Shown here in pieces: positions 1-64,000 of a stretch of DNA of 64,000 nucleotides. This DNA comes from Bacteroides sp. (GTDB lineage Bacteria > Bacteroidota > Bacteroidia > Bacteroidales > Muribaculaceae): positions 1-64,000 of the forward strand of contig JAAVDM010000058.1 of assembly GCA_014801815.1 (NCBI GenBank), read 5' to 3'. Position 1 is the stretch's first letter. Every line of letters starts with the position of its first letter. The position numbers were made by a program, and so were the translations under genes. The notes beneath the pieces were generated by a model. That model did not search any database. It was not told where the DNA came from and was given only the letters and a program-made list of their open reading frames with translations.

Positions 1-137
1 CTACATTCAATAGCAGATACAGCATGGAAGAACGGGCAATCTCCACTCCACGCAATACTGACCCTCGTCTAATCTGATGGGGTGCCTCCTTACGCTTTGC
101 TCTTTCGCTGAATAGTTACCTCTAATCTTCAGTTAAG
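1..137. other. Window edge, no assignable gene
   Basis: No complete reading frame is visible. On the minus strand one frame stays open from about position 115 to the window edge, but it has only a late Met codon, so a partial gene cannot be claimed. Confidence 0.3.
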
Positions 138-494
138 TTAAATATTGTTATAGTATCGGTTAATCTCATCTTGGAGATTTGCCGCTGGAAAACGCAAAAG
201 TTGCTGTACCTTGTCAATTGCGACTTTAATATCCGCATCGGTGAAGTCTCTAGGTAGAATTGACTTGATTGCTTCTCCAGTTTCCTTAGTGATATGTTCT
301 ATCCAGTCAGAGGTCAAAAGTCCATCGGATTTACGCTGAAATTCGAGACACATATCACATGAATACATTATACATTCAGTTATAATGTGGTGCTTATAGA
401 GCTGTATAGTTCCTTGATTCGACCGCTTCATCAGATTATTGATGAGATCTTGACGAAAATTGTCACGAAAGCGAGGTTTAGGTGGAGTAAACAT
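138..494 (-). CDS. Hypothetical protein, 118 aa
   Basis: I do not recognise this protein. It is a soluble, mostly helical-looking protein with no signal peptide or membrane segment and a basic N-terminus (residues 1-30). It is the last of three small minus-strand genes (1453 to 138) that lie next to an integrase and share an AT-rich composition unlike the core genes further right. The arrangement suggests a small accessory operon; function is unknown. Confidence 0.55.
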   Translation of the reverse strand: MFTPPKPRFRDNFRQDLINNLMKRSNQGTIQLYKHHIITECIMYSCDMCLEFQRKSDGLLTSDWIEHITKETGEAIKSILPRDFTDADIKVAIDKVQQLLRFPAANLQDEINRYYNNI

Positions 495-583
495 AGTTAA
501 AAAGTTTATTTCTGAATAAAACTGATTAATAAACAGTATGGCCTTCTTTCTATGTCACGTGATAAATTTTTCATTTTGAGAAA

Positions 584-1096
584 TTATTTACGTGACACAT
601 TAAAAAGAACAAAGTCAAAGTGACTACCTTTGAACGGAGATAAATCAGCTGTATTAAATATATAATCAGGGTAGAGTTCAATTATAGTACGAGTGACGCG
701 AGGATAGATTTCACATATCTCCTCCTTTGAGAAGCCATCGGCTTCAAGTAAGAGACTGAAACAGTCCATATATATTAGCAGGTCTCCGAAAATAAGGCGT
801 CCGCATCTTGCGAGATGATCCATAACTACTGCAGTAAGTCCTGCTATATGTACATCAAGAAGTGTTTTCTGAAGCCCAGCTCCTTCCATTGCCACAACTT
901 GTTTCTGACAATCAGTGATAAATTCATCAATTAACTCACCATGTACTGGAGTCATGAAAGTTAATCCTCCAGTGAGCAAATCCTGTGGGCAATATTTATT
1001 TGTATACACACTTCCATTTTCAACCGGAGCCTTAATAATGAGTTCTTTTCTTTTGCCATTGATATTTCCAGAGAACTTGAATCTACGAGTTTCCAT
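584..1096 (-). CDS. Hypothetical protein, 170 aa
   Basis: Unrecognised cytoplasmic protein without signal peptide or membrane segments. It begins with a short beta-rich, basic stretch (METRRFKFSGNINGKRKEL) followed by predominantly helical sequence with several Cys residues. It starts 12 bases after the upstream gene and is probably co-transcribed with both neighbours. Its last codons form one arm of an inverted repeat (TGTCACGT at 553-560, ACGTGACA at 590-597), which may serve as a weak terminator overlapping the stop codon. Confidence 0.55.
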   Translation of the reverse strand: METRRFKFSGNINGKRKELIIKAPVENGSVYTNKYCPQDLLTGGLTFMTPVHGELIDEFITDCQKQVVAMEGAGLQKTLLDVHIAGLTAVVMDHLARCGRLIFGDLLIYMDCFSLLLEADGFSKEEICEIYPRVTRTIIELYPDYIFNTADLSPFKGSHFDFVLFNVSRK

Positions 1097-1108
1097 TATT
1101 TTTTATTC

Positions 1109-1453
1109 TTAAGCATTTTGAATTCGTTGGGCCATTTCCCAAATACCATTTCCAACGAGATAGTGTGTACCCCAGTCATATTCTTTTATAATTGTGGCTA
1201 CTGCCATTGCTACACAATAGAGTGATCGGGCATCACTGGAAATTAACCACTCATTTTTTGCGAGTTTGCAGAGTTTGTCTATCATACCCTGATTTATGTG
1301 GCAGTCACGCACATCTTCAAGTTCTTTACTAGTAGCAATATTAAGTATTTCCTTTTGAATATAGCTTTTATAGCTGATCATTTGAGGAAGTACTGCTGAG
1401 AAGTTAGATAAGACTGACTTAGCAGCAAGATCGAAATCTTGTTTTGTTATCAT
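1109..1453 (-). CDS. Hypothetical protein, 114 aa
   Basis: Unrecognised helical protein with no export signal. It is the first gene of the three-gene minus-strand set. The sequence upstream (1454-2030) is non-coding and contains a direct repeat, so a promoter for this set probably lies there, although I could not pick out a convincing TAnnTTTG box on the minus strand. Neighbourhood with an integrase suggests cargo of a small integrated element. Confidence 0.55.
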   Translation of the reverse strand: MITKQDFDLAAKSVLSNFSAVLPQMISYKSYIQKEILNIATSKELEDVRDCHINQGMIDKLCKLAKNEWLISSDARSLYCVAMAVATIIKEYDWGTHYLVGNGIWEMAQRIQNA

Positions 1454-1756
1454 AAGTAGATGTTAAAAGTTAATTTATTATACAGTTTCTACGTGAGTTT
1501 GTATGGTAAAAGCATAAAACTTACGGTTATTGAAGGATAAATCCAAAGCCTTAATGCTCAAGAAGCGAAATTCCGGATGGAATTGGCTCATATCTTAGTC
1601 AATTCGTAGTTGAAACGCTTGAGTCTAGGATTAAGCATTTTGAGGAATTGGTCTAATGATTAACTTTAGAAATCATATAGCTTAATTTTATTGATTGACT
1701 TAATTTTATATCGTATAATTTAGATAATTAATGTTTGTTTTGATAGCTACTCTTAA

Positions 1757-1978
1757 TAAGAGATTTGGATAGTTCCTAAATATCTGATTAGAGGATATTT
1801 ATACTAACTTAATTATAGCGCTTTACTAAACAATCTGTAAGTTTATCTTATATTTATAATGTCTTTCGTTGGAGAAAAATAATTTTTTAGTTTGATTATT
1901 TGGATGTTTCGGTTTTTAATCATACATTTGCACTTAATTAAGTATCTCTTATTAAGAGATTTGGATAGTTCCTAAATA
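1757..1978 (+). repeat. 26-bp direct repeat flanking a 170-bp non-coding spacer
   Basis: Identical 26-base copies lie at 1757-1782 and 1953-1978 (both contain AGATTTGGATAGTTCC). Each copy is preceded by a palindromic CTCTTA-(A/T)-TAAGAG core. The repeat sits just downstream of the convergent integrase gene, as expected for duplicated attachment sites or for a locally duplicated leader. The enclosed spacer is AT-rich and holds no gene. The repeat is read directly; its role as an attachment site is inference. Confidence 0.65.
1923..1960 (+). promoter_or_regulatory. Bacteroidota -7 box with downstream palindrome
   Basis: TACATTTG at 1923-1930 matches the -7 consensus TAnnTTTG. Ten bases later comes AGTATCTCT-TATTA-AGAGAT (1941-1960), an inverted repeat with a 5-base spacer. 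The same arrangement occurs at 48345-48386 before the NusG-fusion regulator. Here the promoter points at the 3' end of the convergent integrase, so its original gene appears to be missing. Confidence 0.45.
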
Positions 1979-1982
1979 ATAA

Positions 1983-2018
1983 AGCTCCAATTTTCAAATG
2001 GAAATGAAAATAGGGGCT
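1983..2018 (-). terminator. Probable terminator of the integrase gene
   Basis: A stem of AGCTCC.ATTTTCA against TGAAAAT.GGGGCT, with one mismatch and one wobble pair, begins about 12 bases past the integrase stop. Read on the minus strand it is followed by a T-rich tail (TTTATTATTT). Confidence 0.5.
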
Positions 2019-2030
2019 ATTCTAAAAATA

Positions 2031-3233
2031 TTAGAGACTGTTAATTATTAGATTGTTGGCTTTGTCAACTGTAGAATTGTCGATGCTGTCAAGATAAATT
2101 TGAGTTGTGGTCTCATTATCATGTCCCATACCTTTACTTATTACAGATAAGGGTATACCTTTTGCTTTAGCTATAGAGGCCCAACTATGTCGAGCGACGT
2201 AAAGAGTTAGGGGTATTGTAATACCAAGCATATTAGCTATTATTTTTAGGTTATGGTTAATATTGTAACCAACGTTACGATAAACATACCATTCATTAGT
2301 GCTGGGTTTACAGATGATTGGAAGTAAATAGTCACTTTGATTTTTGGGATATTTATTAAGAATAAGTTGCATTTCCTTGGTCCATTCGATAGTTAGCTGT
2401 TGACCTGTCTTACGACGGCGATATGTTATATAGGCATTCTTGAGGTCTGTTTTTTTCAAAAAGGCCATATCTATAAAACTCATGCCTCGCAAATAAAAAC
2501 TCATTATGAACATATCACGGGCAAAGTCTAAGACAGGATTTAGCGATAGGTCAAGACTTTTTATTCTTTTTATAACATGTAAAGGTAGAGCTCGTTTAAC
2601 AGTTTTATCTACTCCTGTATAGACGTGTCTGAAAGGATTATGATTTTCGATAATTCCATCATCTACCGCACGGTTATAAGTAGCCCGTAGAATACGGGTA
2701 TAGAATGAGATAGTATTAGGAGTGAGTCCTCGTTTACGCTGCCATGCTTCATAATCTTCCATTATTTTCGATGTAAGACAATCAAGCATAATGTCCTCAC
2801 CCTGTCTAAATATTTTGAAACTGTTTAGGGTAGACTTATAGGTCTCGGGAGTCCTGAATTTACCATTTTGTTTGAGTTTTATAATGATACTTTCCATAAA
2901 GTTGAAAAGTGAATAGTCATGTAGGCATCGATTAAACTCATCAATTATATCATCAGCTGTATATGGCAAGCCATCAGCATCAAATTTACGATGAATCTTT
3001 GTCAAACGCTCTATGTCCCAGCGTATCCGCTCACGAATTGATATAATCAACGACTTGCGTTCATTCTCTCCTACAGCAATCACTGTAGAACATTTTTCAT
3101 TCCATTCTGATGGAAAAATTTTATACTTCGTCAGAAGTTGTCGTGGTTTTCTTTCATGGATAATTTGATAATATACGGTTCCTTCATTACCAATGATAGT
3201 CGAGGGACGAAATTTTACTTTTATCGAGGCCAT
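2031..3233 (-). CDS. Tyrosine-recombinase integrase
   Basis: Site-specific tyrosine recombinase of the kind that moves Bacteroidales integrative elements or inverts DNA segments. An N-terminal arm-binding region (about residues 1-95) is followed by a SAM-like core-binding domain (about 105-205) and a catalytic domain (215-400). Catalytic residues are visible: Arg249 (LRGMSF), Lys275 (RRRKTG), Tyr345 and Arg348 in the YVAR box where His is more usual, His371 (MGHD) and the nucleophile Tyr380 (TTTQIY). The length of 400 aa is normal for the family and the gene looks intact. The adjacent direct repeat at 1757-1978 is a candidate substrate. Confidence 0.93.
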   Translation of the reverse strand: MASIKVKFRPSTIIGNEGTVYYQIIHERKPRQLLTKYKIFPSEWNEKCSTVIAVGENERKSLIISIRERIRWDIERLTKIHRKFDADGLPYTADDIIDEFNRCLHDYSLFNFMESIIIKLKQNGKFRTPETYKSTLNSFKIFRQGEDIMLDCLTSKIMEDYEAWQRKRGLTPNTISFYTRILRATYNRAVDDGIIENHNPFRHVYTGVDKTVKRALPLHVIKRIKSLDLSLNPVLDFARDMFIMSFYLRGMSFIDMAFLKKTDLKNAYITYRRRKTGQQLTIEWTKEMQLILNKYPKNQSDYLLPIICKPSTNEWYVYRNVGYNINHNLKIIANMLGITIPLTLYVARHSWASIAKAKGIPLSVISKGMGHDNETTTQIYLDSIDNSTVDKANNLIINSL

Positions 3234-3541
3234 TAAACATTTATTTATTAATAAATTATAATCCTAATAATTTTCTAATCACTTCATTACCTTAGTTATG
3301 TCCTTCTCATATATTTTATTCTCATCACAGCCCTATATCGTATTTCCCTTACGGTAAAGCAACGAAATAATGAAAGAGATAAGACAACCACTGTTTAACA
3401 ATGTATCGCTTAAAGCATATAAAGTGACTGTCAAAGGTATCATCTTTTCTGTTAGGGTTAACGATATAAAATTATAGTGAAATTTTTTAACTCGTAGCGG
3501 TTATGTTTTATCTTTCCGAACGTATCTAAGATGTAAAGCGT
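3234..3541. other. Non-coding gap between integrase and sigma factor
   Basis: AT-rich sequence. A 35-codon frame (3370-3477, MKEIRQPLF...) is present but has no clear ribosome site or recognisable family. TATCTTTC at about 3509-3516 is a near match to the -7 consensus and could serve the sigma-factor gene; no clear -33 box was seen. Confidence 0.3.
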
Positions 3542-4021
3542 ATGGAAACAGACAATCTGACATATTCATTCTTACGGCTACGGGATAAACTGCACCGGAG
3601 CGCATTGAGGTTCCTTAAAAACGATGAGGAAGCCAGAGATGCGTTGCAGGATACATTCTTCAGGTTATGGAAGAGCGGCCCGACCGAATCAGATGCCGAA
3701 GCTCGGAACAAACTGTTTACAGTTCTGAGGAATATCTGTATTGATAGGCTCCGCAAACCGCAGACAGTTCCGCTCAGTGATTCCGATACGGACAATATGA
3801 CAGTTGAACCGAACGTTTCTGAAGATATGGACAGACTGGAGACATTGCTTTCAACAGGTCTGACAGATATACAGAGACAGATTTATACTCTTGTGGTTCA
3901 TGAAGGCATGGAGTATGAGGATATAGCTGCTGCACTTAAAATGTCTACGGAGGCAGTCCGTATGAACATGAGTCGGGCAAGAAAAAAATTACGTGATAAC
4001 TATCAGAAACTTAACAGATGA
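3542..4021 (+). CDS. ECF-type RNA polymerase sigma factor
   Basis: Sigma-70 family extracytoplasmic-function factor that would redirect RNA polymerase to a small regulon. Region 2 is visible at residues 5-70 (LRFLKNDEEARDALQDTFFRLW) and region 4 with its helix-turn-helix at 105-155 (GMEYEDIAAALKMSTEAVRMNMSRARKKLR). The length of 159 aa is typical. It overlaps the next gene by 4 bases (ATGA), so it is translationally coupled to a membrane protein that looks like its anti-sigma factor. The likely targets are the two following genes and possibly the receptor at 6678; no target promoter could be defined. Confidence 0.93.
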   Translation: METDNLTYSFLRLRDKLHRSALRFLKNDEEARDALQDTFFRLWKSGPTESDAEARNKLFTVLRNICIDRLRKPQTVPLSDSDTDNMTVEPNVSEDMDRLETLLSTGLTDIQRQIYTLVVHEGMEYEDIAAALKMSTEAVRMNMSRARKKLRDNYQKLNR

Positions 4022-4548
4022 AAGATAACGACACCATACTTAGCCTGCAGGAAACGGAAGAGCTGTGCCGTCTGTATATGGATTGTCAGCTTTCAGTCCT
4101 TGAGGAAAGAGAACTGCAATACATTCTCGGCAGGCTGTCTTATAGTTCTCCCGTCATTGAAGAAGCAAAAAGCTTAATGATGGCGGAAGGGATAGTATTT
4201 AGCGAAAAAAAAGAACGGAAAAAGAAAGTTTTCCGATGGGGGCGTCGGGCACTACAAGTGGCAGCTTCCCTAACCATACTTCTTTCGTTATCCATACTTA
4301 TAACACATTGGCCCGGTACAGAGTCACGACATGCTGATAGCTATATGGCCCAAACAAATGATGCTGACGCCAATGAAATAGTAATTGCTTACGAAAGAGG
4401 GAAAAGGTTAAATACGGCGGACTCGGAAAAGGCCGTGAATGAAGCCCTAAAAAGAGCGGAATCCCTGATGGCAATGGCTAAAGCCAGAGATAAAGAGGAC
4501 GAGATAAAGCAAAATTACATTCTAAATTTAACTTCCGGTATAAAATGA
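4018..4548 (+). CDS. Putative membrane anti-sigma factor
   Basis: A 176-aa single-pass membrane protein. A cytoplasmic N-terminal segment (1-70) with acidic, Leu-rich helices is followed by a basic stop (KKERKKKVFRWGRR), one membrane helix at about 80-100 (LQVAASLTILLSLSILIT) and a periplasmic tail. Its start overlaps the sigma gene and its end overlaps the next gene, each by 4 bases, giving a tightly coupled three-gene operon. Size, topology and position fit an anti-sigma factor, but no zinc-binding anti-sigma or FecR motif is evident, so the assignment rests mainly on context. Confidence 0.65.
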   Translation: MKDNDTILSLQETEELCRLYMDCQLSVLEERELQYILGRLSYSSPVIEEAKSLMMAEGIVFSEKKERKKKVFRWGRRALQVAASLTILLSLSILITHWPGTESRHADSYMAQTNDADANEIVIAYERGKRLNTADSEKAVNEALKRAESLMAMAKARDKEDEIKQNYILNLTSGIK

Positions 4549-4931
4549 AGAGATATTTTATAATAACAGTAAGTCTGTTTTTCAGCATAATAGCGATGGC
4601 CACACCTCCTAATTTGAATGTTGAGAAACTATTTAACGGTTCGTATAACTCAAATAAGAGTGTTTCGATACAAATATCCAGATCGAAAAATAAATACTTC
4701 CGAGGAATTACTGTTAACAACAACGCAAAGTTAGTTGAGGAAATTACGGCTCTTTTTAGAAAAGATCTTGAAAAAGCCGAGGAATCCCAGGATATTATTG
4801 AAAACGGAGGTGTCAGCTACTCTTCCATGACTGTACTAAACAATAATCTCGGAATCACTATCGGAATCTCCTATTCACCCAATAATAGTTGTTATCTGTT
4901 TATAACCGGTCCCAACGAAGCTTTCAAATAA
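4545..4931 (+). CDS. Small exported protein of the sigma operon
   Basis: A 128-aa protein with a clear signal peptide (MKRYFIITVSLFFSIIAMA). The mature part has a beta-strand then helix then strand pattern ending in ITGPNEAFK. The arrangement of sigma factor, anti-sigma and small exported protein recurs in Bacteroidales, but I cannot name its function. It may act in the periplasm as signal or ligand for the anti-sigma factor; this is inference from operon structure only. Confidence 0.7.
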   Translation: MKRYFIITVSLFFSIIAMATPPNLNVEKLFNGSYNSNKSVSIQISRSKNKYFRGITVNNNAKLVEEITALFRKDLEKAEESQDIIENGGVSYSSMTVLNNNLGITIGISYSPNNSCYLFITGPNEAFK

Positions 4932-5032
4932 GCGGATAATCAAGTTATAATAACCAAGGTTTTAGATAACTTGGTTTCGGATAAACACACTTATATGTTG
5001 CCGCTCTACCTACGCAAGTTTTAAATAGCATG

Positions 5033-5106
5033 TAAGAGAATGTCCGGATTTAACACGAAAAGTACAAGTCTCTCAAATTAAATCTTTTCATTCAGACACT
5101 CTCTTA
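5033..5106. repeat. Short inverted-repeat element, copy A
   Basis: A 74-base sequence with terminal inverted repeats: it begins TAAGAGAATGTC and ends GACACTCTCTTA. The interior (GGATTTAACACGA...GTCTCTCAAATTAAATC) closely matches the element at 15192-15292. A lone end of the same type (TAAGAGAGTGTCTGAAT) occurs at 45315. It holds no reading frame and resembles a small non-autonomous mobile element or a conserved hairpin. Confidence 0.55.
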
Positions 5107-5155
5107 GGTGTAATTTAGTAAGTCGGAACAGTGATTATACAGAATACGATGATAT

Positions 5156-5839
5156 ATGGTACAGACGATTAAATTTAATAATCTGCAATGTCTCTGCAGT
5201 TTGTCAGACTGTAAAGACAAAATTGCATACATACTTTATCCTATGGACATGCTTGCTCCATGGATTGAGCCGGCAACAAAAAAATACGGTACTACAATAG
5301 TAGTAATCACGGGTATGGACTGGCAGAATGTATTCAGTCCCTGGCCGGCTAAAGGAGTACCTAAAGGAAGTCCTGATTTTAAAGGAGAATCATCTGAATT
5401 CCTTAAATTACTGCAACAGGAAGTTATTCCCCAAATTGAAGCTACCTTAGGTATAAACCGGAATGCGGAACGTAGCCTTGTAGGTGTATCTATGTCGGGA
5501 TTATTTGCATTATGGCAGTGGATGATCTGCGAAACATTTCATAATATAGCATCATTATCGGGTTCCTTCTGGTATGAAGGTTTCTGCGAATGGATGAAAA
5601 ACAGAGAAATTCCTCATAAAAGCGGTAAAGGATATTTCCTTCTCGGTGATCAGGAGAGTAAGTCAAAAGTCAAGGCATTCTATTCGGTAGCGTCCAATAC
5701 AAAAGAGATACTATCGCTGTTACAGAAAGCCGGAATTGAGGTTGAGTTTCAGAGTGTGCCTGGCAATCATTACTCTGACCCCATCCCACGACTCGATAAA
5801 GCATTCACCGCACTTTATTCCGATACGCTTTCCACGTGA
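5156..5839 (+). CDS. Alpha/beta-hydrolase, esterase D/IroE-like
   Basis: A 227-aa serine hydrolase of the Esterase (PF00756-type) group, which includes enterobactin/salmochelin esterases and acyl-CoA/formylglutathione hydrolases. The nucleophile Ser112 sits in GVSMSGL, a candidate acid residue is in FLLGDQE, and the catalytic His is in PGNHYSDP near the C-terminus. No signal peptide is present, so the enzyme is cytoplasmic. It lies just upstream of a DUF4974/receptor pair, so a role in hydrolysing an imported ester ligand is conceivable, but the terminator between them argues for separate transcription. Confidence 0.8.
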   Translation: MVQTIKFNNLQCLCSLSDCKDKIAYILYPMDMLAPWIEPATKKYGTTIVVITGMDWQNVFSPWPAKGVPKGSPDFKGESSEFLKLLQQEVIPQIEATLGINRNAERSLVGVSMSGLFALWQWMICETFHNIASLSGSFWYEGFCEWMKNREIPHKSGKGYFLLGDQESKSKVKAFYSVASNTKEILSLLQKAGIEVEFQSVPGNHYSDPIPRLDKAFTALYSDTLST

Positions 5840-5909
5840 AAGCATCTTTCTTGAAAAAAATAGTAAACTCATATTATCATACTAAATATCATACAAAATC
5901 TTTACTTAG

Positions 5910-5952
5910 AAGAAACGCGGAGGTCTGTCTAAATAAGACTTTCGCGTTTCTT
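5910..5952 (+). terminator. Intrinsic terminator after the esterase
   Basis: The stem AAGAAACGCG / CGCGTTTCTT (5910-5919 and 5943-5952) contains a second short stem GTCT/AGAC, and is followed by the T-rich sequence ATTTTAT. Confidence 0.75.
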
Positions 5953-6036
5953 ATTTTATCCGAATATTATCTCTGATAATCAATTATTTCCCAATAGTCA
6001 TGAAATATATGGTCATATTTTTTCACTTTCAGGGTT

Positions 6037-6044
6037 TAGTTTTG
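6037..6044 (+). promoter_or_regulatory. Candidate -7 box upstream of the DUF4974-like gene
   Basis: TAGTTTTG matches TAnnTTTG and lies 26 bases before the first ATG of the next gene. No TTTG is present at the expected -33 position, so an alternative sigma factor or activator may be needed. Confidence 0.35.
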
Positions 6045-6069
6045 AGAATGTTGTGTGTCTTGTTAGTGT

Positions 6070-6675
6070 ATGATGAATAAAAACCGCACAGAGAAACTTT
6101 CCGAAGCACATTATGTACAGAAGATGTACTACTGTAACGGTGACATTGCGCGCGACACCGTCTGTGAAGTGTTTTCATTGTCCTCTGAGTCACATCATAA
6201 CAGTCAGTTACATAAGAACTCAATGAAGATGAACAGTAAAACCAATAAAGAGACTTTTGCAGATACTCGTGAGAAGAATCTCTCACAGAAACATTCTCTT
6301 CCCGTCCGTCGCTCCTTCCTACGCTCAGGCAGCCGGATTGCCTCTATCGCCGTCACAGTCTGTACCTCTATTGCAGCGGCAGCCGAAGGTATCACTCCCG
6401 AAGTTACCGCTCCGAACGAAATAAACGCTCCCACCGGTACCGACAGGACAATAACCGCACCCATAATGTTTGAGGACGAATCCCTTGAGACAATAATGAA
6501 GAAAGTAGCCGATACTTACAACGTCAGAATCAGATTCGACAACGGACAGACAGCCGCTCTGCACCTTTATTACAGGCTCGACACGGCATTATCTCTTGAC
6601 GAGATAGTCTCCCAGCTCAATACATTCGAGCAGATAAATATCGACCTCAACGGTAACACACTGACCATATATTAA
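6070..6675 (+). CDS. DUF4974-like protein (FecR C-terminal type domain)
   Basis: The C-terminal part (about residues 130-201: IMFEDESLETIMKKVADTYNVRI...LNTFEQINIDLNGNTLTIY) has the small beta-alpha-beta fold found at the end of Bacteroidota FecR anti-sigma proteins and related to the STN signalling domain. A hydrophobic segment at about 90-108 (IASIAVTVCTSIAAAA) could anchor it. The N-terminal 85 residues do not resemble a complete FecR anti-sigma domain. It ends 2 bases before the barrel receptor, so the two are co-expressed. A later start at 6223 (MKMNSKTNKE) is possible. Confidence 0.65.
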   Translation: MMNKNRTEKLSEAHYVQKMYYCNGDIARDTVCEVFSLSSESHHNSQLHKNSMKMNSKTNKETFADTREKNLSQKHSLPVRRSFLRSGSRIASIAVTVCTSIAAAAEGITPEVTAPNEINAPTGTDRTITAPIMFEDESLETIMKKVADTYNVRIRFDNGQTAALHLYYRLDTALSLDEIVSQLNTFEQINIDLNGNTLTIY

Positions 6676-6677
6676 AA

Positions 6678-9206
6678 ATGAAGACTGTCCTGACCATAAT
6701 CATGGCTGTGATGACTTTCTTTTCAGCCGGAGCCTACAGATACTCATATACTTTCAGCAATACTCCGATATCCGAAGCCATTGTCCGCATAAGCAAAGAT
6801 CATCCGGAGGTCAATATTTCTTTCATATATAAGGAACTTGACCATTACAGGACATCGGTAAGAATCCATACCGATGACCCTTATGAGGCTTTACGGAGTG
6901 TAACAGGTGTAAGTCCTGTCTCTGTAATCAGAAAAGACAACAGCTACTACATTGAAGCCTTACAGCACGGCAACTATAAAATTTACGGGCGTATTATTGA
7001 CGGCGAGGCCGAACCGATGGTGGCCGGCGTGGTCTATATCATATCTCCCGACAGCAGCAGACCCATAACTTATGGCATTACCGATTACAACGGTGAGTTC
7101 AGCATACCGTGTGACAGCAAAGACGTGACACTGAAAATATCGTATCTGGGATATGATGATTTCTCTATGCAGGTTCCGGCATCAGGTAATTGCGGTATAA
7201 TCACCCTCTCGGAAAGCCCTGTGAAATTACAGGAGGTCGTTGTCAAGGGTGACCTGCCTGCGACAAGGCTCTCGGGCAACTCCATGATTACATCTGTTGC
7301 CAACACAGTGCTTGAACACGCCGGAACAGCAAATGACGTTCTCATATATGTACCTATGGTACTCGGCAGGGACGGTAAATTCGAGGTATTCGGTAAAGGA
7401 ACTCCCGTAATATATGTCAACGGCAGGGAAATCAGAGATGTAACCGAACTGGAGCAGATAAACTCTGCAGATATAAAAGACGTTGAAGTGATTACCAATC
7501 CCGGAGCGAAATATGACGCATCAGTCAATTCGGTAATCCGTATCCGTACCAAGCGTCCGCAGGGAGAAGGCTTCAGCGGTCTGCTTCGCACTACGTTGTG
7601 GGAACAGAAATATTTCACTAATGTGAATCAGGCCAATTTCAAATATCGTACCGGAGGACTGGAGGTATTCGCTAATTTCGGTGAGGCCAATGCCAAGTTC
7701 CAGAGTAATATGTACTCAGTGGCTTACTCCGACCGTCTTTGGGAAGAAAAAATCACTCAGACCGGATATGGTAACGTTACTGACTTCTTCGGCAAGGTCG
7801 GATTCTCATATCTCTTTAATGAAAATCATTCGATCGGCGCATACTACACTAGTGGCTTCAGATTTGATAAAATGCATCATACACACGTCACCGATATGTC
7901 GGTCGAGGAAAAAGTATACGATACAGCCTCCGGCACACGCACAGCTGACAACAAGACTTTTCCCCGACATTTCGCCAACCTCTATTACAACGGTAAGGTC
8001 AGAGATTTAGGAATTGATTTCAATACGGATTATCTTTTTAACAAATCGCGCTTTCCGGTCACAGTGGATGAGGATGAAAATTCCGTAATCACTTCGCTCG
8101 GTGTAAGCCGGAGCCGTATGTTTGCAGAAAAACTGGTGTTAAGCTATCCTGTGTTGAAAGGTGGAATCGAGGCCGGTGAAGAATTCGTTTCATCACGCTT
8201 CTCATCTGACTATAAAACTGATGCAGGAGTTATCAATGATGCCGATACTCGTGTTGACGAGAAAAATATAGCCGGTTTTATGGAACTCCGCCAGACGTTC
8301 GGCCCCTTGGGTATCGGAGCCGGAATAAGATACGAACATGTCAAATTCGATTATCTGGAAAACGGACAAAGAAATGAAGACCAAAGCAAAATATACAACA
8401 ACTTTTTCCCATCTCTTTTTATGTCTTCATCAGTCGGTAAGGTGCAGTTATCACTAAGTTATTCCGGCAAAACGCAGCGTCCCAATTATCGTGATTTAGA
8501 CGGCACTGTCGACTACATCAACCGCTTTACTCTCCAAGGAGGAAATCCATATCTAAAGCCGGAGAAAACCCATACTGTGGAACTTATGGGAGCATGGCGC
8601 AGGTTTTTCGCCCAACTGTCATATACTCTTAAAAAAGATGCTATAATAACAGTCTCCCAACCATACGGTGAGGACAGTGAAATTAAACTTATGACCACAG
8701 ATAATTTCCCTGAAATAAATTCAATACGGGCATTTGTAGGTAGCAATTTTAAAGTAGGTATCTGGGAACCCCGAGTAAATCTCGGCATAACTAAACAATG
8801 GTTCGATATAGACACATGGAAAGGACGTCGTCATCTGAATAATCCGCAAGGAATGGTTCAATGGCAAAACGCTATTCATCTTCCATACGACATCTGGTTA
8901 AATGTAGATATGACATGGGAAAGCGCAGGTAATGAACGAAACATGTATAGGGAACATTCCTCATACATGAACGCCAAACTGTACAAGGCATTCCTTAACA
9001 ACAGTCTAAGTATCTCAGTCGAGGCCAATGATATTTTCAACACCCGTAACTACGGAGTGACTATGATTAGCCGCGATATAACCCGCTACGAGTACTGTAC
9101 AGACCTGAGCCGGTCATTTTTCCTGACTCTGCAATACACATTCAACTTCAGCCGCGACCGATACAAAGGTAAGGGTGCGGGTGTTAACGAAAAGAATAGG
9201 TTCTGA
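6678..9206 (+). CDS. Outer-membrane beta-barrel receptor (STN, CarboxypepD-reg, plug, barrel)
   Basis: An 842-aa outer-membrane protein of the TonB-receptor-like 'outer membrane beta-barrel' group. It shows a signal peptide (1-19), an STN-like domain (about 20-75, ISEAIVRISKDHPEVNISFIY), a carboxypeptidase-regulatory-like beta-sandwich (about 95-180, ending LQEVVVKG), a plug (about 190-275, VNGREIRDVTELEQINSADIKDVEVI) and a barrel finishing in aromatic-rich strands (SFFLTLQYTFNF). The STN domain implies that substrate binding is signalled to a partner; the DUF4974-like protein immediately upstream is the obvious candidate. No SusD-like lipoprotein follows, so a SusCD glycan importer is unlikely. 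Confidence 0.88.
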   Translation: MKTVLTIIMAVMTFFSAGAYRYSYTFSNTPISEAIVRISKDHPEVNISFIYKELDHYRTSVRIHTDDPYEALRSVTGVSPVSVIRKDNSYYIEALQHGNYKIYGRIIDGEAEPMVAGVVYIISPDSSRPITYGITDYNGEFSIPCDSKDVTLKISYLGYDDFSMQVPASGNCGIITLSESPVKLQEVVVKGDLPATRLSGNSMITSVANTVLEHAGTANDVLIYVPMVLGRDGKFEVFGKGTPVIYVNGREIRDVTELEQINSADIKDVEVITNPGAKYDASVNSVIRIRTKRPQGEGFSGLLRTTLWEQKYFTNVNQANFKYRTGGLEVFANFGEANAKFQSNMYSVAYSDRLWEEKITQTGYGNVTDFFGKVGFSYLFNENHSIGAYYTSGFRFDKMHHTHVTDMSVEEKVYDTASGTRTADNKTFPRHFANLYYNGKVRDLGIDFNTDYLFNKSRFPVTVDEDENSVITSLGVSRSRMFAEKLVLSYPVLKGGIEAGEEFVSSRFSSDYKTDAGVINDADTRVDEKNIAGFMELRQTFGPLGIGAGIRYEHVKFDYLENGQRNEDQSKIYNNFFPSLFMSSSVGKVQLSLSYSGKTQRPNYRDLDGTVDYINRFTLQGGNPYLKPEKTHTVELMGAWRRFFAQLSYTLKKDAIITVSQPYGEDSEIKLMTTDNFPEINSIRAFVGSNFKVGIWEPRVNLGITKQWFDIDTWKGRRHLNNPQGMVQWQNAIHLPYDIWLNVDMTWESAGNERNMYREHSSYMNAKLYKAFLNNSLSISVEANDIFNTRNYGVTMISRDITRYEYCTDLSRSFFLTLQYTFNFSRDRYKGKGAGVNEKNRF

Positions 9207-9293
9207 CACCCGAAGTCAGACCAAGCAAGACTGTAAATAACAGTCTATTCAGAAATATCAGACTATAAAACAAATATAATTCATGCAAGACCG

Positions 9294-9336
9294 GAAGCCT
9301 CCGGCAGTGATGTCGGGGGCTTCGCTTTTTTCATAG
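9294..9336 (+). terminator. Intrinsic terminator after the receptor
   Basis: The stem GAAGCCTCCGGCA / TGTCGGGGGCTTC is followed at once by GC and a run of six T residues. Confidence 0.8.
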
Positions 9337-9480
9337 AGAATTTCAGTCTGCATTTATATCCTGCATACCGAAAACGATATACATTCACACGCCGTAACAT
9401 TCAGAGTGTCGTGGTTATTCGGCCGCAATAAGGTAAACAATGCTCACCGTGACACTAAGAAGCGGGAATCATAACGGTCT

Positions 9481-9534
9481 TATTTGATATAAAGCGCCCC
9501 GACCGGTTTTGGTCGGAGCGCTTTATATCAAATA
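9481..9534. terminator. Long hairpin, probable bidirectional terminator
   Basis: The 24-bp arms (9481-9504 and 9511-9534) match except at one position, with a 6-base loop (GGTTTT). It sits between the convergent receptor gene and the pyr operon, 20 bases beyond the pyrB stop codon. Confidence 0.75.
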
Positions 9535-9553
9535 AATACCTTAGCAGGAAGAT

Positions 9554-10642
9554 TTACTTGGGACGCGATTCACAGTAAAGGCAGCGGTAAGCACCATTTT
9601 TTTCGGCTGAGGGGCGGAATATAGCCTCAACGCCATTCTCAATATTCGAGATACAACGACGATTGGAGCATACATGTTGGCCACGAACAGCGTCAGCCGG
9701 CACGAGATTGGCTTTAGTACTGTCAGCTTTAGCCCATTCCAGCAGACGTAACATGAGAGCCATACGCACGAATTTACCGTTTTCAACCTGACGGAAGTAA
9801 GCGGCACGCGGGTCGGCGTCAACTTCGACTGTGATTTCGTTCACACGGGGCAGCGGGTGAAGTATACGCATGTGAGGACGGGCGGTCTTCAGTTTCTCGG
9901 GGTCGAGTATAAAACTGTCTTTAACGCGCTCAAATTCGTCTTCGTCAAAGAAGCGCTCCTTCTGCACACGAGTCATGTAGAGCACATCAAGTTCCGGCAT
10001 AACCTCCTCCATAGTTTCGACTTCCTTATAGTCTATACCGTTAAGGTCACACACCTCATGCTTCATATATTCGGGCAGACGCAGCTGTTCGGGAGCAATA
10101 AGCACCACTTTGACACCTTCGTAACGTGACAGAGCCTTTATAAGCGAATGTACGGTACGTCCGAATTTCAGGTCACCGCAGAAGCCTATCGTTATATTAT
10201 CGAAGCGGCCTATCTCACGCTTTATTGTCAGAAGGTCGGTAAGAGTCTGAGTCGGGTGACTGTGACTGCCGTCACCGGCGTTTATCACCGGTATACGCGA
10301 GTTCATAGCGGCTACAAGAGCTGCGCCTTCCTCGTGGTGACGCATGGCTATGATGTCAGCGAAACAGCTTATCACCTGCACGGTATCGGCTACGGTCTCG
10401 CCCTTGCTCACCGAACTGCTTTTGGCATCGGCGAAGCCCAGCACGTTACCGCCGAGTTCCATCATGGCGGCCGTAAAGCTGAGGCGTGTACGTGTCGAGG
10501 GTTCGTAGAAGAGTGTGGCAAGTTTCTTGCCTTTGCACACTTCCGAATACTTCTCGCGGTTGGCTATAATGTCAAGAGCGAGGTCAATGATTTCATTAAG
10601 TTCCTCTTTAGTGAGGTCGGTTGGGTCTATGAGATGACGCAT
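9554..10642 (-). CDS. pyrB: Aspartate carbamoyltransferase with PyrI-like zinc tail
   Basis: Catalyses carbamoyl phosphate plus aspartate to carbamoyl aspartate, the committed step of pyrimidine synthesis. The catalytic chain (about 1-305) shows the carbamoyl-phosphate motif FYEPSTRTR, the HPTQ-type motif ([12 protein letters not shown]) and HPLPRVNE. At 362 aa it is about 50 residues longer than a normal PyrB. The extra tail contains Cys325-x4-Cys330 and Cys354-x2-Cys357 (CSNRRCIS...YRCLYCES), which closely resembles the zinc domain of the regulatory chain PyrI (C-x4-C...C-x2-C). The nucleotide-binding allosteric domain of PyrI is absent and no separate pyrI is present here. It is the last gene of the operon, starting 3 bases after pyrE. 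Confidence 0.95.
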
Positions 10643-10645
10643 TGC

Positions 10646-11284
10646 TTATGAATTGATCCAAGATTCGTCAGAGGGATTCGACATGAATTTCTTGAGGCGT
10701 GCCTCATCACCGGGGGCAATATAGCCCTGCTCTACAGCCACACCTACAAGTGTGTCAAAGTCGCTGAGCGAGTAGTTGGTGACTCCTGCGGCGGCAAGAC
10801 GGTCAAGCCCTTTCTTCATACCGTATGTGAAGATGCTCACTACGCCGAGTACTTCGGCACCGGCTTCGCGCAGAGCCTCAACCACATCAATACAGCTACC
10901 TGCCGTAGAGATAAGGTCTTCTATAACAACCACCTTCGCACCGGGTTCGAGACGGCCCTCTATACGGTTGTTACGGCCATGATCTTTGGCACTGCCACGC
11001 ACATAACCCATCGGCTTGTCAAGAATCCATGCGGCTATGGCAGCGTGGGCTATACCGGCTGTACTGGTGCCCATAAGCACCTCAGCCTCCGGGAAACGCT
11101 CAGTGACCGTAGCGGCTATAGCTTCCTCAACGACTTTGCGGGCTTTAGGCGAAGTCAGTATCAGACGGTTGTCACAGTATATCGGGCTTTTTATACCGCT
11201 GGCCCAAGTGAAAGGCTCATCGGGACGCAGAAACACTGCCTTAATATCAAGCAGTTCTTTGGCTACTTTCTCTTTAGTTGTCAT
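10646..11284 (-). CDS. pyrE: Orotate phosphoribosyltransferase
   Basis: Transfers phosphoribosyl from PRPP to orotate to form OMP. The 212-aa protein has the PRPP-binding motif VVVIEDLISTAGS (about 117-129) and the orotate-loop region YVRGSAKDHGRNNRIEG. It lies between pyrF (23-base gap) and pyrB (3-base gap) in the same operon, so it provides the substrate for PyrF encoded next door. Confidence 0.95.
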   Translation of the reverse strand: MTTKEKVAKELLDIKAVFLRPDEPFTWASGIKSPIYCDNRLILTSPKARKVVEEAIAATVTERFPEAEVLMGTSTAGIAHAAIAAWILDKPMGYVRGSAKDHGRNNRIEGRLEPGAKVVVIEDLISTAGSCIDVVEALREAGAEVLGVVSIFTYGMKKGLDRLAAAGVTNYSLSDFDTLVGVAVEQGYIAPGDEARLKKFMSNPSDESWINS

Positions 11285-11307
11285 TACTCTTCAGTAGTAT
11301 ATAGTGA

Positions 11308-12012
11308 TTATTGCTCAAGAAATTCCTTAACACAACGGCGGTAAGCGGCCACAGGGTCGGCGGCAGCTGTTATAGGACGGCCTACCACAATGAAATCCGA
11401 ACCAATCTCACGGGCACGTGCCGGAGTGGTTATACGCACCTGATCATCGGCAGCAGCATCAGCAAAGCGTATACCCGGTGTCACTGTTATGAAGTCTTTG
11501 CCGCAGGCTTCCTTGACCAGTGCCGACTCAAGCGGTGAGCATACCACACCGTCAAGACCGGCTTCACGGGCATTACGGGCATAATGAGCTATGGTGTCAT
11601 TGATACCGGCATTGATAAGCAACTGCTTCTGCATAGCCTCTTCCGAGGTTGAAGTCAGCTGTGTCACGGCTATCAGCAACGGACGTGTGCCATCCGGACG
11701 TGTCAGACCTTCGAGAGCGGCACGCATCATCTCGACTGTACCTGCAGCGTGAACATTGGTCATATCCACATCAAGTGCCGAAAGCACCTTCATGGCCTTA
11801 CGCACGGTGTTGGGTATATCGTGCAGTTTCAGATCCAGAAATATCTTATGGCCACGACGCTTTATCTCACGCACTATTTCGTTGCCGGCACCGTAATACA
11901 GCTCCATGCCTATCTTGACGAAGGGTTTACGCTCCTCGCCTTCAAACTTGTCCAGAAATGCCAGCGTTTCCTCAGCCGAAGGGAAATCGCAGGCTATGAT
12001 TACATCACGCAT
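11308..12012 (-). CDS. pyrF: Orotidine-5'-phosphate decarboxylase
   Basis: Decarboxylates OMP to UMP, the final step of the pathway. A 234-aa TIM barrel with the catalytic DxKxxDIPNT signature ([13 protein letters not shown], about 58-70) and the C-terminal phosphate-gripper VTPGIRFA...IVVGRPIT. This is the compact group-1 form (about 230 aa), rather than the longer type found in some Bacteroidota. Located between pyrD (37-base gap) and pyrE. Confidence 0.95.
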
Positions 12013-12049
12013 ATATTGTGCTTGTTTGTTTTATGATTGTTGTTTAGGT

Positions 12050-12976
12050 TCAGTGAGCCACTCCTATTATATCACGCAGGGCACCGATACGCAGACGTTC
12101 CATCTCAGCGGGAAGCGCCTCGATAATATCCTTACAGGCATAAGGGTCACGCAGATTGGCGGCACCAACCTCAACGGCTGTGGCGCCTGCCATCATCATC
12201 TCTATCACATCGGAAGCACTCGAAACGCCGCCGCAACCTATGACCGGTACACTGCAGACACTACTCACCTGCCACACCATACGCAGAGCCACAGGAAATA
12301 CTGCCGGCCCCGAGAAACCGCCCATCTTATTGGCTATTACTGGACGACGTGTGCGGGTATCAATACGCATACCCAGGAGGGTATTGATAAGACACAGACC
12401 ATCAGCTCCCGCCTCCTCAGCCGAACGAGCAATAGCCACTATATCAGTCACGTTAGGAGTCAACTTGACGTACAGAGGTTTGGTAATAACTTTCTTAACC
12501 TCACGCACCACTTCGGCTACCGAGTCACAGCATGTACCGAAACTCATACCGCCACCGTGAACATTGGGACAACTCACATTAAGCTCGATTATAGCTACCT
12601 GCTCCTCACGGTCTATCTTTGCGCAACATTCCACATATTCATCTATTGAGAAACCGCTGATATTAGCTATTATCGGCTTGTGGAACACTTCGCGCATCTT
12701 CGGCAGCTCTTCAGCTATCACAGCGTCGATACCGGGATTCTGCAAACCCACCGAGTTAATCATACCTGCCTCACATTCGGCAACACGCGGAAGCGGGTTA
12801 CCGTAACGTGCGTCGCGTGTAGTACCCTTGAAAGATATTGAGCCTAATATGTCTATGTCATAAAACTCGCTCATTCCGTAACCGAAACCGAAGCAACCGC
12901 TCGCAGGTATGACAGGGTTATCAAGCTTTACGCCGCTAAGCGTCACGCTCATGTCACAGGTGTGATTCATTTCCAT
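12050..12976 (-). CDS. pyrD: Dihydroorotate dehydrogenase 1B, catalytic subunit
   Basis: FMN-dependent oxidation of dihydroorotate to orotate with electrons passed through PyrK to NAD. The 308-aa TIM barrel contains the class-1 active-site cysteine in NVSCPNVHGGG (about 129-139), KLTPNVTDI and the FMN phosphate site GCGGVSSASD. Its start codon lies inside the 3' end of pyrK (10-base overlap), consistent with obligatory co-production of the two subunits. The ATG follows a purine-rich AAGGAGGAAC ribosome site located within pyrK. Confidence 0.96.
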   Translation of the reverse strand: MEMNHTCDMSVTLSGVKLDNPVIPASGCFGFGYGMSEFYDIDILGSISFKGTTRDARYGNPLPRVAECEAGMINSVGLQNPGIDAVIAEELPKMREVFHKPIIANISGFSIDEYVECCAKIDREEQVAIIELNVSCPNVHGGGMSFGTCCDSVAEVVREVKKVITKPLYVKLTPNVTDIVAIARSAEEAGADGLCLINTLLGMRIDTRTRRPVIANKMGGFSGPAVFPVALRMVWQVSSVCSVPVIGCGGVSSASDVIEMMMAGATAVEVGAANLRDPYACKDIIEALPAEMERLRIGALRDIIGVAH

Positions 12977-13713
12977 ATAAGTTCCTCCTTTCTGAATACA
13001 GGGCCTTCTTTACATACCCGCTTCGAGCCACGAGTAGTTTCTATACTGCAGCACATACAAGCGCCGAAACCACAGCCCATACGCTCGTCAAGACTCAGCT
13101 GTCCGTCACAAGGCACAGTCTGTGCCACAGCCCGTAGCATCGGTGTCGGGCCGCAAGCGTAATAATAATCGTATGTCTCTTCTCTCAGTCCCTTCACTAT
13201 ATCGGTCACAAAGCCGCGCACACCGCGTGTACCGTCGACAGTGGATATATATGTCTCAAGGCCAAGTGCTTCAAAATCCTCAGCAAGAACAACATCTGCG
13301 GCTGTATTGAAACCAAGTGCTACAATAGGATTCTGACCTGCGTCTCTGAGATCGCGGGCCAGACGCAGCAACGGTGCCACACCTATGCCGCCCCCGAGCA
13401 GTAAGGGACGTTTTCTGTCTTTCTCTATCTGAAAACCGTTGCCCAGACCTGTCAGAACATCAAAGGTATCTCCAATCTCTGCACGGCTCATGATGACAGT
13501 CCCCTCGCCCACCACATCGTAGAGTAGTGTTATGGTATGGTCATCGTAGTCGCACAACGAAATGGGACGACGCAGATATTTTCCGTCTACGGCGAGATTG
13601 ACAAACTGTCCGGGTGCCGTCAGATATTGTGTGTCGCCGCCGAGCACCATCACCCATGTCTTTGGGGCTATCCGCTCGTTGCGCATCACTGTATATAAGC
13701 CTTTCTTATACAT
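12967..13713 (-). CDS. pyrK: Dihydroorotate dehydrogenase electron-transfer subunit
   Basis: FAD and [2Fe-2S] subunit that passes electrons from PyrD to NAD. The 248-aa protein has an FAD-binding barrel (about 1-95, including KYLRRPISLCDYD), an NAD-binding domain (about 100-210, LLLGGGIGVAPLLRLAR) and the C-terminal iron-sulfur cluster motif CGFGACMCCSIE with a further Cys in RVCKEGP. It overlaps pyrD by 10 bases and follows pyrC by 20 bases. Confidence 0.95.
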   Translation of the reverse strand: MYKKGLYTVMRNERIAPKTWVMVLGGDTQYLTAPGQFVNLAVDGKYLRRPISLCDYDDHTITLLYDVVGEGTVIMSRAEIGDTFDVLTGLGNGFQIEKDRKRPLLLGGGIGVAPLLRLARDLRDAGQNPIVALGFNTAADVVLAEDFEALGLETYISTVDGTRGVRGFVTDIVKGLREETYDYYYACGPTPMLRAVAQTVPCDGQLSLDERMGCGFGACMCCSIETTRGSKRVCKEGPVFRKEELIWK

Positions 13714-13733
13714 TAGTTCGTTAATTATACGGT

Positions 13734-15044
13734 TCAGCCCTCAGCGGCCGGTTTCAGTGAATCGTGTACTATACGACCACGAAATATTGTCATCACAGCG
13801 TCACCTTTAAGCTGCATACCTTCAAACGGAGTACTGTGTCCCATCGAAACAAATTCAGAAGGGTCCACAGTCCACTCACGGTCGAAATCAACTAAGGTCA
13901 GATCAGCTGTCGCACCTTCACGCAATTCAGTTTCCATTCCCAACAGTCGGCGAGGTGTTACAGACATCACTTCCACAAGACGTTCACGGCTCATAAGTCC
14001 ACTCTCCACCATTACGGTATTGACAGCACCCAAAGATGTTTCAAGACCCACTACTCCCATAGCGCTCAATTTGAGTCCGCGACTCTTCTCTTCGGCTGAG
14101 TGCGGAGCATGGTCAGTGGCTATCACGTCTACAGTTCCGTCAATCACACCCTGACGCAGTGCTTCGCGGTCACGCAGGTCACGCAACGGTGGATTCATCT
14201 TGAAGCGTCCCTCTTCCTGAAGGTCGCGGTCAGTAAAAGCAAGATAATGCGGCCCCGTCTCACAGGTCACCTGTTGGCCTCGTGCTTTTGCACGACGTAC
14301 CAGCTCTACACTTTCGGCCGTCGACACATGGCATATATGCAGACGGCAGCCGGTTTCAGCCGCTAATTCTATATCACGTTTCACTTCGGCCCATTCGCTT
14401 TCGGAACATATCCCCTTATGACCGTGTTCGCGGGCATAGCTACCGTCATGTATGTAGCCGCCGCGCAACAGCGAGTTGACCTCGCAGTGCACGGCGAAGA
14501 GATTTTTATCACCTAATGTTTCCATAGCCTGACGCATAGTGTCAGCTTCCTGCACACCGTTGCCATCATCTGAAAATCCGGCTATACGGCTCATGTCTAT
14601 ACCTTCGGCATCAATGGGTGTGTGGCCTTTACGTTCGCGTGTGATTGTGAGATATGGACGTACCTCAATTACTGCATCGCGGTCTATTATATCGAGCTGC
14701 TGCTGCAGTGTGGCGGCACTGTCAGGTGCCGGCAGCACATTCGGCATAGCGCATACCGTTGTGAATCCGCCACGTGCCGCAGCACGTGTGCCGCTGGCTA
14801 TTGTCTCCTTGTATCCGTAGCCGGGTTCACGCAGGTGGACATGCATATCCACCAGACCGGGCATCAGATGCAATCCTGGGGCATCAACAACCCGCATATC
14901 CTTTTCAGGCTCTATTGCCGGTGCTATCCGGCTTATGACTGTGCCGTCGGTGAGTACGTCGGCCTGTCTGAAGCCGCCGTCAAGCCATACCAAGGCTCCC
15001 TTTATAAGTAGGCGTTCTTGCGTCACGCCATGTTCTTTGGTCAT
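13734..15044 (-). CDS. pyrC: Dihydroorotase
   Basis: Zinc amidohydrolase cyclising carbamoyl aspartate to dihydroorotate. Metal ligands are visible in the DMHVHLREPG motif, in HCEVNSLL and HICHVSTAE, and the catalytic Asp in IATDHAPHS. I place the start at the ATG at 15044 (MTKEHGVTQERLLIKG): the longer open frame to 15173 would begin upstream of the predicted promoter and terminator hairpin. This gives 436 aa, close to the usual long-type PyrC. It is the first gene of pyrC-K-D-F-E-B. Confidence 0.93.
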   Translation of the reverse strand: MTKEHGVTQERLLIKGALVWLDGGFRQADVLTDGTVISRIAPAIEPEKDMRVVDAPGLHLMPGLVDMHVHLREPGYGYKETIASGTRAAARGGFTTVCAMPNVLPAPDSAATLQQQLDIIDRDAVIEVRPYLTITRERKGHTPIDAEGIDMSRIAGFSDDGNGVQEADTMRQAMETLGDKNLFAVHCEVNSLLRGGYIHDGSYAREHGHKGICSESEWAEVKRDIELAAETGCRLHICHVSTAESVELVRRAKARGQQVTCETGPHYLAFTDRDLQEEGRFKMNPPLRDLRDREALRQGVIDGTVDVIATDHAPHSAEEKSRGLKLSAMGVVGLETSLGAVNTVMVESGLMSRERLVEVMSVTPRRLLGMETELREGATADLTLVDFDREWTVDPSEFVSMGHSTPFEGMQLKGDAVMTIFRGRIVHDSLKPAAEG

Positions 15045-15058
15045 ACTGACTGTATTAT

Positions 15059-15094
15059 AAAAAAGGAGGCACCTCATACAGATGAGTGTCCTCC
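15059..15094 (-). terminator. Terminator hairpin in the pyr leader (possible attenuator)
   Basis: Read on the minus strand, GGAGG-ACA-CTCAT-CTGT-ATGAG-GTG-CCTCC is followed directly by six T residues, ending 14 bases before the pyrC ATG. It lies downstream of the predicted promoter (15117-15148), so transcripts would have to read through it to reach the operon. That is the layout of a transcription attenuator. The stem also carries AGG-rich sequence that could mask the ribosome site. Confidence 0.65.
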
Positions 15095-15116
15095 GTGTGG
15101 TGCGGTATTTCGGCTT

Positions 15117-15148
15117 CAAAATTACTACTTTTTTCCCACCCCACCAAA
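15117..15148 (-). promoter_or_regulatory. pyr operon promoter
   Basis: On the minus strand, TTTG (15145-15148), a 20-base spacer, then TAATTTTG (15117-15124): a full match to the Bacteroidota -33/-7 consensus. Predicted transcription start is near 15109, giving a leader of about 65 nt that contains the hairpin at 15059-15094. Confidence 0.7.
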
Positions 15149-15191
15149 TTCCTGTCCTTTTTTCATTATCCATCGGTTGGGAATCGGGGTC

Positions 15192-15292
15192 TTAAAGAGT
15201 GTTCCGATTTAACACGAATAAAAGTACGAGACTCTCAAATCAAATCTTTTCCTCCACTTGAAGAAAGAAAGTTAAATTCGAACACTTTGTTA
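15192..15292. repeat. Short inverted-repeat element, copy B
   Basis: A 101-base element with imperfect terminal inverted repeats of about 22 bases (starts TTAAAGAGTGTTCCGATTTA, ends as the near-complement). Its left two thirds match copy A at 5033-5106 (GATTTAACACGA, ACTCTCAAATCAAATCTTTT). No reading frame. It lies in the divergent region between pyrC and the lipoprotein gene. Confidence 0.5.
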
Positions 15293-15406
15293 ATTTTATT
15301 GAGTGATTCGGCAGGCAAGCCATAGTTACTCAATAAGAGAGAAACGGTGAAAAACGATAAAATAGTAGATATTAACGGCTTTTATAGTTTTTTGTGTACA
15401 AAGTAC

Positions 15407-15437
15407 TTGGCCTTTCCGATAAAACAAATTAACTTTG
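15407..15437 (+). promoter_or_regulatory. Promoter of the lipoprotein operon
   Basis: TTGG (15407-15410), 19 bases, then TAACTTTG (15430-15437). The predicted 5' leader is unusually long (about 165 nt) and starts with GC-rich, hairpin-prone sequence (CGTCTGCCACAGACG), which may carry regulation or stabilise the message. Confidence 0.6.
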
Positions 15438-15610
15438 CACCGTTTTTCCCGAAAGCGTCTGCCACAGACGACGCATAGCGCGCCAGACCTGCTGCAGCGA
15501 TGCACTCAGGATCAGTGCGAATATATGTGAAAGTACATATAATACCTGTACCTCACATTAAATTTATAAGTTAGAACAAATAATTAATTTAAACTAATAA
15601 AGTAACAAGT

Positions 15611-16384
15611 ATGAAAAAGTTTGCTTGGATGCTTGCCCTCGCTCTGCCCGTGGCTGCTACATTCACCTCTTGCGGTGACGATGATGAAACATCAATCACC
15701 CTCAACACATCAAGTGCAAGTGTGAACTATGACAACACTGTTGAACTGAAGGCTTCAGAGAAGAACCCCGTTTGGAGTTCAAGCAACGAATTCATCGCCA
15801 CTGTTGACAGTAAAGGCGTAGTTAAAGGCAACCACGTAGGTGAGGCTATCATCACAGCATCGAAAGACGGCGCAAGCGCAAGCTGCAAAATCACTGTCAC
15901 CGAGACTAACCACGAGTATGAACTTCCTCTCATGACATGGAATGCTTCTTACACCGCTGTGAAGAATGCAGTCAATGACCGTGTATTTGACGCAGCTAAC
16001 AGCGTAGAGAACGAAACTCTTGTCTATGGAACAGGTTCGGTTGACGGTTTCCCCTGGTATGTTTATCAGTTTAACACTGCCGGTCTCTATTCATCTTCTC
16101 TAACTGTTGAGTTTACAGACGCAGATAGCTATACCGACTTATGTGAATATCTTGATCAGTACTTCAAAGAGATCAGCTTTGATGAAGATGATTTCATAGC
16201 TACTTATGCTAACGCTAACAGCGTATCAGAGGCAAAAATTGTAGCTGAGGTAACTGCTGACTTTGACAACAATATCGTGACAGCCGCTTTCACACCTAAC
16301 AACGGTACACGCAGCTCAATCAACGACTTCCGTGCTATCTTTGATTCGCACAAAGCAATAGTCGCCAAGAAGGCTGCTAAATAA
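15611..16384 (+). CDS. Lipoprotein with bacterial Ig-like (Big_2) domain
   Basis: A 257-aa surface or periplasmic lipoprotein. The signal peptide ends in a lipobox (TFTSC, Cys21), followed by acidic residues CGDDDE typical of surface-exported Bacteroidota lipoproteins. Residues 30-97 form a Big_2 Ig-like domain (NPVWSSSNEFIATVDSKGVVKGNHVGEAIITAS). The C-terminal 150 residues are an unrecognised alpha/beta domain. It is probably co-transcribed with the next lipoprotein 53 bases downstream. Function unknown. Confidence 0.8.
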   Translation: MKKFAWMLALALPVAATFTSCGDDDETSITLNTSSASVNYDNTVELKASEKNPVWSSSNEFIATVDSKGVVKGNHVGEAIITASKDGASASCKITVTETNHEYELPLMTWNASYTAVKNAVNDRVFDAANSVENETLVYGTGSVDGFPWYVYQFNTAGLYSSSLTVEFTDADSYTDLCEYLDQYFKEISFDEDDFIATYANANSVSEAKIVAEVTADFDNNIVTAAFTPNNGTRSSINDFRAIFDSHKAIVAKKAAK

Positions 16385-16437
16385 GTTGTATCCGGCAACC
16401 GATACCCCAATATATTAACTTTTCATCTTTCGGACTC

Positions 16438-16998
16438 ATGAAAAAGACGTTTTCTGTTTTGTGTGCCGGCGTGCTCGTAGCTCTGGCCACTTCATGCGGC
16501 GGCAATAACAAGGCTGCCGATGCCGACAATGCAACTGTGGTAGCAGCTGAAGAAGAGGTAACAGTCAGCTGTGATTCTTGCACCAACTGCAACGGTAAGT
16601 GCGGTAAGCCTGACTGCAAGTGTGACACCACTGTTACAGCAGCCGGTGTCGTCGAGAAGATTGCCGCTCCTGTAGAAGAGGCTAAAGACAAAGTGGAGGC
16701 CGTAGCTAAAGAAGCCGGTAATAAGGTTTCAAATACCGCCAAGAAAGCTACTGAGAGCGCTAAAAAAGCCACTGAGAAAGCTACTGACGCAGCTAAAGAT
16801 GCGGCTCAGAAAGCTACCGATGACGTCAAAAATGCTGCTGATAAAGCTGTAGATGCTGCTACCAGCAAAGTTAATCAGGCCAAACAGGCTGCTATCAAGG
16901 CTACAAAAGATGCCGAGAATGCTGTCAAAGATGCTGCTGCTGAAGAGAAAGCTAAAGCTCTCCGCGAGAAGATGAAAAATCGCAACAAAGAGGACTGA
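16438..16998 (+). CDS. Lipoprotein with Cys cluster and LEA-like repeats
   Basis: A 186-aa lipoprotein (lipobox LATSC, Cys20). After an Ala/Glu-rich linker comes a compact cysteine cluster (CDSCTNCNGKCGKPDCKC, about 45-62) that could bind metal. Residues 80-175 are a low-complexity, Ala/Lys/Asp/Glu-rich amphipathic region with an approximate 11-residue period (KKATEKATDAAKDAAQKATDDVKNAADKAVDAATSKV), which is the pattern of group-3 LEA proteins and apolipoprotein-like helices. It would form a long extended helix or stay disordered at the membrane. Role inferred only: envelope stress or metal buffering. Confidence 0.75.
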   Translation: MKKTFSVLCAGVLVALATSCGGNNKAADADNATVVAAEEEVTVSCDSCTNCNGKCGKPDCKCDTTVTAAGVVEKIAAPVEEAKDKVEAVAKEAGNKVSNTAKKATESAKKATEKATDAAKDAAQKATDDVKNAADKAVDAATSKVNQAKQAAIKATKDAENAVKDAAAEEKAKALREKMKNRNKED

Positions 16999-17007
16999 TT
17001 AAATAAG

Positions 17008-17081
17008 CCCGATATAAATAGAACATGAAAGAGGCCGCAAACCAACTATTGCGGCCTCTTTCATGTTCTATTTATATCGGG
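17008..17081. terminator. 33-bp perfect-stem terminator
   Basis: Perfectly complementary arms at 17008-17040 and 17049-17081 with an 8-base loop. It starts 10 bases after the stop codon of the LEA-like lipoprotein. It is much longer than a standard intrinsic terminator. Confidence 0.8.
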
Positions 17082-17144
17082 GTCTCCGGAATTGAAGAAT
17101 AATTTCGCCTCCATTCCGGACTTTAAGCCGACTTATCTGCCACT

Positions 17145-18581
17145 ATGGAAAAAACTATATCAAAGTCTCAGAACAACTCCGACCGTCTGCGAGAACTCGC
17201 CACAGCTCCGGTCTGGCGCCTATTGGTCAAATACAGTCTTCCGGCTGTGGTCGGTACTGTTGTAAGCGCTGTCTATAACATTATTGACTCCATCGTAATC
17301 GGTCATGCTATCGACGACCCCAACGTTGTTGCCGGTATCGCTGTCACTTTCCCTGTGATGATGCTTGCAACCGCTCTCGGTATGCTTATCGGTGTCGGTG
17401 CCGCAACACGTATCAGTATCGTAATGGGTCAGCAGGACAAACCTATGGCCGAACTGATACTGGGCAACTGCGTTATGCTCACCTGCGGCATAGGTCTGGC
17501 CTATATGGGTGTGTTCGCGGCCTTTCTCAATCCGTTGCTGAAACTGTTCGGTGCCTCACCCAACTCTCTGCCATACGCACGTGAATTTCTGCTGTGGGTA
17601 CTTCCGGGTATGGTACTGATGAATCTTACATTCTCTTACAATAACGTCATGCGTGCCACCGGTTATCCCGGTAAGGCTATGTTTACCAATATAATCGGTG
17701 CTGTACTGAATGCTATCCTCGCTCCCTTGTTCCTGTTCGTATTCAAATGGGGTATACGCGGAGCTGCGATAGCCACTGACCTCTCAATGGTAGTCACGGC
17801 ATTCTTTGTAATGAGCCATTTCTTTAAAAAGTCGAGCGAACTGCATTTCGTCCGAGGGACTTTCCATCTGAAAGCTGATGTGATAAAATCAGTTATTTAC
17901 ATAGGTATGGCACCGTTCCTGATAAGTGTGGCAGGTTCGGCAATCAACGCGATAGTCAACAACTCGTTGCTGAAATACGGCGGTGATGACGCCATAGCCT
18001 CGGTGGTGGTATTCAATCGTTTTGTTACCATTTTCGTCTTCATAGTTATGGGTATCTGTCAGGGTATGCAGCCTATATTAGGTTACAATTATGGCTCCGG
18101 ACGTTTCGATCGTCTGTTCCGTACCCTATGGCTGGCAGCAGGCACAGCGGTCGTGGTCACGACCACAGGCAGTCTCATCGGTGCTTTCAATCCGCGCACC
18201 ATAGCCGCAATGTTCATGCAGGATGAACAGCAGATAAACTGTGCCGTCAACTGTCTAAAGATAACTACTATGGGTTTCTGGATGGTAGGTTTACAAGTTG
18301 TGTCCACCAACTTCTTCCAGTCACTCGGTATGGCAACTAAAGCCGTATTCCTGTCACTGACACGTCAGATACTTTTCATGATACCTCTGCTGTTCATACT
18401 TCCTCCGCGATTCGGACTCAACGGTGTATGGGCATGTTATCCTATATGTGACTGTGTGGCCGCAATCGTAGCCACTTGTATGCTGCTGTGGCAGGTTCGT
18501 CATATAAAACGTATGGGCAATCGTCTCAACCGTCTGCACACAGAACTTGCCGAAGAAAGCTCCATAACTCCCAAGAACTGA
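17145..18581 (+). CDS. MATE family efflux transporter
   Basis: A 478-aa inner-membrane multidrug/toxin exporter of the MATE superfamily with about 12 membrane helices, driven by Na+ or H+. The two pseudo-symmetric halves are visible: VWRLLVKYSLPAVVGTVVSAVYNIIDSIVIG near the N-terminus and VIKSVIYIGMAPFLISVAGSAINAIVNNSLL in the second half, plus GICQGMQPILGYNYGSGR. It stands alone between two hairpins; no local regulator or substrate clue. Confidence 0.92.
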   Translation: MEKTISKSQNNSDRLRELATAPVWRLLVKYSLPAVVGTVVSAVYNIIDSIVIGHAIDDPNVVAGIAVTFPVMMLATALGMLIGVGAATRISIVMGQQDKPMAELILGNCVMLTCGIGLAYMGVFAAFLNPLLKLFGASPNSLPYAREFLLWVLPGMVLMNLTFSYNNVMRATGYPGKAMFTNIIGAVLNAILAPLFLFVFKWGIRGAAIATDLSMVVTAFFVMSHFFKKSSELHFVRGTFHLKADVIKSVIYIGMAPFLISVAGSAINAIVNNSLLKYGGDDAIASVVVFNRFVTIFVFIVMGICQGMQPILGYNYGSGRFDRLFRTLWLAAGTAVVVTTTGSLIGAFNPRTIAAMFMQDEQQINCAVNCLKITTMGFWMVGLQVVSTNFFQSLGMATKAVFLSLTRQILFMIPLLFILPPRFGLNGVWACYPICDCVAAIVATCMLLWQVRHIKRMGNRLNRLHTELAEESSITPKN

Positions 18582-18604
18582 CACTCGGAATATACAATCA
18601 CCTT

Positions 18605-18644
18605 GTCTGTTAAGCGGGCAATTGTCAACGCCTGCTTAACAGAC
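18605..18644. terminator. Hairpin after the MATE gene
   Basis: 15-bp arms (GTCTGTTAAGC core; 18605-18619 and 18630-18644) with one mismatch and a 10-base loop, 23 bases after the stop codon, followed by a short T-containing tail. Confidence 0.65.
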
Positions 18645-18713
18645 TTTCCGTTTCAATAATCTCCGGTATCGGTTTTCTGTTCCGGATTCACAATTAAAAT
18701 TTCCCAATCTAAC

Positions 18714-20045
18714 ATGAAGCGATTATTTTTCTCAGCACTATCCCTGCTGTTCACGTTGCTTCCCGTTCTTGCAGAACGCAGCTGGCACGGTACCTTACAG
18801 GTAACTCCACAGGTAAAAATGCGTATAGTTCTCAATCTCTCCGACGCTACTCCTCCGGTGGTTACCCTTGATTCGCCTGATCAGGGCGCTTACGGAATAG
18901 AGTGTGAACTGCGCCATATCTCTAACGACTCCATAAGTGTGGCGGTCCCGTCACTTATGGTTACATACGATGGTCATATAACCAACTCAGGTATCGACGG
19001 AACTTTCCGTCAGGGCGGTCTGTCACTTCCGCTGTCACTTATTTCCGGCAAGGAAGAACTCAGACGTCCGCAGAACCCGCAGCCTCCTTTCCCATACTCG
19101 GAAGAAGAAGTAAGTATTGTAAATGATTCGGCACCGGGAGTGACGTTAGCAGGCACACTTACCGTACCACAAAATGTCAGTTCCGCTACCCCGTTAGTGG
19201 TCATGGTTACGGGCAGCGGTCTGCAGAACCGTGACGAAGAGCTGATGGGACACCGTCCTTTCGCTGTCATAGCCGACTATCTTGCCCGTAACGGTGTGGC
19301 CTCACTGCGATATGATGATCGTGGGTTCGGTGCTTCTACCGGTAATCCGTCAACGGCCACTACAGCCGATAATGCTGCCGATGCCCGTGCCGTCATAGAC
19401 TACGCCCGTAAACTTAACCGTTTTGGAAAAGTTGGTATTCTCGGTCATAGCGAAGGAGGACAAGTAGCTTTTATCTTGGGGGCACAAAGTGTTCCGGACT
19501 TCATAGTGGCCATAGGAGCTCCGGCCATAGGAGGAGACTCGATACTTGTAGACCAGAACAAACGCACTTTGCGTCTCAGCGGCATACCCGATGAGATAAC
19601 CGAGCGTTATGTGACAGCTTTAGGCCGTGTGCTTGAGGCTGTAAAGACAGATGGTGTACAGGCTGTTTCGAGCGCAGCTGCAGAAGCCTGCGCGGACTGG
19701 CCGGCTATACCTCCCTACACTCCGATGCGGGCTCAGTTAGAGCGATTAGGCAATGATATAAATCCTTGGATGCAACATTTCATCTCTTATTCCTCTGCAG
19801 CCGATATTGCCGCTACAAAGTGTCCGGTTTTAGTTATCTATGGTAGCAAGGACATACAGGTAAACCCTGAAGTCAATGCCGAACCCATGCGTAAGCTATC
19901 AGGTGAAAAGAATGTGCGTGTGTTTGACGGCCTCAATCATCTTATGCAGCACGCTACAACAGGTGCAGTACAGGAATATGGCGAGATTGAAGAGACCATA
20001 GCTCCTGAAGTGCTTGAATGTATCACCGCCTTTATCAGACAGTAA
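18714..20045 (+). CDS. Exported alpha/beta-hydrolase
   Basis: A 443-aa secreted or periplasmic serine hydrolase. Signal peptide 1-20 (ending VLA), an N-terminal beta-rich accessory domain (about 22-125), then a hydrolase domain: oxyanion region VMVTGSGLQNRDE, nucleophile Ser246 in LGHSEGGQ, acid in VIYGSKDIQVNP and His in DGLNHLMQ. The closest general group is the S9/dienelactone-hydrolase-like family of Bacteroidota; the substrate cannot be told from sequence. It is transcribed alone and converges on the GntR operon. Confidence 0.85.
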   Translation: MKRLFFSALSLLFTLLPVLAERSWHGTLQVTPQVKMRIVLNLSDATPPVVTLDSPDQGAYGIECELRHISNDSISVAVPSLMVTYDGHITNSGIDGTFRQGGLSLPLSLISGKEELRRPQNPQPPFPYSEEEVSIVNDSAPGVTLAGTLTVPQNVSSATPLVVMVTGSGLQNRDEELMGHRPFAVIADYLARNGVASLRYDDRGFGASTGNPSTATTADNAADARAVIDYARKLNRFGKVGILGHSEGGQVAFILGAQSVPDFIVAIGAPAIGGDSILVDQNKRTLRLSGIPDEITERYVTALGRVLEAVKTDGVQAVSSAAAEACADWPAIPPYTPMRAQLERLGNDINPWMQHFISYSSAADIAATKCPVLVIYGSKDIQVNPEVNAEPMRKLSGEKNVRVFDGLNHLMQHATTGAVQEYGEIEETIAPEVLECITAFIRQ

Positions 20046-20047
20046 CA

Positions 20048-20122
20048 AAATGACTAAAATAAAATGACTGCGGCATATTCTGTCTGTACAGATATGCCGC
20101 AGTCATTTTATTTTAGTCATTT
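20048..20122. terminator. 31-bp perfect-stem bidirectional terminator
   Basis: Perfect 31-base arms (20048-20078 and 20092-20122) with a 13-base loop. It lies between convergent genes, and the stop codon of the minus-strand gene (20117-20119) is inside the right arm. The stem's outer part is A/T-rich, giving a U tract in either direction. Confidence 0.8.
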
Positions 20123-20707
20123 AAGGAATGTCAGACGTCTGAACGTACAGTTAGCAACTTCAAAAGTATTAGGCGTCGAAGTGCCTATCGTCATATCGGA
20201 ATCGGTGAAGTCTTCTACTGTAAGAGCTATATTTCCGTTAGCTGTTATCGTGTCTACCCATCCTTCCGGCACTTCAAGTGTCAGCACATGTGCCGCATCA
20301 GGTGCAATTTCAATTTCCGGTCTCTTGTTATTTTCCTCTTTTTTGAGAGAATGCATATCAAGGTCAATTTTCAGTATCGTGGAATCCTGCCGGATTGTCA
20401 TATTCTGTCGCCAAGAACGATCCATCACCAATACAGCCTCTGTAAGTTTTGGATTCTGACGTACAGTTACTCTAAGCGGTTGTTCACCTCCGATTTCTTT
20501 CGACTCAGATGTCAGAGCAGAGAGCCACATATTGTTTGTTATATCGAAAGTAACAAAGAATCCGGTGGTCACACGTACAGTATCACCCTCAGCACGCAGA
20601 GTCTGCAAACTGATTTCCAGCTTTCTGAATAACACTGCCGGCATCAGAAACGAGCCTGCCATTATCACCGCCAGCAATATTATCATTATATATGATGTTC
20701 TTTTCAT
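20117..20707 (-). CDS. Membrane-anchored protein of the GntR/ABC operon
   Basis: A 196-aa protein with one N-terminal membrane helix or uncleaved signal (TSYIMIILLAVIMAGSFLM) and a mainly beta mature part resembling the beta-helical, DUF4097-like extracytoplasmic domains (IALTVEDFTDSDMTIGTSTPNTFEVANCTFRRLTFL). It is the last gene of a four-gene operon with a GntR regulator 11 bases upstream. I do not recognise a specific function; context suggests a role in envelope stress with the ABC exporter. Confidence 0.7.
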   Translation of the reverse strand: MKRTSYIMIILLAVIMAGSFLMPAVLFRKLEISLQTLRAEGDTVRVTTGFFVTFDITNNMWLSALTSESKEIGGEQPLRVTVRQNPKLTEAVLVMDRSWRQNMTIRQDSTILKIDLDMHSLKKEENNKRPEIEIAPDAAHVLTLEVPEGWVDTITANGNIALTVEDFTDSDMTIGTSTPNTFEVANCTFRRLTFLK

Positions 20708-20718
20708 CTTTTCTATAT

Positions 20719-21093
20719 TTATTTAGTGGAATTTGAACTGAGGTACTCCTCATACCTCTTTTTGAGTGTTTCGGGAGAGATGCCCAACAGCTGAAGCTCT
20801 CTGAACACTTCAAGCAGACGTTCACCGAACATATCACGCACTCTCATTTTATGTATCTCCTCCGGTGCTTCGGCACTGACGAAGAAGCCGATACCGCGCC
20901 TATTGTAGATAATACCGAGTGATGACAGATAATCGTATGCACGCATCATGGTGTTGGGATTCACCTGTACCGTTGCGGCATACTCCCGCACCGAAGGCAT
21001 ACGGTCTTCAGGGTTCAATACCTTTCCCAATATCTCATCACAGATACGGTCAACAATCTGCAGATATATAGCTTTACTGTTTTCCTTAAACAT
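20719..21093 (-). CDS. GntR-family (YtrA-type) repressor
   Basis: A 124-aa regulator. Residues 8-72 are a GntR winged helix (IYLQIVDRICDEILGKVLNPEDRMPSVREYAATVQVNP). The short C-terminal tail with helices (RLLEVFRELQLLGISPETLKKRYEEYL) and absence of a large effector domain match the YtrA subfamily, whose members usually sit with ABC transporters and repress their own operon. A palindromic candidate operator lies at the operon's start (22978-23001). Confidence 0.9.
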   Translation of the reverse strand: MFKENSKAIYLQIVDRICDEILGKVLNPEDRMPSVREYAATVQVNPNTMMRAYDYLSSLGIIYNRRGIGFFVSAEAPEEIHKMRVRDMFGERLLEVFRELQLLGISPETLKKRYEEYLSSNSTK

Positions 21094-21134
21094 ACGTTAG
21101 TTTATTTAATTTGAAAACGGCGCCTGCAGGCCGT

Positions 21135-22025
21135 TTACCATTTCAGAGCTACTTCCGTCTGCTTCATTCGGGCATAGCTGAGCCAGTAGAGTAAACCTGC
21201 TACCACTACCCAGATAATACCGCTCCAAACTATACGGCTGAATGTCATTTCACCGGGTCCAAGTTCATGTAAAGTACTCATCACAGGGCTATTACCGAAG
21301 AATAGGTGCTGACCTGCTATAAGCAGTAAAGCTATAACCGAATTCAGCAACATAAGCGCACAACTCGTCTTTACGAATGAATAGCGTGGCAGATAGATAC
21401 TGCCTACGGCGAAAAGCGCCTCCAGAAACAAAGCTATTCCGTATATGTCTACAATCCATTTAGTCGTTCTCAAAGCGCCCTCGGTACTTACAAATTCATT
21501 AAAGGTCAGTAGACGACTCGGATTTATAACATGCACCTGTGAACCGTATGGAGTCAGTATATGCATCAGTAATACGCGGAGTATATCAACGCACATCAGA
21601 CAGACGAACCATGCCACAAAAGCACCGGCTATGTAAATTATCATCCATGATGCCAGTTTCTCCGTTCCTGTAGCCGGTATAGTCAGTACTTCGATACGGC
21701 TTGACTTGGTGGAAAAACGTCCGTATATCATAGAACCGGCTACCGGAGCCAGCAAAAGAAGCAGAAACATGGCGCAGTTGCACTCGGCACTCCACATAGG
21801 GTCAAAACCGGGCATCTGTCTCAACTGCTCATAACCATAGCGATACACTGAAAGATGTGTGATAACAGATATAAAAATAATCACCGCAATTATAGTGAAT
21901 ATTGTTCCTACTGCGTAGAGCAGCGTGCGGCCTTCCATACGGTAGTAGAACCGTAGATATGCCATCATACGCTTCAGGCTGAAATGATCCGCCATTCGGC
22001 CGGCGGTATGTGTGTTGTTATTCAT
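21135..22025 (-). CDS. ABC transporter permease component
   Basis: A 296-aa membrane protein with about six hydrophobic helices (for example TLLYAVGTIFTIIAVIIFISVIT, FLLLLLAPVAGSMIYG, MLLNSVIALLLIAG, WSGIIWVVVAGLLYWLSY). It overlaps the ATPase gene by 4 bases. The architecture matches ABC-2-like exporters regulated by YtrA-type repressors; no substrate can be assigned. Confidence 0.8.
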   Translation of the reverse strand: MNNNTHTAGRMADHFSLKRMMAYLRFYYRMEGRTLLYAVGTIFTIIAVIIFISVITHLSVYRYGYEQLRQMPGFDPMWSAECNCAMFLLLLLAPVAGSMIYGRFSTKSSRIEVLTIPATGTEKLASWMIIYIAGAFVAWFVCLMCVDILRVLLMHILTPYGSQVHVINPSRLLTFNEFVSTEGALRTTKWIVDIYGIALFLEALFAVGSIYLPRYSFVKTSCALMLLNSVIALLLIAGQHLFFGNSPVMSTLHELGPGEMTFSRIVWSGIIWVVVAGLLYWLSYARMKQTEVALKW

Positions 22026-22879
22026 AATGAGGTTTCAGTTTGCTTGTCAAATATTTGATTCAGGCGGTCATGGTATTTCAGGGCATAGTCGAACAACAGT
22101 TCAAGATTGACAGTCGTTTCATCATCATCGGTGTTCGGAAGCATTACATCATAGCCTCCCGGCGCAGGTTGCCAATAGAGTGCCCGGTCACGTACTAAAG
22201 TTCCCACGTTGCGTGCGAAGCTGAGTCGACGCTGTACTTCGTCTATTGAAGAATCGAACACTATGTTCCGTTCGTTCATTATCAGCACGTGGTCAAGCAG
22301 TTGTTCAAGATCTCTGACCTGATGTGTCGAGATAATCATAATACGCTCGTCTGTCATCAGTTCAGCACACAATCGGCGAAAAGCCGACTTACCCGGTATG
22401 TCGAGTCCGTTGGTAGGTTCATCCATCAGCAATACGGGCGTATTACAAGCCAGCGCAAAGCTCATATACACTTTCTTCTTCTGTCCCATAGACAAAGCAT
22501 TAAGGCGTATATTATACTCCATACCAAAGGCTGAGAGACAGCGCTCAAGTATATCACGATCAAAGTTCGGATAGAAAACTGATCTTGCTTCGATATATGC
22601 AGAAAGTTTCATTCCCGGCAGTTCAACTTCTTCCGGTACCAGCATTATATCAGCCAAAGTCGAAGGGAGACGGAATCTCGTGTTCTGTCCATGATAGTAC
22701 ACCGTACCGGTATCGGGTAGCAACGTTCCCGTTATGAGATAGAGCAGTGTGGACTTACCGGCACCGTTCGGTCCCAAAAGACCGTAGATGCCACCCTGCT
22801 CTATCTCAAGAGAGAAGTTACTGAGCACAGGCGGCTTACGCAGCCCATAGCGATAACTCAGGTTTTCAATTTTCAACAT
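22022..22879 (-). CDS. ABC transporter ATP-binding protein
   Basis: A 285-aa ATPase with Walker A (GPNGAGKST, about 35-43), signature LSMGQKKKV (about 128-136), Walker B VLLMDEPTNGLD (about 150-161) and the switch His in ISTHQV. It is the first gene of the ATPase, permease, GntR and membrane-protein operon. Single-ATPase exporters of this design commonly serve in antimicrobial-peptide or envelope-stress resistance. Confidence 0.93.
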   Translation of the reverse strand: MLKIENLSYRYGLRKPPVLSNFSLEIEQGGIYGLLGPNGAGKSTLLYLITGTLLPDTGTVYYHGQNTRFRLPSTLADIMLVPEEVELPGMKLSAYIEARSVFYPNFDRDILERCLSAFGMEYNIRLNALSMGQKKKVYMSFALACNTPVLLMDEPTNGLDIPGKSAFRRLCAELMTDERIMIISTHQVRDLEQLLDHVLIMNERNIVFDSSIDEVQRRLSFARNVGTLVRDRALYWQPAPGGYDVMLPNTDDDETTVNLELLFDYALKYHDRLNQIFDKQTETSL

Positions 22880-22977
22880 GTCTTTGTGTGTCTGTTATAG
22901 TATAGTTAGTATGAGATTTCAGTCCGGTCGTTAACAGCCTTTCAGGGGAGTCAGCGATATGGAATATTTACCCATTT

Positions 22978-23001
22978 AGTGTATTAGTGTAGTAATACAC
23001 T
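22978..23001. promoter_or_regulatory. Candidate operator for the GntR repressor
   Basis: Perfect inverted repeat AGTGTATTA-N6-TAATACACT immediately downstream of the operon's -7 box, so a bound repressor would cover the transcription start. YtrA-type regulators are known to bind such GTnTA-rich palindromes; the pairing with this protein is inference. Confidence 0.65.
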
Positions 23002-23002
23002 G

Positions 23003-23034
23003 CAAAAGTAGTACACCTTTTTCAATCTACCAAA
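23003..23034 (-). promoter_or_regulatory. Promoter of the ABC/GntR operon
   Basis: On the minus strand, TTTG (23031-23034), a 20-base spacer, then TACTTTTG (23003-23010), a full match to the consensus. The operator palindrome begins 1 base downstream. Confidence 0.7.
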
Positions 23035-23085
23035 TTTTTTTGGCTATTTTTTCACTTCTATTTCATAAGCTATTAGTTTTCAGAA

Positions 23086-23163
23086 TATAAATATGTGTTT
23101 TGTGATATTATCACAAAACACATATTTATAAGTAGCTCTTAAATTATTAAGTAGCTCTTAAAA
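23086..23163. repeat. 45-bp palindrome followed by two AAGTAGCTCTTAAA copies
   Basis: 23086-23107 and 23109-23130 are perfect 22-base arms around a single T. Directly after come two direct copies of AAGTAGCTCTTAAA (23130-23143 and 23149-23163). The same 14-mer forms the ends of the element at 27693-27885. The block lies upstream of the FKBP gene and could affect its expression. Confidence 0.6.
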
Positions 23164-23218
23164 CTATATCAGAGCAAAAGTACGTTATAAACGAAATCAG
23201 TATCTGTTTAATTTATTT

Positions 23219-23620
23219 ATGACAAAGAAAGAATATACACGGCTTAATACAGAATGGTTAGAAGCCAAATCCTCCGAGCCGGATGTACATCGTGCGGCAT
23301 CAGGAGTCTTTTACAAAATCTTAGCCTCCGGCGACAGTTCAAAACCTTCACCACGTCCTAACAGTGTGGTCACAGTCCACTATACAGGACGTACTATTGA
23401 CAACCACGTTTTTGATTCCTCACGTGACGACGCAGTTCCACTGGCTTTCCGTCTGCGAGACCTGATTACCGGCTGGATAGAGGCTCTGCAACTCATGCAC
23501 CCCGGTGACCGTTGGGAACTATACATAGCCGCTGACAAAGCCTACGGAAAACAAAGCCAGCCTGATATTCCCGGTGGTTCTACCCTCATCTTCGACATCG
23601 AACTTATTTCTGTAGCATAG
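23219..23620 (+). CDS. FKBP-type peptidyl-prolyl isomerase
   Basis: A 133-aa protein with an FKBP domain at about 30-132. Hallmarks are VTVHYTGRTIDNHVFDSS, VPLAFRLRDLITGWIEALQLMHPGDRWELYI and YGKQ...IPGGSTLIFDIELI. It has no signal peptide, so a cytoplasmic folding helper. A shortened N-terminal helix region replaces the dimerisation domain of FkpA/Mip-type proteins. It is followed 9 bases later by the aldolase gene and is probably co-transcribed with it. Confidence 0.92.
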   Translation: MTKKEYTRLNTEWLEAKSSEPDVHRAASGVFYKILASGDSSKPSPRPNSVVTVHYTGRTIDNHVFDSSRDDAVPLAFRLRDLITGWIEALQLMHPGDRWELYIAADKAYGKQSQPDIPGGSTLIFDIELISVA

Positions 23621-23629
23621 ACCTTAACA

Positions 23630-24655
23630 ATGTTATACTTCAATTGTGATTATATGGCCGGAGCTCACCCGGAAGTACTAAAAACTCTTTGCGAGACAAA
23701 TCTGCTACACACTGAGGGCTATGGCAATGACCGTTTCACAGCAGAGGCCAAGAGAATAATTCTTGAAGCCTGCGGTCTTGAGAACGGAGCTGTCTACTTT
23801 CTGCAAGGGGGCACACAGACTAATAAGATTGTGATTGACCGACTTCTTTCGAGAAACGACGGGATACTCTGCTGCGAATCAGCCCACATAAACGTTCACG
23901 AGTCAGGAGCGATAGAGGCAGAGGGGCACAAAGTACTTACTCTGCCTGCTCCCGACGGAAAAATCAGTGCTGAATCTATCCGGAAGTATATCACTGATTT
24001 CTACCGTGACGATACGTACATACACATGGTACGCCCTGCGATGGTGTATATTTCTCAGCCCACTGAATTTGGTACCCTTTACTCTCTCAAAGAATTAAAA
24101 GAAATATCGGAGGTATGTCATGAGAATGATATTCCTCTCTTTATCGACGGCGCACGACTCGCCTACGGCCTCGCAGCCGACGAAAATGACGTGACTCTGC
24201 AAGATATAGCAAGGCTCTCCGATGTATTCTATATCGGCGGTACAAAATGTGGAGCGCTCTTCGGCGAGGCCGTGGTGTCCCGGCGTCCGGAACTTCTCCC
24301 GCGCTTTGATTCTCTTATGAAACTACATGGAGCATTGCTCGCAAAGGGCAGACTTGTACCTCTTCAATTTATAACACTCTTTTCCGATAACCTGTATCTA
24401 CGCCTCGGATACCATGCAGACAGACTGGCAATGAAACTGAAGCAGGGATTCAAAGACAAGGGGTATCGTATGTTTATTGATTCCCCTACCAATCAGCAGT
24501 TTTTCATTCTTCCAAATACAAAAATAGATTTACTTCGTACCGAAGTAGGAATGGAATTATGGGGGCCGCCCGGTGACACTGAGTCAGTAGTGAGGTTCGT
24601 AACAGACTGGACAACAACGGAAGAGGATATAAATCGCCTCCTATCTCTTATATAG
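23630..24655 (+). CDS. ltaE: Low-specificity threonine aldolase (PLP)
   Basis: A 341-aa fold-type I PLP enzyme that cleaves L-threonine or allo-threonine to glycine and acetaldehyde. Visible are the N-terminal YGNDRFTAEA, the PLP phosphate region FLQGGTQTNK, the Asp that pairs with the pyridine nitrogen in LFIDGARLAYGL, and the Schiff-base Lys in IGGTKCGALFGE. Length fits the family. Other beta-eliminating lyases of this fold cannot be fully excluded. Confidence 0.85.
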   Translation: MLYFNCDYMAGAHPEVLKTLCETNLLHTEGYGNDRFTAEAKRIILEACGLENGAVYFLQGGTQTNKIVIDRLLSRNDGILCCESAHINVHESGAIEAEGHKVLTLPAPDGKISAESIRKYITDFYRDDTYIHMVRPAMVYISQPTEFGTLYSLKELKEISEVCHENDIPLFIDGARLAYGLAADENDVTLQDIARLSDVFYIGGTKCGALFGEAVVSRRPELLPRFDSLMKLHGALLAKGRLVPLQFITLFSDNLYLRLGYHADRLAMKLKQGFKDKGYRMFIDSPTNQQFFILPNTKIDLLRTEVGMELWGPPGDTESVVRFVTDWTTTEEDINRLLSLI

Positions 24656-24658
24656 TAC

Positions 24659-24734
24659 CAAGTTAACATGTAAGATACCCTGTGATTCTGAGATAATTAT
24701 CTCAGAATCACAGGGTATCTTACATGTTAACTTG
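24659..24734. terminator. 76-bp perfect palindrome after the aldolase gene
   Basis: 38-base arms with no mismatches and no loop. It begins 3 bases past the stop codon. Its last base coincides with the left end of the IS982-like element. It probably acts as a very strong terminator. Confidence 0.8.
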
Positions 24735-25873
24735 AGTTTGGGATAAGGATTGGCAAAAAAAGATGAACCGACAGCTTAAAAAAGTTGTCGGTTCTTTTGG
24801 TAATATCCTTGAAATTTAGTAACTTAAAGTCGCCAAACATAAAGAAACTAACGATGATTACCGAAAGTAAAGTTACCGAAATTTTTTGTATTGCGGATGA
24901 TTTTTGCAAAGAATTTGATGCCGGGATGGCAAAAAACGCTCTTCGGTCCTCTCCGGATAAGCCCAAACGCCGTAGAAAACGCATGATGTCCGATGCGGAG
25001 GTCATCACAATCCTGATATGCTTCCACTTCAACACTTACCGCAATTTTAAGCATTACTATCTGTCATGCGTATGCGGGCAGTGGAGGCACCTGTTCCCGA
25101 AAAGGTTCTCCTATAACAGATTTGTGGAGGTGATACCACGCTGTTTCGTTGTCCTGACGATGTTCCTGCGACTTGCATGCTTCGGAGAGTGCACCGGGAT
25201 CAGTTTCATAGACAGCACATGTATTCCGGTCATCCACAACAAGCGGCAGTTCAACATGAGGGTGTTCAAGGATCTCGCAACCAATGGGAAGAGTACAATG
25301 GGATGGTATGTGGGATTCAAACTGCATCTGCTGTGCAATGAAAAGGGGGAGCTGATTAACTTTGTCCTTACCCGTGCCAATGTGGACGACCGCAACGAGT
25401 CTGTCATTGACACGCTGACTGACAAGGTGTTCGGCAAACTCTATGCAGATAAGGGTTATATCTCCCGGTCTCTTTTCGGCCGTCTGTGGTATGACGGGGT
25501 GCATATCGTTACCGGACTGCGGTCAAACATGAAACAGTGTCTGATGCCGCTCCATGACAAAATCATGTTGCGCAAAAGGAGCATCATAGAATCCATAAAC
25601 GACATGCTTAAGAATGTTGCACAACTCGTTCATTCCCGCCATCGCAGCGTACACAACTTCCTGATGAACATGCTCTCTGCAATCGGGGCGTATTGCTTCT
25701 TCGTCACCAAGCCGGAGGTAAATTTTGACTTCGAGGAGCCCGGCTCAGACGGGCAGCTTGTACTCTGGCAATAATTGGAATCTTGTGAAATAGTCAGGCG
25801 CCCATTACCTGGTCGCCCAATAACCTGTGTCTGTATGATTGGGGGTGATTGCAATCATTATTATCCCGAACTC
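24734..25873 (+). mobile_element. IS982-like insertion sequence
   Basis: About 1.14 kb, bounded by inverted repeats GAGTTTGGGATAA (24734-24746) and TTATCCCGAACTC (25861-25873), 12 of 13 matching. It contains one intact transposase gene and, at its left end, a hairpin (GAACCGACA / TGTCGGTTC, 24765-24794, followed by T4) that would stop incoming transcription. No clear target duplication is visible, and the repeats could extend a few bases outward. Confidence 0.8.
24854..25774 (+). CDS. IS982-family transposase
   Basis: DDE transposase, 306 aa from the ATG at 24854 (MITESKVTEIF); an in-frame upstream Met at 24785 would place the start inside the terminator hairpin. Catalytic acidic residues are likely in FIDSTCIPV (first Asp), LYADKGY (second Asp) and RSIIESIND (Glu). 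GYISRSLFGRLW and the R-x-IIE motif are typical of the IS982/IS5-like DDE group. The frame is intact, so the element may be active. Confidence 0.9.
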   Translation: MITESKVTEIFCIADDFCKEFDAGMAKNALRSSPDKPKRRRKRMMSDAEVITILICFHFNTYRNFKHYYLSCVCGQWRHLFPKRFSYNRFVEVIPRCFVVLTMFLRLACFGECTGISFIDSTCIPVIHNKRQFNMRVFKDLATNGKSTMGWYVGFKLHLLCNEKGELINFVLTRANVDDRNESVIDTLTDKVFGKLYADKGYISRSLFGRLWYDGVHIVTGLRSNMKQCLMPLHDKIMLRKRSIIESINDMLKNVAQLVHSRHRSVHNFLMNMLSAIGAYCFFVTKPEVNFDFEEPGSDGQLVLWQ

Positions 25874-26035
25874 GCGTATGTAGATTACCTGCTTTTATCA
25901 ATAGTTGATTACTCTGAAAGACCTCTTTTTATCAACTGCACAAGTTCCATGAGTGAGAAATGTTAAATCAAGGAACTCGCTTACTTCTTTGAAGTTGCAG
26001 ATATAATCATTTGATAAACTCTGAGATTTTTGCGG

Positions 26036-26656
26036 TTATTCAGGTTCTACGTCCCAATAAATGGGTACATTCTTAAATGTAAGATTACCTTGGTGCTGAG
26101 CATCTATGTTAATACCTAACTTCACAACAGGCATCACGGTGAGGTTCTTGTTAACATCCATAAACATCATGGCAGGATCATTCATCACGACTTTTACCAT
26201 AATGTCTTCGGGGGTGTCATAACGCATTGCACCGGAACTGTCAATGTTATAGACATTACCGTTGTTATCCGTTGCAATCATTTTTTTATTCTCGATACTG
26301 CTTCCGAAAAGAGCGTTTTCCTTTCTTGTCTTATTTTTTACTTTCAATATGAGATATGCATCGCCTTTTGTTTCCGTGCGCGACACTCCGTATAACCCTA
26401 CAGGTTCCACTTCCATGTAGGAAGAAATAGGATTCACAACCTCAATGCCGTTTACGTTAATGGCACTGACATTTGCACTTTCTTCTTCGTTTTGGGTCGA
26501 AGAAGTAGTTCCAATAACTTTGTCAACGGTTTTTGCAGTCTTTTCTAATGCATTTTTACCCTTTTTCAAAAGTCCTCCTAATCCCTGTGCATCAGCGGTA
26601 GGGGCTGTCAGCAAAGCGGAGATCATGACAGCTGTTGCTAAAAATAGTCGTTTCAT
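26036..26656 (-). CDS. Exported hypothetical protein, 206 aa
   Basis: Signal peptide 1-23 (TADA cleavage), then a Gly/Lys-rich linker (GLGGLLKKGKNALEKTAKTVDKVIG) and a beta-sandwich-like domain (about 75-206) with alternating strands (DAYLILKVKNKT, VYNIDSSGAMRYDTPEDIMVKVVM). The fold resembles Ig-like DUF4352-type domains, but I cannot assign a family firmly. Its last bases lie 163 bases from the right end of the IS. Function unknown. Confidence 0.75.
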   Translation of the reverse strand: MKRLFLATAVMISALLTAPTADAQGLGGLLKKGKNALEKTAKTVDKVIGTTSSTQNEEESANVSAINVNGIEVVNPISSYMEVEPVGLYGVSRTETKGDAYLILKVKNKTRKENALFGSSIENKKMIATDNNGNVYNIDSSGAMRYDTPEDIMVKVVMNDPAMMFMDVNKNLTVMPVVKLGINIDAQHQGNLTFKNVPIYWDVEPE

Positions 26657-26772
26657 TGTTTATCTTTTATTTCGTATTAACGTGAGTTAGTCCGGTAAAT
26701 GGCCAACGAAGTATAAAGCTATCGAATCTGAGTATTTATAATCACTTCCTCAAACCGATATTCGCAATATTA

Positions 26773-26952
26773 TTAATCATCACCAATCAATTTTTCCGCT
26801 TCTTCAGCAGATATTACGATTGGATTACCTTGACTATCCGTAGTAACTATAGACTGACCTAATCTTTTCTTTAGATCAAGCATTTTTTTGAATGATTCTT
26901 TAAGAGCATCATTCAATATCTGGCGATTGTCTATATTATTCTTTGCCGACAT
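26773..26952 (-). CDS. Small acidic protein, 59 aa
   Basis: A short frame beginning MSAKNNIDNRQILNDALKES and ending AEEAEKLIGDD. It has a strong ribosome site (GAGGAGG, 5 bases before the ATG), which is notable in a group that usually lacks Shine-Dalgarno sequences. The middle is a charged helix (KESFKKMLDLKKRLG) and the end a short beta/helix unit. It could be an antitoxin-like or regulatory protein; no toxin partner is evident beside it. Confidence 0.6.
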   Translation of the reverse strand: MSAKNNIDNRQILNDALKESFKKMLDLKKRLGQSIVTTDSQGNPIVISAEEAEKLIGDD

Positions 26953-27075
26953 GAATCCTCCTCAATTTTATTAAACAGACTTGTATGTACAATGCTTTCA
27001 CTATCAGCTATCAAAGTAGTTTGTAGATTATCATGCAATAATATACAGTGTCGGCATCTGTTCTTAAAATAAGTA

Positions 27076-27666
27076 CTACTTCTTTATAATCAGTTCCTCA
27101 AGCGGACGTTTAGGTACATGATGCACGCCGTCGGAAGTACGATAATACTTAAAGTCAGCATCATCGGCAGCAGACATATCCTCGATTTTCACCTCCTCGG
27201 CAGGATAACCGAGAGCAAGTACATATCGGGGCACGTAGCGTTCTTCAAGGCCAAGTACCTCAGACAGTCTGACGTGATTGAACGCCTTAATGATACAACC
27301 GGCCAAACCAAGTGTGTGCATACCGAGTGTTATAGCTTCAAGCTGCAGACCGTCGTCACAAAGACAGTCCTTACCATATTTAGTGTCAAGGCACTGCACA
27401 AGGTAAGCAACGGGGCGTTCTCCCGGTTCAGGGCCGTCCCAGTCAGCGAAATAGCCGGCCCATTTCAGCAATGGAAATACCTCGGCACGTTCAGCATCAT
27501 CAGTCACAATCACGTAGCGCAACGGCTGAGCATTTCTACCTGACGGACAATAACGTGTAAGCTCTACAAGAGCCTCCAGAGTACCGTCCTCAACTTTCAT
27601 ATCCTCCTGAAAGCGGCGTACTGTACGGTCGGACATCACCAGCCTGCGGAAACTATCAAAATCCAT
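27076..27666 (-). CDS. Nitroreductase family protein
   Basis: A 196-aa FMN-dependent oxidoreductase. The N-terminal DRTVRRFQED and YCPSGRNAQPLRYVIV match the FMN phosphate and ring-binding segments, and LGLAGCIIKAF is the central helix motif. RYVPRYVLALGYPAEE and the C-terminal YYRTSDGVHHVPKRPLEELI are typical of the smaller group that includes Bacteroides 'nitroreductase-like' proteins. Likely an NAD(P)H-dependent quinone or nitro-compound reductase; the true substrate is unknown. Confidence 0.88.
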   Translation of the reverse strand: MDFDSFRRLVMSDRTVRRFQEDMKVEDGTLEALVELTRYCPSGRNAQPLRYVIVTDDAERAEVFPLLKWAGYFADWDGPEPGERPVAYLVQCLDTKYGKDCLCDDGLQLEAITLGMHTLGLAGCIIKAFNHVRLSEVLGLEERYVPRYVLALGYPAEEVKIEDMSAADDADFKYYRTSDGVHHVPKRPLEELIIKK

Positions 27667-27692
27667 AATCTCAAATTTTAAGTAATCTTAGT

Positions 27693-27885
27693 AAGTAGCT
27701 CTTAAAAATTAATGAACATATAAAACGCAGTTATTTTTGAGGCGATTCGGGCGCGGAACGAAGGAGAATACTTCAGTATTCGACTGAGTGACAAGTCCGA
27801 AGCGGCCATAAATAACAAGTTTTATGGTTCAGGATTCAAAAACTGCAACTCAAACCATATATCGTTTAATTTTTAAGAGCTACTT
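27693..27885. repeat. 193-bp MITE-like element with 20-bp inverted ends
   Basis: The terminal repeats are perfect over 20 bases: AAGTAGCTCTTAAAAATTAA at 27693-27712 and its complement at 27866-27885. The interior is itself folded: GAATACT-TC-AGTATTC in the centre and complementary flanks GAACATATAAAAC / GTTTTATGGTTC. No reading frame. Two solo 14-base copies of the end occur at 23130-23163. This fits a non-autonomous miniature transposable element or a structured RNA; it is not related to the IS982 ends. Confidence 0.7.
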
Positions 27886-27938
27886 ATAATATACAACGTT
27901 AAGCACACTGTATATTATACTAAGATTACCGAGACAGT

Positions 27939-29780
27939 TTAAAATACAACTTTTGAAGTGCGTACACTACCGTCAGACATACGTGTCAGACGTATAAATA
28001 TACCGTCAGACGGATTCAGACAGCGTAGACCGGTCATATCGTAATATTCTATACCTGTCACTTCGGCGGAACCGTCAACATTCTCGACCGAAGCACCATA
28101 GATGTAACCGGTCTTGGCCGCATTGACAATCTGGCCTGTAGCAGTATCAAGAAGCAGAACAACAGCACGGAGTTTTGACTTATCCTGCACCACAGGATTA
28201 CCGTAGACGTTGAGAGCCTCACTGATAGCTTCAAAACTGTACTCATGTTCAAACGGCACGTCCATCTCAACACCGTCCAGACTACCTTCTATGCCACGCA
28301 TGTTGGAGGTCATCACCACTACATCATCAAATTTAAGACCTGCGACGTATGATTCACCCTCAACAAACTGCCTCATCTCCGGAATGAACTTATCTGCACT
28401 TCCATTACTACCATTAGCGTAATAGTTAGACTGCAGCCAGTTCTTGGAGTCGCCATGCATATCATCCTCCACCAGATAATACGCAAGAGCATAAGCACTC
28501 TGAGGTACCTCGATAAAGGTAGTAACTGCACTGACTTTTATAGTATCATCATTATCCCAATCAGCCGTTACATTTACGGCAGCCGGAGCCAATGACTCAC
28601 AGCGTGTCAGCCAGACCTTCTGAATACCGAAGTTGCTTCCGGAAGTACCGAAATACGGATCACAACCAATGGTACGGTCGATAAACGAGTACGGGAAACC
28701 ATCAAAAGAATTGGGATAGGAACTCATAATCGCCATCGGATCCTTATTGTGATAAGCAAGCGCTATGAAATCCTGCGGATAGAGATCGTTCAACGCCTCC
28801 ATAGCTGCAAAACCGCGCACACAAAAGCCGCACCATGTACCGGTGTACTCCTCCATGACAGCACGATGTATAGGCACCACTGACAATACGTTGACAATAC
28901 CATTAGCAGAAGCCGTAAGATCCGGATTATCAATTCCGTTTACTTTTGTAACAGTAATCGTGAAGTCTACTTGTCCCTGACTGCCAACTGCCGGCATCGG
29001 AATCTCTACCGTACCCTTACTGTTATACTGAGCCGGCACAGGCACATCAAGCACGATTGAGCCGTCACCGGTCTTATCCTCTATAATATATGAGTAGTCT
29101 ATACTATTTATAGGCTGTGTACCATGATTGGCTATCACAACACTCTGTGTGAAAGGTTCGCCTATCATAGCACGTACCAGAGGCATATCGCTGATACCAG
29201 CAGCATTCTCGTAATCCGGAGTCTCCAGATTGACTGTCAGACAGCTGCACAACTGAAAATCGGAGGCGAAATCCACCCACTTACGATAAGTACGTTCCGT
29301 GTGCATGTAAAGACCGTCAGGATTACTGCCCGCACCTGTCATGACAGGATACATGGTAGCGTCAGTGAGTTCATCTATATCAAATGAATAACCCACATAT
29401 ACACCACCGTCTGTAATGACGTATGGCGTCTCAAGCTCAACCGAGGCTATACCGTCTTCACCTACTGTGACAGGAACCTCTACGATATCAACCACATTGA
29501 CACGCTTGTCACCGACAGTCTCTATCTTAAGCTCGGTAGAAAGCCAGAGTCTCACATTTGAAATACCCTCGGTACATACAGGCACACTGAAACCTTTGAT
29601 TGTATTACCGGTAAAGCCGGGATCAAAAAGACGGATAGCCACATCATAGTTCTCTGTCTTTTTAGTACCGAACCGACTCGTATCTCCCTCCGCGTAAGAG
29701 AACTCAATATCAGCGGAGAAGGCGGGAATGACTGCCGTGAGGCAGCCTATTCCCGCTAACGCGAATTTACGTATATTCAT
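27939..29780 (-). CDS. Omp28-like exported protein with thioredoxin-type motif
   Basis: A 613-aa secreted or outer-membrane protein with a signal peptide (1-22, AFSA). The N-terminal half is beta-rich (about 25-300). A thioredoxin-like region at about 305-400 carries the redox motif EEYTGTWCGFCVRG, as in Omp28-related proteins. The last 40 residues (YYDMTGLRCLNPSDGIFIRLTRMSDGSVRTSKVVF) have the pattern of a type IX secretion C-terminal sorting domain. It lies 34 bases downstream of another exported protein with a similar tail, so the two are probably co-transcribed. Confidence 0.82.
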   Translation of the reverse strand: MNIRKFALAGIGCLTAVIPAFSADIEFSYAEGDTSRFGTKKTENYDVAIRLFDPGFTGNTIKGFSVPVCTEGISNVRLWLSTELKIETVGDKRVNVVDIVEVPVTVGEDGIASVELETPYVITDGGVYVGYSFDIDELTDATMYPVMTGAGSNPDGLYMHTERTYRKWVDFASDFQLCSCLTVNLETPDYENAAGISDMPLVRAMIGEPFTQSVVIANHGTQPINSIDYSYIIEDKTGDGSIVLDVPVPAQYNSKGTVEIPMPAVGSQGQVDFTITVTKVNGIDNPDLTASANGIVNVLSVVPIHRAVMEEYTGTWCGFCVRGFAAMEALNDLYPQDFIALAYHNKDPMAIMSSYPNSFDGFPYSFIDRTIGCDPYFGTSGSNFGIQKVWLTRCESLAPAAVNVTADWDNDDTIKVSAVTTFIEVPQSAYALAYYLVEDDMHGDSKNWLQSNYYANGSNGSADKFIPEMRQFVEGESYVAGLKFDDVVVMTSNMRGIEGSLDGVEMDVPFEHEYSFEAISEALNVYGNPVVQDKSKLRAVVLLLDTATGQIVNAAKTGYIYGASVENVDGSAEVTGIEYYDMTGLRCLNPSDGIFIRLTRMSDGSVRTSKVVF

Positions 29781-29814
29781 CTGAAAAAGATTACTTTTCT
29801 GATAGTTCGAGTAT

Positions 29815-31494
29815 TCAGCGACGTGATACCTTCATGACACGTGTAGAGCCATCGGTGCAACGTATCTTGCAGATGTAGATACCACCGGTAGGATTCTGAA
29901 CACGGCGACCCTGAAGATCATACCATTCTGCCTCACCTACCTCGCTGAATGTGCCTGACACACCGGCGGAGGGAGTATCCTCTACTTTACCGGTCTCCAC
30001 ATTATAAGTCATAATGTCTGACTCATACACTTTACCGTCATACTCATGGAAGAGCTGTATACCGGCTGTCTCAATACCCTGTGCATAGATACATACAGTG
30101 CGTTGACTGCCATCGACATGAATATCATAGCTATCCTTAAAGTTGAAAGGTATATTGGTTATAGGTTCGCCGAGTGAAATATAATCTTCAGGATCAAGAG
30201 TTTCCACCAGACCATCTATAAGAAGATTATACCACATATTCTCGGGATTGAAAATCTCGTCAAGCTTATTGTAACTGTAGATATCAAATACGATATAGGC
30301 ATAACCATAGGTATCGTAGTAGTCTATGAACTCTACAAACTGAGGAGTCATGGGGACAGGCTGTGTGACAGGCTTTATTGAGCAGAACTTGGGGTTCTGG
30401 AAATTTGTCAGTGCATACACACGGTTGAGAGAAGTGTTGAAGAGAATGATGTCATTCGGGTCAGTACAGGCTATTACTTTCTCTTCACGATCATAGGACA
30501 ACACCATCGAATCACGGAGTTCGGGATCGCCGTCGTTCATGTAACACATCATCTGATAGATATACCATGACACATAGTTACCTATATAAAGACCTGACTC
30601 AAACACCACTGTGTCACCATCAACCTTACCGCGAATTACAGCCTCAGGCAGTAACGGTGTCATATTAGTGACGTACATATAGTCGCCGTCAAACGCTATA
30701 TCTACATAGTCAGCCAGACCGTTGTGGAAGAATGCCCACTGTTCAGTCTCCAGGCCTTCGGGCATAGTGAGCATATCCTGATCAAGGCGAGTCCATTCCT
30801 GCCAGCAATCGCTATAATAGGCCCAATCGCCATTGGCTGCGCTGAGACCGAGCACTTTGTCAGGATAAGGATAACTACCGTCATCAAGAGGAGTATGGTC
30901 ATATCCGAGATCAAGTGAAATCTTATCGCCTGTGACCGTATAATAGAGAGTCTGGTTCTCGGTAGGTACAAAGTAGCGGCCGCCGTCTTCATTTACTTCA
31001 GCCTCCATGATACGGGCATAGAAATCGACTACTCCATCTTGACCATTCTCCTGATATATTATCTGAGGCAACTCGACACGTATTTTATCTCCCTCACGCT
31101 CACCTTTAAGATAAGCATTATATGTAAGAGCGCCTATAGGATTCTTGATATATACATATCCGTCATCACCATCGATAATCTGACCTGCCTGATCGTCCTG
31201 TGAACCGAAGAGGAGGTACATACCGTAGTAGAGACTGTAACCTAAGCTGTTACGACTGTAGTTGAGCTGCTTTCCGGCGGGGGCTTCGGTGATGATAGGT
31301 TCTGCAAGCGCCTCTTTAGCTATAACCTTTGCAGGCTGCTGAGACATTGCGGTGCCGACAAGCGAGATGTCGGTGTGTCGTGAAAGTTCGAGCGGCTTGT
31401 TTTCCAAGCCAATGCTCTGAGCGTCTGTGAGTGTGACTGCGCTCATGCTACCGGCTATCATAAGTCCGGCTGCAAATAAAGTAAAAGTCTTCAT
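29815..31494 (-). CDS. Exported protein with sorting-type C-terminal tail, 559 aa
   Basis: Signal peptide 1-18 (MKTFTLFAAGLMIAGSMS). The body (about 80-500) is aromatic and acidic, strongly beta, with repeated Tyr-rich strands (DGYVYIKNPIG, DGDYMYVTN); no enzyme motif is recognised. The C-terminus (EWYDLQGRRVQNPTGGIYICKIRCTDGSTRVMKVSRR) matches the short form of a type IX sorting domain: YDLQGRRV, GIYI, and a basic end. First gene of a two-gene unit driven by the promoter at 31626-31656. Confidence 0.78.
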   Translation of the reverse strand: MKTFTLFAAGLMIAGSMSAVTLTDAQSIGLENKPLELSRHTDISLVGTAMSQQPAKVIAKEALAEPIITEAPAGKQLNYSRNSLGYSLYYGMYLLFGSQDDQAGQIIDGDDGYVYIKNPIGALTYNAYLKGEREGDKIRVELPQIIYQENGQDGVVDFYARIMEAEVNEDGGRYFVPTENQTLYYTVTGDKISLDLGYDHTPLDDGSYPYPDKVLGLSAANGDWAYYSDCWQEWTRLDQDMLTMPEGLETEQWAFFHNGLADYVDIAFDGDYMYVTNMTPLLPEAVIRGKVDGDTVVFESGLYIGNYVSWYIYQMMCYMNDGDPELRDSMVLSYDREEKVIACTDPNDIILFNTSLNRVYALTNFQNPKFCSIKPVTQPVPMTPQFVEFIDYYDTYGYAYIVFDIYSYNKLDEIFNPENMWYNLLIDGLVETLDPEDYISLGEPITNIPFNFKDSYDIHVDGSQRTVCIYAQGIETAGIQLFHEYDGKVYESDIMTYNVETGKVEDTPSAGVSGTFSEVGEAEWYDLQGRRVQNPTGGIYICKIRCTDGSTRVMKVSRR

Positions 31495-31625
31495 AGATAA
31501 GAAGTTAACATTGGAAAGTATCTAAATCGGAGAATAAGTTCATTATTCCCTTCTTTATTCCGAATACAGCAGCTACAACCTCTAAATAGGAGGTATAAAC
31601 AACAGAAGAGGATAGAGTTGTGCAA

Positions 31626-31656
31626 CAAAAGTAGTTAAAATTCTTTACCTTACCAA
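31626..31656 (-). promoter_or_regulatory. Promoter of the exported-protein pair
   Basis: On the minus strand, TTGG (31653-31656), a 19-base spacer, then TACTTTTG (31626-31633). The leader to the ATG at 31494 is about 125 nt and contains a short direct repeat-like CTCCTATTTAGAGG palindrome. Confidence 0.6.
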
Positions 31657-31792
31657 TTTTTCAATAATTTTTTGAAAAAATTATGTCTAATCTACCTGTT
31701 TACAACTCAACAAACTACCTATTTTATCGCTTTTTTGAGGATTTTACCTATTTATAGTTAGATTAGGGAGTGATTTTACCCACTCATTGTGA

Positions 31793-31823
31793 TTGTCTAC
31801 CCAAATCATTAAAGATAATTTTG
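31793..31823 (+). promoter_or_regulatory. Promoter of the porin/imelysin/DHOR/CcsBA operon
   Basis: TTGT (31793-31796), 19 bases, then TAATTTTG (31816-31823). Its position rules out initiation at the upstream in-frame ATG at 31793 and supports the ATG at 31871. Confidence 0.6.
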
Positions 31824-31870
31824 CATCCGAATTTACGATGACCAAAGATACTTTCAGACACCAACGGATT

Positions 31871-33181
31871 ATGAAAAGATTTTCATTCCTTGCCCCTCTG
31901 ACTCTCACGGCCCTGAGCCTGTTGCCATTCGGTACGGTTTCAGCGCATGACCTTGAGTCAGACTCCATTAAAACCGAAGCCGCTCCGAAACAGCGCCGTC
32001 TCAGCATAGGTGGCTACGGAGAAGTGGCTATGACACGCAACTTCTATAGCGACAGTTATCTGCGTTACACCACACCTGAGAAATACCGCAATCAGCAGCA
32101 CGGACGTTTTGACATTCCGCACATGGTAATATTCTTGGGTTATGACTTCGGCAAGGGTTGGTCTATGGGTTCGGAAATAGAATTCGAACACGGTGGCACT
32201 GAATCTGCTATAGAGATAGAGGAGGAGGAAGCCGGCGAATATGAAAAAGAGATAGAACGCGGCGGCGAGGTAGCACTCGAACAATTCTGGCTTCAGAAGA
32301 AATTCATGCCTCAGTTAGCCGTCCGTGTCGGTATGCTGGTGGTACCTATCGGTCAGACCAACGCCCATCACATGCCTACCGAATTTTTCGGTGTCTACCG
32401 TCCGGAAGGCGAGAATACAATCATGCCCTGCACCTGGCATGAAGTAGGTATAAGTGTGCGCGGTCAGGCAGGAGACTGGGCTTATGAAGCGATGTTCCTG
32501 CCGGGTCTTGACAGTGACCGTTTCGGTTCAAAAGGCTGGATTCATGATGGAGCCGGTTCACCGTATGAGTTCAAGATTGCCAACCGTTATGCCGGTGCTT
32601 TCCGTGTTGACAATACAACAGTGCCCGGTCTGCGTCTTTCTCTATCGGGATATATAGGCGACAGTTTCCGCAATACTCTTTATCCCACCGACAATGAAAA
32701 GAATCGCGGTATACATGGCACCGTAACAATAGGCTCATTCGATTTCTCTTATGCTTCGACAGCATTTCTTGCTCGCGGACACTTCGACTATGGTCATCTC
32801 TCTGACTCCAAACGCATATCGGACTTCAACATCAGTATGTCGAAGAATTCTGTCTCAAAACGTCAGAAAATAGGACAGGCCGCTCTTTCTACAGGTGTCG
32901 AGGCGGGATATAATTTCTTCAGTCTTGTTCCTTCACTACGCAATTCACAACGACTGTATCTATTCGGCCGCTATGACTATTATGATGCTATGTTCCGTAT
33001 GGAAAACGATATAAAAACCGATTGGACCGGACGCCAGCGAGTAGCTGCCGGTATTAACTACTACCCTATCCGAGACATCGTAATCAAAGCCGAATATTCA
33101 ATCGGTATCCTCAAAAAACAATATAACAACGAACCCTCTCTGTCACTCGGAGTAGCCTACTCAGGCTGGTTCAGATATTGA
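31871..33181 (+). CDS. Outer-membrane porin-like protein
   Basis: From the ATG at 31871 the protein is 436 aa with a signal peptide (MKRFSFLAPLTLTALSLLPFGTVSA). It opens with SIGGYGEVAMTRNFYSDSYLRY and RFDIPHMVIFLGYDFGKGWSMGSEIEFEHGG and ends in a Phe/Tyr-rich strand (GVAYSGWFRY), the pattern of 16-strand-type porins. An unusual acidic patch (about 90-112, IEIEEEEAGEYEKEIERGGE) may form a metal-attracting loop, and MPTEFFGVYRPEGENTIMPCTWHEVG is typical of Bacteroidota porins. It heads a four-gene operon involving iron-type proteins. Confidence 0.85.
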   Translation: MKRFSFLAPLTLTALSLLPFGTVSAHDLESDSIKTEAAPKQRRLSIGGYGEVAMTRNFYSDSYLRYTTPEKYRNQQHGRFDIPHMVIFLGYDFGKGWSMGSEIEFEHGGTESAIEIEEEEAGEYEKEIERGGEVALEQFWLQKKFMPQLAVRVGMLVVPIGQTNAHHMPTEFFGVYRPEGENTIMPCTWHEVGISVRGQAGDWAYEAMFLPGLDSDRFGSKGWIHDGAGSPYEFKIANRYAGAFRVDNTTVPGLRLSLSGYIGDSFRNTLYPTDNEKNRGIHGTVTIGSFDFSYASTAFLARGHFDYGHLSDSKRISDFNISMSKNSVSKRQKIGQAALSTGVEAGYNFFSLVPSLRNSQRLYLFGRYDYYDAMFRMENDIKTDWTGRQRVAAGINYYPIRDIVIKAEYSIGILKKQYNNEPSLSLGVAYSGWFRY

Positions 33182-33207
33182 AAATAAATAATAACAACAT
33201 ATACACC

Positions 33208-34374
33208 ATGAACAAGTATTTTATCGGTGCCCTGACAGTATGCGGCACTCTGTCGCTCGGTGCCTGCAGCGATGACAACAAAAATGACAATCCTAATCCC
33301 GACTCAAGTCTCTCTGCGAAAGAGACTATGCTGCGCGAAGTTGCACGCGACTATGTCGAACACAACGTACTTCCCACCTACGAAGCTATGGCGGATGCTG
33401 CCATAGAACTGTTCGAACTTGTGGAGACAATGCAAACCAAGCATGAGGCCGGCACACTCACACAAGCCGATATAAAAGCTGCCTGTGATGCATGGAAAGC
33501 TTCACGCAAAAACTGGGAACTATCAGAATCTTTCCTCTTCGGCCCCGCCGGTGACTATAACATTGACCCGCACATAGATTCATGGCCGCTTGACAAGGCT
33601 GCTATGGACCGTCTGCTCGACCAGATACGTAAAGGTAACGACTACTCTATCGACACCAATCTCGGATACGGTCTACTGGGATTCCATTCTATCGAATACA
33701 TGCTTTTCGAACTTTCCAAGGATGGTAATACCTCTCTCACTCATTCCACCGATTACACTCCCGAAGAGCTTGTCTACCTCGCACTTGTCAGTGAAGACCT
33801 GCGTAATCAGTGTGTATGCCTCGAAGCATCTTGGGCAGGTACAGATAATGTTTCGGCCGCAAAACAGGCAATACTTGAAGACGCAGAACTCGATAAAGAG
33901 AAGAATTACGGTTGGATGATGGCTAATGCAGGACAAGCCGGTTCCATATTCAAGACATATCAGGAGGTAGCCGAAGAAATACTTCAGGGCTGTATCGACA
34001 TCGCCGATGAAGTAGGTAACACCAAGATAGGACGTCCTCACAGTGCCTCGTCAGCCGAGGACCGCAATTACATCGAGTCACCTTATAGCCTCAACTCAAT
34101 CGAGGACTTTGTGGACAATATCATCTCCATACGTAATTCCTACTGTGGTGCCGTGAGCGGTGATGCTTCGGTATCAGATTATGTGGCTTCGGTTGACGCA
34201 GACCTTGACAAGCGTGTACGCAATACAATCGAAGATGTGATAGCCACCATTCAGCTTATTCCGGAACCTCTCGCCAAGAATGCTACTTCTGCCGCTGCAG
34301 GTGCTGCCGTACAGGCTGCCGGTGACGACCTTGTAAGTGTACTCGAAGAGGCTTATCAGGTAGTAGTACGATAA
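33208..34374 (+). CDS. Imelysin-family lipoprotein
   Basis: From the ATG at 33208 the protein is 388 aa, with a lipobox (SLGAC) followed by acidic residues. The imelysin signature GxHxxE is present as GFHSIEYMLFE (about 160-170), and the helical-bundle core SWPLDKAAMDRLLDQI and AWKASRKNWELSESFLFGP match the family (insulin-cleaving membrane protease/IrpA, EfeO-like fold). Members are linked to iron or other metal acquisition at the cell surface. It sits 26 bases after the porin and 21 bases before the di-haem protein. Confidence 0.9.
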   Translation: MNKYFIGALTVCGTLSLGACSDDNKNDNPNPDSSLSAKETMLREVARDYVEHNVLPTYEAMADAAIELFELVETMQTKHEAGTLTQADIKAACDAWKASRKNWELSESFLFGPAGDYNIDPHIDSWPLDKAAMDRLLDQIRKGNDYSIDTNLGYGLLGFHSIEYMLFELSKDGNTSLTHSTDYTPEELVYLALVSEDLRNQCVCLEASWAGTDNVSAAKQAILEDAELDKEKNYGWMMANAGQAGSIFKTYQEVAEEILQGCIDIADEVGNTKIGRPHSASSAEDRNYIESPYSLNSIEDFVDNIISIRNSYCGAVSGDASVSDYVASVDADLDKRVRNTIEDVIATIQLIPEPLAKNATSAAAGAAVQAAGDDLVSVLEEAYQVVVR

Positions 34375-34395
34375 AAATCTTAATCCGAAATTGTA

Positions 34396-36042
34396 ATGAC
34401 ATACCGTAAACCTCACGTTCTCGTCATGTCATTGCTTGCATGTGCAGGCATGACTGCCTGTCAGGACAACGATGAAGTTATAATTGACGAACCGCAGACA
34501 GAATTTCCTGACTGGTATTATTCCGGCGGACAGCTCGGCACTTCGTTCCTGAGTACTGCCAATGCTTTCGAGCAGCCGGCCGCTGCTGTCGAAAATGCAG
34601 GTCTGTACCTGAGTTTCAAGAACGGTGAAGCTCTGTTTGAAAAGCCTTTTATGCAGAATCAGGATGGTACACGCAGCGGTCTCGGCCCGGCTTACATACG
34701 CACCTCCTGTATGCACTGTCACCCGGGTTACAGTCACGGACAAAGAGTACCTGAAGGGTCATTCAATACCAACGAAATCGGCAACGGCTGTCTGTTGGTA
34801 GTCTATAACCGTGCTACCGACGCCTATGTCAGCTGGCTGGCAGGTATGCCTCAGGGTCATGCTATAGCTCCATTCAAGGCTCCGGTCGACGAAAGCCGCA
34901 TCAGTGTGCGGTGGCTCGAAGCCACTGACGAATGGGGTAACCGCTTTGACGACGGTGAAACATATTCACTCATTTATCCTGAGGTAAAAATGCCTCTGGA
35001 TGCGGTCTATGCCTACCGTCAGGGTTATCCTATAACTGATGATTACGAAGTGCGTCTCGAAAGCACTATCGGTATCTACGGTACCGGTCTGCTGGATGCG
35101 ATACCTGACAATGCCCTTCTCGAACAATACAGACAGGAGGAAAAAGACGGTTATATGCCTAACGGTCTCAACACTGCCTTCTTCGCCGGTGGCGAATGGC
35201 AGAGTCTTTATGCCAATTCGCTTCAGGGTGACGGCACCGGTTATCCGCGCCGTTACACCTACGCTCTGTCACGCGGCCCGCTGCAGGACGCTGCCGGCGC
35301 CAACGCTATATGGAACATTACTAACGTGACCCGCAGTGACCGCCGCTATCACTATCTTGACGCCGCCGGCTCATGGGCTACATGCTCGGCTGCCGACCCT
35401 GAAGTACAGGCAGGCTTCGATGAATATATAGCGCGTATCGACCCCAATCATTCACACGCTGAATGGTGGGAAGGCGATATGGAACAGCGTATCCTCAGCT
35501 ATCTTAATTCACGAGATCTTCCTGTCGAGATGACTGACGCCGAATATACCGACCTTATGGTATGGCATCGCGGTCTTGCCGTACCTGCCGTACGTGGTAT
35601 AGATGACCCCGAAGTGTTGCGTGGCCGTGAAGTATTTGAGGAAATAGGCTGTGCATACTGTCACCGTCCTTCATGGACTACCGGAGATGACGCGGTACGC
35701 GACCCGGCTAAGTTCTTCACCAAAGGTAACGAACTGCCGCGCTTCCCGTCACAGACAATATGGCCCTACACCGATATGGTACAGCACAAACTCTGCATGG
35801 TTAATGACATCCGCACCGGTTGGTGTCGTACAACACCACTTTGGGGACGCGGTCTGCACCAGCGTACCACCGGTTCGGCAGCTGCCGACCGTCTGCATGA
35901 CTGTCGTGCCCGCAATGCTATGGAAGCTATAATGTGGCATGGTTACTCCACACAGAGTGACGCCCGCCGTAGTATCGAGCTTTTCCGAGCTCTGCCCAAA
36001 ACCGACCGAGATGCCGTAGTGAGATTTGTTGATGCAATATGA
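34396..36042 (+). CDS. Di-haem oxidoreductase lipoprotein (DHOR)
   Basis: A 548-aa c-type cytochrome of the DHOR (putative thiol oxidoreductase) family. The N-terminus has a lipobox (GMTAC), and two haem-attachment motifs are visible: CMHCH (about 106-110, in SCMHCHPGYSHGQ) and CAYCH (about 418-422, in GCAYCHRPSW). The family is repeatedly found with imelysins in Bacteroidota, where a role in metal redox during uptake is suspected. It overlaps the haem-lyase gene CcsBA by 4 bases, so the maturation factor is made together with its likely client. Confidence 0.88.
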   Translation: MTYRKPHVLVMSLLACAGMTACQDNDEVIIDEPQTEFPDWYYSGGQLGTSFLSTANAFEQPAAAVENAGLYLSFKNGEALFEKPFMQNQDGTRSGLGPAYIRTSCMHCHPGYSHGQRVPEGSFNTNEIGNGCLLVVYNRATDAYVSWLAGMPQGHAIAPFKAPVDESRISVRWLEATDEWGNRFDDGETYSLIYPEVKMPLDAVYAYRQGYPITDDYEVRLESTIGIYGTGLLDAIPDNALLEQYRQEEKDGYMPNGLNTAFFAGGEWQSLYANSLQGDGTGYPRRYTYALSRGPLQDAAGANAIWNITNVTRSDRRYHYLDAAGSWATCSAADPEVQAGFDEYIARIDPNHSHAEWWEGDMEQRILSYLNSRDLPVEMTDAEYTDLMVWHRGLAVPAVRGIDDPEVLRGREVFEEIGCAYCHRPSWTTGDDAVRDPAKFFTKGNELPRFPSQTIWPYTDMVQHKLCMVNDIRTGWCRTTPLWGRGLHQRTTGSAAADRLHDCRARNAMEAIMWHGYSTQSDARRSIELFRALPKTDRDAVVRFVDAI

Positions 36043-38144
36043 CGGCGCGTATCTCTTTTATCTTTCTTGGTCTGATCACGCTGGCGCTTATTACAGCTAC
36101 GGTTATTGAAAAATGCGCCGGACCCGGGGCGGCTATTCAGGGTGTCTATACGGCACCCTGGATGGTCGCCCTTTGGGTGCTTTGTGCCGTAACAGCCATG
36201 ACTGCTGTATGCCGGCGATACATGCGTCTCCCCGTACTGCTCCTTCATGCCGCGCTGGTTGTTATCCTCATTGGTGCAGGAGTCACACATTACATAGGCG
36301 TACAGGATACTGTCACCCTGCAGGAGGGTAAAACAGTCTGCAATACATCTGACAGCGGAGACGCGTATCATCTGCCATTCTCCATAGAACTGCTTGAATG
36401 TGGCACACGCTATATTCCGGCAACCTCGGCACCGGCCGATTTCTACTCCGTACTACGTCTCAGCTGGCCTGACGGACGTGTCCGTGAGGCGGAAGTGTCA
36501 GTAGAACACTTCCTTGATGTAGACAATTACCGTTTCTGTCAGAACAGTATAGGTCAGGATACTTCGGTTCTCACAGTCAATTATGACCCCTGGGGCACCG
36601 GGCTGAGTTATACCGGGTATTTTCTCCTTTTCGCAGCTATGGCAGCGATGCTGGCCGACCCGAAAGGACATTTCCGGCGTCTATATCGTTCAGTTACTGT
36701 TGGAGTAATGGCTATAGTTACTGTTGGAGCATGGGCGGCATCCGATACCTCACCACGTGTGTTGCAGAAGCCACTGGCACGAAGTTTCGGCGAATTGTAC
36801 ATATATGACGGTGCCCACGTACGCTCTATGAGTGCTTATGCCCGCGACTGGCTTGTGAAAATGCACGGTTCTGCATCATATCATGGTCTTACCCCCGAAC
36901 AAGTGATGACAGGCTTCATCTTCTATTATGATGACTGGGCAAAGGAACCTCTGATTAAGCTCGGCAGCGAACGGGCACGTAAAGCGGCCGGAGTCAAAGG
37001 TAAATTTGCCGCTCTGAATGATTTCGGTTCATCTGCCGGTTATGTGCTCGAACCGCTTATGAAAGATGCAGATACACGTCTGCGTTCCGACAATGAAAGG
37101 GTCGCCCTGCTCACACGTACCGTCACCGGAAAGGCCCTTGCTATATTGCCCGATATCATGTCTGACAGTACCGGTATAGGCTGGCTCACGATAGCCGATA
37201 TCTATTGTTCTCAGCTCGAAGAGGCAGCCCGTTTCATTTCACACGGACAATACCGGGCTGCTGACAATTCTTTCAGACAGCTACGCCAATGGCAAGATTC
37301 CGTCTTGGGAGATGCCGCACCTCCGGCACTACGACTGAAAGCCGAACGTATCTATATCCAGCTATTCCTCCCCTTACCCGCTGCGTTGCTTATGATAGCC
37401 GCAGCAGTAGCGATGTTGTGTGTAGGAAACGGAGGCAGACTGTCACGGCGATGGCGTACGGTTATTCTGATTACAGCCGGTATGGTATGGGTATGGTTGT
37501 GTATTATCTTAGGGTTACGCTGGTATGTCGGAGGTCACATACCTCTGGCATCGGGTCCGGACACTATGCTTGTACTGGCATGGATATGCTGTGGCATTGC
37601 TCTGTGGACTACTCTTTGCGGTACCGCCATAGCTCCGGCGGCCATGATAGCCTCCGGTGTGGCAATGGCAGTAGCAGCTATGGGAGTACGTGAACCGGCT
37701 ATCGGTCAGCTTGTGCCGGCACTGACTTCACCATTACTCTCCGTACATGTTATGCTGGTGATGTGTGCATACGCCTTATTACTGATGTGTGCTGTCAATT
37801 CGCTGCGGCTACTGTGTTCACGTCCGACACCTGAAGATGCACGACGTACGGCTGACATCTCATTGTTGATGCTGTATCCGGCCGAGATGCTCTTAGGAGC
37901 GGGTATCTTTGTAGGCGCTATCTGGGCCAATCAATCATGGGGACGTTACTGGGGCTGGGATCCTAAGGAGACGTGGGCCCTCATCACTTTCTTTGTCTAC
38001 TGTCTTCCATTTCACTCCCGGGTACTTCCGGCACTGAAACGTCCGCGTACTCTGTCATGGTTCCTCACGCTGGCCTTTCTGACCGTCCTTATGACTTGGT
38101 TCGGAGTCAATTACCTTCTTACAGGACTGCATAGTTATGCATGA
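36039..38144 (+). CDS. Cytochrome c biogenesis protein CcsBA (ResB-ResC fusion)
   Basis: A 701-aa membrane protein combining a ResB-like N-terminal half (three helices, then a large periplasmic region about 70-440) with a ResC/CcsA-like C-terminal half. The haem-handling tryptophan-rich WWD motif WANQSWGRYWGWDPKETW is near residue 640, with flanking His in HVMLVMC and LPFHSR. It exports haem and attaches it to CxxCH motifs. Here it immediately follows, and overlaps, a gene with two CxxCH motifs. Confidence 0.9.
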   Translation: MTARISFIFLGLITLALITATVIEKCAGPGAAIQGVYTAPWMVALWVLCAVTAMTAVCRRYMRLPVLLLHAALVVILIGAGVTHYIGVQDTVTLQEGKTVCNTSDSGDAYHLPFSIELLECGTRYIPATSAPADFYSVLRLSWPDGRVREAEVSVEHFLDVDNYRFCQNSIGQDTSVLTVNYDPWGTGLSYTGYFLLFAAMAAMLADPKGHFRRLYRSVTVGVMAIVTVGAWAASDTSPRVLQKPLARSFGELYIYDGAHVRSMSAYARDWLVKMHGSASYHGLTPEQVMTGFIFYYDDWAKEPLIKLGSERARKAAGVKGKFAALNDFGSSAGYVLEPLMKDADTRLRSDNERVALLTRTVTGKALAILPDIMSDSTGIGWLTIADIYCSQLEEAARFISHGQYRAADNSFRQLRQWQDSVLGDAAPPALRLKAERIYIQLFLPLPAALLMIAAAVAMLCVGNGGRLSRRWRTVILITAGMVWVWLCIILGLRWYVGGHIPLASGPDTMLVLAWICCGIALWTTLCGTAIAPAAMIASGVAMAVAAMGVREPAIGQLVPALTSPLLSVHVMLVMCAYALLLMCAVNSLRLLCSRPTPEDARRTADISLLMLYPAEMLLGAGIFVGAIWANQSWGRYWGWDPKETWALITFFVYCLPFHSRVLPALKRPRTLSWFLTLAFLTVLMTWFGVNYLLTGLHSYA

Positions 38145-38297
38145 TATAGGGAATAGAAATATATACTTATTTTCTATTTTAACATTTTTTAAGTACCTAT
38201 AACCTAATTTTATTCTTTTTTCTATCTAAATTTGCCGTAGACATTACGGCTTTTTTTATTCGTCTGAAGTGTCTGCCAATAATTTTCCATAAACCCA

Positions 38298-38786
38298 ATG
38301 TCTATGAGAACTATTTCCCTATTGCTCGGCATGGCCCTGCTTGGCTCCGGCAGTCTCCGCGCCGCTGACGAGCTGCATGTGGTATGTTCCGATGCCGACG
38401 GCGGAGTTGTTACCGAGACAGCTGTTGATCTTGAAAGCTCAATACGCTTTGCAGACGGCAATGTCGAAGTTTACAAAGGCGGTATGCTTGTCAGCACCGC
38501 ACCGCTCCTGTCGGTATCGAACATCACATTCAAGTCAGAAACGGTCACTGCTGTTGAAACTGTGACAGCTTCAACACTGCGTCTGGTATCAAATCATGTC
38601 GATAACCTTCTTGTGTTTGCAGGCTCAATTCCTGAGAATGCCTCGCTGCGTATAACCGCTCTTGACGGCAGCACACGTCTGCAACTCAACAGCTGGCAAG
38701 GTGATGCAGTCAATGTAACCGGTCTAACCCCGGGTCTTTATTTTGTAACTGTCGGTAAGACAACCTTTAAATTTATAAAAAAATGA
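38298..38786 (+). CDS. Small exported protein with sorting-like tail
   Basis: A 162-aa protein with a signal peptide (about 3-22, TISLLLGMALLGSGSLRAA). The middle (about 28-90) is beta-rich. The end (ASLRITALDGSTRLQLNSWQGDAVNVTGLTPGLYFVTVGKTTFKFIKK) has the strand pattern of a type IX sorting domain. It overlaps the next gene by 4 bases. A -7-like TAAATTTG at 38227-38234 lies upstream. Function unknown; it likely acts with the next exported protein. Confidence 0.75.
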   Translation: MSMRTISLLLGMALLGSGSLRAADELHVVCSDADGGVVTETAVDLESSIRFADGNVEVYKGGMLVSTAPLLSVSNITFKSETVTAVETVTASTLRLVSNHVDNLLVFAGSIPENASLRITALDGSTRLQLNSWQGDAVNVTGLTPGLYFVTVGKTTFKFIKK

Positions 38787-40093
38787 AACGATTCCCGATA
38801 CTTCTTGCTTCTCTCCTTACAGCCACTGCTCCCATACTGGCTCAGAATGAAGAAAATGTCCCCAACCGCATACTTGTTACCGATGAACTTGGCAGCTATA
38901 CCGGCTACGTGCTTGACCGTGTAAGCGGCATCAACTTCGGTTATGTAGAGGGTGAAGTAGCCGCCAAAATCGATCTCGACGGCTATGATCTCAGTATGCT
39001 TGACCTTTCAATCACACGCACTCCTTCATGCGAAGGCTTCAAGATTACGGTGATTCCCGCAGTTATAGCCAATCAGCTCACCAATGACCTTCAGGCCATT
39101 TCCTATATCAACCGCTATACTTCCGATGTTTACTATCAGGATTTCAGCGCTGCACAGCTTACAGGTCTTGAACTTAACCCTGACACAGAGTATGCTGTTA
39201 TGACTGTCGGCATCGACCGTTACGGTTGCCAATGTGACGTTGATAAGGTATTCTTCCGTACAGACCCGCCTGAGATTGTCGGCAATCCTCATGTTGAGAT
39301 TACTGTGGACGAAACTACTCTCACTTCGTTTACTCTCACCTTCACTCCCAACGAAGATGTGGCTGCTTACTACTGCGTAGCCGGTGAAAAGGGCACTATG
39401 CAGAGTCAGTATGATATGTTCGCTCCCATGTTCGGTTTTACAAATTTCAACCAGATGATTCAGCAGTGGGGTCTGCAGGAAACCGAAACTACCACAAAGA
39501 CATGGAGCAGTATGGCACCTAATACCGAGTATGAGGTATTCGTGGCTATGCTTGACGTTAACGGCAATTTCGCTCCCTACGAGGTATTTGAGGTATCGAC
39601 AGTTGCTCTCGGCGGTCCCGGTGAGGCTACCGTCTCAATAACCCTCGGTGACTATATGCTCACTGACTGGTGGGGTGAGATGCTACCCAGCCAGTTCATC
39701 ACTTTCACTCCTAATGATCAGGCAAGCTGCTACCGTCTCGGTGTGTATCGTGCCGAAGCCTATAATGAGGACAAAGAGGCTATCATCGCCGACCTGTGCA
39801 GTGACCCGTGGATGCCTACCTCCAACTGGTTCTTCTACGAAACTCTCACCACAGATTTCCAGATTGACCCGCAGAGCGAATGTGTGGCCATAGCCGCTGC
39901 CAAGAATATCAACGGCGAATGGGGCAGAGTCACTGAACTTGCTTTCACCACACCTGATGTTGTCGGACAGGCTCAGGCTTATGCACCTGCAGCTCCATCT
40001 ACCAAAGTACGGACTCGTCTTGTTCCCGTTGAAAAGCACCAGCTCGGAACAATACCTACCATGCGTCCGAGACTTACTCCCAGATTGAAATAA
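38783..40093 (+). CDS. Exported protein with fibronectin-III-like domains
   Basis: A 436-aa secreted protein with signal peptide 1-20 (ILAQ). At least two FN3-like or Ig-like beta-sandwiches are suggested by repeated segments: LNPDTEYAVMTVGIDRYG at about 133-150 and MAPNTEYEVFVAMLDVNGN at about 235-253, each ending in a tyrosine-corner-like pattern. WFFYETLTTDFQIDP precedes a third partial unit. No sorting tail is evident: the C-terminus is basic and Pro-rich. Likely a cell-surface or secreted structural/binding protein. Confidence 0.72.
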   Translation: MKRFPILLASLLTATAPILAQNEENVPNRILVTDELGSYTGYVLDRVSGINFGYVEGEVAAKIDLDGYDLSMLDLSITRTPSCEGFKITVIPAVIANQLTNDLQAISYINRYTSDVYYQDFSAAQLTGLELNPDTEYAVMTVGIDRYGCQCDVDKVFFRTDPPEIVGNPHVEITVDETTLTSFTLTFTPNEDVAAYYCVAGEKGTMQSQYDMFAPMFGFTNFNQMIQQWGLQETETTTKTWSSMAPNTEYEVFVAMLDVNGNFAPYEVFEVSTVALGGPGEATVSITLGDYMLTDWWGEMLPSQFITFTPNDQASCYRLGVYRAEAYNEDKEAIIADLCSDPWMPTSNWFFYETLTTDFQIDPQSECVAIAAAKNINGEWGRVTELAFTTPDVVGQAQAYAPAAPSTKVRTRLVPVEKHQLGTIPTMRPRLTPRLK

Positions 40094-40099
40094 ATCCTG

Positions 40100-40164
40100 A
40101 AGTATAAAATAGAATTACCGGAACAGTAGCATTGCTACTGTTCCGGTAATTCTATTTTATACTT
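40100..40164. terminator. 31-bp perfect-stem bidirectional terminator
   Basis: Perfect 31-base arms (40100-40130 and 40134-40164) with a 3-base loop, between the convergent FN3-like and ThrE genes. Confidence 0.8.
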
Positions 40165-40190
40165 CTTTTCCGGTTATTCGGCCATGCTTT

Positions 40191-40676
40191 TCAGTCACGC
40201 GTACTTGTGTAGGCCATACGCTTAAATATCATTATAGGTATCAGCTGGCCGACGACCATACCTAACACCACGAAAAGGCAGGTCAAACCATTAAATTCTA
40301 TCAGATAGAAATAGTGACCGAATTCTTCCTCGCCGTTGGCTGACAATGCCAACATAAATGCCTGCAAAGTGCGGTAAGCATAGAGTCCCGGTATCATTGG
40401 CAGCAAAGCCGGATAGCTGAACACCTCCGGCGGACACTTGACACGCGGTGCTATGAACACAGCCAGCAGCCCGACCAAAAACGCTCCGGCCAACGAGGCG
40501 AACACAAGACTGAAACCGGCAAAAGTCATCAGACTGTAACGTCCTATATGACCTATGGCGGCTATAAGGGCACAGTATTTGTAAGCAACACGCGGAGGAT
40601 TGCTGATTGCAGCGAAGCCTACACCGGCTATAGCGGCGAAAAGGCCGTCCTGAAGTATTCCGAGCAGTACATTCAT
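40191..40676 (-). CDS. Threonine/serine exporter, small subunit (ThrE_2 type)
   Basis: A 161-aa membrane protein with about five helices (LLGILQDGLFAAIAGVGFAAISNPP, AALIGH.., LVFASLAGAFLVGLLAVFIAP) and the conserved loop FSYPALLPMIPGLYAYR. It corresponds to the C-terminal domain of ThrE, encoded separately from the larger DUF1212-type subunit 7 bases upstream. The two together form a split amino-acid exporter of the inner membrane. Confidence 0.88.
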   Translation of the reverse strand: MNVLLGILQDGLFAAIAGVGFAAISNPPRVAYKYCALIAAIGHIGRYSLMTFAGFSLVFASLAGAFLVGLLAVFIAPRVKCPPEVFSYPALLPMIPGLYAYRTLQAFMLALSANGEEEFGHYFYLIEFNGLTCLFVVLGMVVGQLIPIMIFKRMAYTSTRD

Positions 40677-40683
40677 AATTTCG

Positions 40684-41478
40684 TCAGGATAATATCTGTA
40701 TATTCATCAGCATTACCGCTACTGTCATTCCCAACGCTATACACCCTGTCAGCACAAGTGCGTTGGCAAGACGGCTATAACCGCTCAGATAGTGTGAACT
40801 CAGCAGGTCACTGACACTATTTATATAAGGTATTCCGGGTATAAGATATAGCACACTCGTACCAACAGCAATGTCAGGCGTCGATGTACAACCTATGGCA
40901 TAACCTACACACGAAATCAGTGCCGACAGAAAGGCACACGCTATCACCACAAGTTTGATGTCGGCATGACGTCCGAGCATCACAAGTTTCAGACTGTAGC
41001 CTGCCATTGTCGCCGCCGCTACTATGGCCATAGCCATAGGGTCGCCGCCGAACAGACGACAAAAAGAGGCATTGGCAGCCGAAACCAGCAGCGCAAGATA
41101 CCACTGGTTGATGCGGGGCGCAGTCTTGATACGTTCGAACAGACGGCGTGCCTCGGCAAAGTCCACACGTCCTTCAGCCACTTTCCAGCTGAGTTTACTC
41201 AGCTGTGTGTTAATATTGAAACTTACAGGCACATGCGCAAGACTGCTGGTGTGATGGAATGTACGGCCGTCACGCGGGTCGCACAATGTTATTGACATGT
41301 GAGAAGGAAGAATTATGATATCAGCCTCCACACCGGCCACATCGGCCATACGACTCACATTGCGGGTGATACGTGTGCAGGTGGCGCCGCATGCCAGCAG
41401 ACAGGCGGCATATTCGGTCAGAAAGCGGCACACCTCGTGCATGTTGAGGCTTTTATCGTGTTGTTGACAGGTATTCAT
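40684..41478 (-). CDS. Threonine/serine exporter, large subunit (ThrE, DUF1212 type)
   Basis: A 264-aa protein. A soluble N-terminal half (about 1-120, with CGATCTRITRNVSRMADVAGVEADIIILPSHM) is followed by about five membrane helices (LALLVSAANASFCRLFGG, LVVIACAFLSALISCVGYAIG, TSVLYLIPGIPYINSVSDLL). This matches the N-terminal part of the split ThrE exporter. Its stop lies 7 bases from the small-subunit start and its own start 8 bases after the helicase stop. Confidence 0.9.
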   Translation of the reverse strand: MNTCQQHDKSLNMHEVCRFLTEYAACLLACGATCTRITRNVSRMADVAGVEADIIILPSHMSITLCDPRDGRTFHHTSSLAHVPVSFNINTQLSKLSWKVAEGRVDFAEARRLFERIKTAPRINQWYLALLVSAANASFCRLFGGDPMAMAIVAAATMAGYSLKLVMLGRHADIKLVVIACAFLSALISCVGYAIGCTSTPDIAVGTSVLYLIPGIPYINSVSDLLSSHYLSGYSRLANALVLTGCIALGMTVAVMLMNIQILS

Positions 41479-41486
41479 AGCTCAAA

Positions 41487-44006
41487 TTATAGGTCACTGC
41501 CGCCGGAATTGAGCCAGCGGCGTACTACGATTATTTCGGTATAACTGTATTTTTGGCTCAGGCGCTCGTAAAGCGACTGGGTTGCCTGAGGGTCTTCAGG
41601 TGCCCGCAGTTCAGCCACCAGAGCCTCCACACGTTCGGCAGTCGTCACACGCTCTATCGGCATCACACCCTCTACAACTGCCTGTGCTAAATGTCCCGAT
41701 ACAGTTGATGTAGTCAGCTGACGGGATTTGGCTATTGCTTCGACACTGTGACCCTGTTCGAAGAGATGTGTGCTGACTTGCCATGAAGGTATCTTACGTG
41801 CCGGACGGTCAGCATCAGGGTCGCCTTCATGCCTTTCCGATTCGGGCACATAACGTCGGGTGATTGAGGCAAGCTCGCTGCCGTAGAGTTCAGTCTTACG
41901 ACCACCGAATCCTTTCATCACACTCAGGGCACGTACATTGCCGGGAGGATTATTAGCAAGCCGCACGAGGTCAGCCGTAGACAAAATACGGCTGGCTGTA
42001 AGACCTGTTTCATTTATCTTGGCTCGACGCCATGCAGACAGTTCGCGGAACAATTCGCGGTTTTTAACCTCATCTGGTATTATCTCTTCCGGTTCACGGC
42101 GTGTTACTACAGCTTTCACACCCGGTTTAGAAGTTGTCCTGACAGTCTTACCGCCTTCAATGTCAAGCACGGCACGTGCTTTCAGTCTGAGAAACTCCGA
42201 AGCTGTAAATGTCTTTCCACTGAAGGCTTCGAGCAGAAGTTGTTTCACACTCACTATCTCGTAGAGTTCATCACGGCGCTGTATGAGACGGTTGCGCATA
42301 TCTCGGTTATCCGGATTGACGGGTGTACGACCGATCAGAGTGGCCATTTCATCTATTATCTTGACAAAGTAACCGGAGGCCGCACTGACACGTGTGGCAA
42401 GAAATTCCATACAGCCCTCAACGTCTGAACAGAGTATGTTCTGACACTGGTCCAGAAAGCGACGTGATACCGTATCAATTTCCCCGGCAAGACGCCGAGC
42501 AATCCGGTCCCATTCGGTCACAAGCTGCGGATAGGTATTCTGCATAGCTTCTTTCAACACTCTGTGCATTCCGTCGAAAGCCATACGCAGACGTCTCATG
42601 CCGAACAGCTCGCTCAGCAGTGACATGGTATAGGTCTGACGCAGCTGTGCCATACGTGCAGCATCGGGAGTATGACCGGCACAGTCTGCCACAAAGTCAG
42701 ACACAGTGACATCACTGATGATAGAGCTCACCGCCAACGGACGTTCAAGCACAAGACCTTCGAGACTGCGGCAACGGCTTAGAGCCACATAAGTCTGTCC
42801 GTGAGCGAAAGCTGCCGCTGTATCAATAATGGCACGGTCGAAAGTCAGTCCCTGACTCTTGTGTATGGTGATAGCCCACGCCAACCGCAGCGGATACTGG
42901 CTGAAAGTACCTGTGACCTCCTCGGTTATGGCTTGGCTCTCCGGGTCGACGGTATAACGGTTATTTTCCCATTCTTCAGTCCCTACCTCTATTATATTCC
43001 CGCCCTCTACCGGCCTGACATCTATTCCTGTGTCGTTTATGGCAATCACCTTACCTATCATACCGTTATAGTAACGATGAGCCGTTGTGTCATTTTTTAT
43101 AAACATCACCTGTGCGCCTTCTTTGAGTGTCAGCAAACGTTCGGCCGGATAAGAGCTCTCCGGAAAATCACCTGAGACCTTTGCCTCAAAAGTCACAGCC
43201 GGTGTTGACAACCTGTCAAGTTCACGCTCATTTATGGCGTGCGCCAGTCGGTTATGTGTGGTCAGGCGTATATACCCGGCCTCTGCAGCTGGATTGAACC
43301 CAGGTATATAGCGGCGGTTAAGCCGATTCAATACCCCTGCATCGGCGCTGTTGGTGCGTATTCTGTTAAGCAGTTCAAGAAACTCACTATCTTTCTGACG
43401 ATACACTTTTTCAAGTTCCACTGTCTCATAACCTGCCTGCCGCAGTGCATGACTGTCAAAGAAATAGTTGCTCGGATAATATTGTTTAAGTAATTCTGCC
43501 TCGTCATCTTTCACCACCGGAGCAAGTTGCTGGAGGTCACCAATCATAAGCAGCTGCACACCGCCGAAACACCGTGTCGGGTCACGGTGACGTCTCAGCA
43601 CAGCGTCTATGGCATCAAGCAGGTCGGCACGTACCATACTTATCTCGTCTATCACAAGTACGTCCATACTTCTAATCACCCTTAGCTTCTCACGAGAGAA
43701 ACGGTCATAACGCTTCCTATCCCCACTTATCGACATACCCGGCACATAAGGAGAGAACGAAAGCTGAAAGAATGAGTGAATAGTCACCCCTCCCGCATTG
43801 ATAGCCGCTATTCCGGTCGGAGCTACCACAACCACACGTTTCGATGTACGCTCCCTGAAATCCCGGAGAAACGTAGTCTTTCCCGTTCCCGCCTTACCGG
43901 TCAGGAACAGATTGACTCCCGTCTCCTCCATAAGGCTACGCGCCAATTCCAGTCGCTCATTCTCCACCTGCTCCATATCGTCTCTCAAGTTACCTTTTTC
44001 TGTCAC
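41487..44006 (-). CDS. PIF1-like helicase with HRDC and C-terminal HTH
   Basis: An 839-aa superfamily-1B DNA helicase. N-terminal motor: Walker A TGKAGTGKTTFLRDF (about 36-50), Walker B VLVIDEISMV, GDLQQLAPVV, and the C-terminal motifs AITIHKSQGLTFDR and YVALSRCRSLEGL. An HRDC-type DNA-binding domain follows at about 645-720 (LFRELSAWRRAKINETG), then an HTH_40/RQC-tail-like region (HLFEQGHSVEAIAKSRQLTTSTVSGHL, about 755-785). PIF1-like proteins of this composition are common in Bacteroidota and act on stalled forks or structured DNA. Confidence 0.9.
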   Translation of the reverse strand: MTEKGNLRDDMEQVENERLELARSLMEETGVNLFLTGKAGTGKTTFLRDFRERTSKRVVVVAPTGIAAINAGGVTIHSFFQLSFSPYVPGMSISGDRKRYDRFSREKLRVIRSMDVLVIDEISMVRADLLDAIDAVLRRHRDPTRCFGGVQLLMIGDLQQLAPVVKDDEAELLKQYYPSNYFFDSHALRQAGYETVELEKVYRQKDSEFLELLNRIRTNSADAGVLNRLNRRYIPGFNPAAEAGYIRLTTHNRLAHAINERELDRLSTPAVTFEAKVSGDFPESSYPAERLLTLKEGAQVMFIKNDTTAHRYYNGMIGKVIAINDTGIDVRPVEGGNIIEVGTEEWENNRYTVDPESQAITEEVTGTFSQYPLRLAWAITIHKSQGLTFDRAIIDTAAAFAHGQTYVALSRCRSLEGLVLERPLAVSSIISDVTVSDFVADCAGHTPDAARMAQLRQTYTMSLLSELFGMRRLRMAFDGMHRVLKEAMQNTYPQLVTEWDRIARRLAGEIDTVSRRFLDQCQNILCSDVEGCMEFLATRVSAASGYFVKIIDEMATLIGRTPVNPDNRDMRNRLIQRRDELYEIVSVKQLLLEAFSGKTFTASEFLRLKARAVLDIEGGKTVRTTSKPGVKAVVTRREPEEIIPDEVKNRELFRELSAWRRAKINETGLTASRILSTADLVRLANNPPGNVRALSVMKGFGGRKTELYGSELASITRRYVPESERHEGDPDADRPARKIPSWQVSTHLFEQGHSVEAIAKSRQLTTSTVSGHLAQAVVEGVMPIERVTTAERVEALVAELRAPEDPQATQSLYERLSQKYSYTEIIVVRRWLNSGGSDL

Positions 44007-44159
44007 CTATAGTCTATATATAGTATAGTAAGTATCCGTTAACACTCATGTCTTGCACACTCCTCCCGGGCACCTGTCATCATAATGGTCATAATGCTAC
44101 TGAAGTCGTCTTCACGTTTACGGAAAACTACCACAACTAAAGAAATCTGCCTGACTTTA

Positions 44160-44190
44160 CAAAGTTACAACTAATCTCCTGCATTTCAAA
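44160..44190 (-). promoter_or_regulatory. Promoter of the helicase/ThrE operon
   Basis: On the minus strand, TTTG (44187-44190), 19 bases, TAACTTTG (44160-44167). The leader is about 145 nt. The rest of the divergent gap 44007-44371 is AT-rich with no reading frame. Confidence 0.65.
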
Positions 44191-44337
44191 ATCTATTCTT
44201 GCCTTTCCTCTTGTAAGCTATTTCCTATCGGGAGTTCGGTATCTTCACGATATCCGTCCTATACATTAACATACTTTAGTTTCTTCTCCTCAACTCCTTT
44301 CGCTCTCTTTATGTTTTACTTATACTTAATATTTTAC

Positions 44338-44371
44338 CTTTAACCATCTACACTCTTTAACCATCTACACT
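44338..44371 (+). repeat. Tandem 17-bp repeat abutting the msrAB start
   Basis: CTTTAACCATCTACACT occurs twice head-to-tail (44338-44354 and 44355-44371); the second copy ends directly before the ATG. The repeat would lie in the 5' untranslated region and could affect translation by copy-number slippage or by protein binding. Confidence 0.6.
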
Positions 44372-45316
44372 ATGGAGAGCATATACTTCGCCGGCGGGTG
44401 TTTCTGGGGCACCCAGCACTTCTTCAAACAGGTCAACGGTGTGATTGACACTGTTTCCGGCTATGCCAACAGTAATATCCCGGATCCGACTTACAGACAG
44501 GTATGCTCCGGTGCGACAGGAGCCGCCGAGACTGTAAAAGTAATCTTTGACCCTGCGGTGGTTTCTCTCAAGTTGCTCTGCGAACTTTACTTCCTCACTA
44601 TAGACCCTACCACTCTCAACGCACAGGGCAACGATATAGGCACACAGTACCGTACCGGCATCTATTACAGCACTCCCTCCCAGATGCCTGACATAATGCG
44701 TGTAGTCGAACAGATTGTAGCACGTATCGGCCGCCCGCTCGCGGTAGAGGTACTTCCGCTTCAGAACTTCTATCCTGCCGAGGATTATCATCAGGATTAT
44801 CTTGAAAAGAACCCCGGAGGTTATTGTCATATCAATCCGGCTCTTTTCGGTGTGGCTCGTACAGCCAACCGTCCTGAGACACGCCGTGCTGAAGAATTAC
44901 GTTCGCAGCTTACACCGCTTCAGTATGCCGTCACGCAGGAGGCGGCTACCGAACCGCCTTTTCACAACGAGTACTGGGATGAAGATAGTCCCGGAGTATA
45001 TGTCGATATTACAAACGGCAAACCGCTGTTTCTGTCAAGTGACAAATTCGATGCCGGTTGCGGTTGGCCAAGTTTTTCAGCACCTATAAGTGATGATGCC
45101 GTGTCGATGCGTCACGACCTGTCACACGGCATGGACCGCATCGAGGTACGCAATGCCGACAGCACTTCACATCTCGGCCATGTATTCAATGACGGGCCTG
45201 TGGCTTTCGGCGGACGCCGATACTGCATCAATAGTGCAGCACTGCGTTTCGTACCTCTGTGGCAAATGGAACAGGAAGGCTACGGTGACCTCATTCCGTT
45301 GCTTGAGAAAGTTTAA
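44372..45316 (+). CDS. msrAB: Methionine sulfoxide reductase MsrAB fusion
   Basis: A 314-aa bifunctional enzyme repairing both S- and R-methionine sulfoxide. The MsrA part (1-150) has the active-site Cys10 in AGGCFWG. The MsrB part (about 185-310) has [21 protein letters not shown] and the catalytic Cys285 in [12 protein letters not shown]. The two CxxC pairs that bind structural zinc in many MsrB proteins are absent: [12 protein letters not shown] replaces the usual YxCxxC segment. No signal peptide is present, so the enzyme is cytoplasmic. Confidence 0.93.
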
Positions 45317-45331
45317 GAGAGTGTCTGAATC
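45315..45331 (+). repeat. Lone end of the TAAGAGAGTGTC repeat family
   Basis: TAAGAGAGTGTCTGAAT begins at the msrAB stop codon. It equals the end of copy A at 5106 read in reverse complement. A nearby CCCGGATTTAA (about 45350-45360) resembles the interior of the same element, so this may be a decayed copy. Confidence 0.4.
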
Positions 45332-45368
45332 TATATGTTTAAAAACACACCCGGATTTAAGACTTCTG

Positions 45369-45400
45369 TTTGTCGGTAACGGCATTTTTTAGTAAATTTG
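45369..45400 (+). promoter_or_regulatory. Promoter of the pyrophosphatase gene
   Basis: TTTG (45369-45372), 20 bases, TAAATTTG (45393-45400): a full consensus match. The leader to the ATG at 45495 is about 88 nt and GC-rich. Confidence 0.75.
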
Positions 45401-45494
45401 TTCACTCATTCCTCACGGCGGGGCGCACACTGAGCGTTCCGCCGCCTCAGCTTACTGATATTCCGTTTATTAACTAATACTAAAACCTAACTTT

Positions 45495-47687
45495 ATGATT
45501 ACTCCGGTTTTCTGGCTTGTACCTGCCTCGGCTGTAATCGCCCTGCTTTTCGCCTGGATTTTCTATCGCCAGATGATGAGCGAGAGCGAAGGCACTGAAA
45601 CGATGCAGCGTATAGCCTCGCATGTGCGCAAAGGCGCAATGTCTTATCTCAAACAACAGTACAAAATCGTAGGCTGTGTATTCCTCTGTCTTGTGGTACT
45701 CTTCGCTGTGATGGCCTATGGCTTCCAGCTCCAGAATCCCTGGGTGCCCGTTGCCTTCCTCACAGGCGGCTTCTTCTCGGGACTTTCCGGTTTCCTCGGC
45801 ATGAAGACTGCTACTTATGCCTCTGCCCGTACAGCTAATGCTGCCCGCAATTCGCTCAACCGAGGTCTGCGCGTGGCTTTCCGTTCGGGTGCCGTTATGG
45901 GGCTTGTGGTGGTAGGTCTCGGCCTGCTCGACATCTCTTTCTGGTACCTGCTTCTTGACTGGCTCGTTGACCTGCAGAGCACTCAAAAACTTGCTATGAT
46001 TACCACAACTATGCTGACTTTCGGTATGGGTGCTTCAACACAGGCTCTATTCGCCCGTGTAGGCGGCGGTATCTATACCAAAGCTGCTGACGTTGGTGCC
46101 GACCTCGTTGGTAAAGTCGAAGCCGGTATTCCTGAGGACGACCCGCGTAACCCTGCCACTATCGCTGACAATGTAGGTGACAATGTAGGTGACGTGGCCG
46201 GTATGGGTGCCGACCTCTATGAGTCTTATTGCGGCTCGATTCTCGCCACTTCGGCGCTCGGCGCAGCTGCCTATCTGCTGGCCGGCGATGTCGAAATGCA
46301 GTATAAGGCTGTAGTAGCTCCGATGCTTATAGCCGCTGTGGGTATCCTGCTTTCTATCATCGGTATCTTTGCCGTGCGTACCAAAGAGAATGCTACCATG
46401 AAGAATCTGCTTGGTTCGCTGGCTTTCGGTACCAACCTTAGCTCCATACTTATTGTCGGGGCAGCCTTCCTTATTCTCTGGGCTCTCGGTCTGCAGAACT
46501 GGCCTCTTATCGGCTGTTCGGTTGTGGTAGGTCTTTTAGTCGGCATCGTTATCGGTCGCTCCACAGAGTATTACACTTCACAGTCATATAAGCCTACCAA
46601 ACGTCTGGCTGAAAGCGGCACCACCGGTCCTGCTACAGTCATTATATCAGGTGTAGGTCTGGGTATGATTTCAACTGCCGTACCGGTTATCGCTGTTGTA
46701 GTCGGTATTATCCTCAGCTACTGGTTTGCTTCGGGCTTCGACTTCGGTAACGTGGCTATGGGTCTCTACGGTATCGGTATAGCTGCGGTAGGTATGCTCT
46801 CGACATTGGGCATCACTCTCGCTACTGACGCCTACGGTCCTATCGCTGATAACGCCGGTGGTAACGCTGAGATGAGCGGTCTGGGTACTGAAGTACGTAA
46901 ACGTACCGATGCTCTTGACTCGCTGGGTAACACTACCGCTGCTACAGGTAAGGGTTTCGCTATCGGTTCGGCAGCTCTTACAGGTCTGGCGCTATTGGCT
47001 TCTTATATAGAGGAGATACGTATTGGTCTCGATCGTCTCGGTGAGACAATGATTCAGATAGGCGACCGCGTAGTAGGTGTGCATGAGGCATCGTTTACCG
47101 ACTTCATGGCTTTTTATGAGGTCAATCTGATGAGTCCGAAGGTACTTTCGGGTATGTTTATCGGCGCTATGATGGCATTCCTGTTCTGCGGCCTTACTAT
47201 GAACGCTGTAGGCCGTGCAGCCGCTCACATGGTGGACGAGGTGCGCCGTCAGTTCCGCGAGATAAAAGGTATTCTTGAAGGTAAAGCCGAGCCCGACTAT
47301 GCTCGTTGTGTACAGATTTCGACTAAAGGCGCACAGCGCGAAATGATATTCCCTTCGGTACTCGCTATCCTTGCTCCCATTATCACCGGTCTCGTATTCG
47401 GTGTGCCGGGTGTGATAGGTCTGCTTGTAGGCGGTCTGTCGGCAGGTTTCGTACTGGCTATCTTTATGGCTAATGCCGGCGGTGCATGGGATAATGCCAA
47501 GAAATATGTTGAAGAGGGTAACTTCGGCGGTAAGGGTTCCGAAGTGCATAAAGCTACTGTCGTAGGTGATACCGTAGGCGATCCTTTCAAGGATACCAGC
47601 GGCCCGTCGCTCAATATCCTTATCAAACTTATGTCGATGGTGGCTATCGTTATGGCCGGCCTCACTGTAAGCTGGAGCTTGTTCTGA
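45495..47687 (+). CDS. hppA: Membrane-bound ion-pumping pyrophosphatase
   Basis: A 730-aa integral membrane enzyme with about 16 helices that couples pyrophosphate hydrolysis to Na+ or H+ export. The substrate-binding loops are clear: DVGADLVGKVEAGIPEDDPRNPATIADNVGDNVGD (about 197-231) and WDNAKKYVE...GDTVGDPFKDTSGPS near the C-terminus. The sequence LGNTTAATGKG has Ala where K+-independent enzymes have Lys, indicating a K+-dependent type, most of which pump Na+. Single-gene transcription unit. Confidence 0.95.
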   Translation: MITPVFWLVPASAVIALLFAWIFYRQMMSESEGTETMQRIASHVRKGAMSYLKQQYKIVGCVFLCLVVLFAVMAYGFQLQNPWVPVAFLTGGFFSGLSGFLGMKTATYASARTANAARNSLNRGLRVAFRSGAVMGLVVVGLGLLDISFWYLLLDWLVDLQSTQKLAMITTTMLTFGMGASTQALFARVGGGIYTKAADVGADLVGKVEAGIPEDDPRNPATIADNVGDNVGDVAGMGADLYESYCGSILATSALGAAAYLLAGDVEMQYKAVVAPMLIAAVGILLSIIGIFAVRTKENATMKNLLGSLAFGTNLSSILIVGAAFLILWALGLQNWPLIGCSVVVGLLVGIVIGRSTEYYTSQSYKPTKRLAESGTTGPATVIISGVGLGMISTAVPVIAVVVGIILSYWFASGFDFGNVAMGLYGIGIAAVGMLSTLGITLATDAYGPIADNAGGNAEMSGLGTEVRKRTDALDSLGNTTAATGKGFAIGSAALTGLALLASYIEEIRIGLDRLGETMIQIGDRVVGVHEASFTDFMAFYEVNLMSPKVLSGMFIGAMMAFLFCGLTMNAVGRAAAHMVDEVRRQFREIKGILEGKAEPDYARCVQISTKGAQREMIFPSVLAILAPIITGLVFGVPGVIGLLVGGLSAGFVLAIFMANAGGAWDNAKKYVEEGNFGGKGSEVHKATVVGDTVGDPFKDTSGPSLNILIKLMSMVAIVMAGLTVSWSLF

Positions 47688-47800
47688 TGTCTCGACGGTG
47701 TGCTGACATAGGATTGACAGAATAAGTCCGGTACTACCTCAGCACACCTTATTTATTATAAGACCTAACTCGGCATAAACGCCGAAGTGGTAAGCAAACT

Positions 47801-47836
47801 CGGCGGCATGTATCATTTCTATGACACATGTCGCCG
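47801..47836 (+). terminator. Terminator hairpin after hppA
   Basis: The arms CGGCGGCATGT and ACATGTCGCCG pair over 11 bases with one G-T wobble and are followed by TTCTTATATTTT. Confidence 0.6.
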
Positions 47837-47952
47837 TTCTTATATTTTATCTGCAACATAATCGGCGATAGCGACATTCCGAGAATAATCTTCGTTATCA
47901 CTAACTTCTTCAGTAGATACGATAGCAACTCCTAAAAAAGTCAACCTCATTA

Positions 47953-48103
47953 TTGTAGCGCCACAAAAATTATTCTACCTTTGTCCCTCTCGCTCTCATT
48001 TCACTCTATTCTCCTCCTGACCGTGCCTCCTCTTGACCCTCTCGATTCTGTGTACGGGTCTCAGGTCGTTTACATAAGGCCGGAAGAGGACTTCCGACCT
48101 TAT
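47953..48103 (+). ncRNA. Candidate small transcript: promoter plus terminator hairpin
   Basis: The -33-like TTG (47953-47955) and -7 TACCTTTG (47976-47983) predict a start near 47990. A strong hairpin ATAAGG-C-CGGAAG / CTTCCG-A-CCTTAT (48074-48103), followed by TTATCTT, would end the transcript after about 115 nt. No convincing reading frame lies between. The transcribed strand is remarkably pyrimidine-rich. It could be a small RNA or an attenuated leader for the glycan regulator downstream. The remaining gap to 48416 contains only AT-rich sequence and a second promoter. Confidence 0.45.
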
Positions 48104-48344
48104 TTATCTTCTAATTACCTACCCTGTTTATATCCTCAGTACAAGCGTTATATCCTAAATTCCCATCCATATCTCTTCCTTAGAGAGTGTGATGAGAAGT
48201 TAAGCTCTGCCTTTCAACCCTTTATCTTTCCCTATTTTAGCCATTTTTAAAACATTTTACAAAAAATACCTGTTTCAGACCCCCTTTTTACCTGTAAAAT
48301 CACTTTTCTAAATCTGAGATAGTGCTAATTCAAAATTTTATTTG

Positions 48345-48386
48345 TAACTTTGCATTTGCAATAAGTATCTCTAAGGAAGAGATACT
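48345..48386 (+). promoter_or_regulatory. Promoter and palindrome of the glycan-locus regulator
   Basis: The -7 box TAACTTTG (48345-48352) is followed after 11 bases by the perfect inverted repeat AGTATCTCT-AAGGA-AGAGATACT (48364-48386), which would lie at the transcription start. No good -33 box is seen. The same promoter-plus-palindrome arrangement is at 1923-1960. Confidence 0.55.
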
Positions 48387-48416
48387 AACCGCGAGTCCTT
48401 TCCCTTTCCCCAAAAG

Positions 48417-50009
48417 GTGGCTCTCTCATCTGAAATATCCTCTCAAAACCCCTGTTTTCGGCCCCAACATACCGACTCAGGGGGTCGAGAGTCATTATCT
48501 GCCATTTCCTCAGAGTTACCCGACGACGATTCGCCTAATATCACTGCGCATCAGCCAATTACTCTTTCTGATGCCATTTCTTTCTTCCGCCTTAAAGTAG
48601 CTGCTACACCTAACCCCTCAACTGCCGAAAGCCGACGCAAAGCTCTCAACACCTTTCTCGCCTTTACCGGCCGCGATATTCTCCCCTTTTCGGACCTTTC
48701 TGAACCTTTTCTCAACGAATGGATAGTATGGCTACTCCAGAACGGCTACTCGCAGAAAACGGCTGCTTTCTATATCAAACAAATTGGTACGCTGTACAAC
48801 CAGGCTGTTGCAGAAGGTCTGGCACCTCCCTCTGATATTATAAATAAGGCGCGTCAACGTCTGCTCGGTATCCCCGTGGAAACCTTCACACAAATCGACA
48901 CTCACCTCATCGACAATCTCCTAAGCTTTTTTCGTGCCCGTTCCACTCTCCGCTCCACACGCCGTATGGCAGCCGACATCGTTGCTTTTGCCATTCTCAA
49001 CGGCGGCATGAACTTCGACGAAATACTAACCTATCGCAAAAACGCTTATCGAGGTGATGATGAAGAACTTCAGCTTATAGTCGCTACTTACGTCCGGCCG
49101 CGAAACAAATACCTCTTCCCACTAAATCAGGCAAAACGCACTCCCGGACAACTCCGCAAAGACCTAAGCAGCCTTTTCTATATTGCACTTTCACCTTACG
49201 GTATACCGCTCTCTCCCAACGAAACCAATACAGCTTTTGACCTATGGTGTCTCGTCGCACTACGCTGCAATTTTACACCTTCCAAGCTTCTTGGTCTCAC
49301 CGGCGGACGTCTGCCATCATTCAATCCGGCACTGAGTTTCCTGACACCCGTACCGGCCACACAACAGGAAACTGATGATATTCGCCGCAACGTCCGTCAG
49401 ACACTCACGGCAAATCCACTCAACTGGTACGCTATGCAGTTCCGGCCACGTGTCAGCTACGAACAGATAATCAAAGCTATGGAAGCCTGTGCGGGCGAAG
49501 TCCGGTTTGCCGAACTGTTCTATCCCAGCGAAGAAATACGCCGCCGTACCCGCAACCGTCTCCGTAAGGAGCGCAAACCCGTAATTCCGGGACTTCTCTT
49601 CTTTCGCAGTCATGCCACTGACATTACCCCGATGTTCCGCCATATCGGCAACCTCGCATGGTGCTACCGTCGTACCGGCGACCGCACAAGTACCTATGCT
49701 GTGATACCACCCCACGAGATGCTACGCTATCAGACTGCCATTGGCCAATTCACCCCCGATATGGAAGTTCTCCCTGCCGGTACACTTTCTATCAAAGAAA
49801 ATGATCATGTCATCATGCTAACTGGCAGTCTCATAGGTCGGCCGGCTACCGTCACTCAAATCAAGACCACTTCTACGGGACGCATCATTTATCGCCTTTC
49901 CTTTATCGGCGACAACAAAGTAGAATGGGCTGTCAACGCCGACTCGCGCACAGTCCGCCCAATCACTCCCACCCAATACACCCACCTCACTGACTCCTCC
50001 TCAGACTAA
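48417..50009 (+). CDS. Recombinase-like/UpxY (NusG-type) antiterminator fusion
   Basis: A 530-aa protein starting at GTG. Residues 48-150 look like a SAM-like core-binding domain of tyrosine recombinases (FLAFTGRDILPFSDLSEPFLNEWI, YSQKTAAFYIKQIGTLYNQA) and 160-308 like the recombinase catalytic fold. The catalytic Arg is replaced (LNGGMNFDEIL versus LRGMSFIDM in the integrase at 2031), and no HxxR, GH or nucleophile Tyr can be found. Residues 336-440 are a NusG N-terminal domain (NWYAMQFRPR, KPVIPGLLFFRS) and 450-515 a KOW-type domain (HVIMLTGSLIGRPATV). UpxY proteins drive read-through of Bacteroides capsule operons; this one heads a glycan operon. The 5' codons 1-47 are low-complexity, so the exact start is uncertain. 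Confidence 0.82.
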   Translation: MALSSEISSQNPCFRPQHTDSGGRESLSAISSELPDDDSPNITAHQPITLSDAISFFRLKVAATPNPSTAESRRKALNTFLAFTGRDILPFSDLSEPFLNEWIVWLLQNGYSQKTAAFYIKQIGTLYNQAVAEGLAPPSDIINKARQRLLGIPVETFTQIDTHLIDNLLSFFRARSTLRSTRRMAADIVAFAILNGGMNFDEILTYRKNAYRGDDEELQLIVATYVRPRNKYLFPLNQAKRTPGQLRKDLSSLFYIALSPYGIPLSPNETNTAFDLWCLVALRCNFTPSKLLGLTGGRLPSFNPALSFLTPVPATQQETDDIRRNVRQTLTANPLNWYAMQFRPRVSYEQIIKAMEACAGEVRFAELFYPSEEIRRRTRNRLRKERKPVIPGLLFFRSHATDITPMFRHIGNLAWCYRRTGDRTSTYAVIPPHEMLRYQTAIGQFTPDMEVLPAGTLSIKENDHVIMLTGSLIGRPATVTQIKTTSTGRIIYRLSFIGDNKVEWAVNADSRTVRPITPTQYTHLTDSSSD

Positions 50010-50149
50010 CCTACCTATCCCCGTTCCCATCCCTTCCAAGCAAAGCTGCCTTCGTCGGTGTTCCATACTTAAAGCCGACTAAAACCCTATTCTCTTCCTC
50101 ACGTAAAGCTATCCCCGCCGAGGTGCTACCTCGAATACCGGCCTCTCCT

Positions 50150-50992
50150 ATGCTCTCACTCTTACCTGACATCACCCAAGTCAACTTTTGCAATCCTGAC
50201 GATACAGAAGGGTTCGCCGCCTTAATTCTCGCCGCTTACAATACTTCCTCCATTTCTCAAATCTCCTCCATACGTAGGCTCGCCAAGACTTGGATCACAG
50301 AGACAGGCTCTAACCTTCCCGCCTACACACCAGGCGATGCCTTGACTATCATCAGTGAATACGATCTTATCTACCGTATAGCCTACCGTACTCCTACCAT
50401 CGAAGCCTACATCAACAAATACATCATCAAGGCCTTCCAAGCCTCCATACATAACGATAACACCGTAAACTACTACCAACTCTACCGCACCATATCGCAG
50501 CAAATCTCCCAACATAACCAAACCTTTCTCGCACCCTCTTTCCTCCAATGGCACAGCCAATGTACTGACCGCTGGCACAAACAATTCCGTTACGGCCGTA
50601 CCCTCACACCGCTCACTCCTTCCGACATCCTGAACCGCGTCTCTATCCTCCTTGATGCAGACCTTTGGCCTTACGAGACATCTAACCAGCTCCGTTTCAA
50701 ACAAAAGCTCTTCGACCGCCACTCCCACTACCTCACCACCCTCCCCTCACTACCGACCTCTCCATCTACAGTAGATGCATCCTCCGATATAAACCCTCTC
50801 CCTCTACCCCTTCTCTCCGCCCTCAACCAATTCCTCACCTCCTCACTACCCTACCTCACTCCCGAAGCCTACTACGCTTACCGCTTCTCCCTACACCATA
50901 CACTCCTCGCCCACCCTCACCTCAACACCTACCGCCGCACCGCCCTCCTCCTCAACCCGCCGGTCGCTCCCTCAGCCCGCACCGCCTCCTGA
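50150..50992 (+). CDS. Unrecognised protein in upxZ position
   Basis: 280 aa from the ATG at 50150 (MLSLLPDITQVNF); an in-frame GTG at 50123 would add 9 residues. Helical, soluble, rich in Tyr, Thr, Leu and Pro (for example YDLIYRIAYRTPTIEAYINKYIIKAFQ, QQISQHNQTFL). The C-terminal third has a Pro/Ser linker and ends with ALLLNPPVAPSARTAS. The coding strand is extremely pyrimidine-rich, as in the preceding gene, suggesting joint history. In Bacteroides capsule loci this place is held by upxZ, an inhibitor of UpxY; I see no sequence evidence of that family. Confidence 0.65.
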   Translation: MLSLLPDITQVNFCNPDDTEGFAALILAAYNTSSISQISSIRRLAKTWITETGSNLPAYTPGDALTIISEYDLIYRIAYRTPTIEAYINKYIIKAFQASIHNDNTVNYYQLYRTISQQISQHNQTFLAPSFLQWHSQCTDRWHKQFRYGRTLTPLTPSDILNRVSILLDADLWPYETSNQLRFKQKLFDRHSHYLTTLPSLPTSPSTVDASSDINPLPLPLLSALNQFLTSSLPYLTPEAYYAYRFSLHHTLLAHPHLNTYRRTALLLNPPVAPSARTAS

Positions 50993-51112
50993 CCCGACCT
51001 AAACTATTACGCACTGATAGTAAAAAACCGAAAGCTTTTTTATATCTACTTCTCTCCCTACTGACTTAGCCCTTTCATATCACCCACTGAATAAAACATA
51101 ACTATTATAATT

Positions 51113-52087
51113 ATGAATTTTGCATTGATTGGCGCAGCAGGCTATATAGCCCCACGCCACATTAAAGCGATTGCTGATACAGGTAATAATCTTGTGGTGG
51201 CATACGACCGGTTTGACAGTGTAGGCCGCCTTGACAGCAGTTTTCCCGAAGCATCGTTTTTTACCGAACAGGAGCAGTTTGACAGATTTTGTCATAACCA
51301 GATGAATTCTGATCAACCTCTGCACTGGTTGTCTATATGTACCCCCAACTACACTCATGCTCCTTTCATTGAAACCGGTCTGAGATTAGGTACAGATGTG
51401 ATCTGCGAGAAACCTATTGTCCTTCATGCTCGTACTATAGACGAACTCATGAAAGTCGAGGAAGAAACCGGACATAAAGCCTATAACATTCTCCAGCTTC
51501 GTCTCCATAAAGCTATAGCCGATCTTAAGAAAAAGATTGATAACGGTCCCAAAGACAAAATATATGATGTAGATCTCACTTATATAACTTCACGTGGCAA
51601 ATGGTACTATGCAAGTTGGAAGGGTGATGTTCACAAAAGTGGTGGTGTCGCTACAAACATAGGTGTACACTTCTATGATATGCTCCAGTGGGTATTTGGT
51701 CCGGTAAAAAAGAATGTTGTCAATGTGATGAGCTTCGATCGGGTAGCCGGTTATCTTGAACTTGAAAAAGCACGTGTACGCTACTTCCTAAGTATAAATG
51801 CTGAGAATCTTCCCTCCAACGCTGTACAAGGAGAGAAGCGTACATATCGAACATTGAATATCGATGGAGAAGAATTTGAATTCAGCCAGGGCTTTACTGA
51901 ACTTCACACTGAAAGTTACCGACATATTCTCAACGGCGACGGTTTCCGTATAAGTGAAGCTCGTCCATGTATTGAGATTGTAGAGCAGATACGTACATCT
52001 ACTCCTATAGGTCTTGTCGGAGAATATCATCCGCTTGCCAAACTTCCTCTGTCAACTCATCCTTTCGGTTGGGACGAAAAGAGATAA
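51113..52087 (+). CDS. wbpB: UDP-sugar oxidase, Gfo/Idh/MocA family (WlbA/WbpB-like)
   Basis: A 324-aa NAD-dependent enzyme that oxidises the 3-position of UDP-GlcNAc-uronate. The N-terminal Rossmann motif is MNFALIGAAGYIAPRHIKAI and the catalytic EKP is in DVICEKPIVL. HKSGGVATNIGVHFYDMLQWVFG is the typical substrate-domain segment of WlbA/WbpB. It is the first gene of a compact four-gene set (51113-55117) that together makes UDP-2,3-diacetamido-2,3-dideoxy-uronate. Confidence 0.88.
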   Translation: MNFALIGAAGYIAPRHIKAIADTGNNLVVAYDRFDSVGRLDSSFPEASFFTEQEQFDRFCHNQMNSDQPLHWLSICTPNYTHAPFIETGLRLGTDVICEKPIVLHARTIDELMKVEEETGHKAYNILQLRLHKAIADLKKKIDNGPKDKIYDVDLTYITSRGKWYYASWKGDVHKSGGVATNIGVHFYDMLQWVFGPVKKNVVNVMSFDRVAGYLELEKARVRYFLSINAENLPSNAVQGEKRTYRTLNIDGEEFEFSQGFTELHTESYRHILNGDGFRISEARPCIEIVEQIRTSTPIGLVGEYHPLAKLPLSTHPFGWDEKR

Positions 52088-52104
52088 TTCTAACTGCCCT
52101 CATC

Positions 52105-53238
52105 ATGAATAAAAAAATACAGATGGTCGATCTTCACGGCCAATATATGAAGATTAAGCCGGAAGTCGATAAAGGTATTCAGGAAGTAATCGACACATGT
52201 GCTTTCATCAATGGACCACAGGTAAAGGAATTTGCTGAAGAACTAAAGGATTATTCCGGCGCCAAGCACGTTATAACATGTGCCAACGGTACAGATGCCC
52301 TCCAGATAGCTCTTATGGCGTTAGGTCTGCAGCGGGGCGATGAAGTCATAGTGCCAGCTTTCACATACGTAGCTTCAGCCGAAGTAATCGGTCTACTCGG
52401 TCTTACTCCGGTTATGGTAGATGTTGATCCACGTACTTTCAATGTTACTGCCGATAATCTCAGAAAAGCCATATCACCACGTACAAAAGCAATAATACCT
52501 GTACATCTGTTCGGTCAGTCATGCGATATGGAACCTATAATGACGCTGGCTAAAGAACATAACCTCTACGTGATTGAGGATAATGCTCAGGCTATAGGTT
52601 CTGTATATACATTTTCCGATGGTCGTCAACGCCATACCGGCACAATCGGTACAATCGGTTGTACTTCTTTCTTTCCGTCAAAGAATTTAGGATGTTATGG
52701 CGATGGAGGAGCAATCTTCACCGATGATGACAGACTGGCAGAAAAATTACACATGATTGCCAATCACGGACAGAAAATAAAATATCATCACTCTGTTATC
52801 GGTTGCAACTCTCGTCTCGACACTATTCAGGCCGTTGTGCTCAAAGCCAAACTTCCTTATCTTGACGAATACTGTGCTGCCCGTAAAGCGGCAGCCGACT
52901 ATTATACTGCTCATCTGAAAGACGTAAAAGGTATTATAGTCCCTGAAGAACTTCCTGCTTCCACCCACGTCTACCATCAGTATACTCTTCAGGTTCCTGA
53001 CGGTAAACGTGACAGCTTGAAAGATTTTCTTACCACAAAAGGAATACCGGCTATGGTATATTATCCTCTACCTCTACAACAGCAGGAAGCTTTCAAGGAT
53101 ATAACTCGCGCAGCTGAATCACTGGAGATATCTCAGCAGCTCGCCGATTCCGTACTCTCGCTTCCCATTCATACTGAACTGACCCACGAGGAGCAGAACA
53201 TTATTATCGCTGCAATTAAGGAATTCTTCAATAACTAA
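52105..53238 (+). CDS. wbpE: DegT/DnrJ/EryC1 aminotransferase (WbpE-like)
   Basis: From the ATG at 52105 (MNKKIQMVDLHGQYMKIK), 377 aa; the upstream in-frame Met at 52069 overlaps the previous gene and is less likely. PLP-dependent aminotransferase of sugar nucleotides: the PLP site is at EDNAQAIG and the Schiff-base Lys in SFFPSKNLGCYGDGGAI. In pathway context it aminates the 3-keto sugar made by the preceding oxidase, with glutamate as donor. Confidence 0.9.
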   Translation: MNKKIQMVDLHGQYMKIKPEVDKGIQEVIDTCAFINGPQVKEFAEELKDYSGAKHVITCANGTDALQIALMALGLQRGDEVIVPAFTYVASAEVIGLLGLTPVMVDVDPRTFNVTADNLRKAISPRTKAIIPVHLFGQSCDMEPIMTLAKEHNLYVIEDNAQAIGSVYTFSDGRQRHTGTIGTIGCTSFFPSKNLGCYGDGGAIFTDDDRLAEKLHMIANHGQKIKYHHSVIGCNSRLDTIQAVVLKAKLPYLDEYCAARKAAADYYTAHLKDVKGIIVPEELPASTHVYHQYTLQVPDGKRDSLKDFLTTKGIPAMVYYPLPLQQQEAFKDITRAAESLEISQQLADSVLSLPIHTELTHEEQNIIIAAIKEFFNN

Positions 53239-53246
53239 ATCCACTT

Positions 53247-53822
53247 ATGTCAGAATATTTTGCACATCCTACTGCCACTATAGACGAAGGTGCGGTAATA
53301 GGCGACGGAGTGAAAATATGGCATTACAGCCATATCATGGCTGGTGCGGTTTTAGGTGCCAAGTGCAACATCGGTCAGAACGTAGTTGTGTCACCCGGTG
53401 TCACTTTGGGGCATAATGTAAAGGTACAAAATAATGTATCTATCTATACCGGAGTGATTTGTGAAGACGATGTTTTCCTCGGCCCTTCTTGTGTGTTTAC
53501 TAATGTCACTAACCCGCGTAGTGCTGTCAACCGTCATTCACAATACGCAAAGACCATAGTAGGTCGGGGTGCCACTATCGGAGCAAACTCCACTATAGTC
53601 TGCGGACATAATATAGGACCTTTTGCCTTCATCGGAGCCGGTGCTGTAGTCACTAAAACCGTGCCTCCATACGCTCTTGTTGTAGGTAATCCTGCCCGTC
53701 AGATAGGTTGGATGAGTGAATATGGCCATCGTCTTGACTTCAACGATGAAGGTATAGCTGAATGTCCGGAGTCGCATCAGAAGTATCAACTGAAAGAAAA
53801 TAAAGTAACAAGAATAAGTTAA
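53247..53822 (+). CDS. wbpD: N-acetyltransferase, left-handed beta-helix (WbpD/WlbB-like)
   Basis: A 191-aa trimeric acetyltransferase with the hexapeptide-repeat beta-helix (ATIDEGAVIGDGVKIWHYSHIMAGAVLGAKCNIGQNVVVSPGVTLG), the conserved VTNPRSAVNRHSQY insertion and GHNIGPFAFIGAGAVVTKTVPPYALVVGNPARQIGW. It acetylates the 3-amino group of the sugar. Its start is 9 bases after the aminotransferase stop and its stop overlaps the next start. Confidence 0.9.
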   Translation: MSEYFAHPTATIDEGAVIGDGVKIWHYSHIMAGAVLGAKCNIGQNVVVSPGVTLGHNVKVQNNVSIYTGVICEDDVFLGPSCVFTNVTNPRSAVNRHSQYAKTIVGRGATIGANSTIVCGHNIGPFAFIGAGAVVTKTVPPYALVVGNPARQIGWMSEYGHRLDFNDEGIAECPESHQKYQLKENKVTRIS

Positions 53823-55117
53823 TGATGATTTACGATAAACTTCTTAAAAAAGAGGCCAAACTCGCAGTGGTAGGTCTCGGTTATGTAGGGTTACCCCTTG
53901 CATTGGAGTTCGCCAAGAAGATTTCAGTTATTGGCTTCGACATCAACGAGGAGAGACTTGCCAAAATGCGTGATGGTATTGATCCCTCACAAGAGCTTGA
54001 CCATTCAGCTTTTGAAAATGTTGATATCGAGTTTACTTCTTCGCTTGACAAGCTGCGTGAGGCTTCTTTCTTTATTGTAGCCGTCCCTACTCCTATTGAC
54101 TCCCACAATCAGCCCGATCTTACTCCTGTACTTGGTGCTTCGCGTTCAGTTGGTAAATGCCTGAAGAAGGGTGACTACGTTGTATTTGAGTCTACCGTTT
54201 ATCCCGGCTGTACCGAAGAGGACTGTGTACCCATTCTTGAAGAGATATCAGGACTAAAATTCGGTACTGATTTCAAGGTAGGCTATTCTCCCGAACGAAT
54301 CAATCCGGGTGAGAAAGTACATACCCTCCCCAATACAATCAAGATTGTCAGCGGTTGCGACCCTGAATCTCTCGAACAGATTGCCAAAGTCTACGAGCTT
54401 GTTGTTAAACCCGGTGTGCATCGTGCCCCTAATATCAAAGTAGCCGAGGCTGCAAAGATTATCGAAAATACACAGCGTGATGTCAATATCGCTCTTATGA
54501 ACGAACTTTCGATTATCTTCTCACGCATCGGTATCAATACTTACGATGTACTTGAAGCTGCTGGTACAAAATGGAACTTCCTCAAATTCTATCCTGGCCT
54601 CGTAGGCGGTCACTGTATCGGTGTTGACCCTTACTATCTGGTCTACAAAGCTAACGAACTCAAATATCATAGCCAGATAATCTCTGCCGGTCGTTTCATC
54701 AATGATACTATGGGTGGCTATATAGCCAAGAAGCTTGTAAAGAAACTTATAGGAATGGGTAAAGCTATCTTGGGTGCTAAGATTCTGGTCATGGGCCTTA
54801 CCTTCAAAGAGAACGTAGCCGACATTCGCAATACAAAAGTACTTGACATCATAAATGAGCTCAAAGACTTTGGTGCCGATGTAGATGTTGTTGATCCCTA
54901 CGCTGACCCAGAGGACGTTCGCCGTATGTACGGCATTCACCTCATAGAAAAACCGCGCGGCAACTATGACGCTATTATCGTAGCTGTCGGTCACGATGCA
55001 TATAAAGACCTTACCGAGGAATACTTCGATAACCTTACCTACGACAACGCCGTCCTCGTCGACATCAAAGGCCTTTACCGCGACCGCATTCACAAACTCA
55101 AATACTGGAGCTTATAA
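53822..55117 (+). CDS. wbpA: UDP-N-acetylglucosamine 6-dehydrogenase (WbpA-like)
   Basis: A 431-aa NAD-dependent dehydrogenase oxidising the C6 of UDP-GlcNAc to the uronate. It shows the Rossmann motif VVGLGYVGLPLALEF, the Pro-rich VPTPID, FESTVYPGCTEE, and the catalytic Cys region GGHCIGVDPYYL, with the second nucleotide domain from about 320 (VMGLTFKENVADIRNTK). It supplies the first step of the wbp pathway although it is the last of the four genes. It uses a start codon overlapping the preceding stop. Confidence 0.92.
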   Translation: MMIYDKLLKKEAKLAVVGLGYVGLPLALEFAKKISVIGFDINEERLAKMRDGIDPSQELDHSAFENVDIEFTSSLDKLREASFFIVAVPTPIDSHNQPDLTPVLGASRSVGKCLKKGDYVVFESTVYPGCTEEDCVPILEEISGLKFGTDFKVGYSPERINPGEKVHTLPNTIKIVSGCDPESLEQIAKVYELVVKPGVHRAPNIKVAEAAKIIENTQRDVNIALMNELSIIFSRIGINTYDVLEAAGTKWNFLKFYPGLVGGHCIGVDPYYLVYKANELKYHSQIISAGRFINDTMGGYIAKKLVKKLIGMGKAILGAKILVMGLTFKENVADIRNTKVLDIINELKDFGADVDVVDPYADPEDVRRMYGIHLIEKPRGNYDAIIVAVGHDAYKDLTEEYFDNLTYDNAVLVDIKGLYRDRIHKLKYWSL

Positions 55118-55121
55118 TTAA

Positions 55122-55177
55122 AATTAATAAAATTGATATGGTTATATAATTATATAACCATATCAATTTTATTAATT
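55122..55177. terminator. 56-bp perfect palindrome between sugar-nucleotide and AT-rich blocks
   Basis: 28-base arms without mismatch or loop, almost entirely A/T. It starts 5 bases after the dehydrogenase stop. As it interrupts what should be one operon, it may be a check-point that the antiterminator must overcome. Confidence 0.7.
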
Positions 55178-55194
55178 ATAGTTTTTATTTACTT

Positions 55195-56457
55195 GTGATA
55201 TACTTCTTAAAGAAATACAATTTTAAACATATCCTAACTCTCTTAAGTGGAAACTTAGGAGCACAAGGGATAACTTTTATTGCTGGGCTTCTCTTAGCAA
55301 GGCTATATTCTCCCGATGATTTTGGCCTCCTTGGTGTTTTTTTAGCTATTTCAAATATTCTTACTCCTATTTCTTGTTTAGGATATGAAGCTGCAATAAT
55401 AATTTCAAAGGATATAAAAGAAGCGTTCAAAGTAAGTATGCTTTGTATAGTCATATCAATTTCTTTTGCTTTATTATTGTATGTACCAATATTTTTCTGT
55501 CAACAACAGATAATTAAATGGTTTAATTGTAATGAATTATATCCTTTTATATATCTTATTCCACTATCAGTATTATTAGGAGGTTTATTCAATACCTTAA
55601 ACTATTTTAATACTAAAATAAAAGAATATAAAGATATTGCAGTGTCTAATATACTTAAGAGTTTTTTTTGTGCAATAGTACAGATAGTAGGATCATTTTT
55701 TAGAAATGGACCAAGTATGTTAATAGTCGGCCAAGCAACTATGAATATATTTGGAAATATTAGATTATTAAAAAATTTTCTTCGATATAAATCTAAAATT
55801 AAGATTAGAAATATTATTACTGTAAGTAAAAGATTCAGTAAATTTCCAAAATTCTATTGTTTAGGTGTATTATCAAATAATATTTCTTTAAATATTACTA
55901 ATATACTTATAAATAAACTTTTTGTAGCTTCAACTGTGGGATTTTATTCCTACGCTTATAAATATGTTGGGTTTCCAATCTCTTTGATTGCCACATCTAC
56001 AGGTCAAATTTACTATCAAGAATTATCTGAAGCAAAGATTGATAGTAAAAATATAAATAAAATTTTTAAAGATACACTAATTAAATTATTAATATTAGGA
56101 TTTCCAATTTTTTTAACTCTATACTTCATTATAAAACCTGGCTTTATATTACTATTCGGTGAGAAATGGAGTATGGCAGGAGAAATTGGACAGATTCTCA
56201 TACCATTATTTTTTATACGTTTTATTACCTCTCCTCTTAGTATGACTTTATTAGTATTTGAGAAACAGAAAATTCTTTTATTTCTACAGATATTATTAAT
56301 GAATTTAACCATTATTCCTTATATTATTACATATATCCTTAAAGGTTCTCTAATAATGTATTTATACAATCTAGTATATATCTTATTAGGCTATTATATT
56401 TTATATTTAGGTATAATCTACTATATCATTCATAAATATTCAAAAGTAGACGATTAA
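55195..56457 (+). CDS. Lipid-linked oligosaccharide flippase, Wzx-type
   Basis: A 420-aa polytopic membrane protein with about 12 helices of the MVF/MATE-like polysaccharide transporter family. The N-terminal LSGNLGAQGITFIAGLLLARLYSPDDFGLLG is diagnostic, with many Lys/Arg in loops. It flips undecaprenyl-linked repeat units to the periplasm. Starts at GTG. From here GC content falls sharply relative to the wbp genes, marking a laterally exchanged serotype-like block. Confidence 0.88.
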   Translation: MIYFLKKYNFKHILTLLSGNLGAQGITFIAGLLLARLYSPDDFGLLGVFLAISNILTPISCLGYEAAIIISKDIKEAFKVSMLCIVISISFALLLYVPIFFCQQQIIKWFNCNELYPFIYLIPLSVLLGGLFNTLNYFNTKIKEYKDIAVSNILKSFFCAIVQIVGSFFRNGPSMLIVGQATMNIFGNIRLLKNFLRYKSKIKIRNIITVSKRFSKFPKFYCLGVLSNNISLNITNILINKLFVASTVGFYSYAYKYVGFPISLIATSTGQIYYQELSEAKIDSKNINKIFKDTLIKLLILGFPIFLTLYFIIKPGFILLFGEKWSMAGEIGQILIPLFFIRFITSPLSMTLLVFEKQKILLFLQILLMNLTIIPYIITYILKGSLIMYLYNLVYILLGYYILYLGIIYYIIHKYSKVDD

Positions 56458-56703
56458 GAATAACTAAAATACTTTACTGACGTTAATTACAGCTAGATAC
56501 TATCTAGATACTTTAAATATAAATATTTTTTAGATACTTACAATTAAATAATTATTTATATTAATTATTAATTTATAATGGATACAAGACTAATTTGTTT
56601 TTTTCTTTTTTATCGTTAATCTTTCATACGTAGGAAAAATAATTATCATTACTAATCCAATTAACGTAAGGTACAATTAGTAGAAAAATCCAATCTTGGT
56701 GAA

Positions 56704-56990
56704 ATGGAAAAACTATGTAAATATTATAATTTAATAGAATCGGTTTTAGAAGATAACTTCACAATTTTTATATCCCGACGGTTCAAAACTATACTTTAGA
56801 ATAACTGATACAGAAAAATATATCCTTTTAACTGTTGAAGTTATAACTACAGAAAATACAAGTATATTATCAAGAAACTTGAAGAATTAGGTTTTAAGAA
56901 AAAAGATGATGATTATCAAACTTAAGAATAAGTTTGAAAAGTAATTCATATATTGTAAAGTTAACAAAGAAAATTTCTTATATTTACAAG
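56704..56990 (+). pseudogene. Decayed small gene between flippase and polymerase
   Basis: Three overlapping frame fragments read continuously if frameshifts are allowed: MEKLCKYYNLIESVLEDN (frame 1), FLYPDGSKLYFRITDTEKY (frame 2), then KKLEELGFKKKDDDYQT (frame 3). Each ends at an early stop. Together they suggest a protein of roughly 90-110 residues. I do not recognise the family. The rest of the 56458-57210 gap is AT-rich and shows no gene. Confidence 0.5.
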
Positions 56991-57210
56991 TTACTATAGG
57001 TAAAATATTTAATAACATTAAGTATATAAACGTATTAATCGATAATTTCAAACCTTACTAATATTAATAATCATTAAACAACAGTTCATATAAAATCAGA
57101 TATTAGAAATAATCAAAAAATAACACTAGATTTAATAGATTCTACAAGAATTTACCCAAAAGAGCTTTTCTGATTTAACATCTCTTTTTAGACTTTTACA
57201 TATAAGCAAA

Positions 57211-58542
57211 ATGAATAGTAGCATTTGGATGATATCTGGAATAACTTTATTAATCTCCTACAAATTATTTTCCAAAGCCGCTGGTACCTTAAATATAAGG
57301 TACTTTAATACTATCACTTATGTATTTTATTATAGTATAATCTTATCAACATTTATTGGCTCAATCCTATGTGCATATGATTTTGGAGAAGATCACTGGA
57401 TATTGAGCAACGCTCATCATGAAGCAAGGATTAAGGCATGGTTAGCAGTATGTTATTCAATGATAGCGATGCCTATAGGTATGATTCTTCTTAATAATCT
57501 TTTTAAGGTTCATCCTAAGAGAGATTTAAAAAGATATATTTCAGAGCAAATTCAATTTCATTTAACCAATCAACATCTTAAAAGTGTATTAGGGTTCTCT
57601 ATATTAATTTCTTGTTGTTGCTTTTTATACATAAAACATTATAGTAGTTCTTGGCCATTATATTCCGCTGTAATAGAGCATGATTTAGTAGCCGCTACGG
57701 AGGGTAGAATCGACGTAAGGCTTAATTTTCAAGGGATAATACATATTAAAAATCTAATTGGATTATACTTAGTTCCCTTATTATCTTTCTTTGCTTATAT
57801 AGTTTCTCAATTTAAACATGGTTGGTTTTATAAATTTTCATTTTACGCAATATTAATTTTTACTCTACTTATTCTTTCTTACGATACTCAAAAAGCTCCT
57901 ATTATTTTTTACTTAATCGGCTTTATTATAATAAGAGTATTGATTAAAGGTGCAATACCTATCAAATATATTATTATTTTCGTCTTAACAGCCTTATTGA
58001 TAATGGCTCTTTTATATACACTATTTAATACTACTACTAATGGTGCACTCGATATAATATTGGACCCTCGATCGGCAATGTGGGGGAGAATGTTTATCTC
58101 AGGTTATGCGGGTGTACCTCTATCTTTTGAATGGTTTCCAAATGTTATAACCCAACCAACTTGGCAAATTGGTTTTCCAGAATTTATATTAAATCTTTTT
58201 GATTTACCAACAACCGAATCTGCACGATTATTAATGCTTAATTTAAATCCAGATGGCAATTTAATATCATCTTATTATATTGCAGAAGCCTGGGCCAATT
58301 ATGGATTAATTGGGGTAATAATTGCACCTTTTATTGTTGGCTTCAATGTGCAATTAATCCAAATTTTTCTATTTAAATCTACTAAAAATCCTTTAACTAT
58401 CGCCTTTTATGCAATAGTTACAACCAAATGGGTAGTAAGTTCAGGATTTGTTAACTTCTTATTTTTTAAATCAATTATTTTTAGTTTTTTAGTATATTAC
58501 TTAGCAAAACTTATTATTTATCGTTTAACAATTAAAATATGA
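57211..58542 (+). CDS. Polysaccharide polymerase, Wzy-like
   Basis: A 443-aa membrane protein with about 10-12 helices and a large periplasmic loop (about 270-365: SAMWGRMFISGYAGVPLSFEWFPNVIT, ESARLLMLN, AEAWANYGLIGVI). This topology and location between flippase and glycosyltransferases fit the O-antigen/capsule polymerase that joins repeat units. Sequence identity in this family is low, so the call rests on topology and context. AT-rich like its neighbours. Confidence 0.78.
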   Translation: MNSSIWMISGITLLISYKLFSKAAGTLNIRYFNTITYVFYYSIILSTFIGSILCAYDFGEDHWILSNAHHEARIKAWLAVCYSMIAMPIGMILLNNLFKVHPKRDLKRYISEQIQFHLTNQHLKSVLGFSILISCCCFLYIKHYSSSWPLYSAVIEHDLVAATEGRIDVRLNFQGIIHIKNLIGLYLVPLLSFFAYIVSQFKHGWFYKFSFYAILIFTLLILSYDTQKAPIIFYLIGFIIIRVLIKGAIPIKYIIIFVLTALLIMALLYTLFNTTTNGALDIILDPRSAMWGRMFISGYAGVPLSFEWFPNVITQPTWQIGFPEFILNLFDLPTTESARLLMLNLNPDGNLISSYYIAEAWANYGLIGVIIAPFIVGFNVQLIQIFLFKSTKNPLTIAFYAIVTTKWVVSSGFVNFLFFKSIIFSFLVYYLAKLIIYRLTIKI

Positions 58543-59606
58543 GAACAATCATTTTAGTAGCATATTATTTTAAACCCCATAAAGGAGTAGGAGTATTAAG
58601 ACCTTCATATTGGTATGACCAATTTAAGAAAGATGGATATAATATCAAAGTATTAACTGCCACCCCTGGAAACAATGATAAGAATGTGATATTTATTAAT
58701 CCTTCCAAGAAAAATCTAATAAAGGATAATAGCTTTTTTTGGGGTAGAAAATGTGCACATTATATTGAACATAATTTAAAATCTGGCAAAAAATATATTA
58801 TTATTATTACTGGTGGACCCTTTCTACAGATTCTTCCTATATTAAGATTAAAGAATAAGTACACAAATGCTTATTGGATAATTGATTATAGAGATCCATT
58901 ATCAGGAAATAGTCGGAATAATTCAGACTCATATATGGCAATAATTAAGCAATATATTAAACAAAAATATGAATATATAATTAATAATATGGCTGATAAA
59001 ATAATTACAGTAAATAAAATATGTAAAGAGCTGCTTCAATGTAAAGATTATAGTAAAGTCCTAATAATAGATAATGGTTACGATGAAAGAGTAATTAATA
59101 ACAATAGTAATAATATTTATAATACAAAAAATATAGTTTATGCGGGGAAATTATATATAAATAATGGATTTAATCAACTAATAAAAGCTCTTTCTACTCT
59201 ACCAGACGATTATAAATTTATATATATAGGTCCTTCAGATATACCCAATTCTTCGAGAGTAAAATCTCTTGGATATCTAGAATATAGTGATACGATAAAA
59301 CATATTGAAACAAGTGAAATAGGAGTAATTCTAACTACTGGTGACCCTTTTGAATCTACCACTAAAGTATTTGATTACTTTGGCACAAAGAAAAAAATAT
59401 TAATTATTACACAGGGTATTAAATTTACTGGCTTCTTAAATGAAATAACAAAAGATAATCCAAATGTTGAATGGGCAAATAATAATATTGAAAATATTCA
59501 AGAAGCTTTAGTAAGATTACAAAGGCCCTATGTAGAATGGAATTATTCAAAATTTTCTAGATATAATGGTTATTTAAATCTTAAGCAGATAATAGAGAAT
59601 TTATGA
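58539..59606 (+). CDS. Glycosyltransferase, GT-B fold
   Basis: A 355-aa protein with a glycosyltransferase-4-like N-terminal half (MRTIILVAYYFKPHKGVGVLRPSYWYDQFKKDGYNIKVLTA) and a C-terminal half with nucleotide-sugar contacts (IVYAGKLYINNGFNQLIKALS, VILTTGDPFESTTKVFDYFGTKKKILII). Overlaps the polymerase and the next transferase by 4 bases each, giving a tight sub-operon. Sugar specificity cannot be read from the sequence. Very AT-rich. Confidence 0.82.
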   Translation: MRTIILVAYYFKPHKGVGVLRPSYWYDQFKKDGYNIKVLTATPGNNDKNVIFINPSKKNLIKDNSFFWGRKCAHYIEHNLKSGKKYIIIITGGPFLQILPILRLKNKYTNAYWIIDYRDPLSGNSRNNSDSYMAIIKQYIKQKYEYIINNMADKIITVNKICKELLQCKDYSKVLIIDNGYDERVINNNSNNIYNTKNIVYAGKLYINNGFNQLIKALSTLPDDYKFIYIGPSDIPNSSRVKSLGYLEYSDTIKHIETSEIGVILTTGDPFESTTKVFDYFGTKKKILIITQGIKFTGFLNEITKDNPNVEWANNNIENIQEALVRLQRPYVEWNYSKFSRYNGYLNLKQIIENL

Positions 59607-60688
59607 AAATATTATTACTATCAGATGTCAATAGTATTCATACTAAACGTTGGGTAAAAGCATTATCTGAAAAAGACCTTGAGATCATATTATTTTCACT
59701 TTCTCCTAATAATAGTGATTTTTATAATAACTTACATAAGGTTAAAATTCTAGAAGGTAAATATGAAGCTAAAAATTCAGTCTTATCAAAACTACGCTAT
59801 CTTAATATTGTTCCACAGCTTAAAAAATTGATAAGACAACTGCAACCTGATATAATACATGCTCATTATGCCAGCAGTTATGGTCTGTTAGGTGCTCTTA
59901 CTAAGACTTCAATTCCTTATATTATCTCAGTATGGGGTAGTGATATATATGATTTTCCTAATATTGTGCCTTTTGGGAAAAATATAATAAGATATAATCT
60001 TAAAAAAGCTGATTATATATTGTCTACAAGCCATGTAATGGTCAACGAAATAAGGAAATATACTGATAAACCTATTAGGGTAACACCTTTTGGGGTAGAT
60101 ACTGAATTGTTTAAGCCCCTTTGTAAAGTTAATACAGACGAATTTATAATTGGTAATGTAAAGACACTACACCCTAAATATGGGATAGATGTACTTATCA
60201 AAGCGAGCGCTATAGTAATAAAAAATAACCCTAATAAGAAAATACGTCTTGAAATATATGGGGAAGGTCCACAAAAAAAGGAGTTGATTCAATTAGTAAA
60301 ATCACTTAGAATCGCTAATAAAGTTAATTTTAGAGGGTTTATATTGAATAATAAACTTCCTGAAGTATATAATTCTTTCTCGGTAGCTGTATCACTTTCT
60401 AATAGCGAAAGTTTCGGTGTTGTAGCAGTAGAGGCTATGGCTTGTGGATGTCCTGTAGTGACATCTGATGCTGATGGATTTACTGAGGTAGTAGAAAATT
60501 GTACAACCGGTTTCATTGTACCTAAAGGAAACCCTGAATCGGCAGCCAAGGCGATTCAGCGTTTTATTGATGCTCCCCTTTTAGGAAAAGCTATGGGGAT
60601 TTCAGGTCGTAAAAGAGTTTTAGACTTATACGATTGGAATATGAATGTGGAGACTATGTTAAATATTTATAATGAGATTCTAAACTAA
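59603..60688 (+). CDS. Glycosyltransferase family 4
   Basis: A 361-aa retaining GT-B enzyme. N-terminal: HTKRWVKALSEKDLEI and PDIIHAHYASSYGLLGAL. C-terminal donor site: GNVKTLHPKYGIDVLIKA, IYGEGPQKKEL and the E-x7-E motif ESFGVVAVEAMACGCPVV. It transfers a nucleotide-activated sugar during repeat-unit assembly at the cytoplasmic membrane. The 178 bases after it (60689-60866) hold no recognisable gene. Confidence 0.92.
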   Translation: MKILLLSDVNSIHTKRWVKALSEKDLEIILFSLSPNNSDFYNNLHKVKILEGKYEAKNSVLSKLRYLNIVPQLKKLIRQLQPDIIHAHYASSYGLLGALTKTSIPYIISVWGSDIYDFPNIVPFGKNIIRYNLKKADYILSTSHVMVNEIRKYTDKPIRVTPFGVDTELFKPLCKVNTDEFIIGNVKTLHPKYGIDVLIKASAIVIKNNPNKKIRLEIYGEGPQKKELIQLVKSLRIANKVNFRGFILNNKLPEVYNSFSVAVSLSNSESFGVVAVEAMACGCPVVTSDADGFTEVVENCTTGFIVPKGNPESAAKAIQRFIDAPLLGKAMGISGRKRVLDLYDWNMNVETMLNIYNEILN

Positions 60689-60866
60689 CTACTTATAATA
60701 TCAAAAGACACAAATGAGATAATTTTGAACCAGTGATTAATAATATTACAGTAGTTTTATAAAAGGATCCTATTTTTACGAGGGTAAAGGAATTTCATAA
60801 ATATATCCTTCTTAAACAAGTTTTTAGAGATTATCAATAACATTACATGGAATTTCAGGTGAAAAT

Positions 60867-62081
60867 ATGAATATTCTAATTATTAACCAGTATGCTGGAA
60901 ATCGTATATTAGGTATGGTATATCGTCATTATTACCTTGCCAAGGAATGGGTTAAGAGTGGTAATAAGGTGATGATAATAGGTGGATCCTTTTCCCATCT
61001 ACGAAGTCAACAGCCGATAGCTAATACAGAAATTATCGATGGCATAGAGTTTCGTTGGATTCCAGTGTCTACATATAAGGGTAGTGGATTTGGTCGAGTA
61101 AAGGCCATGTTTGATTTTGTCAGTAAACTGTGGTTCAATTATAAAAAGTATTTGGGTAATTTCACTCCTGATGTAGTCATCTCTTCATCTACTTATAATT
61201 TTGAGATTTTTCCAGCAAAACGTATTGCCCAACATTATGGAGCTAAACTAATATATGAAGTTAGAGATATATGGCCTCTCACTCCGATGGAATTAGGAGG
61301 ATATTCTAAACATCATCCTTTTATTGTGGTTATGCAAGCTGCAGAAGATTATTGCTACCGACATGCTAATAAAGTAGTTTCACTACTCCCTAATGCACTT
61401 GAGCACATGAAGGAACGTGGGATGGCAGAGAATAAATTTATATACATACCAAATGGATTTGATCCTGAGGAATGGAAAGACATTCCTCAGGTTCCACCTA
61501 AAGTTGCTAGAGTTATCGGAGGTTTAAAAAAAGATGGAAAGTTTGTAATAATGTATACTGGCGGTCATGCAATATCTAACGCCCTTGACTTTTTTCTCGA
61601 TGCCATGAAATCATTACAGGACAGCAACATTGTGGCTGTATTAATTGGTAAAGGACAAGAAAAACTACGACTTATTGAACGTGTGAAAAACGAAAATATA
61701 GATAATGTAATTTTTTTAGATTCTGTATCGAAGAAGGAAATCCCAGCAGTTCTAAGTCTTGCTGACAGCCTTTACATAGGGTGGAAAAAAAATCCTTTGT
61801 ACAAATATGGTATCAGTCCTAATAAATTATTTGACTATATGATGTCAGGTAAACCTATCATTCATTCTGTAGCCGCTCCAAATGATTGGGTTAAAGATGG
61901 AAAATGTGGAATTTCGGTAGAAGCTGAGAATGCTGATTTGCTTACTAAGGCAATTAAAGAAATTGCACAGTTATCTCCTGACACACTTGATAAGATGGGA
62001 AAAAATGGCAGGCAGTTTTGTCAAAGTAAGTTTAATTATAGTTTTTTAGCTGATAAATTTATTCAGGCGATTGGTAAATAG
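60867..62081 (+). CDS. Glycosyltransferase family 4, WbuB-like
   Basis: A 404-aa GT4 enzyme with the WbuB-type pattern: MVYRHYYLAKEWVKSGNKVMIIGGSFSHLRS, a conserved EVRDIWPLTPMELGG and a donor site KNPLYKYGISPNKLFDYMMSGKPII. WbuB-like enzymes add N-acetylfucosamine-type sugars, so an aminosugar donor is plausible. The composition is intermediate between the AT-rich block and the flanking chromosome. Confidence 0.9.
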   Translation: MNILIINQYAGNRILGMVYRHYYLAKEWVKSGNKVMIIGGSFSHLRSQQPIANTEIIDGIEFRWIPVSTYKGSGFGRVKAMFDFVSKLWFNYKKYLGNFTPDVVISSSTYNFEIFPAKRIAQHYGAKLIYEVRDIWPLTPMELGGYSKHHPFIVVMQAAEDYCYRHANKVVSLLPNALEHMKERGMAENKFIYIPNGFDPEEWKDIPQVPPKVARVIGGLKKDGKFVIMYTGGHAISNALDFFLDAMKSLQDSNIVAVLIGKGQEKLRLIERVKNENIDNVIFLDSVSKKEIPAVLSLADSLYIGWKKNPLYKYGISPNKLFDYMMSGKPIIHSVAAPNDWVKDGKCGISVEAENADLLTKAIKEIAQLSPDTLDKMGKNGRQFCQSKFNYSFLADKFIQAIGK

Positions 62082-62119
62082 GAGCACTATGTAGCTGCAA
62101 CAAGCATTTTTTCTTAACT

Positions 62120-64000
62120 ATGAGTTTTGAGGGATTAAAAATAAAAGGGGAAGTCTATACTGATTTGGAGTATAAGGTAATTTATTCTACCGATGCTTCA
62201 GCTTATAGAGAGACACCTGTAGGAGTAGCCTATCCGCGTGATGAAGAGGATATAGTCAGGTTAGTAAAATGGGCTGTGCAGAAATGTATTAATCTTATTC
62301 CACGGACTGCCGGAACTTCTTTAGCAGGCCAAGTTGTAGGAGAAGGATTGATTGTCGATATGTCACGGTGTATGAACCGTATCATTGAGATTAATGCAGC
62401 TGAAAAATGGGTAAAAGTACGGCCAGGTATTGTACTTGATGAATTGAATGTAGCTTTAAAACCTTACGGCCTATTCTTCTCTCCAGAGACGTCGACCGCA
62501 AACCGTTGTTGCATAGGCGGTATGACAGGCAACAATTCCTGCGGTACACATTCATTAGTGTATGGCAGTGTACGTGATCATCTCTTAGAAGCAAGGACTG
62601 TATTAAGCGACGGCTCAACGGTATTATTTAAGCCACTCACACCTGCACAGGTAAAGGAGAAAATCTCTCTTCCTTCATTAGAAGGTCGAATTTACAAATA
62701 TATATATGACCTATTTTCAAAAGAAGAGATCCGCGAGGAGGTTGTCAGAGCTTTTCCTGATGCAGAATTGAAAAGACGAAATTCTGGATATGCTCTTGAT
62801 GAACTGTTGCATACTGACACTTTCGAACCAGACAGTAACAATCAATTCAATTTCTGTAAAGTTTTAGCCGGCTCGGAAGGAACCATCGGTTTTGCCACCG
62901 AACTGAAACTCTCCCTTGATCCGCTACCTCCGGCACATAAGCGTCTCATCTGTGCCCATTGCAATGATGACAATAAAGTGTATGAAGCGAATCTGATTGC
63001 CTTACAGTCTGAACCGGTAGCCATAGAACTTATTGATGATAAAATTCTAAATCTCAGCAAGGATAATATAGAGCAACAGAAAAATCGCTTCTTTATTAAA
63101 GGAGAGCCGGCTGCCATAGTGGTAATCGAAATTGCAGAGACAACACCTGCAGCACTCGACACCAAAACAACAGTTATCATAGACTCTCTGCGCAAACGTG
63201 GACTGTGTTATGACTTCTCTATAGTTGAGAAAGCAGATATAGCCCGAGTGTGGAATCTACGTAAAGCCGGACTCGGATTACTATCCGGAATGCCTGGAAG
63301 CGCCAAACCTGTTGCTGTCATTGAGGATACAGCCATAGCTCCTTACAGATTGGGTGCCTTTGTGAAGGATATCAAAGCGATGTTGGCCGAGAATGGTCTT
63401 GACTGTGTATTTTATGGCCATATCTCCACAGGAGAACTACATTTGCGGCCTATTCTTAACCTTAAAGAGGAGAAAGATAGAAAAATGTTCCGCAAAGTAG
63501 CTACAGAAACTGCTCTGCTTGTCAAAAAGCATCGTGGCAGTCTGAGTGGTGAACATGGTGACGGCAGACTTCGCGGAGAGTTTATCCCGTTGTTATTGGG
63601 CGAAAAAATCAATGATATATTTATCGAATTTAAAAATGTCTGTGACCCCAAGGGTATTCTGAATCGAGGTAAAATAGTCAAAACACCTCCGATGGATGCG
63701 AGTCTGAGATATGAACCTCACGAATTAGGTGTCAAAACATATTTCGATTTTTCAGCTCGAAAGGGATGGCTATGTGCCATAGAACAGTGTAACGGGTCAG
63801 GTGATTGCCGAAAATCGAATCTGTTCGGCGGTACGATGTGTCCTTCATACCGTGCCACTAAAAATGAAAATCATACTACCCGCGCACGGGCTAATCTGTT
63901 GCGTGAGCTTCTGATACATCCTACCTCCAATAAGGTATTCTCACAACCGGAGATACTGAACGTTCTGTCGACATGTCTTTCTTGCAAAGGCTGTAAATCA
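62120..64000 (+). CDS. FAD-linked oxidase with Fe-S domain (partial at window end)
   Basis: The frame is open from the ATG at 62120 to the window edge (627 codons, no stop). The N-terminal FAD_binding_4 domain shows PRTAGTSLAGQVVG and GGMTGNNSCGTHSLVYGSVRDHL; an FAD-oxidase C-terminal domain covers about 280-530, with YGHISTGELHLRP and SGEHGDGRLRGEF. A Cys-rich ferredoxin-like region begins with CNGSGDCRKSNLFGGTMCPSY and continues with CLSCKGCKS. This is the D-lactate/glycolate dehydrogenase-type architecture (GlcD-GlcF-like fusion). It lies just after the glycan locus and is probably unrelated to it. Confidence 0.9.
   Translation, partial: MSFEGLKIKGEVYTDLEYKVIYSTDASAYRETPVGVAYPRDEEDIVRLVKWAVQKCINLIPRTAGTSLAGQVVGEGLIVDMSRCMNRIIEINAAEKWVKVRPGIVLDELNVALKPYGLFFSPETSTANRCCIGGMTGNNSCGTHSLVYGSVRDHLLEARTVLSDGSTVLFKPLTPAQVKEKISLPSLEGRIYKYIYDLFSKEEIREEVVRAFPDAELKRRNSGYALDELLHTDTFEPDSNNQFNFCKVLAGSEGTIGFATELKLSLDPLPPAHKRLICAHCNDDNKVYEANLIALQSEPVAIELIDDKILNLSKDNIEQQKNRFFIKGEPAAIVVIEIAETTPAALDTKTTVIIDSLRKRGLCYDFSIVEKADIARVWNLRKAGLGLLSGMPGSAKPVAVIEDTAIAPYRLGAFVKDIKAMLAENGLDCVFYGHISTGELHLRPILNLKEEKDRKMFRKVATETALLVKKHRGSLSGEHGDGRLRGEFIPLLLGEKINDIFIEFKNVCDPKGILNRGKIVKTPPMDASLRYEPHELGVKTYFDFSARKGWLCAIEQCNGSGDCRKSNLFGGTMCPSYRATKNENHTTRARANLLRELLIHPTSNKVFSQPEILNVLSTCLSCKGCKS

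Follow-up and report, generated by a model that had tools for sequence, protein, structure and literature searches.

Bacteria of the family considered here are gut bacteria whose surface sugars face the host and phage, and what confines each UpxY-type antiterminator to its own capsule operon is, to our knowledge, an open question. UpxY proteins are described as keeping transcription of their own operon from ending prematurely within its leader (PMC7819879, PMC7315117), and the arrangement of an invertible promoter followed by UpxY and UpxZ is a known one (PMC12632263). Among comparable factors, LoaP is reported to bind an RNA hairpin in the leader, which may serve its recruitment (PMC12691694), and RfaH to bind a sequence of the non-template DNA strand (PMC12691694, PMC5995543). 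A fusion of upxY to part of wecA has been reported (PMC8748976), which is a different fusion from the one presented below, and TnsF is described as acting in transposition and as carrying zinc fingers and a partial catalytic domain (PMC10293859). In a full-text literature search on UpxY, NusG paralogues, Muribaculaceae capsule loci and inactive tyrosine recombinases, with most subscription papers and all preprints outside its cover, the present fusion was undescribed among the matches listed, and the words fusion, fused, integrase and recombinase are absent from the NusG-family papers PMC7819879 and PMC7593976. Within that cover, no description was found of the combination of this fusion with a flippable promoter and a shared leader hairpin; new here are the repeat-enclosed promoter, the covarying leader hairpin and, as a plausible source of the fused domain, an intact recombinase beside stand-alone upxY.

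The window, i.e. the whole stretch of 64,000 nucleotides that was analysed, harbours a single frame joining a recombinase-like part to a NusG/UpxY part, as the initial annotation had read it:

48417..50009, plus strand: fusion gene, 530 aa, pseudo tyrosine recombinase followed by NGN and a KOW-like region (ORF, Pfam, NCBIfam, hhalign)
48603..49418, plus strand: pseudo-recombinase region, residues ~63-334, core-binding and degenerate catalytic domain (hhalign, Phage_int_SAM_5, catalytic columns)
49422..49898, plus strand: UpxY-like NGN and KOW-like region, residues ~336-494 (NF033644 and PF02357 matches)

The frame begins with a GTG at 48417 and its stop codon ends at 50009; the next in-frame ATG, GTG or TTG is met only from residue 154 on, and the N-terminal peptide resembles by eye those of loci L077, L087 and L088 from the corresponding start. 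Phage_int_SAM_5 occupies residues 66-137 (E 5.9e-12, above the Pfam cut-off). On the whole protein, NusG/NGN (PF02357) covers residues 336-436 at E 8e-4 and 20.3 bits, below its cut-off of 22.2, and on the C-terminal piece alone it reaches E 1.2e-4 and 22.9 bits, just over that cut-off; at E 0.01 it is detected in nine of the 15 members of the fusion alignment A1. The UpxY family of NCBIfam (NF033644) matches residues 337-494 at E 3.6e-11 with 43.3 bits against a curated cut-off of 100, so that the window protein misses the family threshold. KOW (PF00467) is recognised by Pfam in two of the 15 members of A1 and not in the window protein, and the PDB profile matches at the KOW of RfaH/NusG/Spt5 are weak. 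As for PDB sequences, the window protein gave chance-level matches only and its C-terminal piece none; the family profile gave 41 matches, among them weak ones to Cre, XerD, NusG and RfaH, the top ones being a chain named RaiA (E 2.5e-5) and YdhK. Neither Pfam nor NCBIfam recognised the stretch between Phage_int_SAM_5 and NGN. Among the parts originally proposed, Phage_int_SAM_5 and NGN/UpxY were thus returned by the domain search, whereas the pseudo-catalytic half was seen only by profile-profile comparison and KOW lacks a Pfam match in the window protein.

That the long frame could stem from a missing stop or an assembly join had been named as a possible refutation, which failed as the frame recurs in dozens of genomes. 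Fused frames extracted from the fetched loci number 63, of which 49 are distinct (differing in the last 200 residues; window included), with an in-frame stop in just one of these, at L034. Since there are 49 distinct frames, one of which (L087) sits on the 3.3-Mb contig of a one-contig genome, the frame is real and an assembly join or missing stop is ruled out. An initial sample of 61 genomes had near-full-length relatives solely in the genus of the window. A family profile search of 297 genomes returned 101 genomes at E up to 1e-15, free recombinases and free UpxY included, and near-full-length matches (at least 400 of 489 profile positions covered, a few containing stop codons) at 68 places in 53 of these 297 family genomes and in 10 of the 30 genera sampled. 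Throughout an order sample of 295 genomes, a match better than E 1e-25 came only from the genome of the window; the sample also lists three more genomes of its family, which did not reach this threshold. The survey of Muribaculaceae suggested at the outset therefore found the same fusion to be recurrent, and the joining of a dead tyrosine-recombinase fold to a UpxY/NusG-type unit is, as far as sequence can tell, real. The 13 named relatives used below are metagenome assemblies labelled Muribaculum, Muribaculaceae and others, some labels being surely wrong; it is from these labels that we take the family to be Muribaculaceae. For comparison, NF033644, a model that picks up NusG as well when run on control genomes, has matches in 233 of 247 family genomes, over cut-off in 152, and its frames over cut-off are mostly shorter than 280 aa among the matches listed. 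A plasmid or phage gene was considered as well and rejected, since matches came from only 4 of 50,697 phage records and 6 of 72,556 plasmid records and each stayed inside the integrase part (residues 34-289).

Regarding the N-terminal part, alignment by hhalign of the fusion profile (A3, window and 13 named relatives) with a profile of 14 intact recombinases (A4) extends over 260 columns to the end of the catalytic domain with probability 99.6 and E 1.3e-24. By this comparison the core-binding and catalytic fold of a tyrosine recombinase is retained in the fusion, and the possible absence of a recombinase fold, another refutation envisaged initially, failed at the level of sequence profiles for residues ~63-334. 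The replacement of LRGMSF by NGGMNF had been correctly spotted, and the HxxR, GH and Tyr nucleophile reported as missing are indeed absent: at the columns of the catalytic Arg, Lys, (His/Tyr)xxArg, GH and nucleophile Tyr, the window has G, gap, N, F, R and S, and these columns are degenerate across 46 fused domains (L034, L036 and L037 left out; the second half of the motif set being cut off in two rows and partly in one). Both catalytic arginines occur together in none of the 46, a gap stands at the column of the beta-hairpin lysine in 45, and the nucleophile column holds a tyrosine once; the tryptophan following HxxR is retained in 44, the other two being gaps. The full catalytic set is present in all 18 intact recombinase rows, two of which are identical. 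Judged by its residues, the fused recombinase domain is catalytically dead.

The loss extends to charge. The median net charge of the recombinase part is +2 in the 46 fusions vs. +16 in the 18 intact rows, with a median of 0 for the core-binding part of the fusions; at ~+8, the window lies on the basic side of the fusions. Of 14 columns holding K/R in at least 80% of intact enzymes, just two have kept K/R in a majority of the fusions. With the catalytic set and most basic residues gone, the fused copy cannot be expected to recombine. Positions W102, Y232, F234, Q238, W277 and A281 are conserved in the fused domain, a conservation that is either structural or marks a patch around K231-Y232-F234-L236-Q238. 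The dN/dS ratio (Nei-Gojobori type) is ~0.14 in the recombinase part for two of seven pairs, the others being dS-saturated, and 0.03 and 0.21 in the NGN part of the same two pairs; by these estimates the recombinase part is kept by selection. At L124:5610-6632, a 341-aa relative seems by eye to consist of the core-binding part and NGN without the pseudo-catalytic part.

Upstream of the fusion gene, a perfect 17-bp inverted repeat encloses 181 nt that include a promoter box:

48170..48186, no strand: left arm of the inverted repeat, TATCTCTTCCTTAGAGA, 17/17 bp complementary to 48368-48384
48345..48352, plus strand: promoter -7 box, TAACTTTG, consensus match within the invertible segment, in ON orientation toward the fusion gene
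48368..48384, no strand: right arm of the inverted repeat, TCTCTAAGGAAGAGATA, pairing with 48170-48186
1750..1958, no strand: second putative invertible segment, arms 1750-1764 and 1944-1958 of 15 bp, 179 nt apart, same site family

The consensus behind the -7 box, TAnnTTTG, is what we take to be the Bacteroides promoter box. The site pattern, TCTCT-five bases-AGAGA, has four matches in the window vs. 0.08 expected, and 17 places in the whole genome vs. seven for the reversed control pattern. A repeat pair of this site family lies upstream of 18 of the 49 distinct fusion frames (17 plus L034), two of the pairs being slightly imperfect and several of the repeat-less loci having little upstream sequence; at these 18 loci, the box points toward the gene in seven, away in ten and is ambiguous in one. 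Between L087 and L088, the segment is identical at 133/180 positions with one copy inverted and at 89/168 as is, the flanks giving 131/144 downstream and 95/138 upstream; as aligned, the promoter segment thus occurs in both orientations in these two relatives. In the genome of the window, contigs C15 and C56 carry the same repeat-flanked switch upstream of stand-alone UpxY, with glycan genes nearby by eye, and contig C34 a repeat pair beside an intact recombinase. On C34 as well, at L066:3156-9235, a repeat pair whose promoter box faces away precedes a row of genes whose products look by eye like a kinase, a von Willebrand-like, a phosphatase-like and a DnaK-like protein; the kinase-like protein matches the PADLOC models mad6 (E 1.7e-15) and PD-T4-6 (E 1.2e-13), which a shared kinase domain may explain, and the row is possibly a phase-variable defence-like operon. 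On contig C28 of this genome, L069:6948-8006 is a 353-aa frame, UpxY-like by the fused-family profile and without Pfam match at E 1e-5, preceded by a repeat-like pair imperfect on one side.

Between the promoter and the coding region, many fusion loci share by eye a hairpin of the general form CCNCTGTC - loop - GACAGNGG followed by GTCGGGAAGAAttGT, which in the window falls within the 5' end of the reading frame:

48444..48502, plus strand: conserved leader hairpin (model R1), helix 48449-48454 / 48478-48483 followed by GGTCGAGAG

R1 is a covariance model built from 16 seeds, the window among them, and scores the window hairpin at E 9.4e-9 over 73 loci and 3.0e-8 in its own genome. On the 16 seeds, the 8-pair helix is paired in 92.9% of cells and seven of the eight pairs have changed on both sides; none of 500 shuffles reached the observed helix measures, and sliding the partner lowers pairing to 50-60%. 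RNAalifold picked the same helix unaided on 22 sequences; the window forms six of the eight pairs, and its positions 48440-48500 fold with an MFE of -21.7 kcal/mol (z -3.5). With E up to 0.012, the model is matched in 22 of the 48 sources of fusion loci, 16 of them seeds and six non-seeds, so that the hairpin is not universal. Among 25 other sources it gave three weak matches (L124 at 0.037, L122 at 1.4 and L128 at 4.4) and no match in front of a UpxY gene. Searching the 297 genomes, with 18 candidates scored per genome under strict filters, returned 48 places at E up to 0.01. The best 17 (E up to 1.6e-5; 11 seeds and six non-seeds, one of which, L088, is near a seed) each stand immediately in front of a fused frame or at its 5' end, and the 18th (E 2.7e-5) lies away from any fusion. 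Of the 31 weaker places, five coincide with a fusion or with a fragment of a fused-type recombinase, and ten others that were readable have neither UpxY nor a fused recombinase within ~1.5 kb. Taken together, the model matches describe a conserved leader structure tied to fusion genes.

In the clade of the window (window, L077, L087 and L088) the reading frame runs through the hairpin, so part of the conservation there could be at protein level; a purely coding origin of the element was rejected, the arm spacing keeping one reading phase in only eight of the 16 seeds. An outer leader helix was likewise rejected as a general feature, being paired in 52.7% of cells, about the slid-control level, though single sequences do fold one. 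A box ACATAY precedes the hairpin in some cases, with 13 of 46 regions having it vs. 3.9 expected, not all at the hairpin, and was set aside. Rfam returned no leader family and two chance-level matches for region 47600-51200, and a terminator scan near the leader gave two sites vs. 2.4 expected, i.e. nothing above chance. A fusion subgroup (L044, L045, L073 and L079) is almost without leader, its promoter box standing ~20 nt before the start.

The fusion gene was placed at the head of a glycan operon by the initial annotation, and the Pfam scan agrees, since it is the first gene before the glycan genes of the window:

50123..50992, plus strand: companion gene, 289 aa, no known family, homologues by blastp after the fusion at L033, L041 (= L111) and L109 (= L076)
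51113..62081, plus strand: glycan operon (Pfam scan)

The operon encodes a Gfo/Idh/MocA oxidoreductase, a DegT aminotransferase, a hexapeptide transferase, a UDP-sugar dehydrogenase, a polysaccharide flippase-type protein, two proteins without Pfam match and two group-1 glycosyltransferases. Elsewhere, 19 of 30 locus rows with enough sequence, four loci being entered twice under two locus ids, have at least one downstream frame with a blastp match to the glycan genes of the window or of C15/C56; in the same blastp comparison nothing downstream of L044, L045 or L113 was recognised as a glycan gene. The companion gene, positioned as upxZ is and with homologues including L033:11191-12072 and L109:1949-2563, has no Pfam model up to E 5 and no NCBIfam model up to E 1, and PADLOC gave nothing at E 0.01 for its product or for the fusion protein. 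Across 50000-50999, where this gene lies, the GC skew is -0.54, a very strong strand bias.

Near the other end of the window stands a gene for an intact enzyme of the same fold:

2031..3233, minus strand: intact tyrosine recombinase with complete catalytic set (Pfam, catalytic columns, inverted repeat beside)

Described initially as an intact integrase, it proved intact and lies on the minus strand; given the 15-bp inverted repeat of the same family (1750-1764/1944-1958) beside its 3' end, its product is probably a promoter invertase rather than a mobile-element integrase. Further intact recombinases of this family are encoded in the same genome at L066 and L123, the latter being contig C22. 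An intact same-strand recombinase adjoins stand-alone upxY, with a repeat pair in the gap, at L114, L115, L117-L121 and L123, and seven other UpxY-like loci (L067-L069 and L130-L133) have no adjoining recombinase. In a quick tree, 46 fused domains lie on one side of a branch and 19 free recombinases, chosen by similarity to the fused domain, on the other (SH-aLRT 99), which is consistent with one fusion event. Most plausibly, the fused part descends from the invertase gene neighbouring upxY in several relatives, though the paired loci were for the most part picked on the ground that both genes were in the match lists.

The reading preferred here, to which we give a probability of roughly 0.6, is that of a phase-variable, operon-specific antiterminator of the UpxY kind loaded at a hairpin, the pseudo-recombinase being a non-catalytic accessory module. 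It draws from the sequence the fusion and its spread, the lost catalytic residues, the repeat-flanked promoter in two orientations, and the covarying hairpin with its link to the fusion. The repeats would let a separate intact recombinase flip the promoter ON or OFF; in the transcript, the leader hairpin would be the likely signal where the fusion protein joins RNA polymerase, and once loaded the protein would let transcription continue into the long glycan operon. Because UpxY prevents leader termination and LoaP binds a leader RNA hairpin, loading at the hairpin of its own switchable transcript is the simplest reading. The recombinase part is more readily seen as an accessory module than as a recombinase because catalysis and most basic residues are lost and yet the domain is under selection; it may contact the leader, the NGN domain or a partner, and could read the leader, hold a protein partner or prevent the factor from acting before it is loaded. 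Antitermination, recruitment at the hairpin, the identity of the recombinase flipping the promoter, the origin from a neighbour and the role of the pseudo-recombinase are thus what we infer. More tentatively, and with the odds against it, a captured switch-locus recombinase might read the leader hairpin (or the switch state) and deliver the antiterminator to RNA polymerase on its own operon; if true, promoter inversion and read-through would be governed by two copies of one ancestral protein, one live and one dead.

Other explanations differ in what they assign to the dead domain or to the hairpin. The locus-specific action put forward at the outset stands as an inference, with the leader hairpin tied to fusion genes; its mechanism, tethering to duplex DNA, is weakened because the median charge falls to +2 vs. 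+16 and only two of 14 conserved basic columns are kept. A dead domain binding a duplex site near the operon, be it the repeat half-sites or the DNA behind RNA polymerase, and so holding the antiterminator there, seems unlikely even though the recombinase fold is retained, recombinase-type sites lie beside the gene at 18 of 49 loci and the domain of the window itself is more basic than the median fusion. A precedent exists in TnsF of Tn6022, an inactive tyrosine-recombinase derivative described as selecting a DNA target (PMC10293859), and UpxY has reportedly been observed bridging to the upstream DNA duplex according to a citing paper (PMC12691694), but most basic residues of intact recombinases are gone and 31 of 49 loci have kept the domain without a detected repeat pair, some of them with short upstream sequence. 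The same two observations, retention where no repeat pair was found and loss of basic residues, make it very unlikely that the pseudo-recombinase acts on the switch, joining an intact invertase in mixed complexes or masking its sites so that an ON locus slows its own OFF switching, despite the tandem of intact recombinase, repeat-flanked promoter and fusion at L106/L084 and the intact recombinases of the family in the same genome (2031-3233, L066 and L123).

At the opposite extreme, the recombinase part may be a harmless leftover with only NGN and the KOW-like region acting. Lost catalysis, fast sequence divergence and the apparent reduction by eye of L124 to a core-binding part before NGN would suit such a remnant; a dN/dS of ~0.14 in two pairs, a near-full-length architecture at 68 places in 10 genera and the conservation of W102, Y232, F234, Q238, W277 and A281 render it improbable. 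As for the hairpin, its position shortly before the start of the frame, or inside the frame in the clade of the window, would also fit a control of translation or RNA stability unrelated to antiterminator loading. This appears quite unlikely, as the hairpin goes with fusion genes and none was detected at the stand-alone UpxY loci retrieved, and as LoaP and RfaH offer reported examples of binding to a leader RNA hairpin and a non-template DNA element, respectively (PMC12691694). The fused proteins form a family with a defined covarying leader element, which makes specificity testable by swapping leaders and domains, and in them the fold of a DNA recombinase would have been recruited into an elongation factor.

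Compared with described systems, the fusion is closest to the UpxY family (NF033644), with which it shares NGN and putatively a KOW-like tail, the place as first gene of a glycan operon and often an invertible promoter (PMC12632263), and from which it differs by ~300 extra N-terminal residues with a pseudo-recombinase fold, a score below cut-off, a distinct hairpin in the leader of many loci and an occurrence in only one family of the order sampled. As second gene of the locus, the companion resembles in position the UpxZ of Bacteroides capsule loci but lacks a Pfam or NCBIfam match. Like LoaP and RfaH, the fusion is a NusG paralogue that would be recruited at a leader element, as is reported or presumed for those two, whereas a recombinase domain, as present in the fusion, is not part of the descriptions of LoaP and RfaH consulted. 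With the promoter invertases of Bacteroidales it has the fold and the neighbouring inverted repeats in common, the fused copy being devoid of the catalytic set and of most basic residues. Finally, TnsF of Tn6022 is likewise an inactive tyrosine-recombinase derivative given a new task, which in its case is described as a role in transposition and involves zinc fingers (PMC10293859), whereas the task of the fused domain would lie in the transcription of a surface glycan operon.
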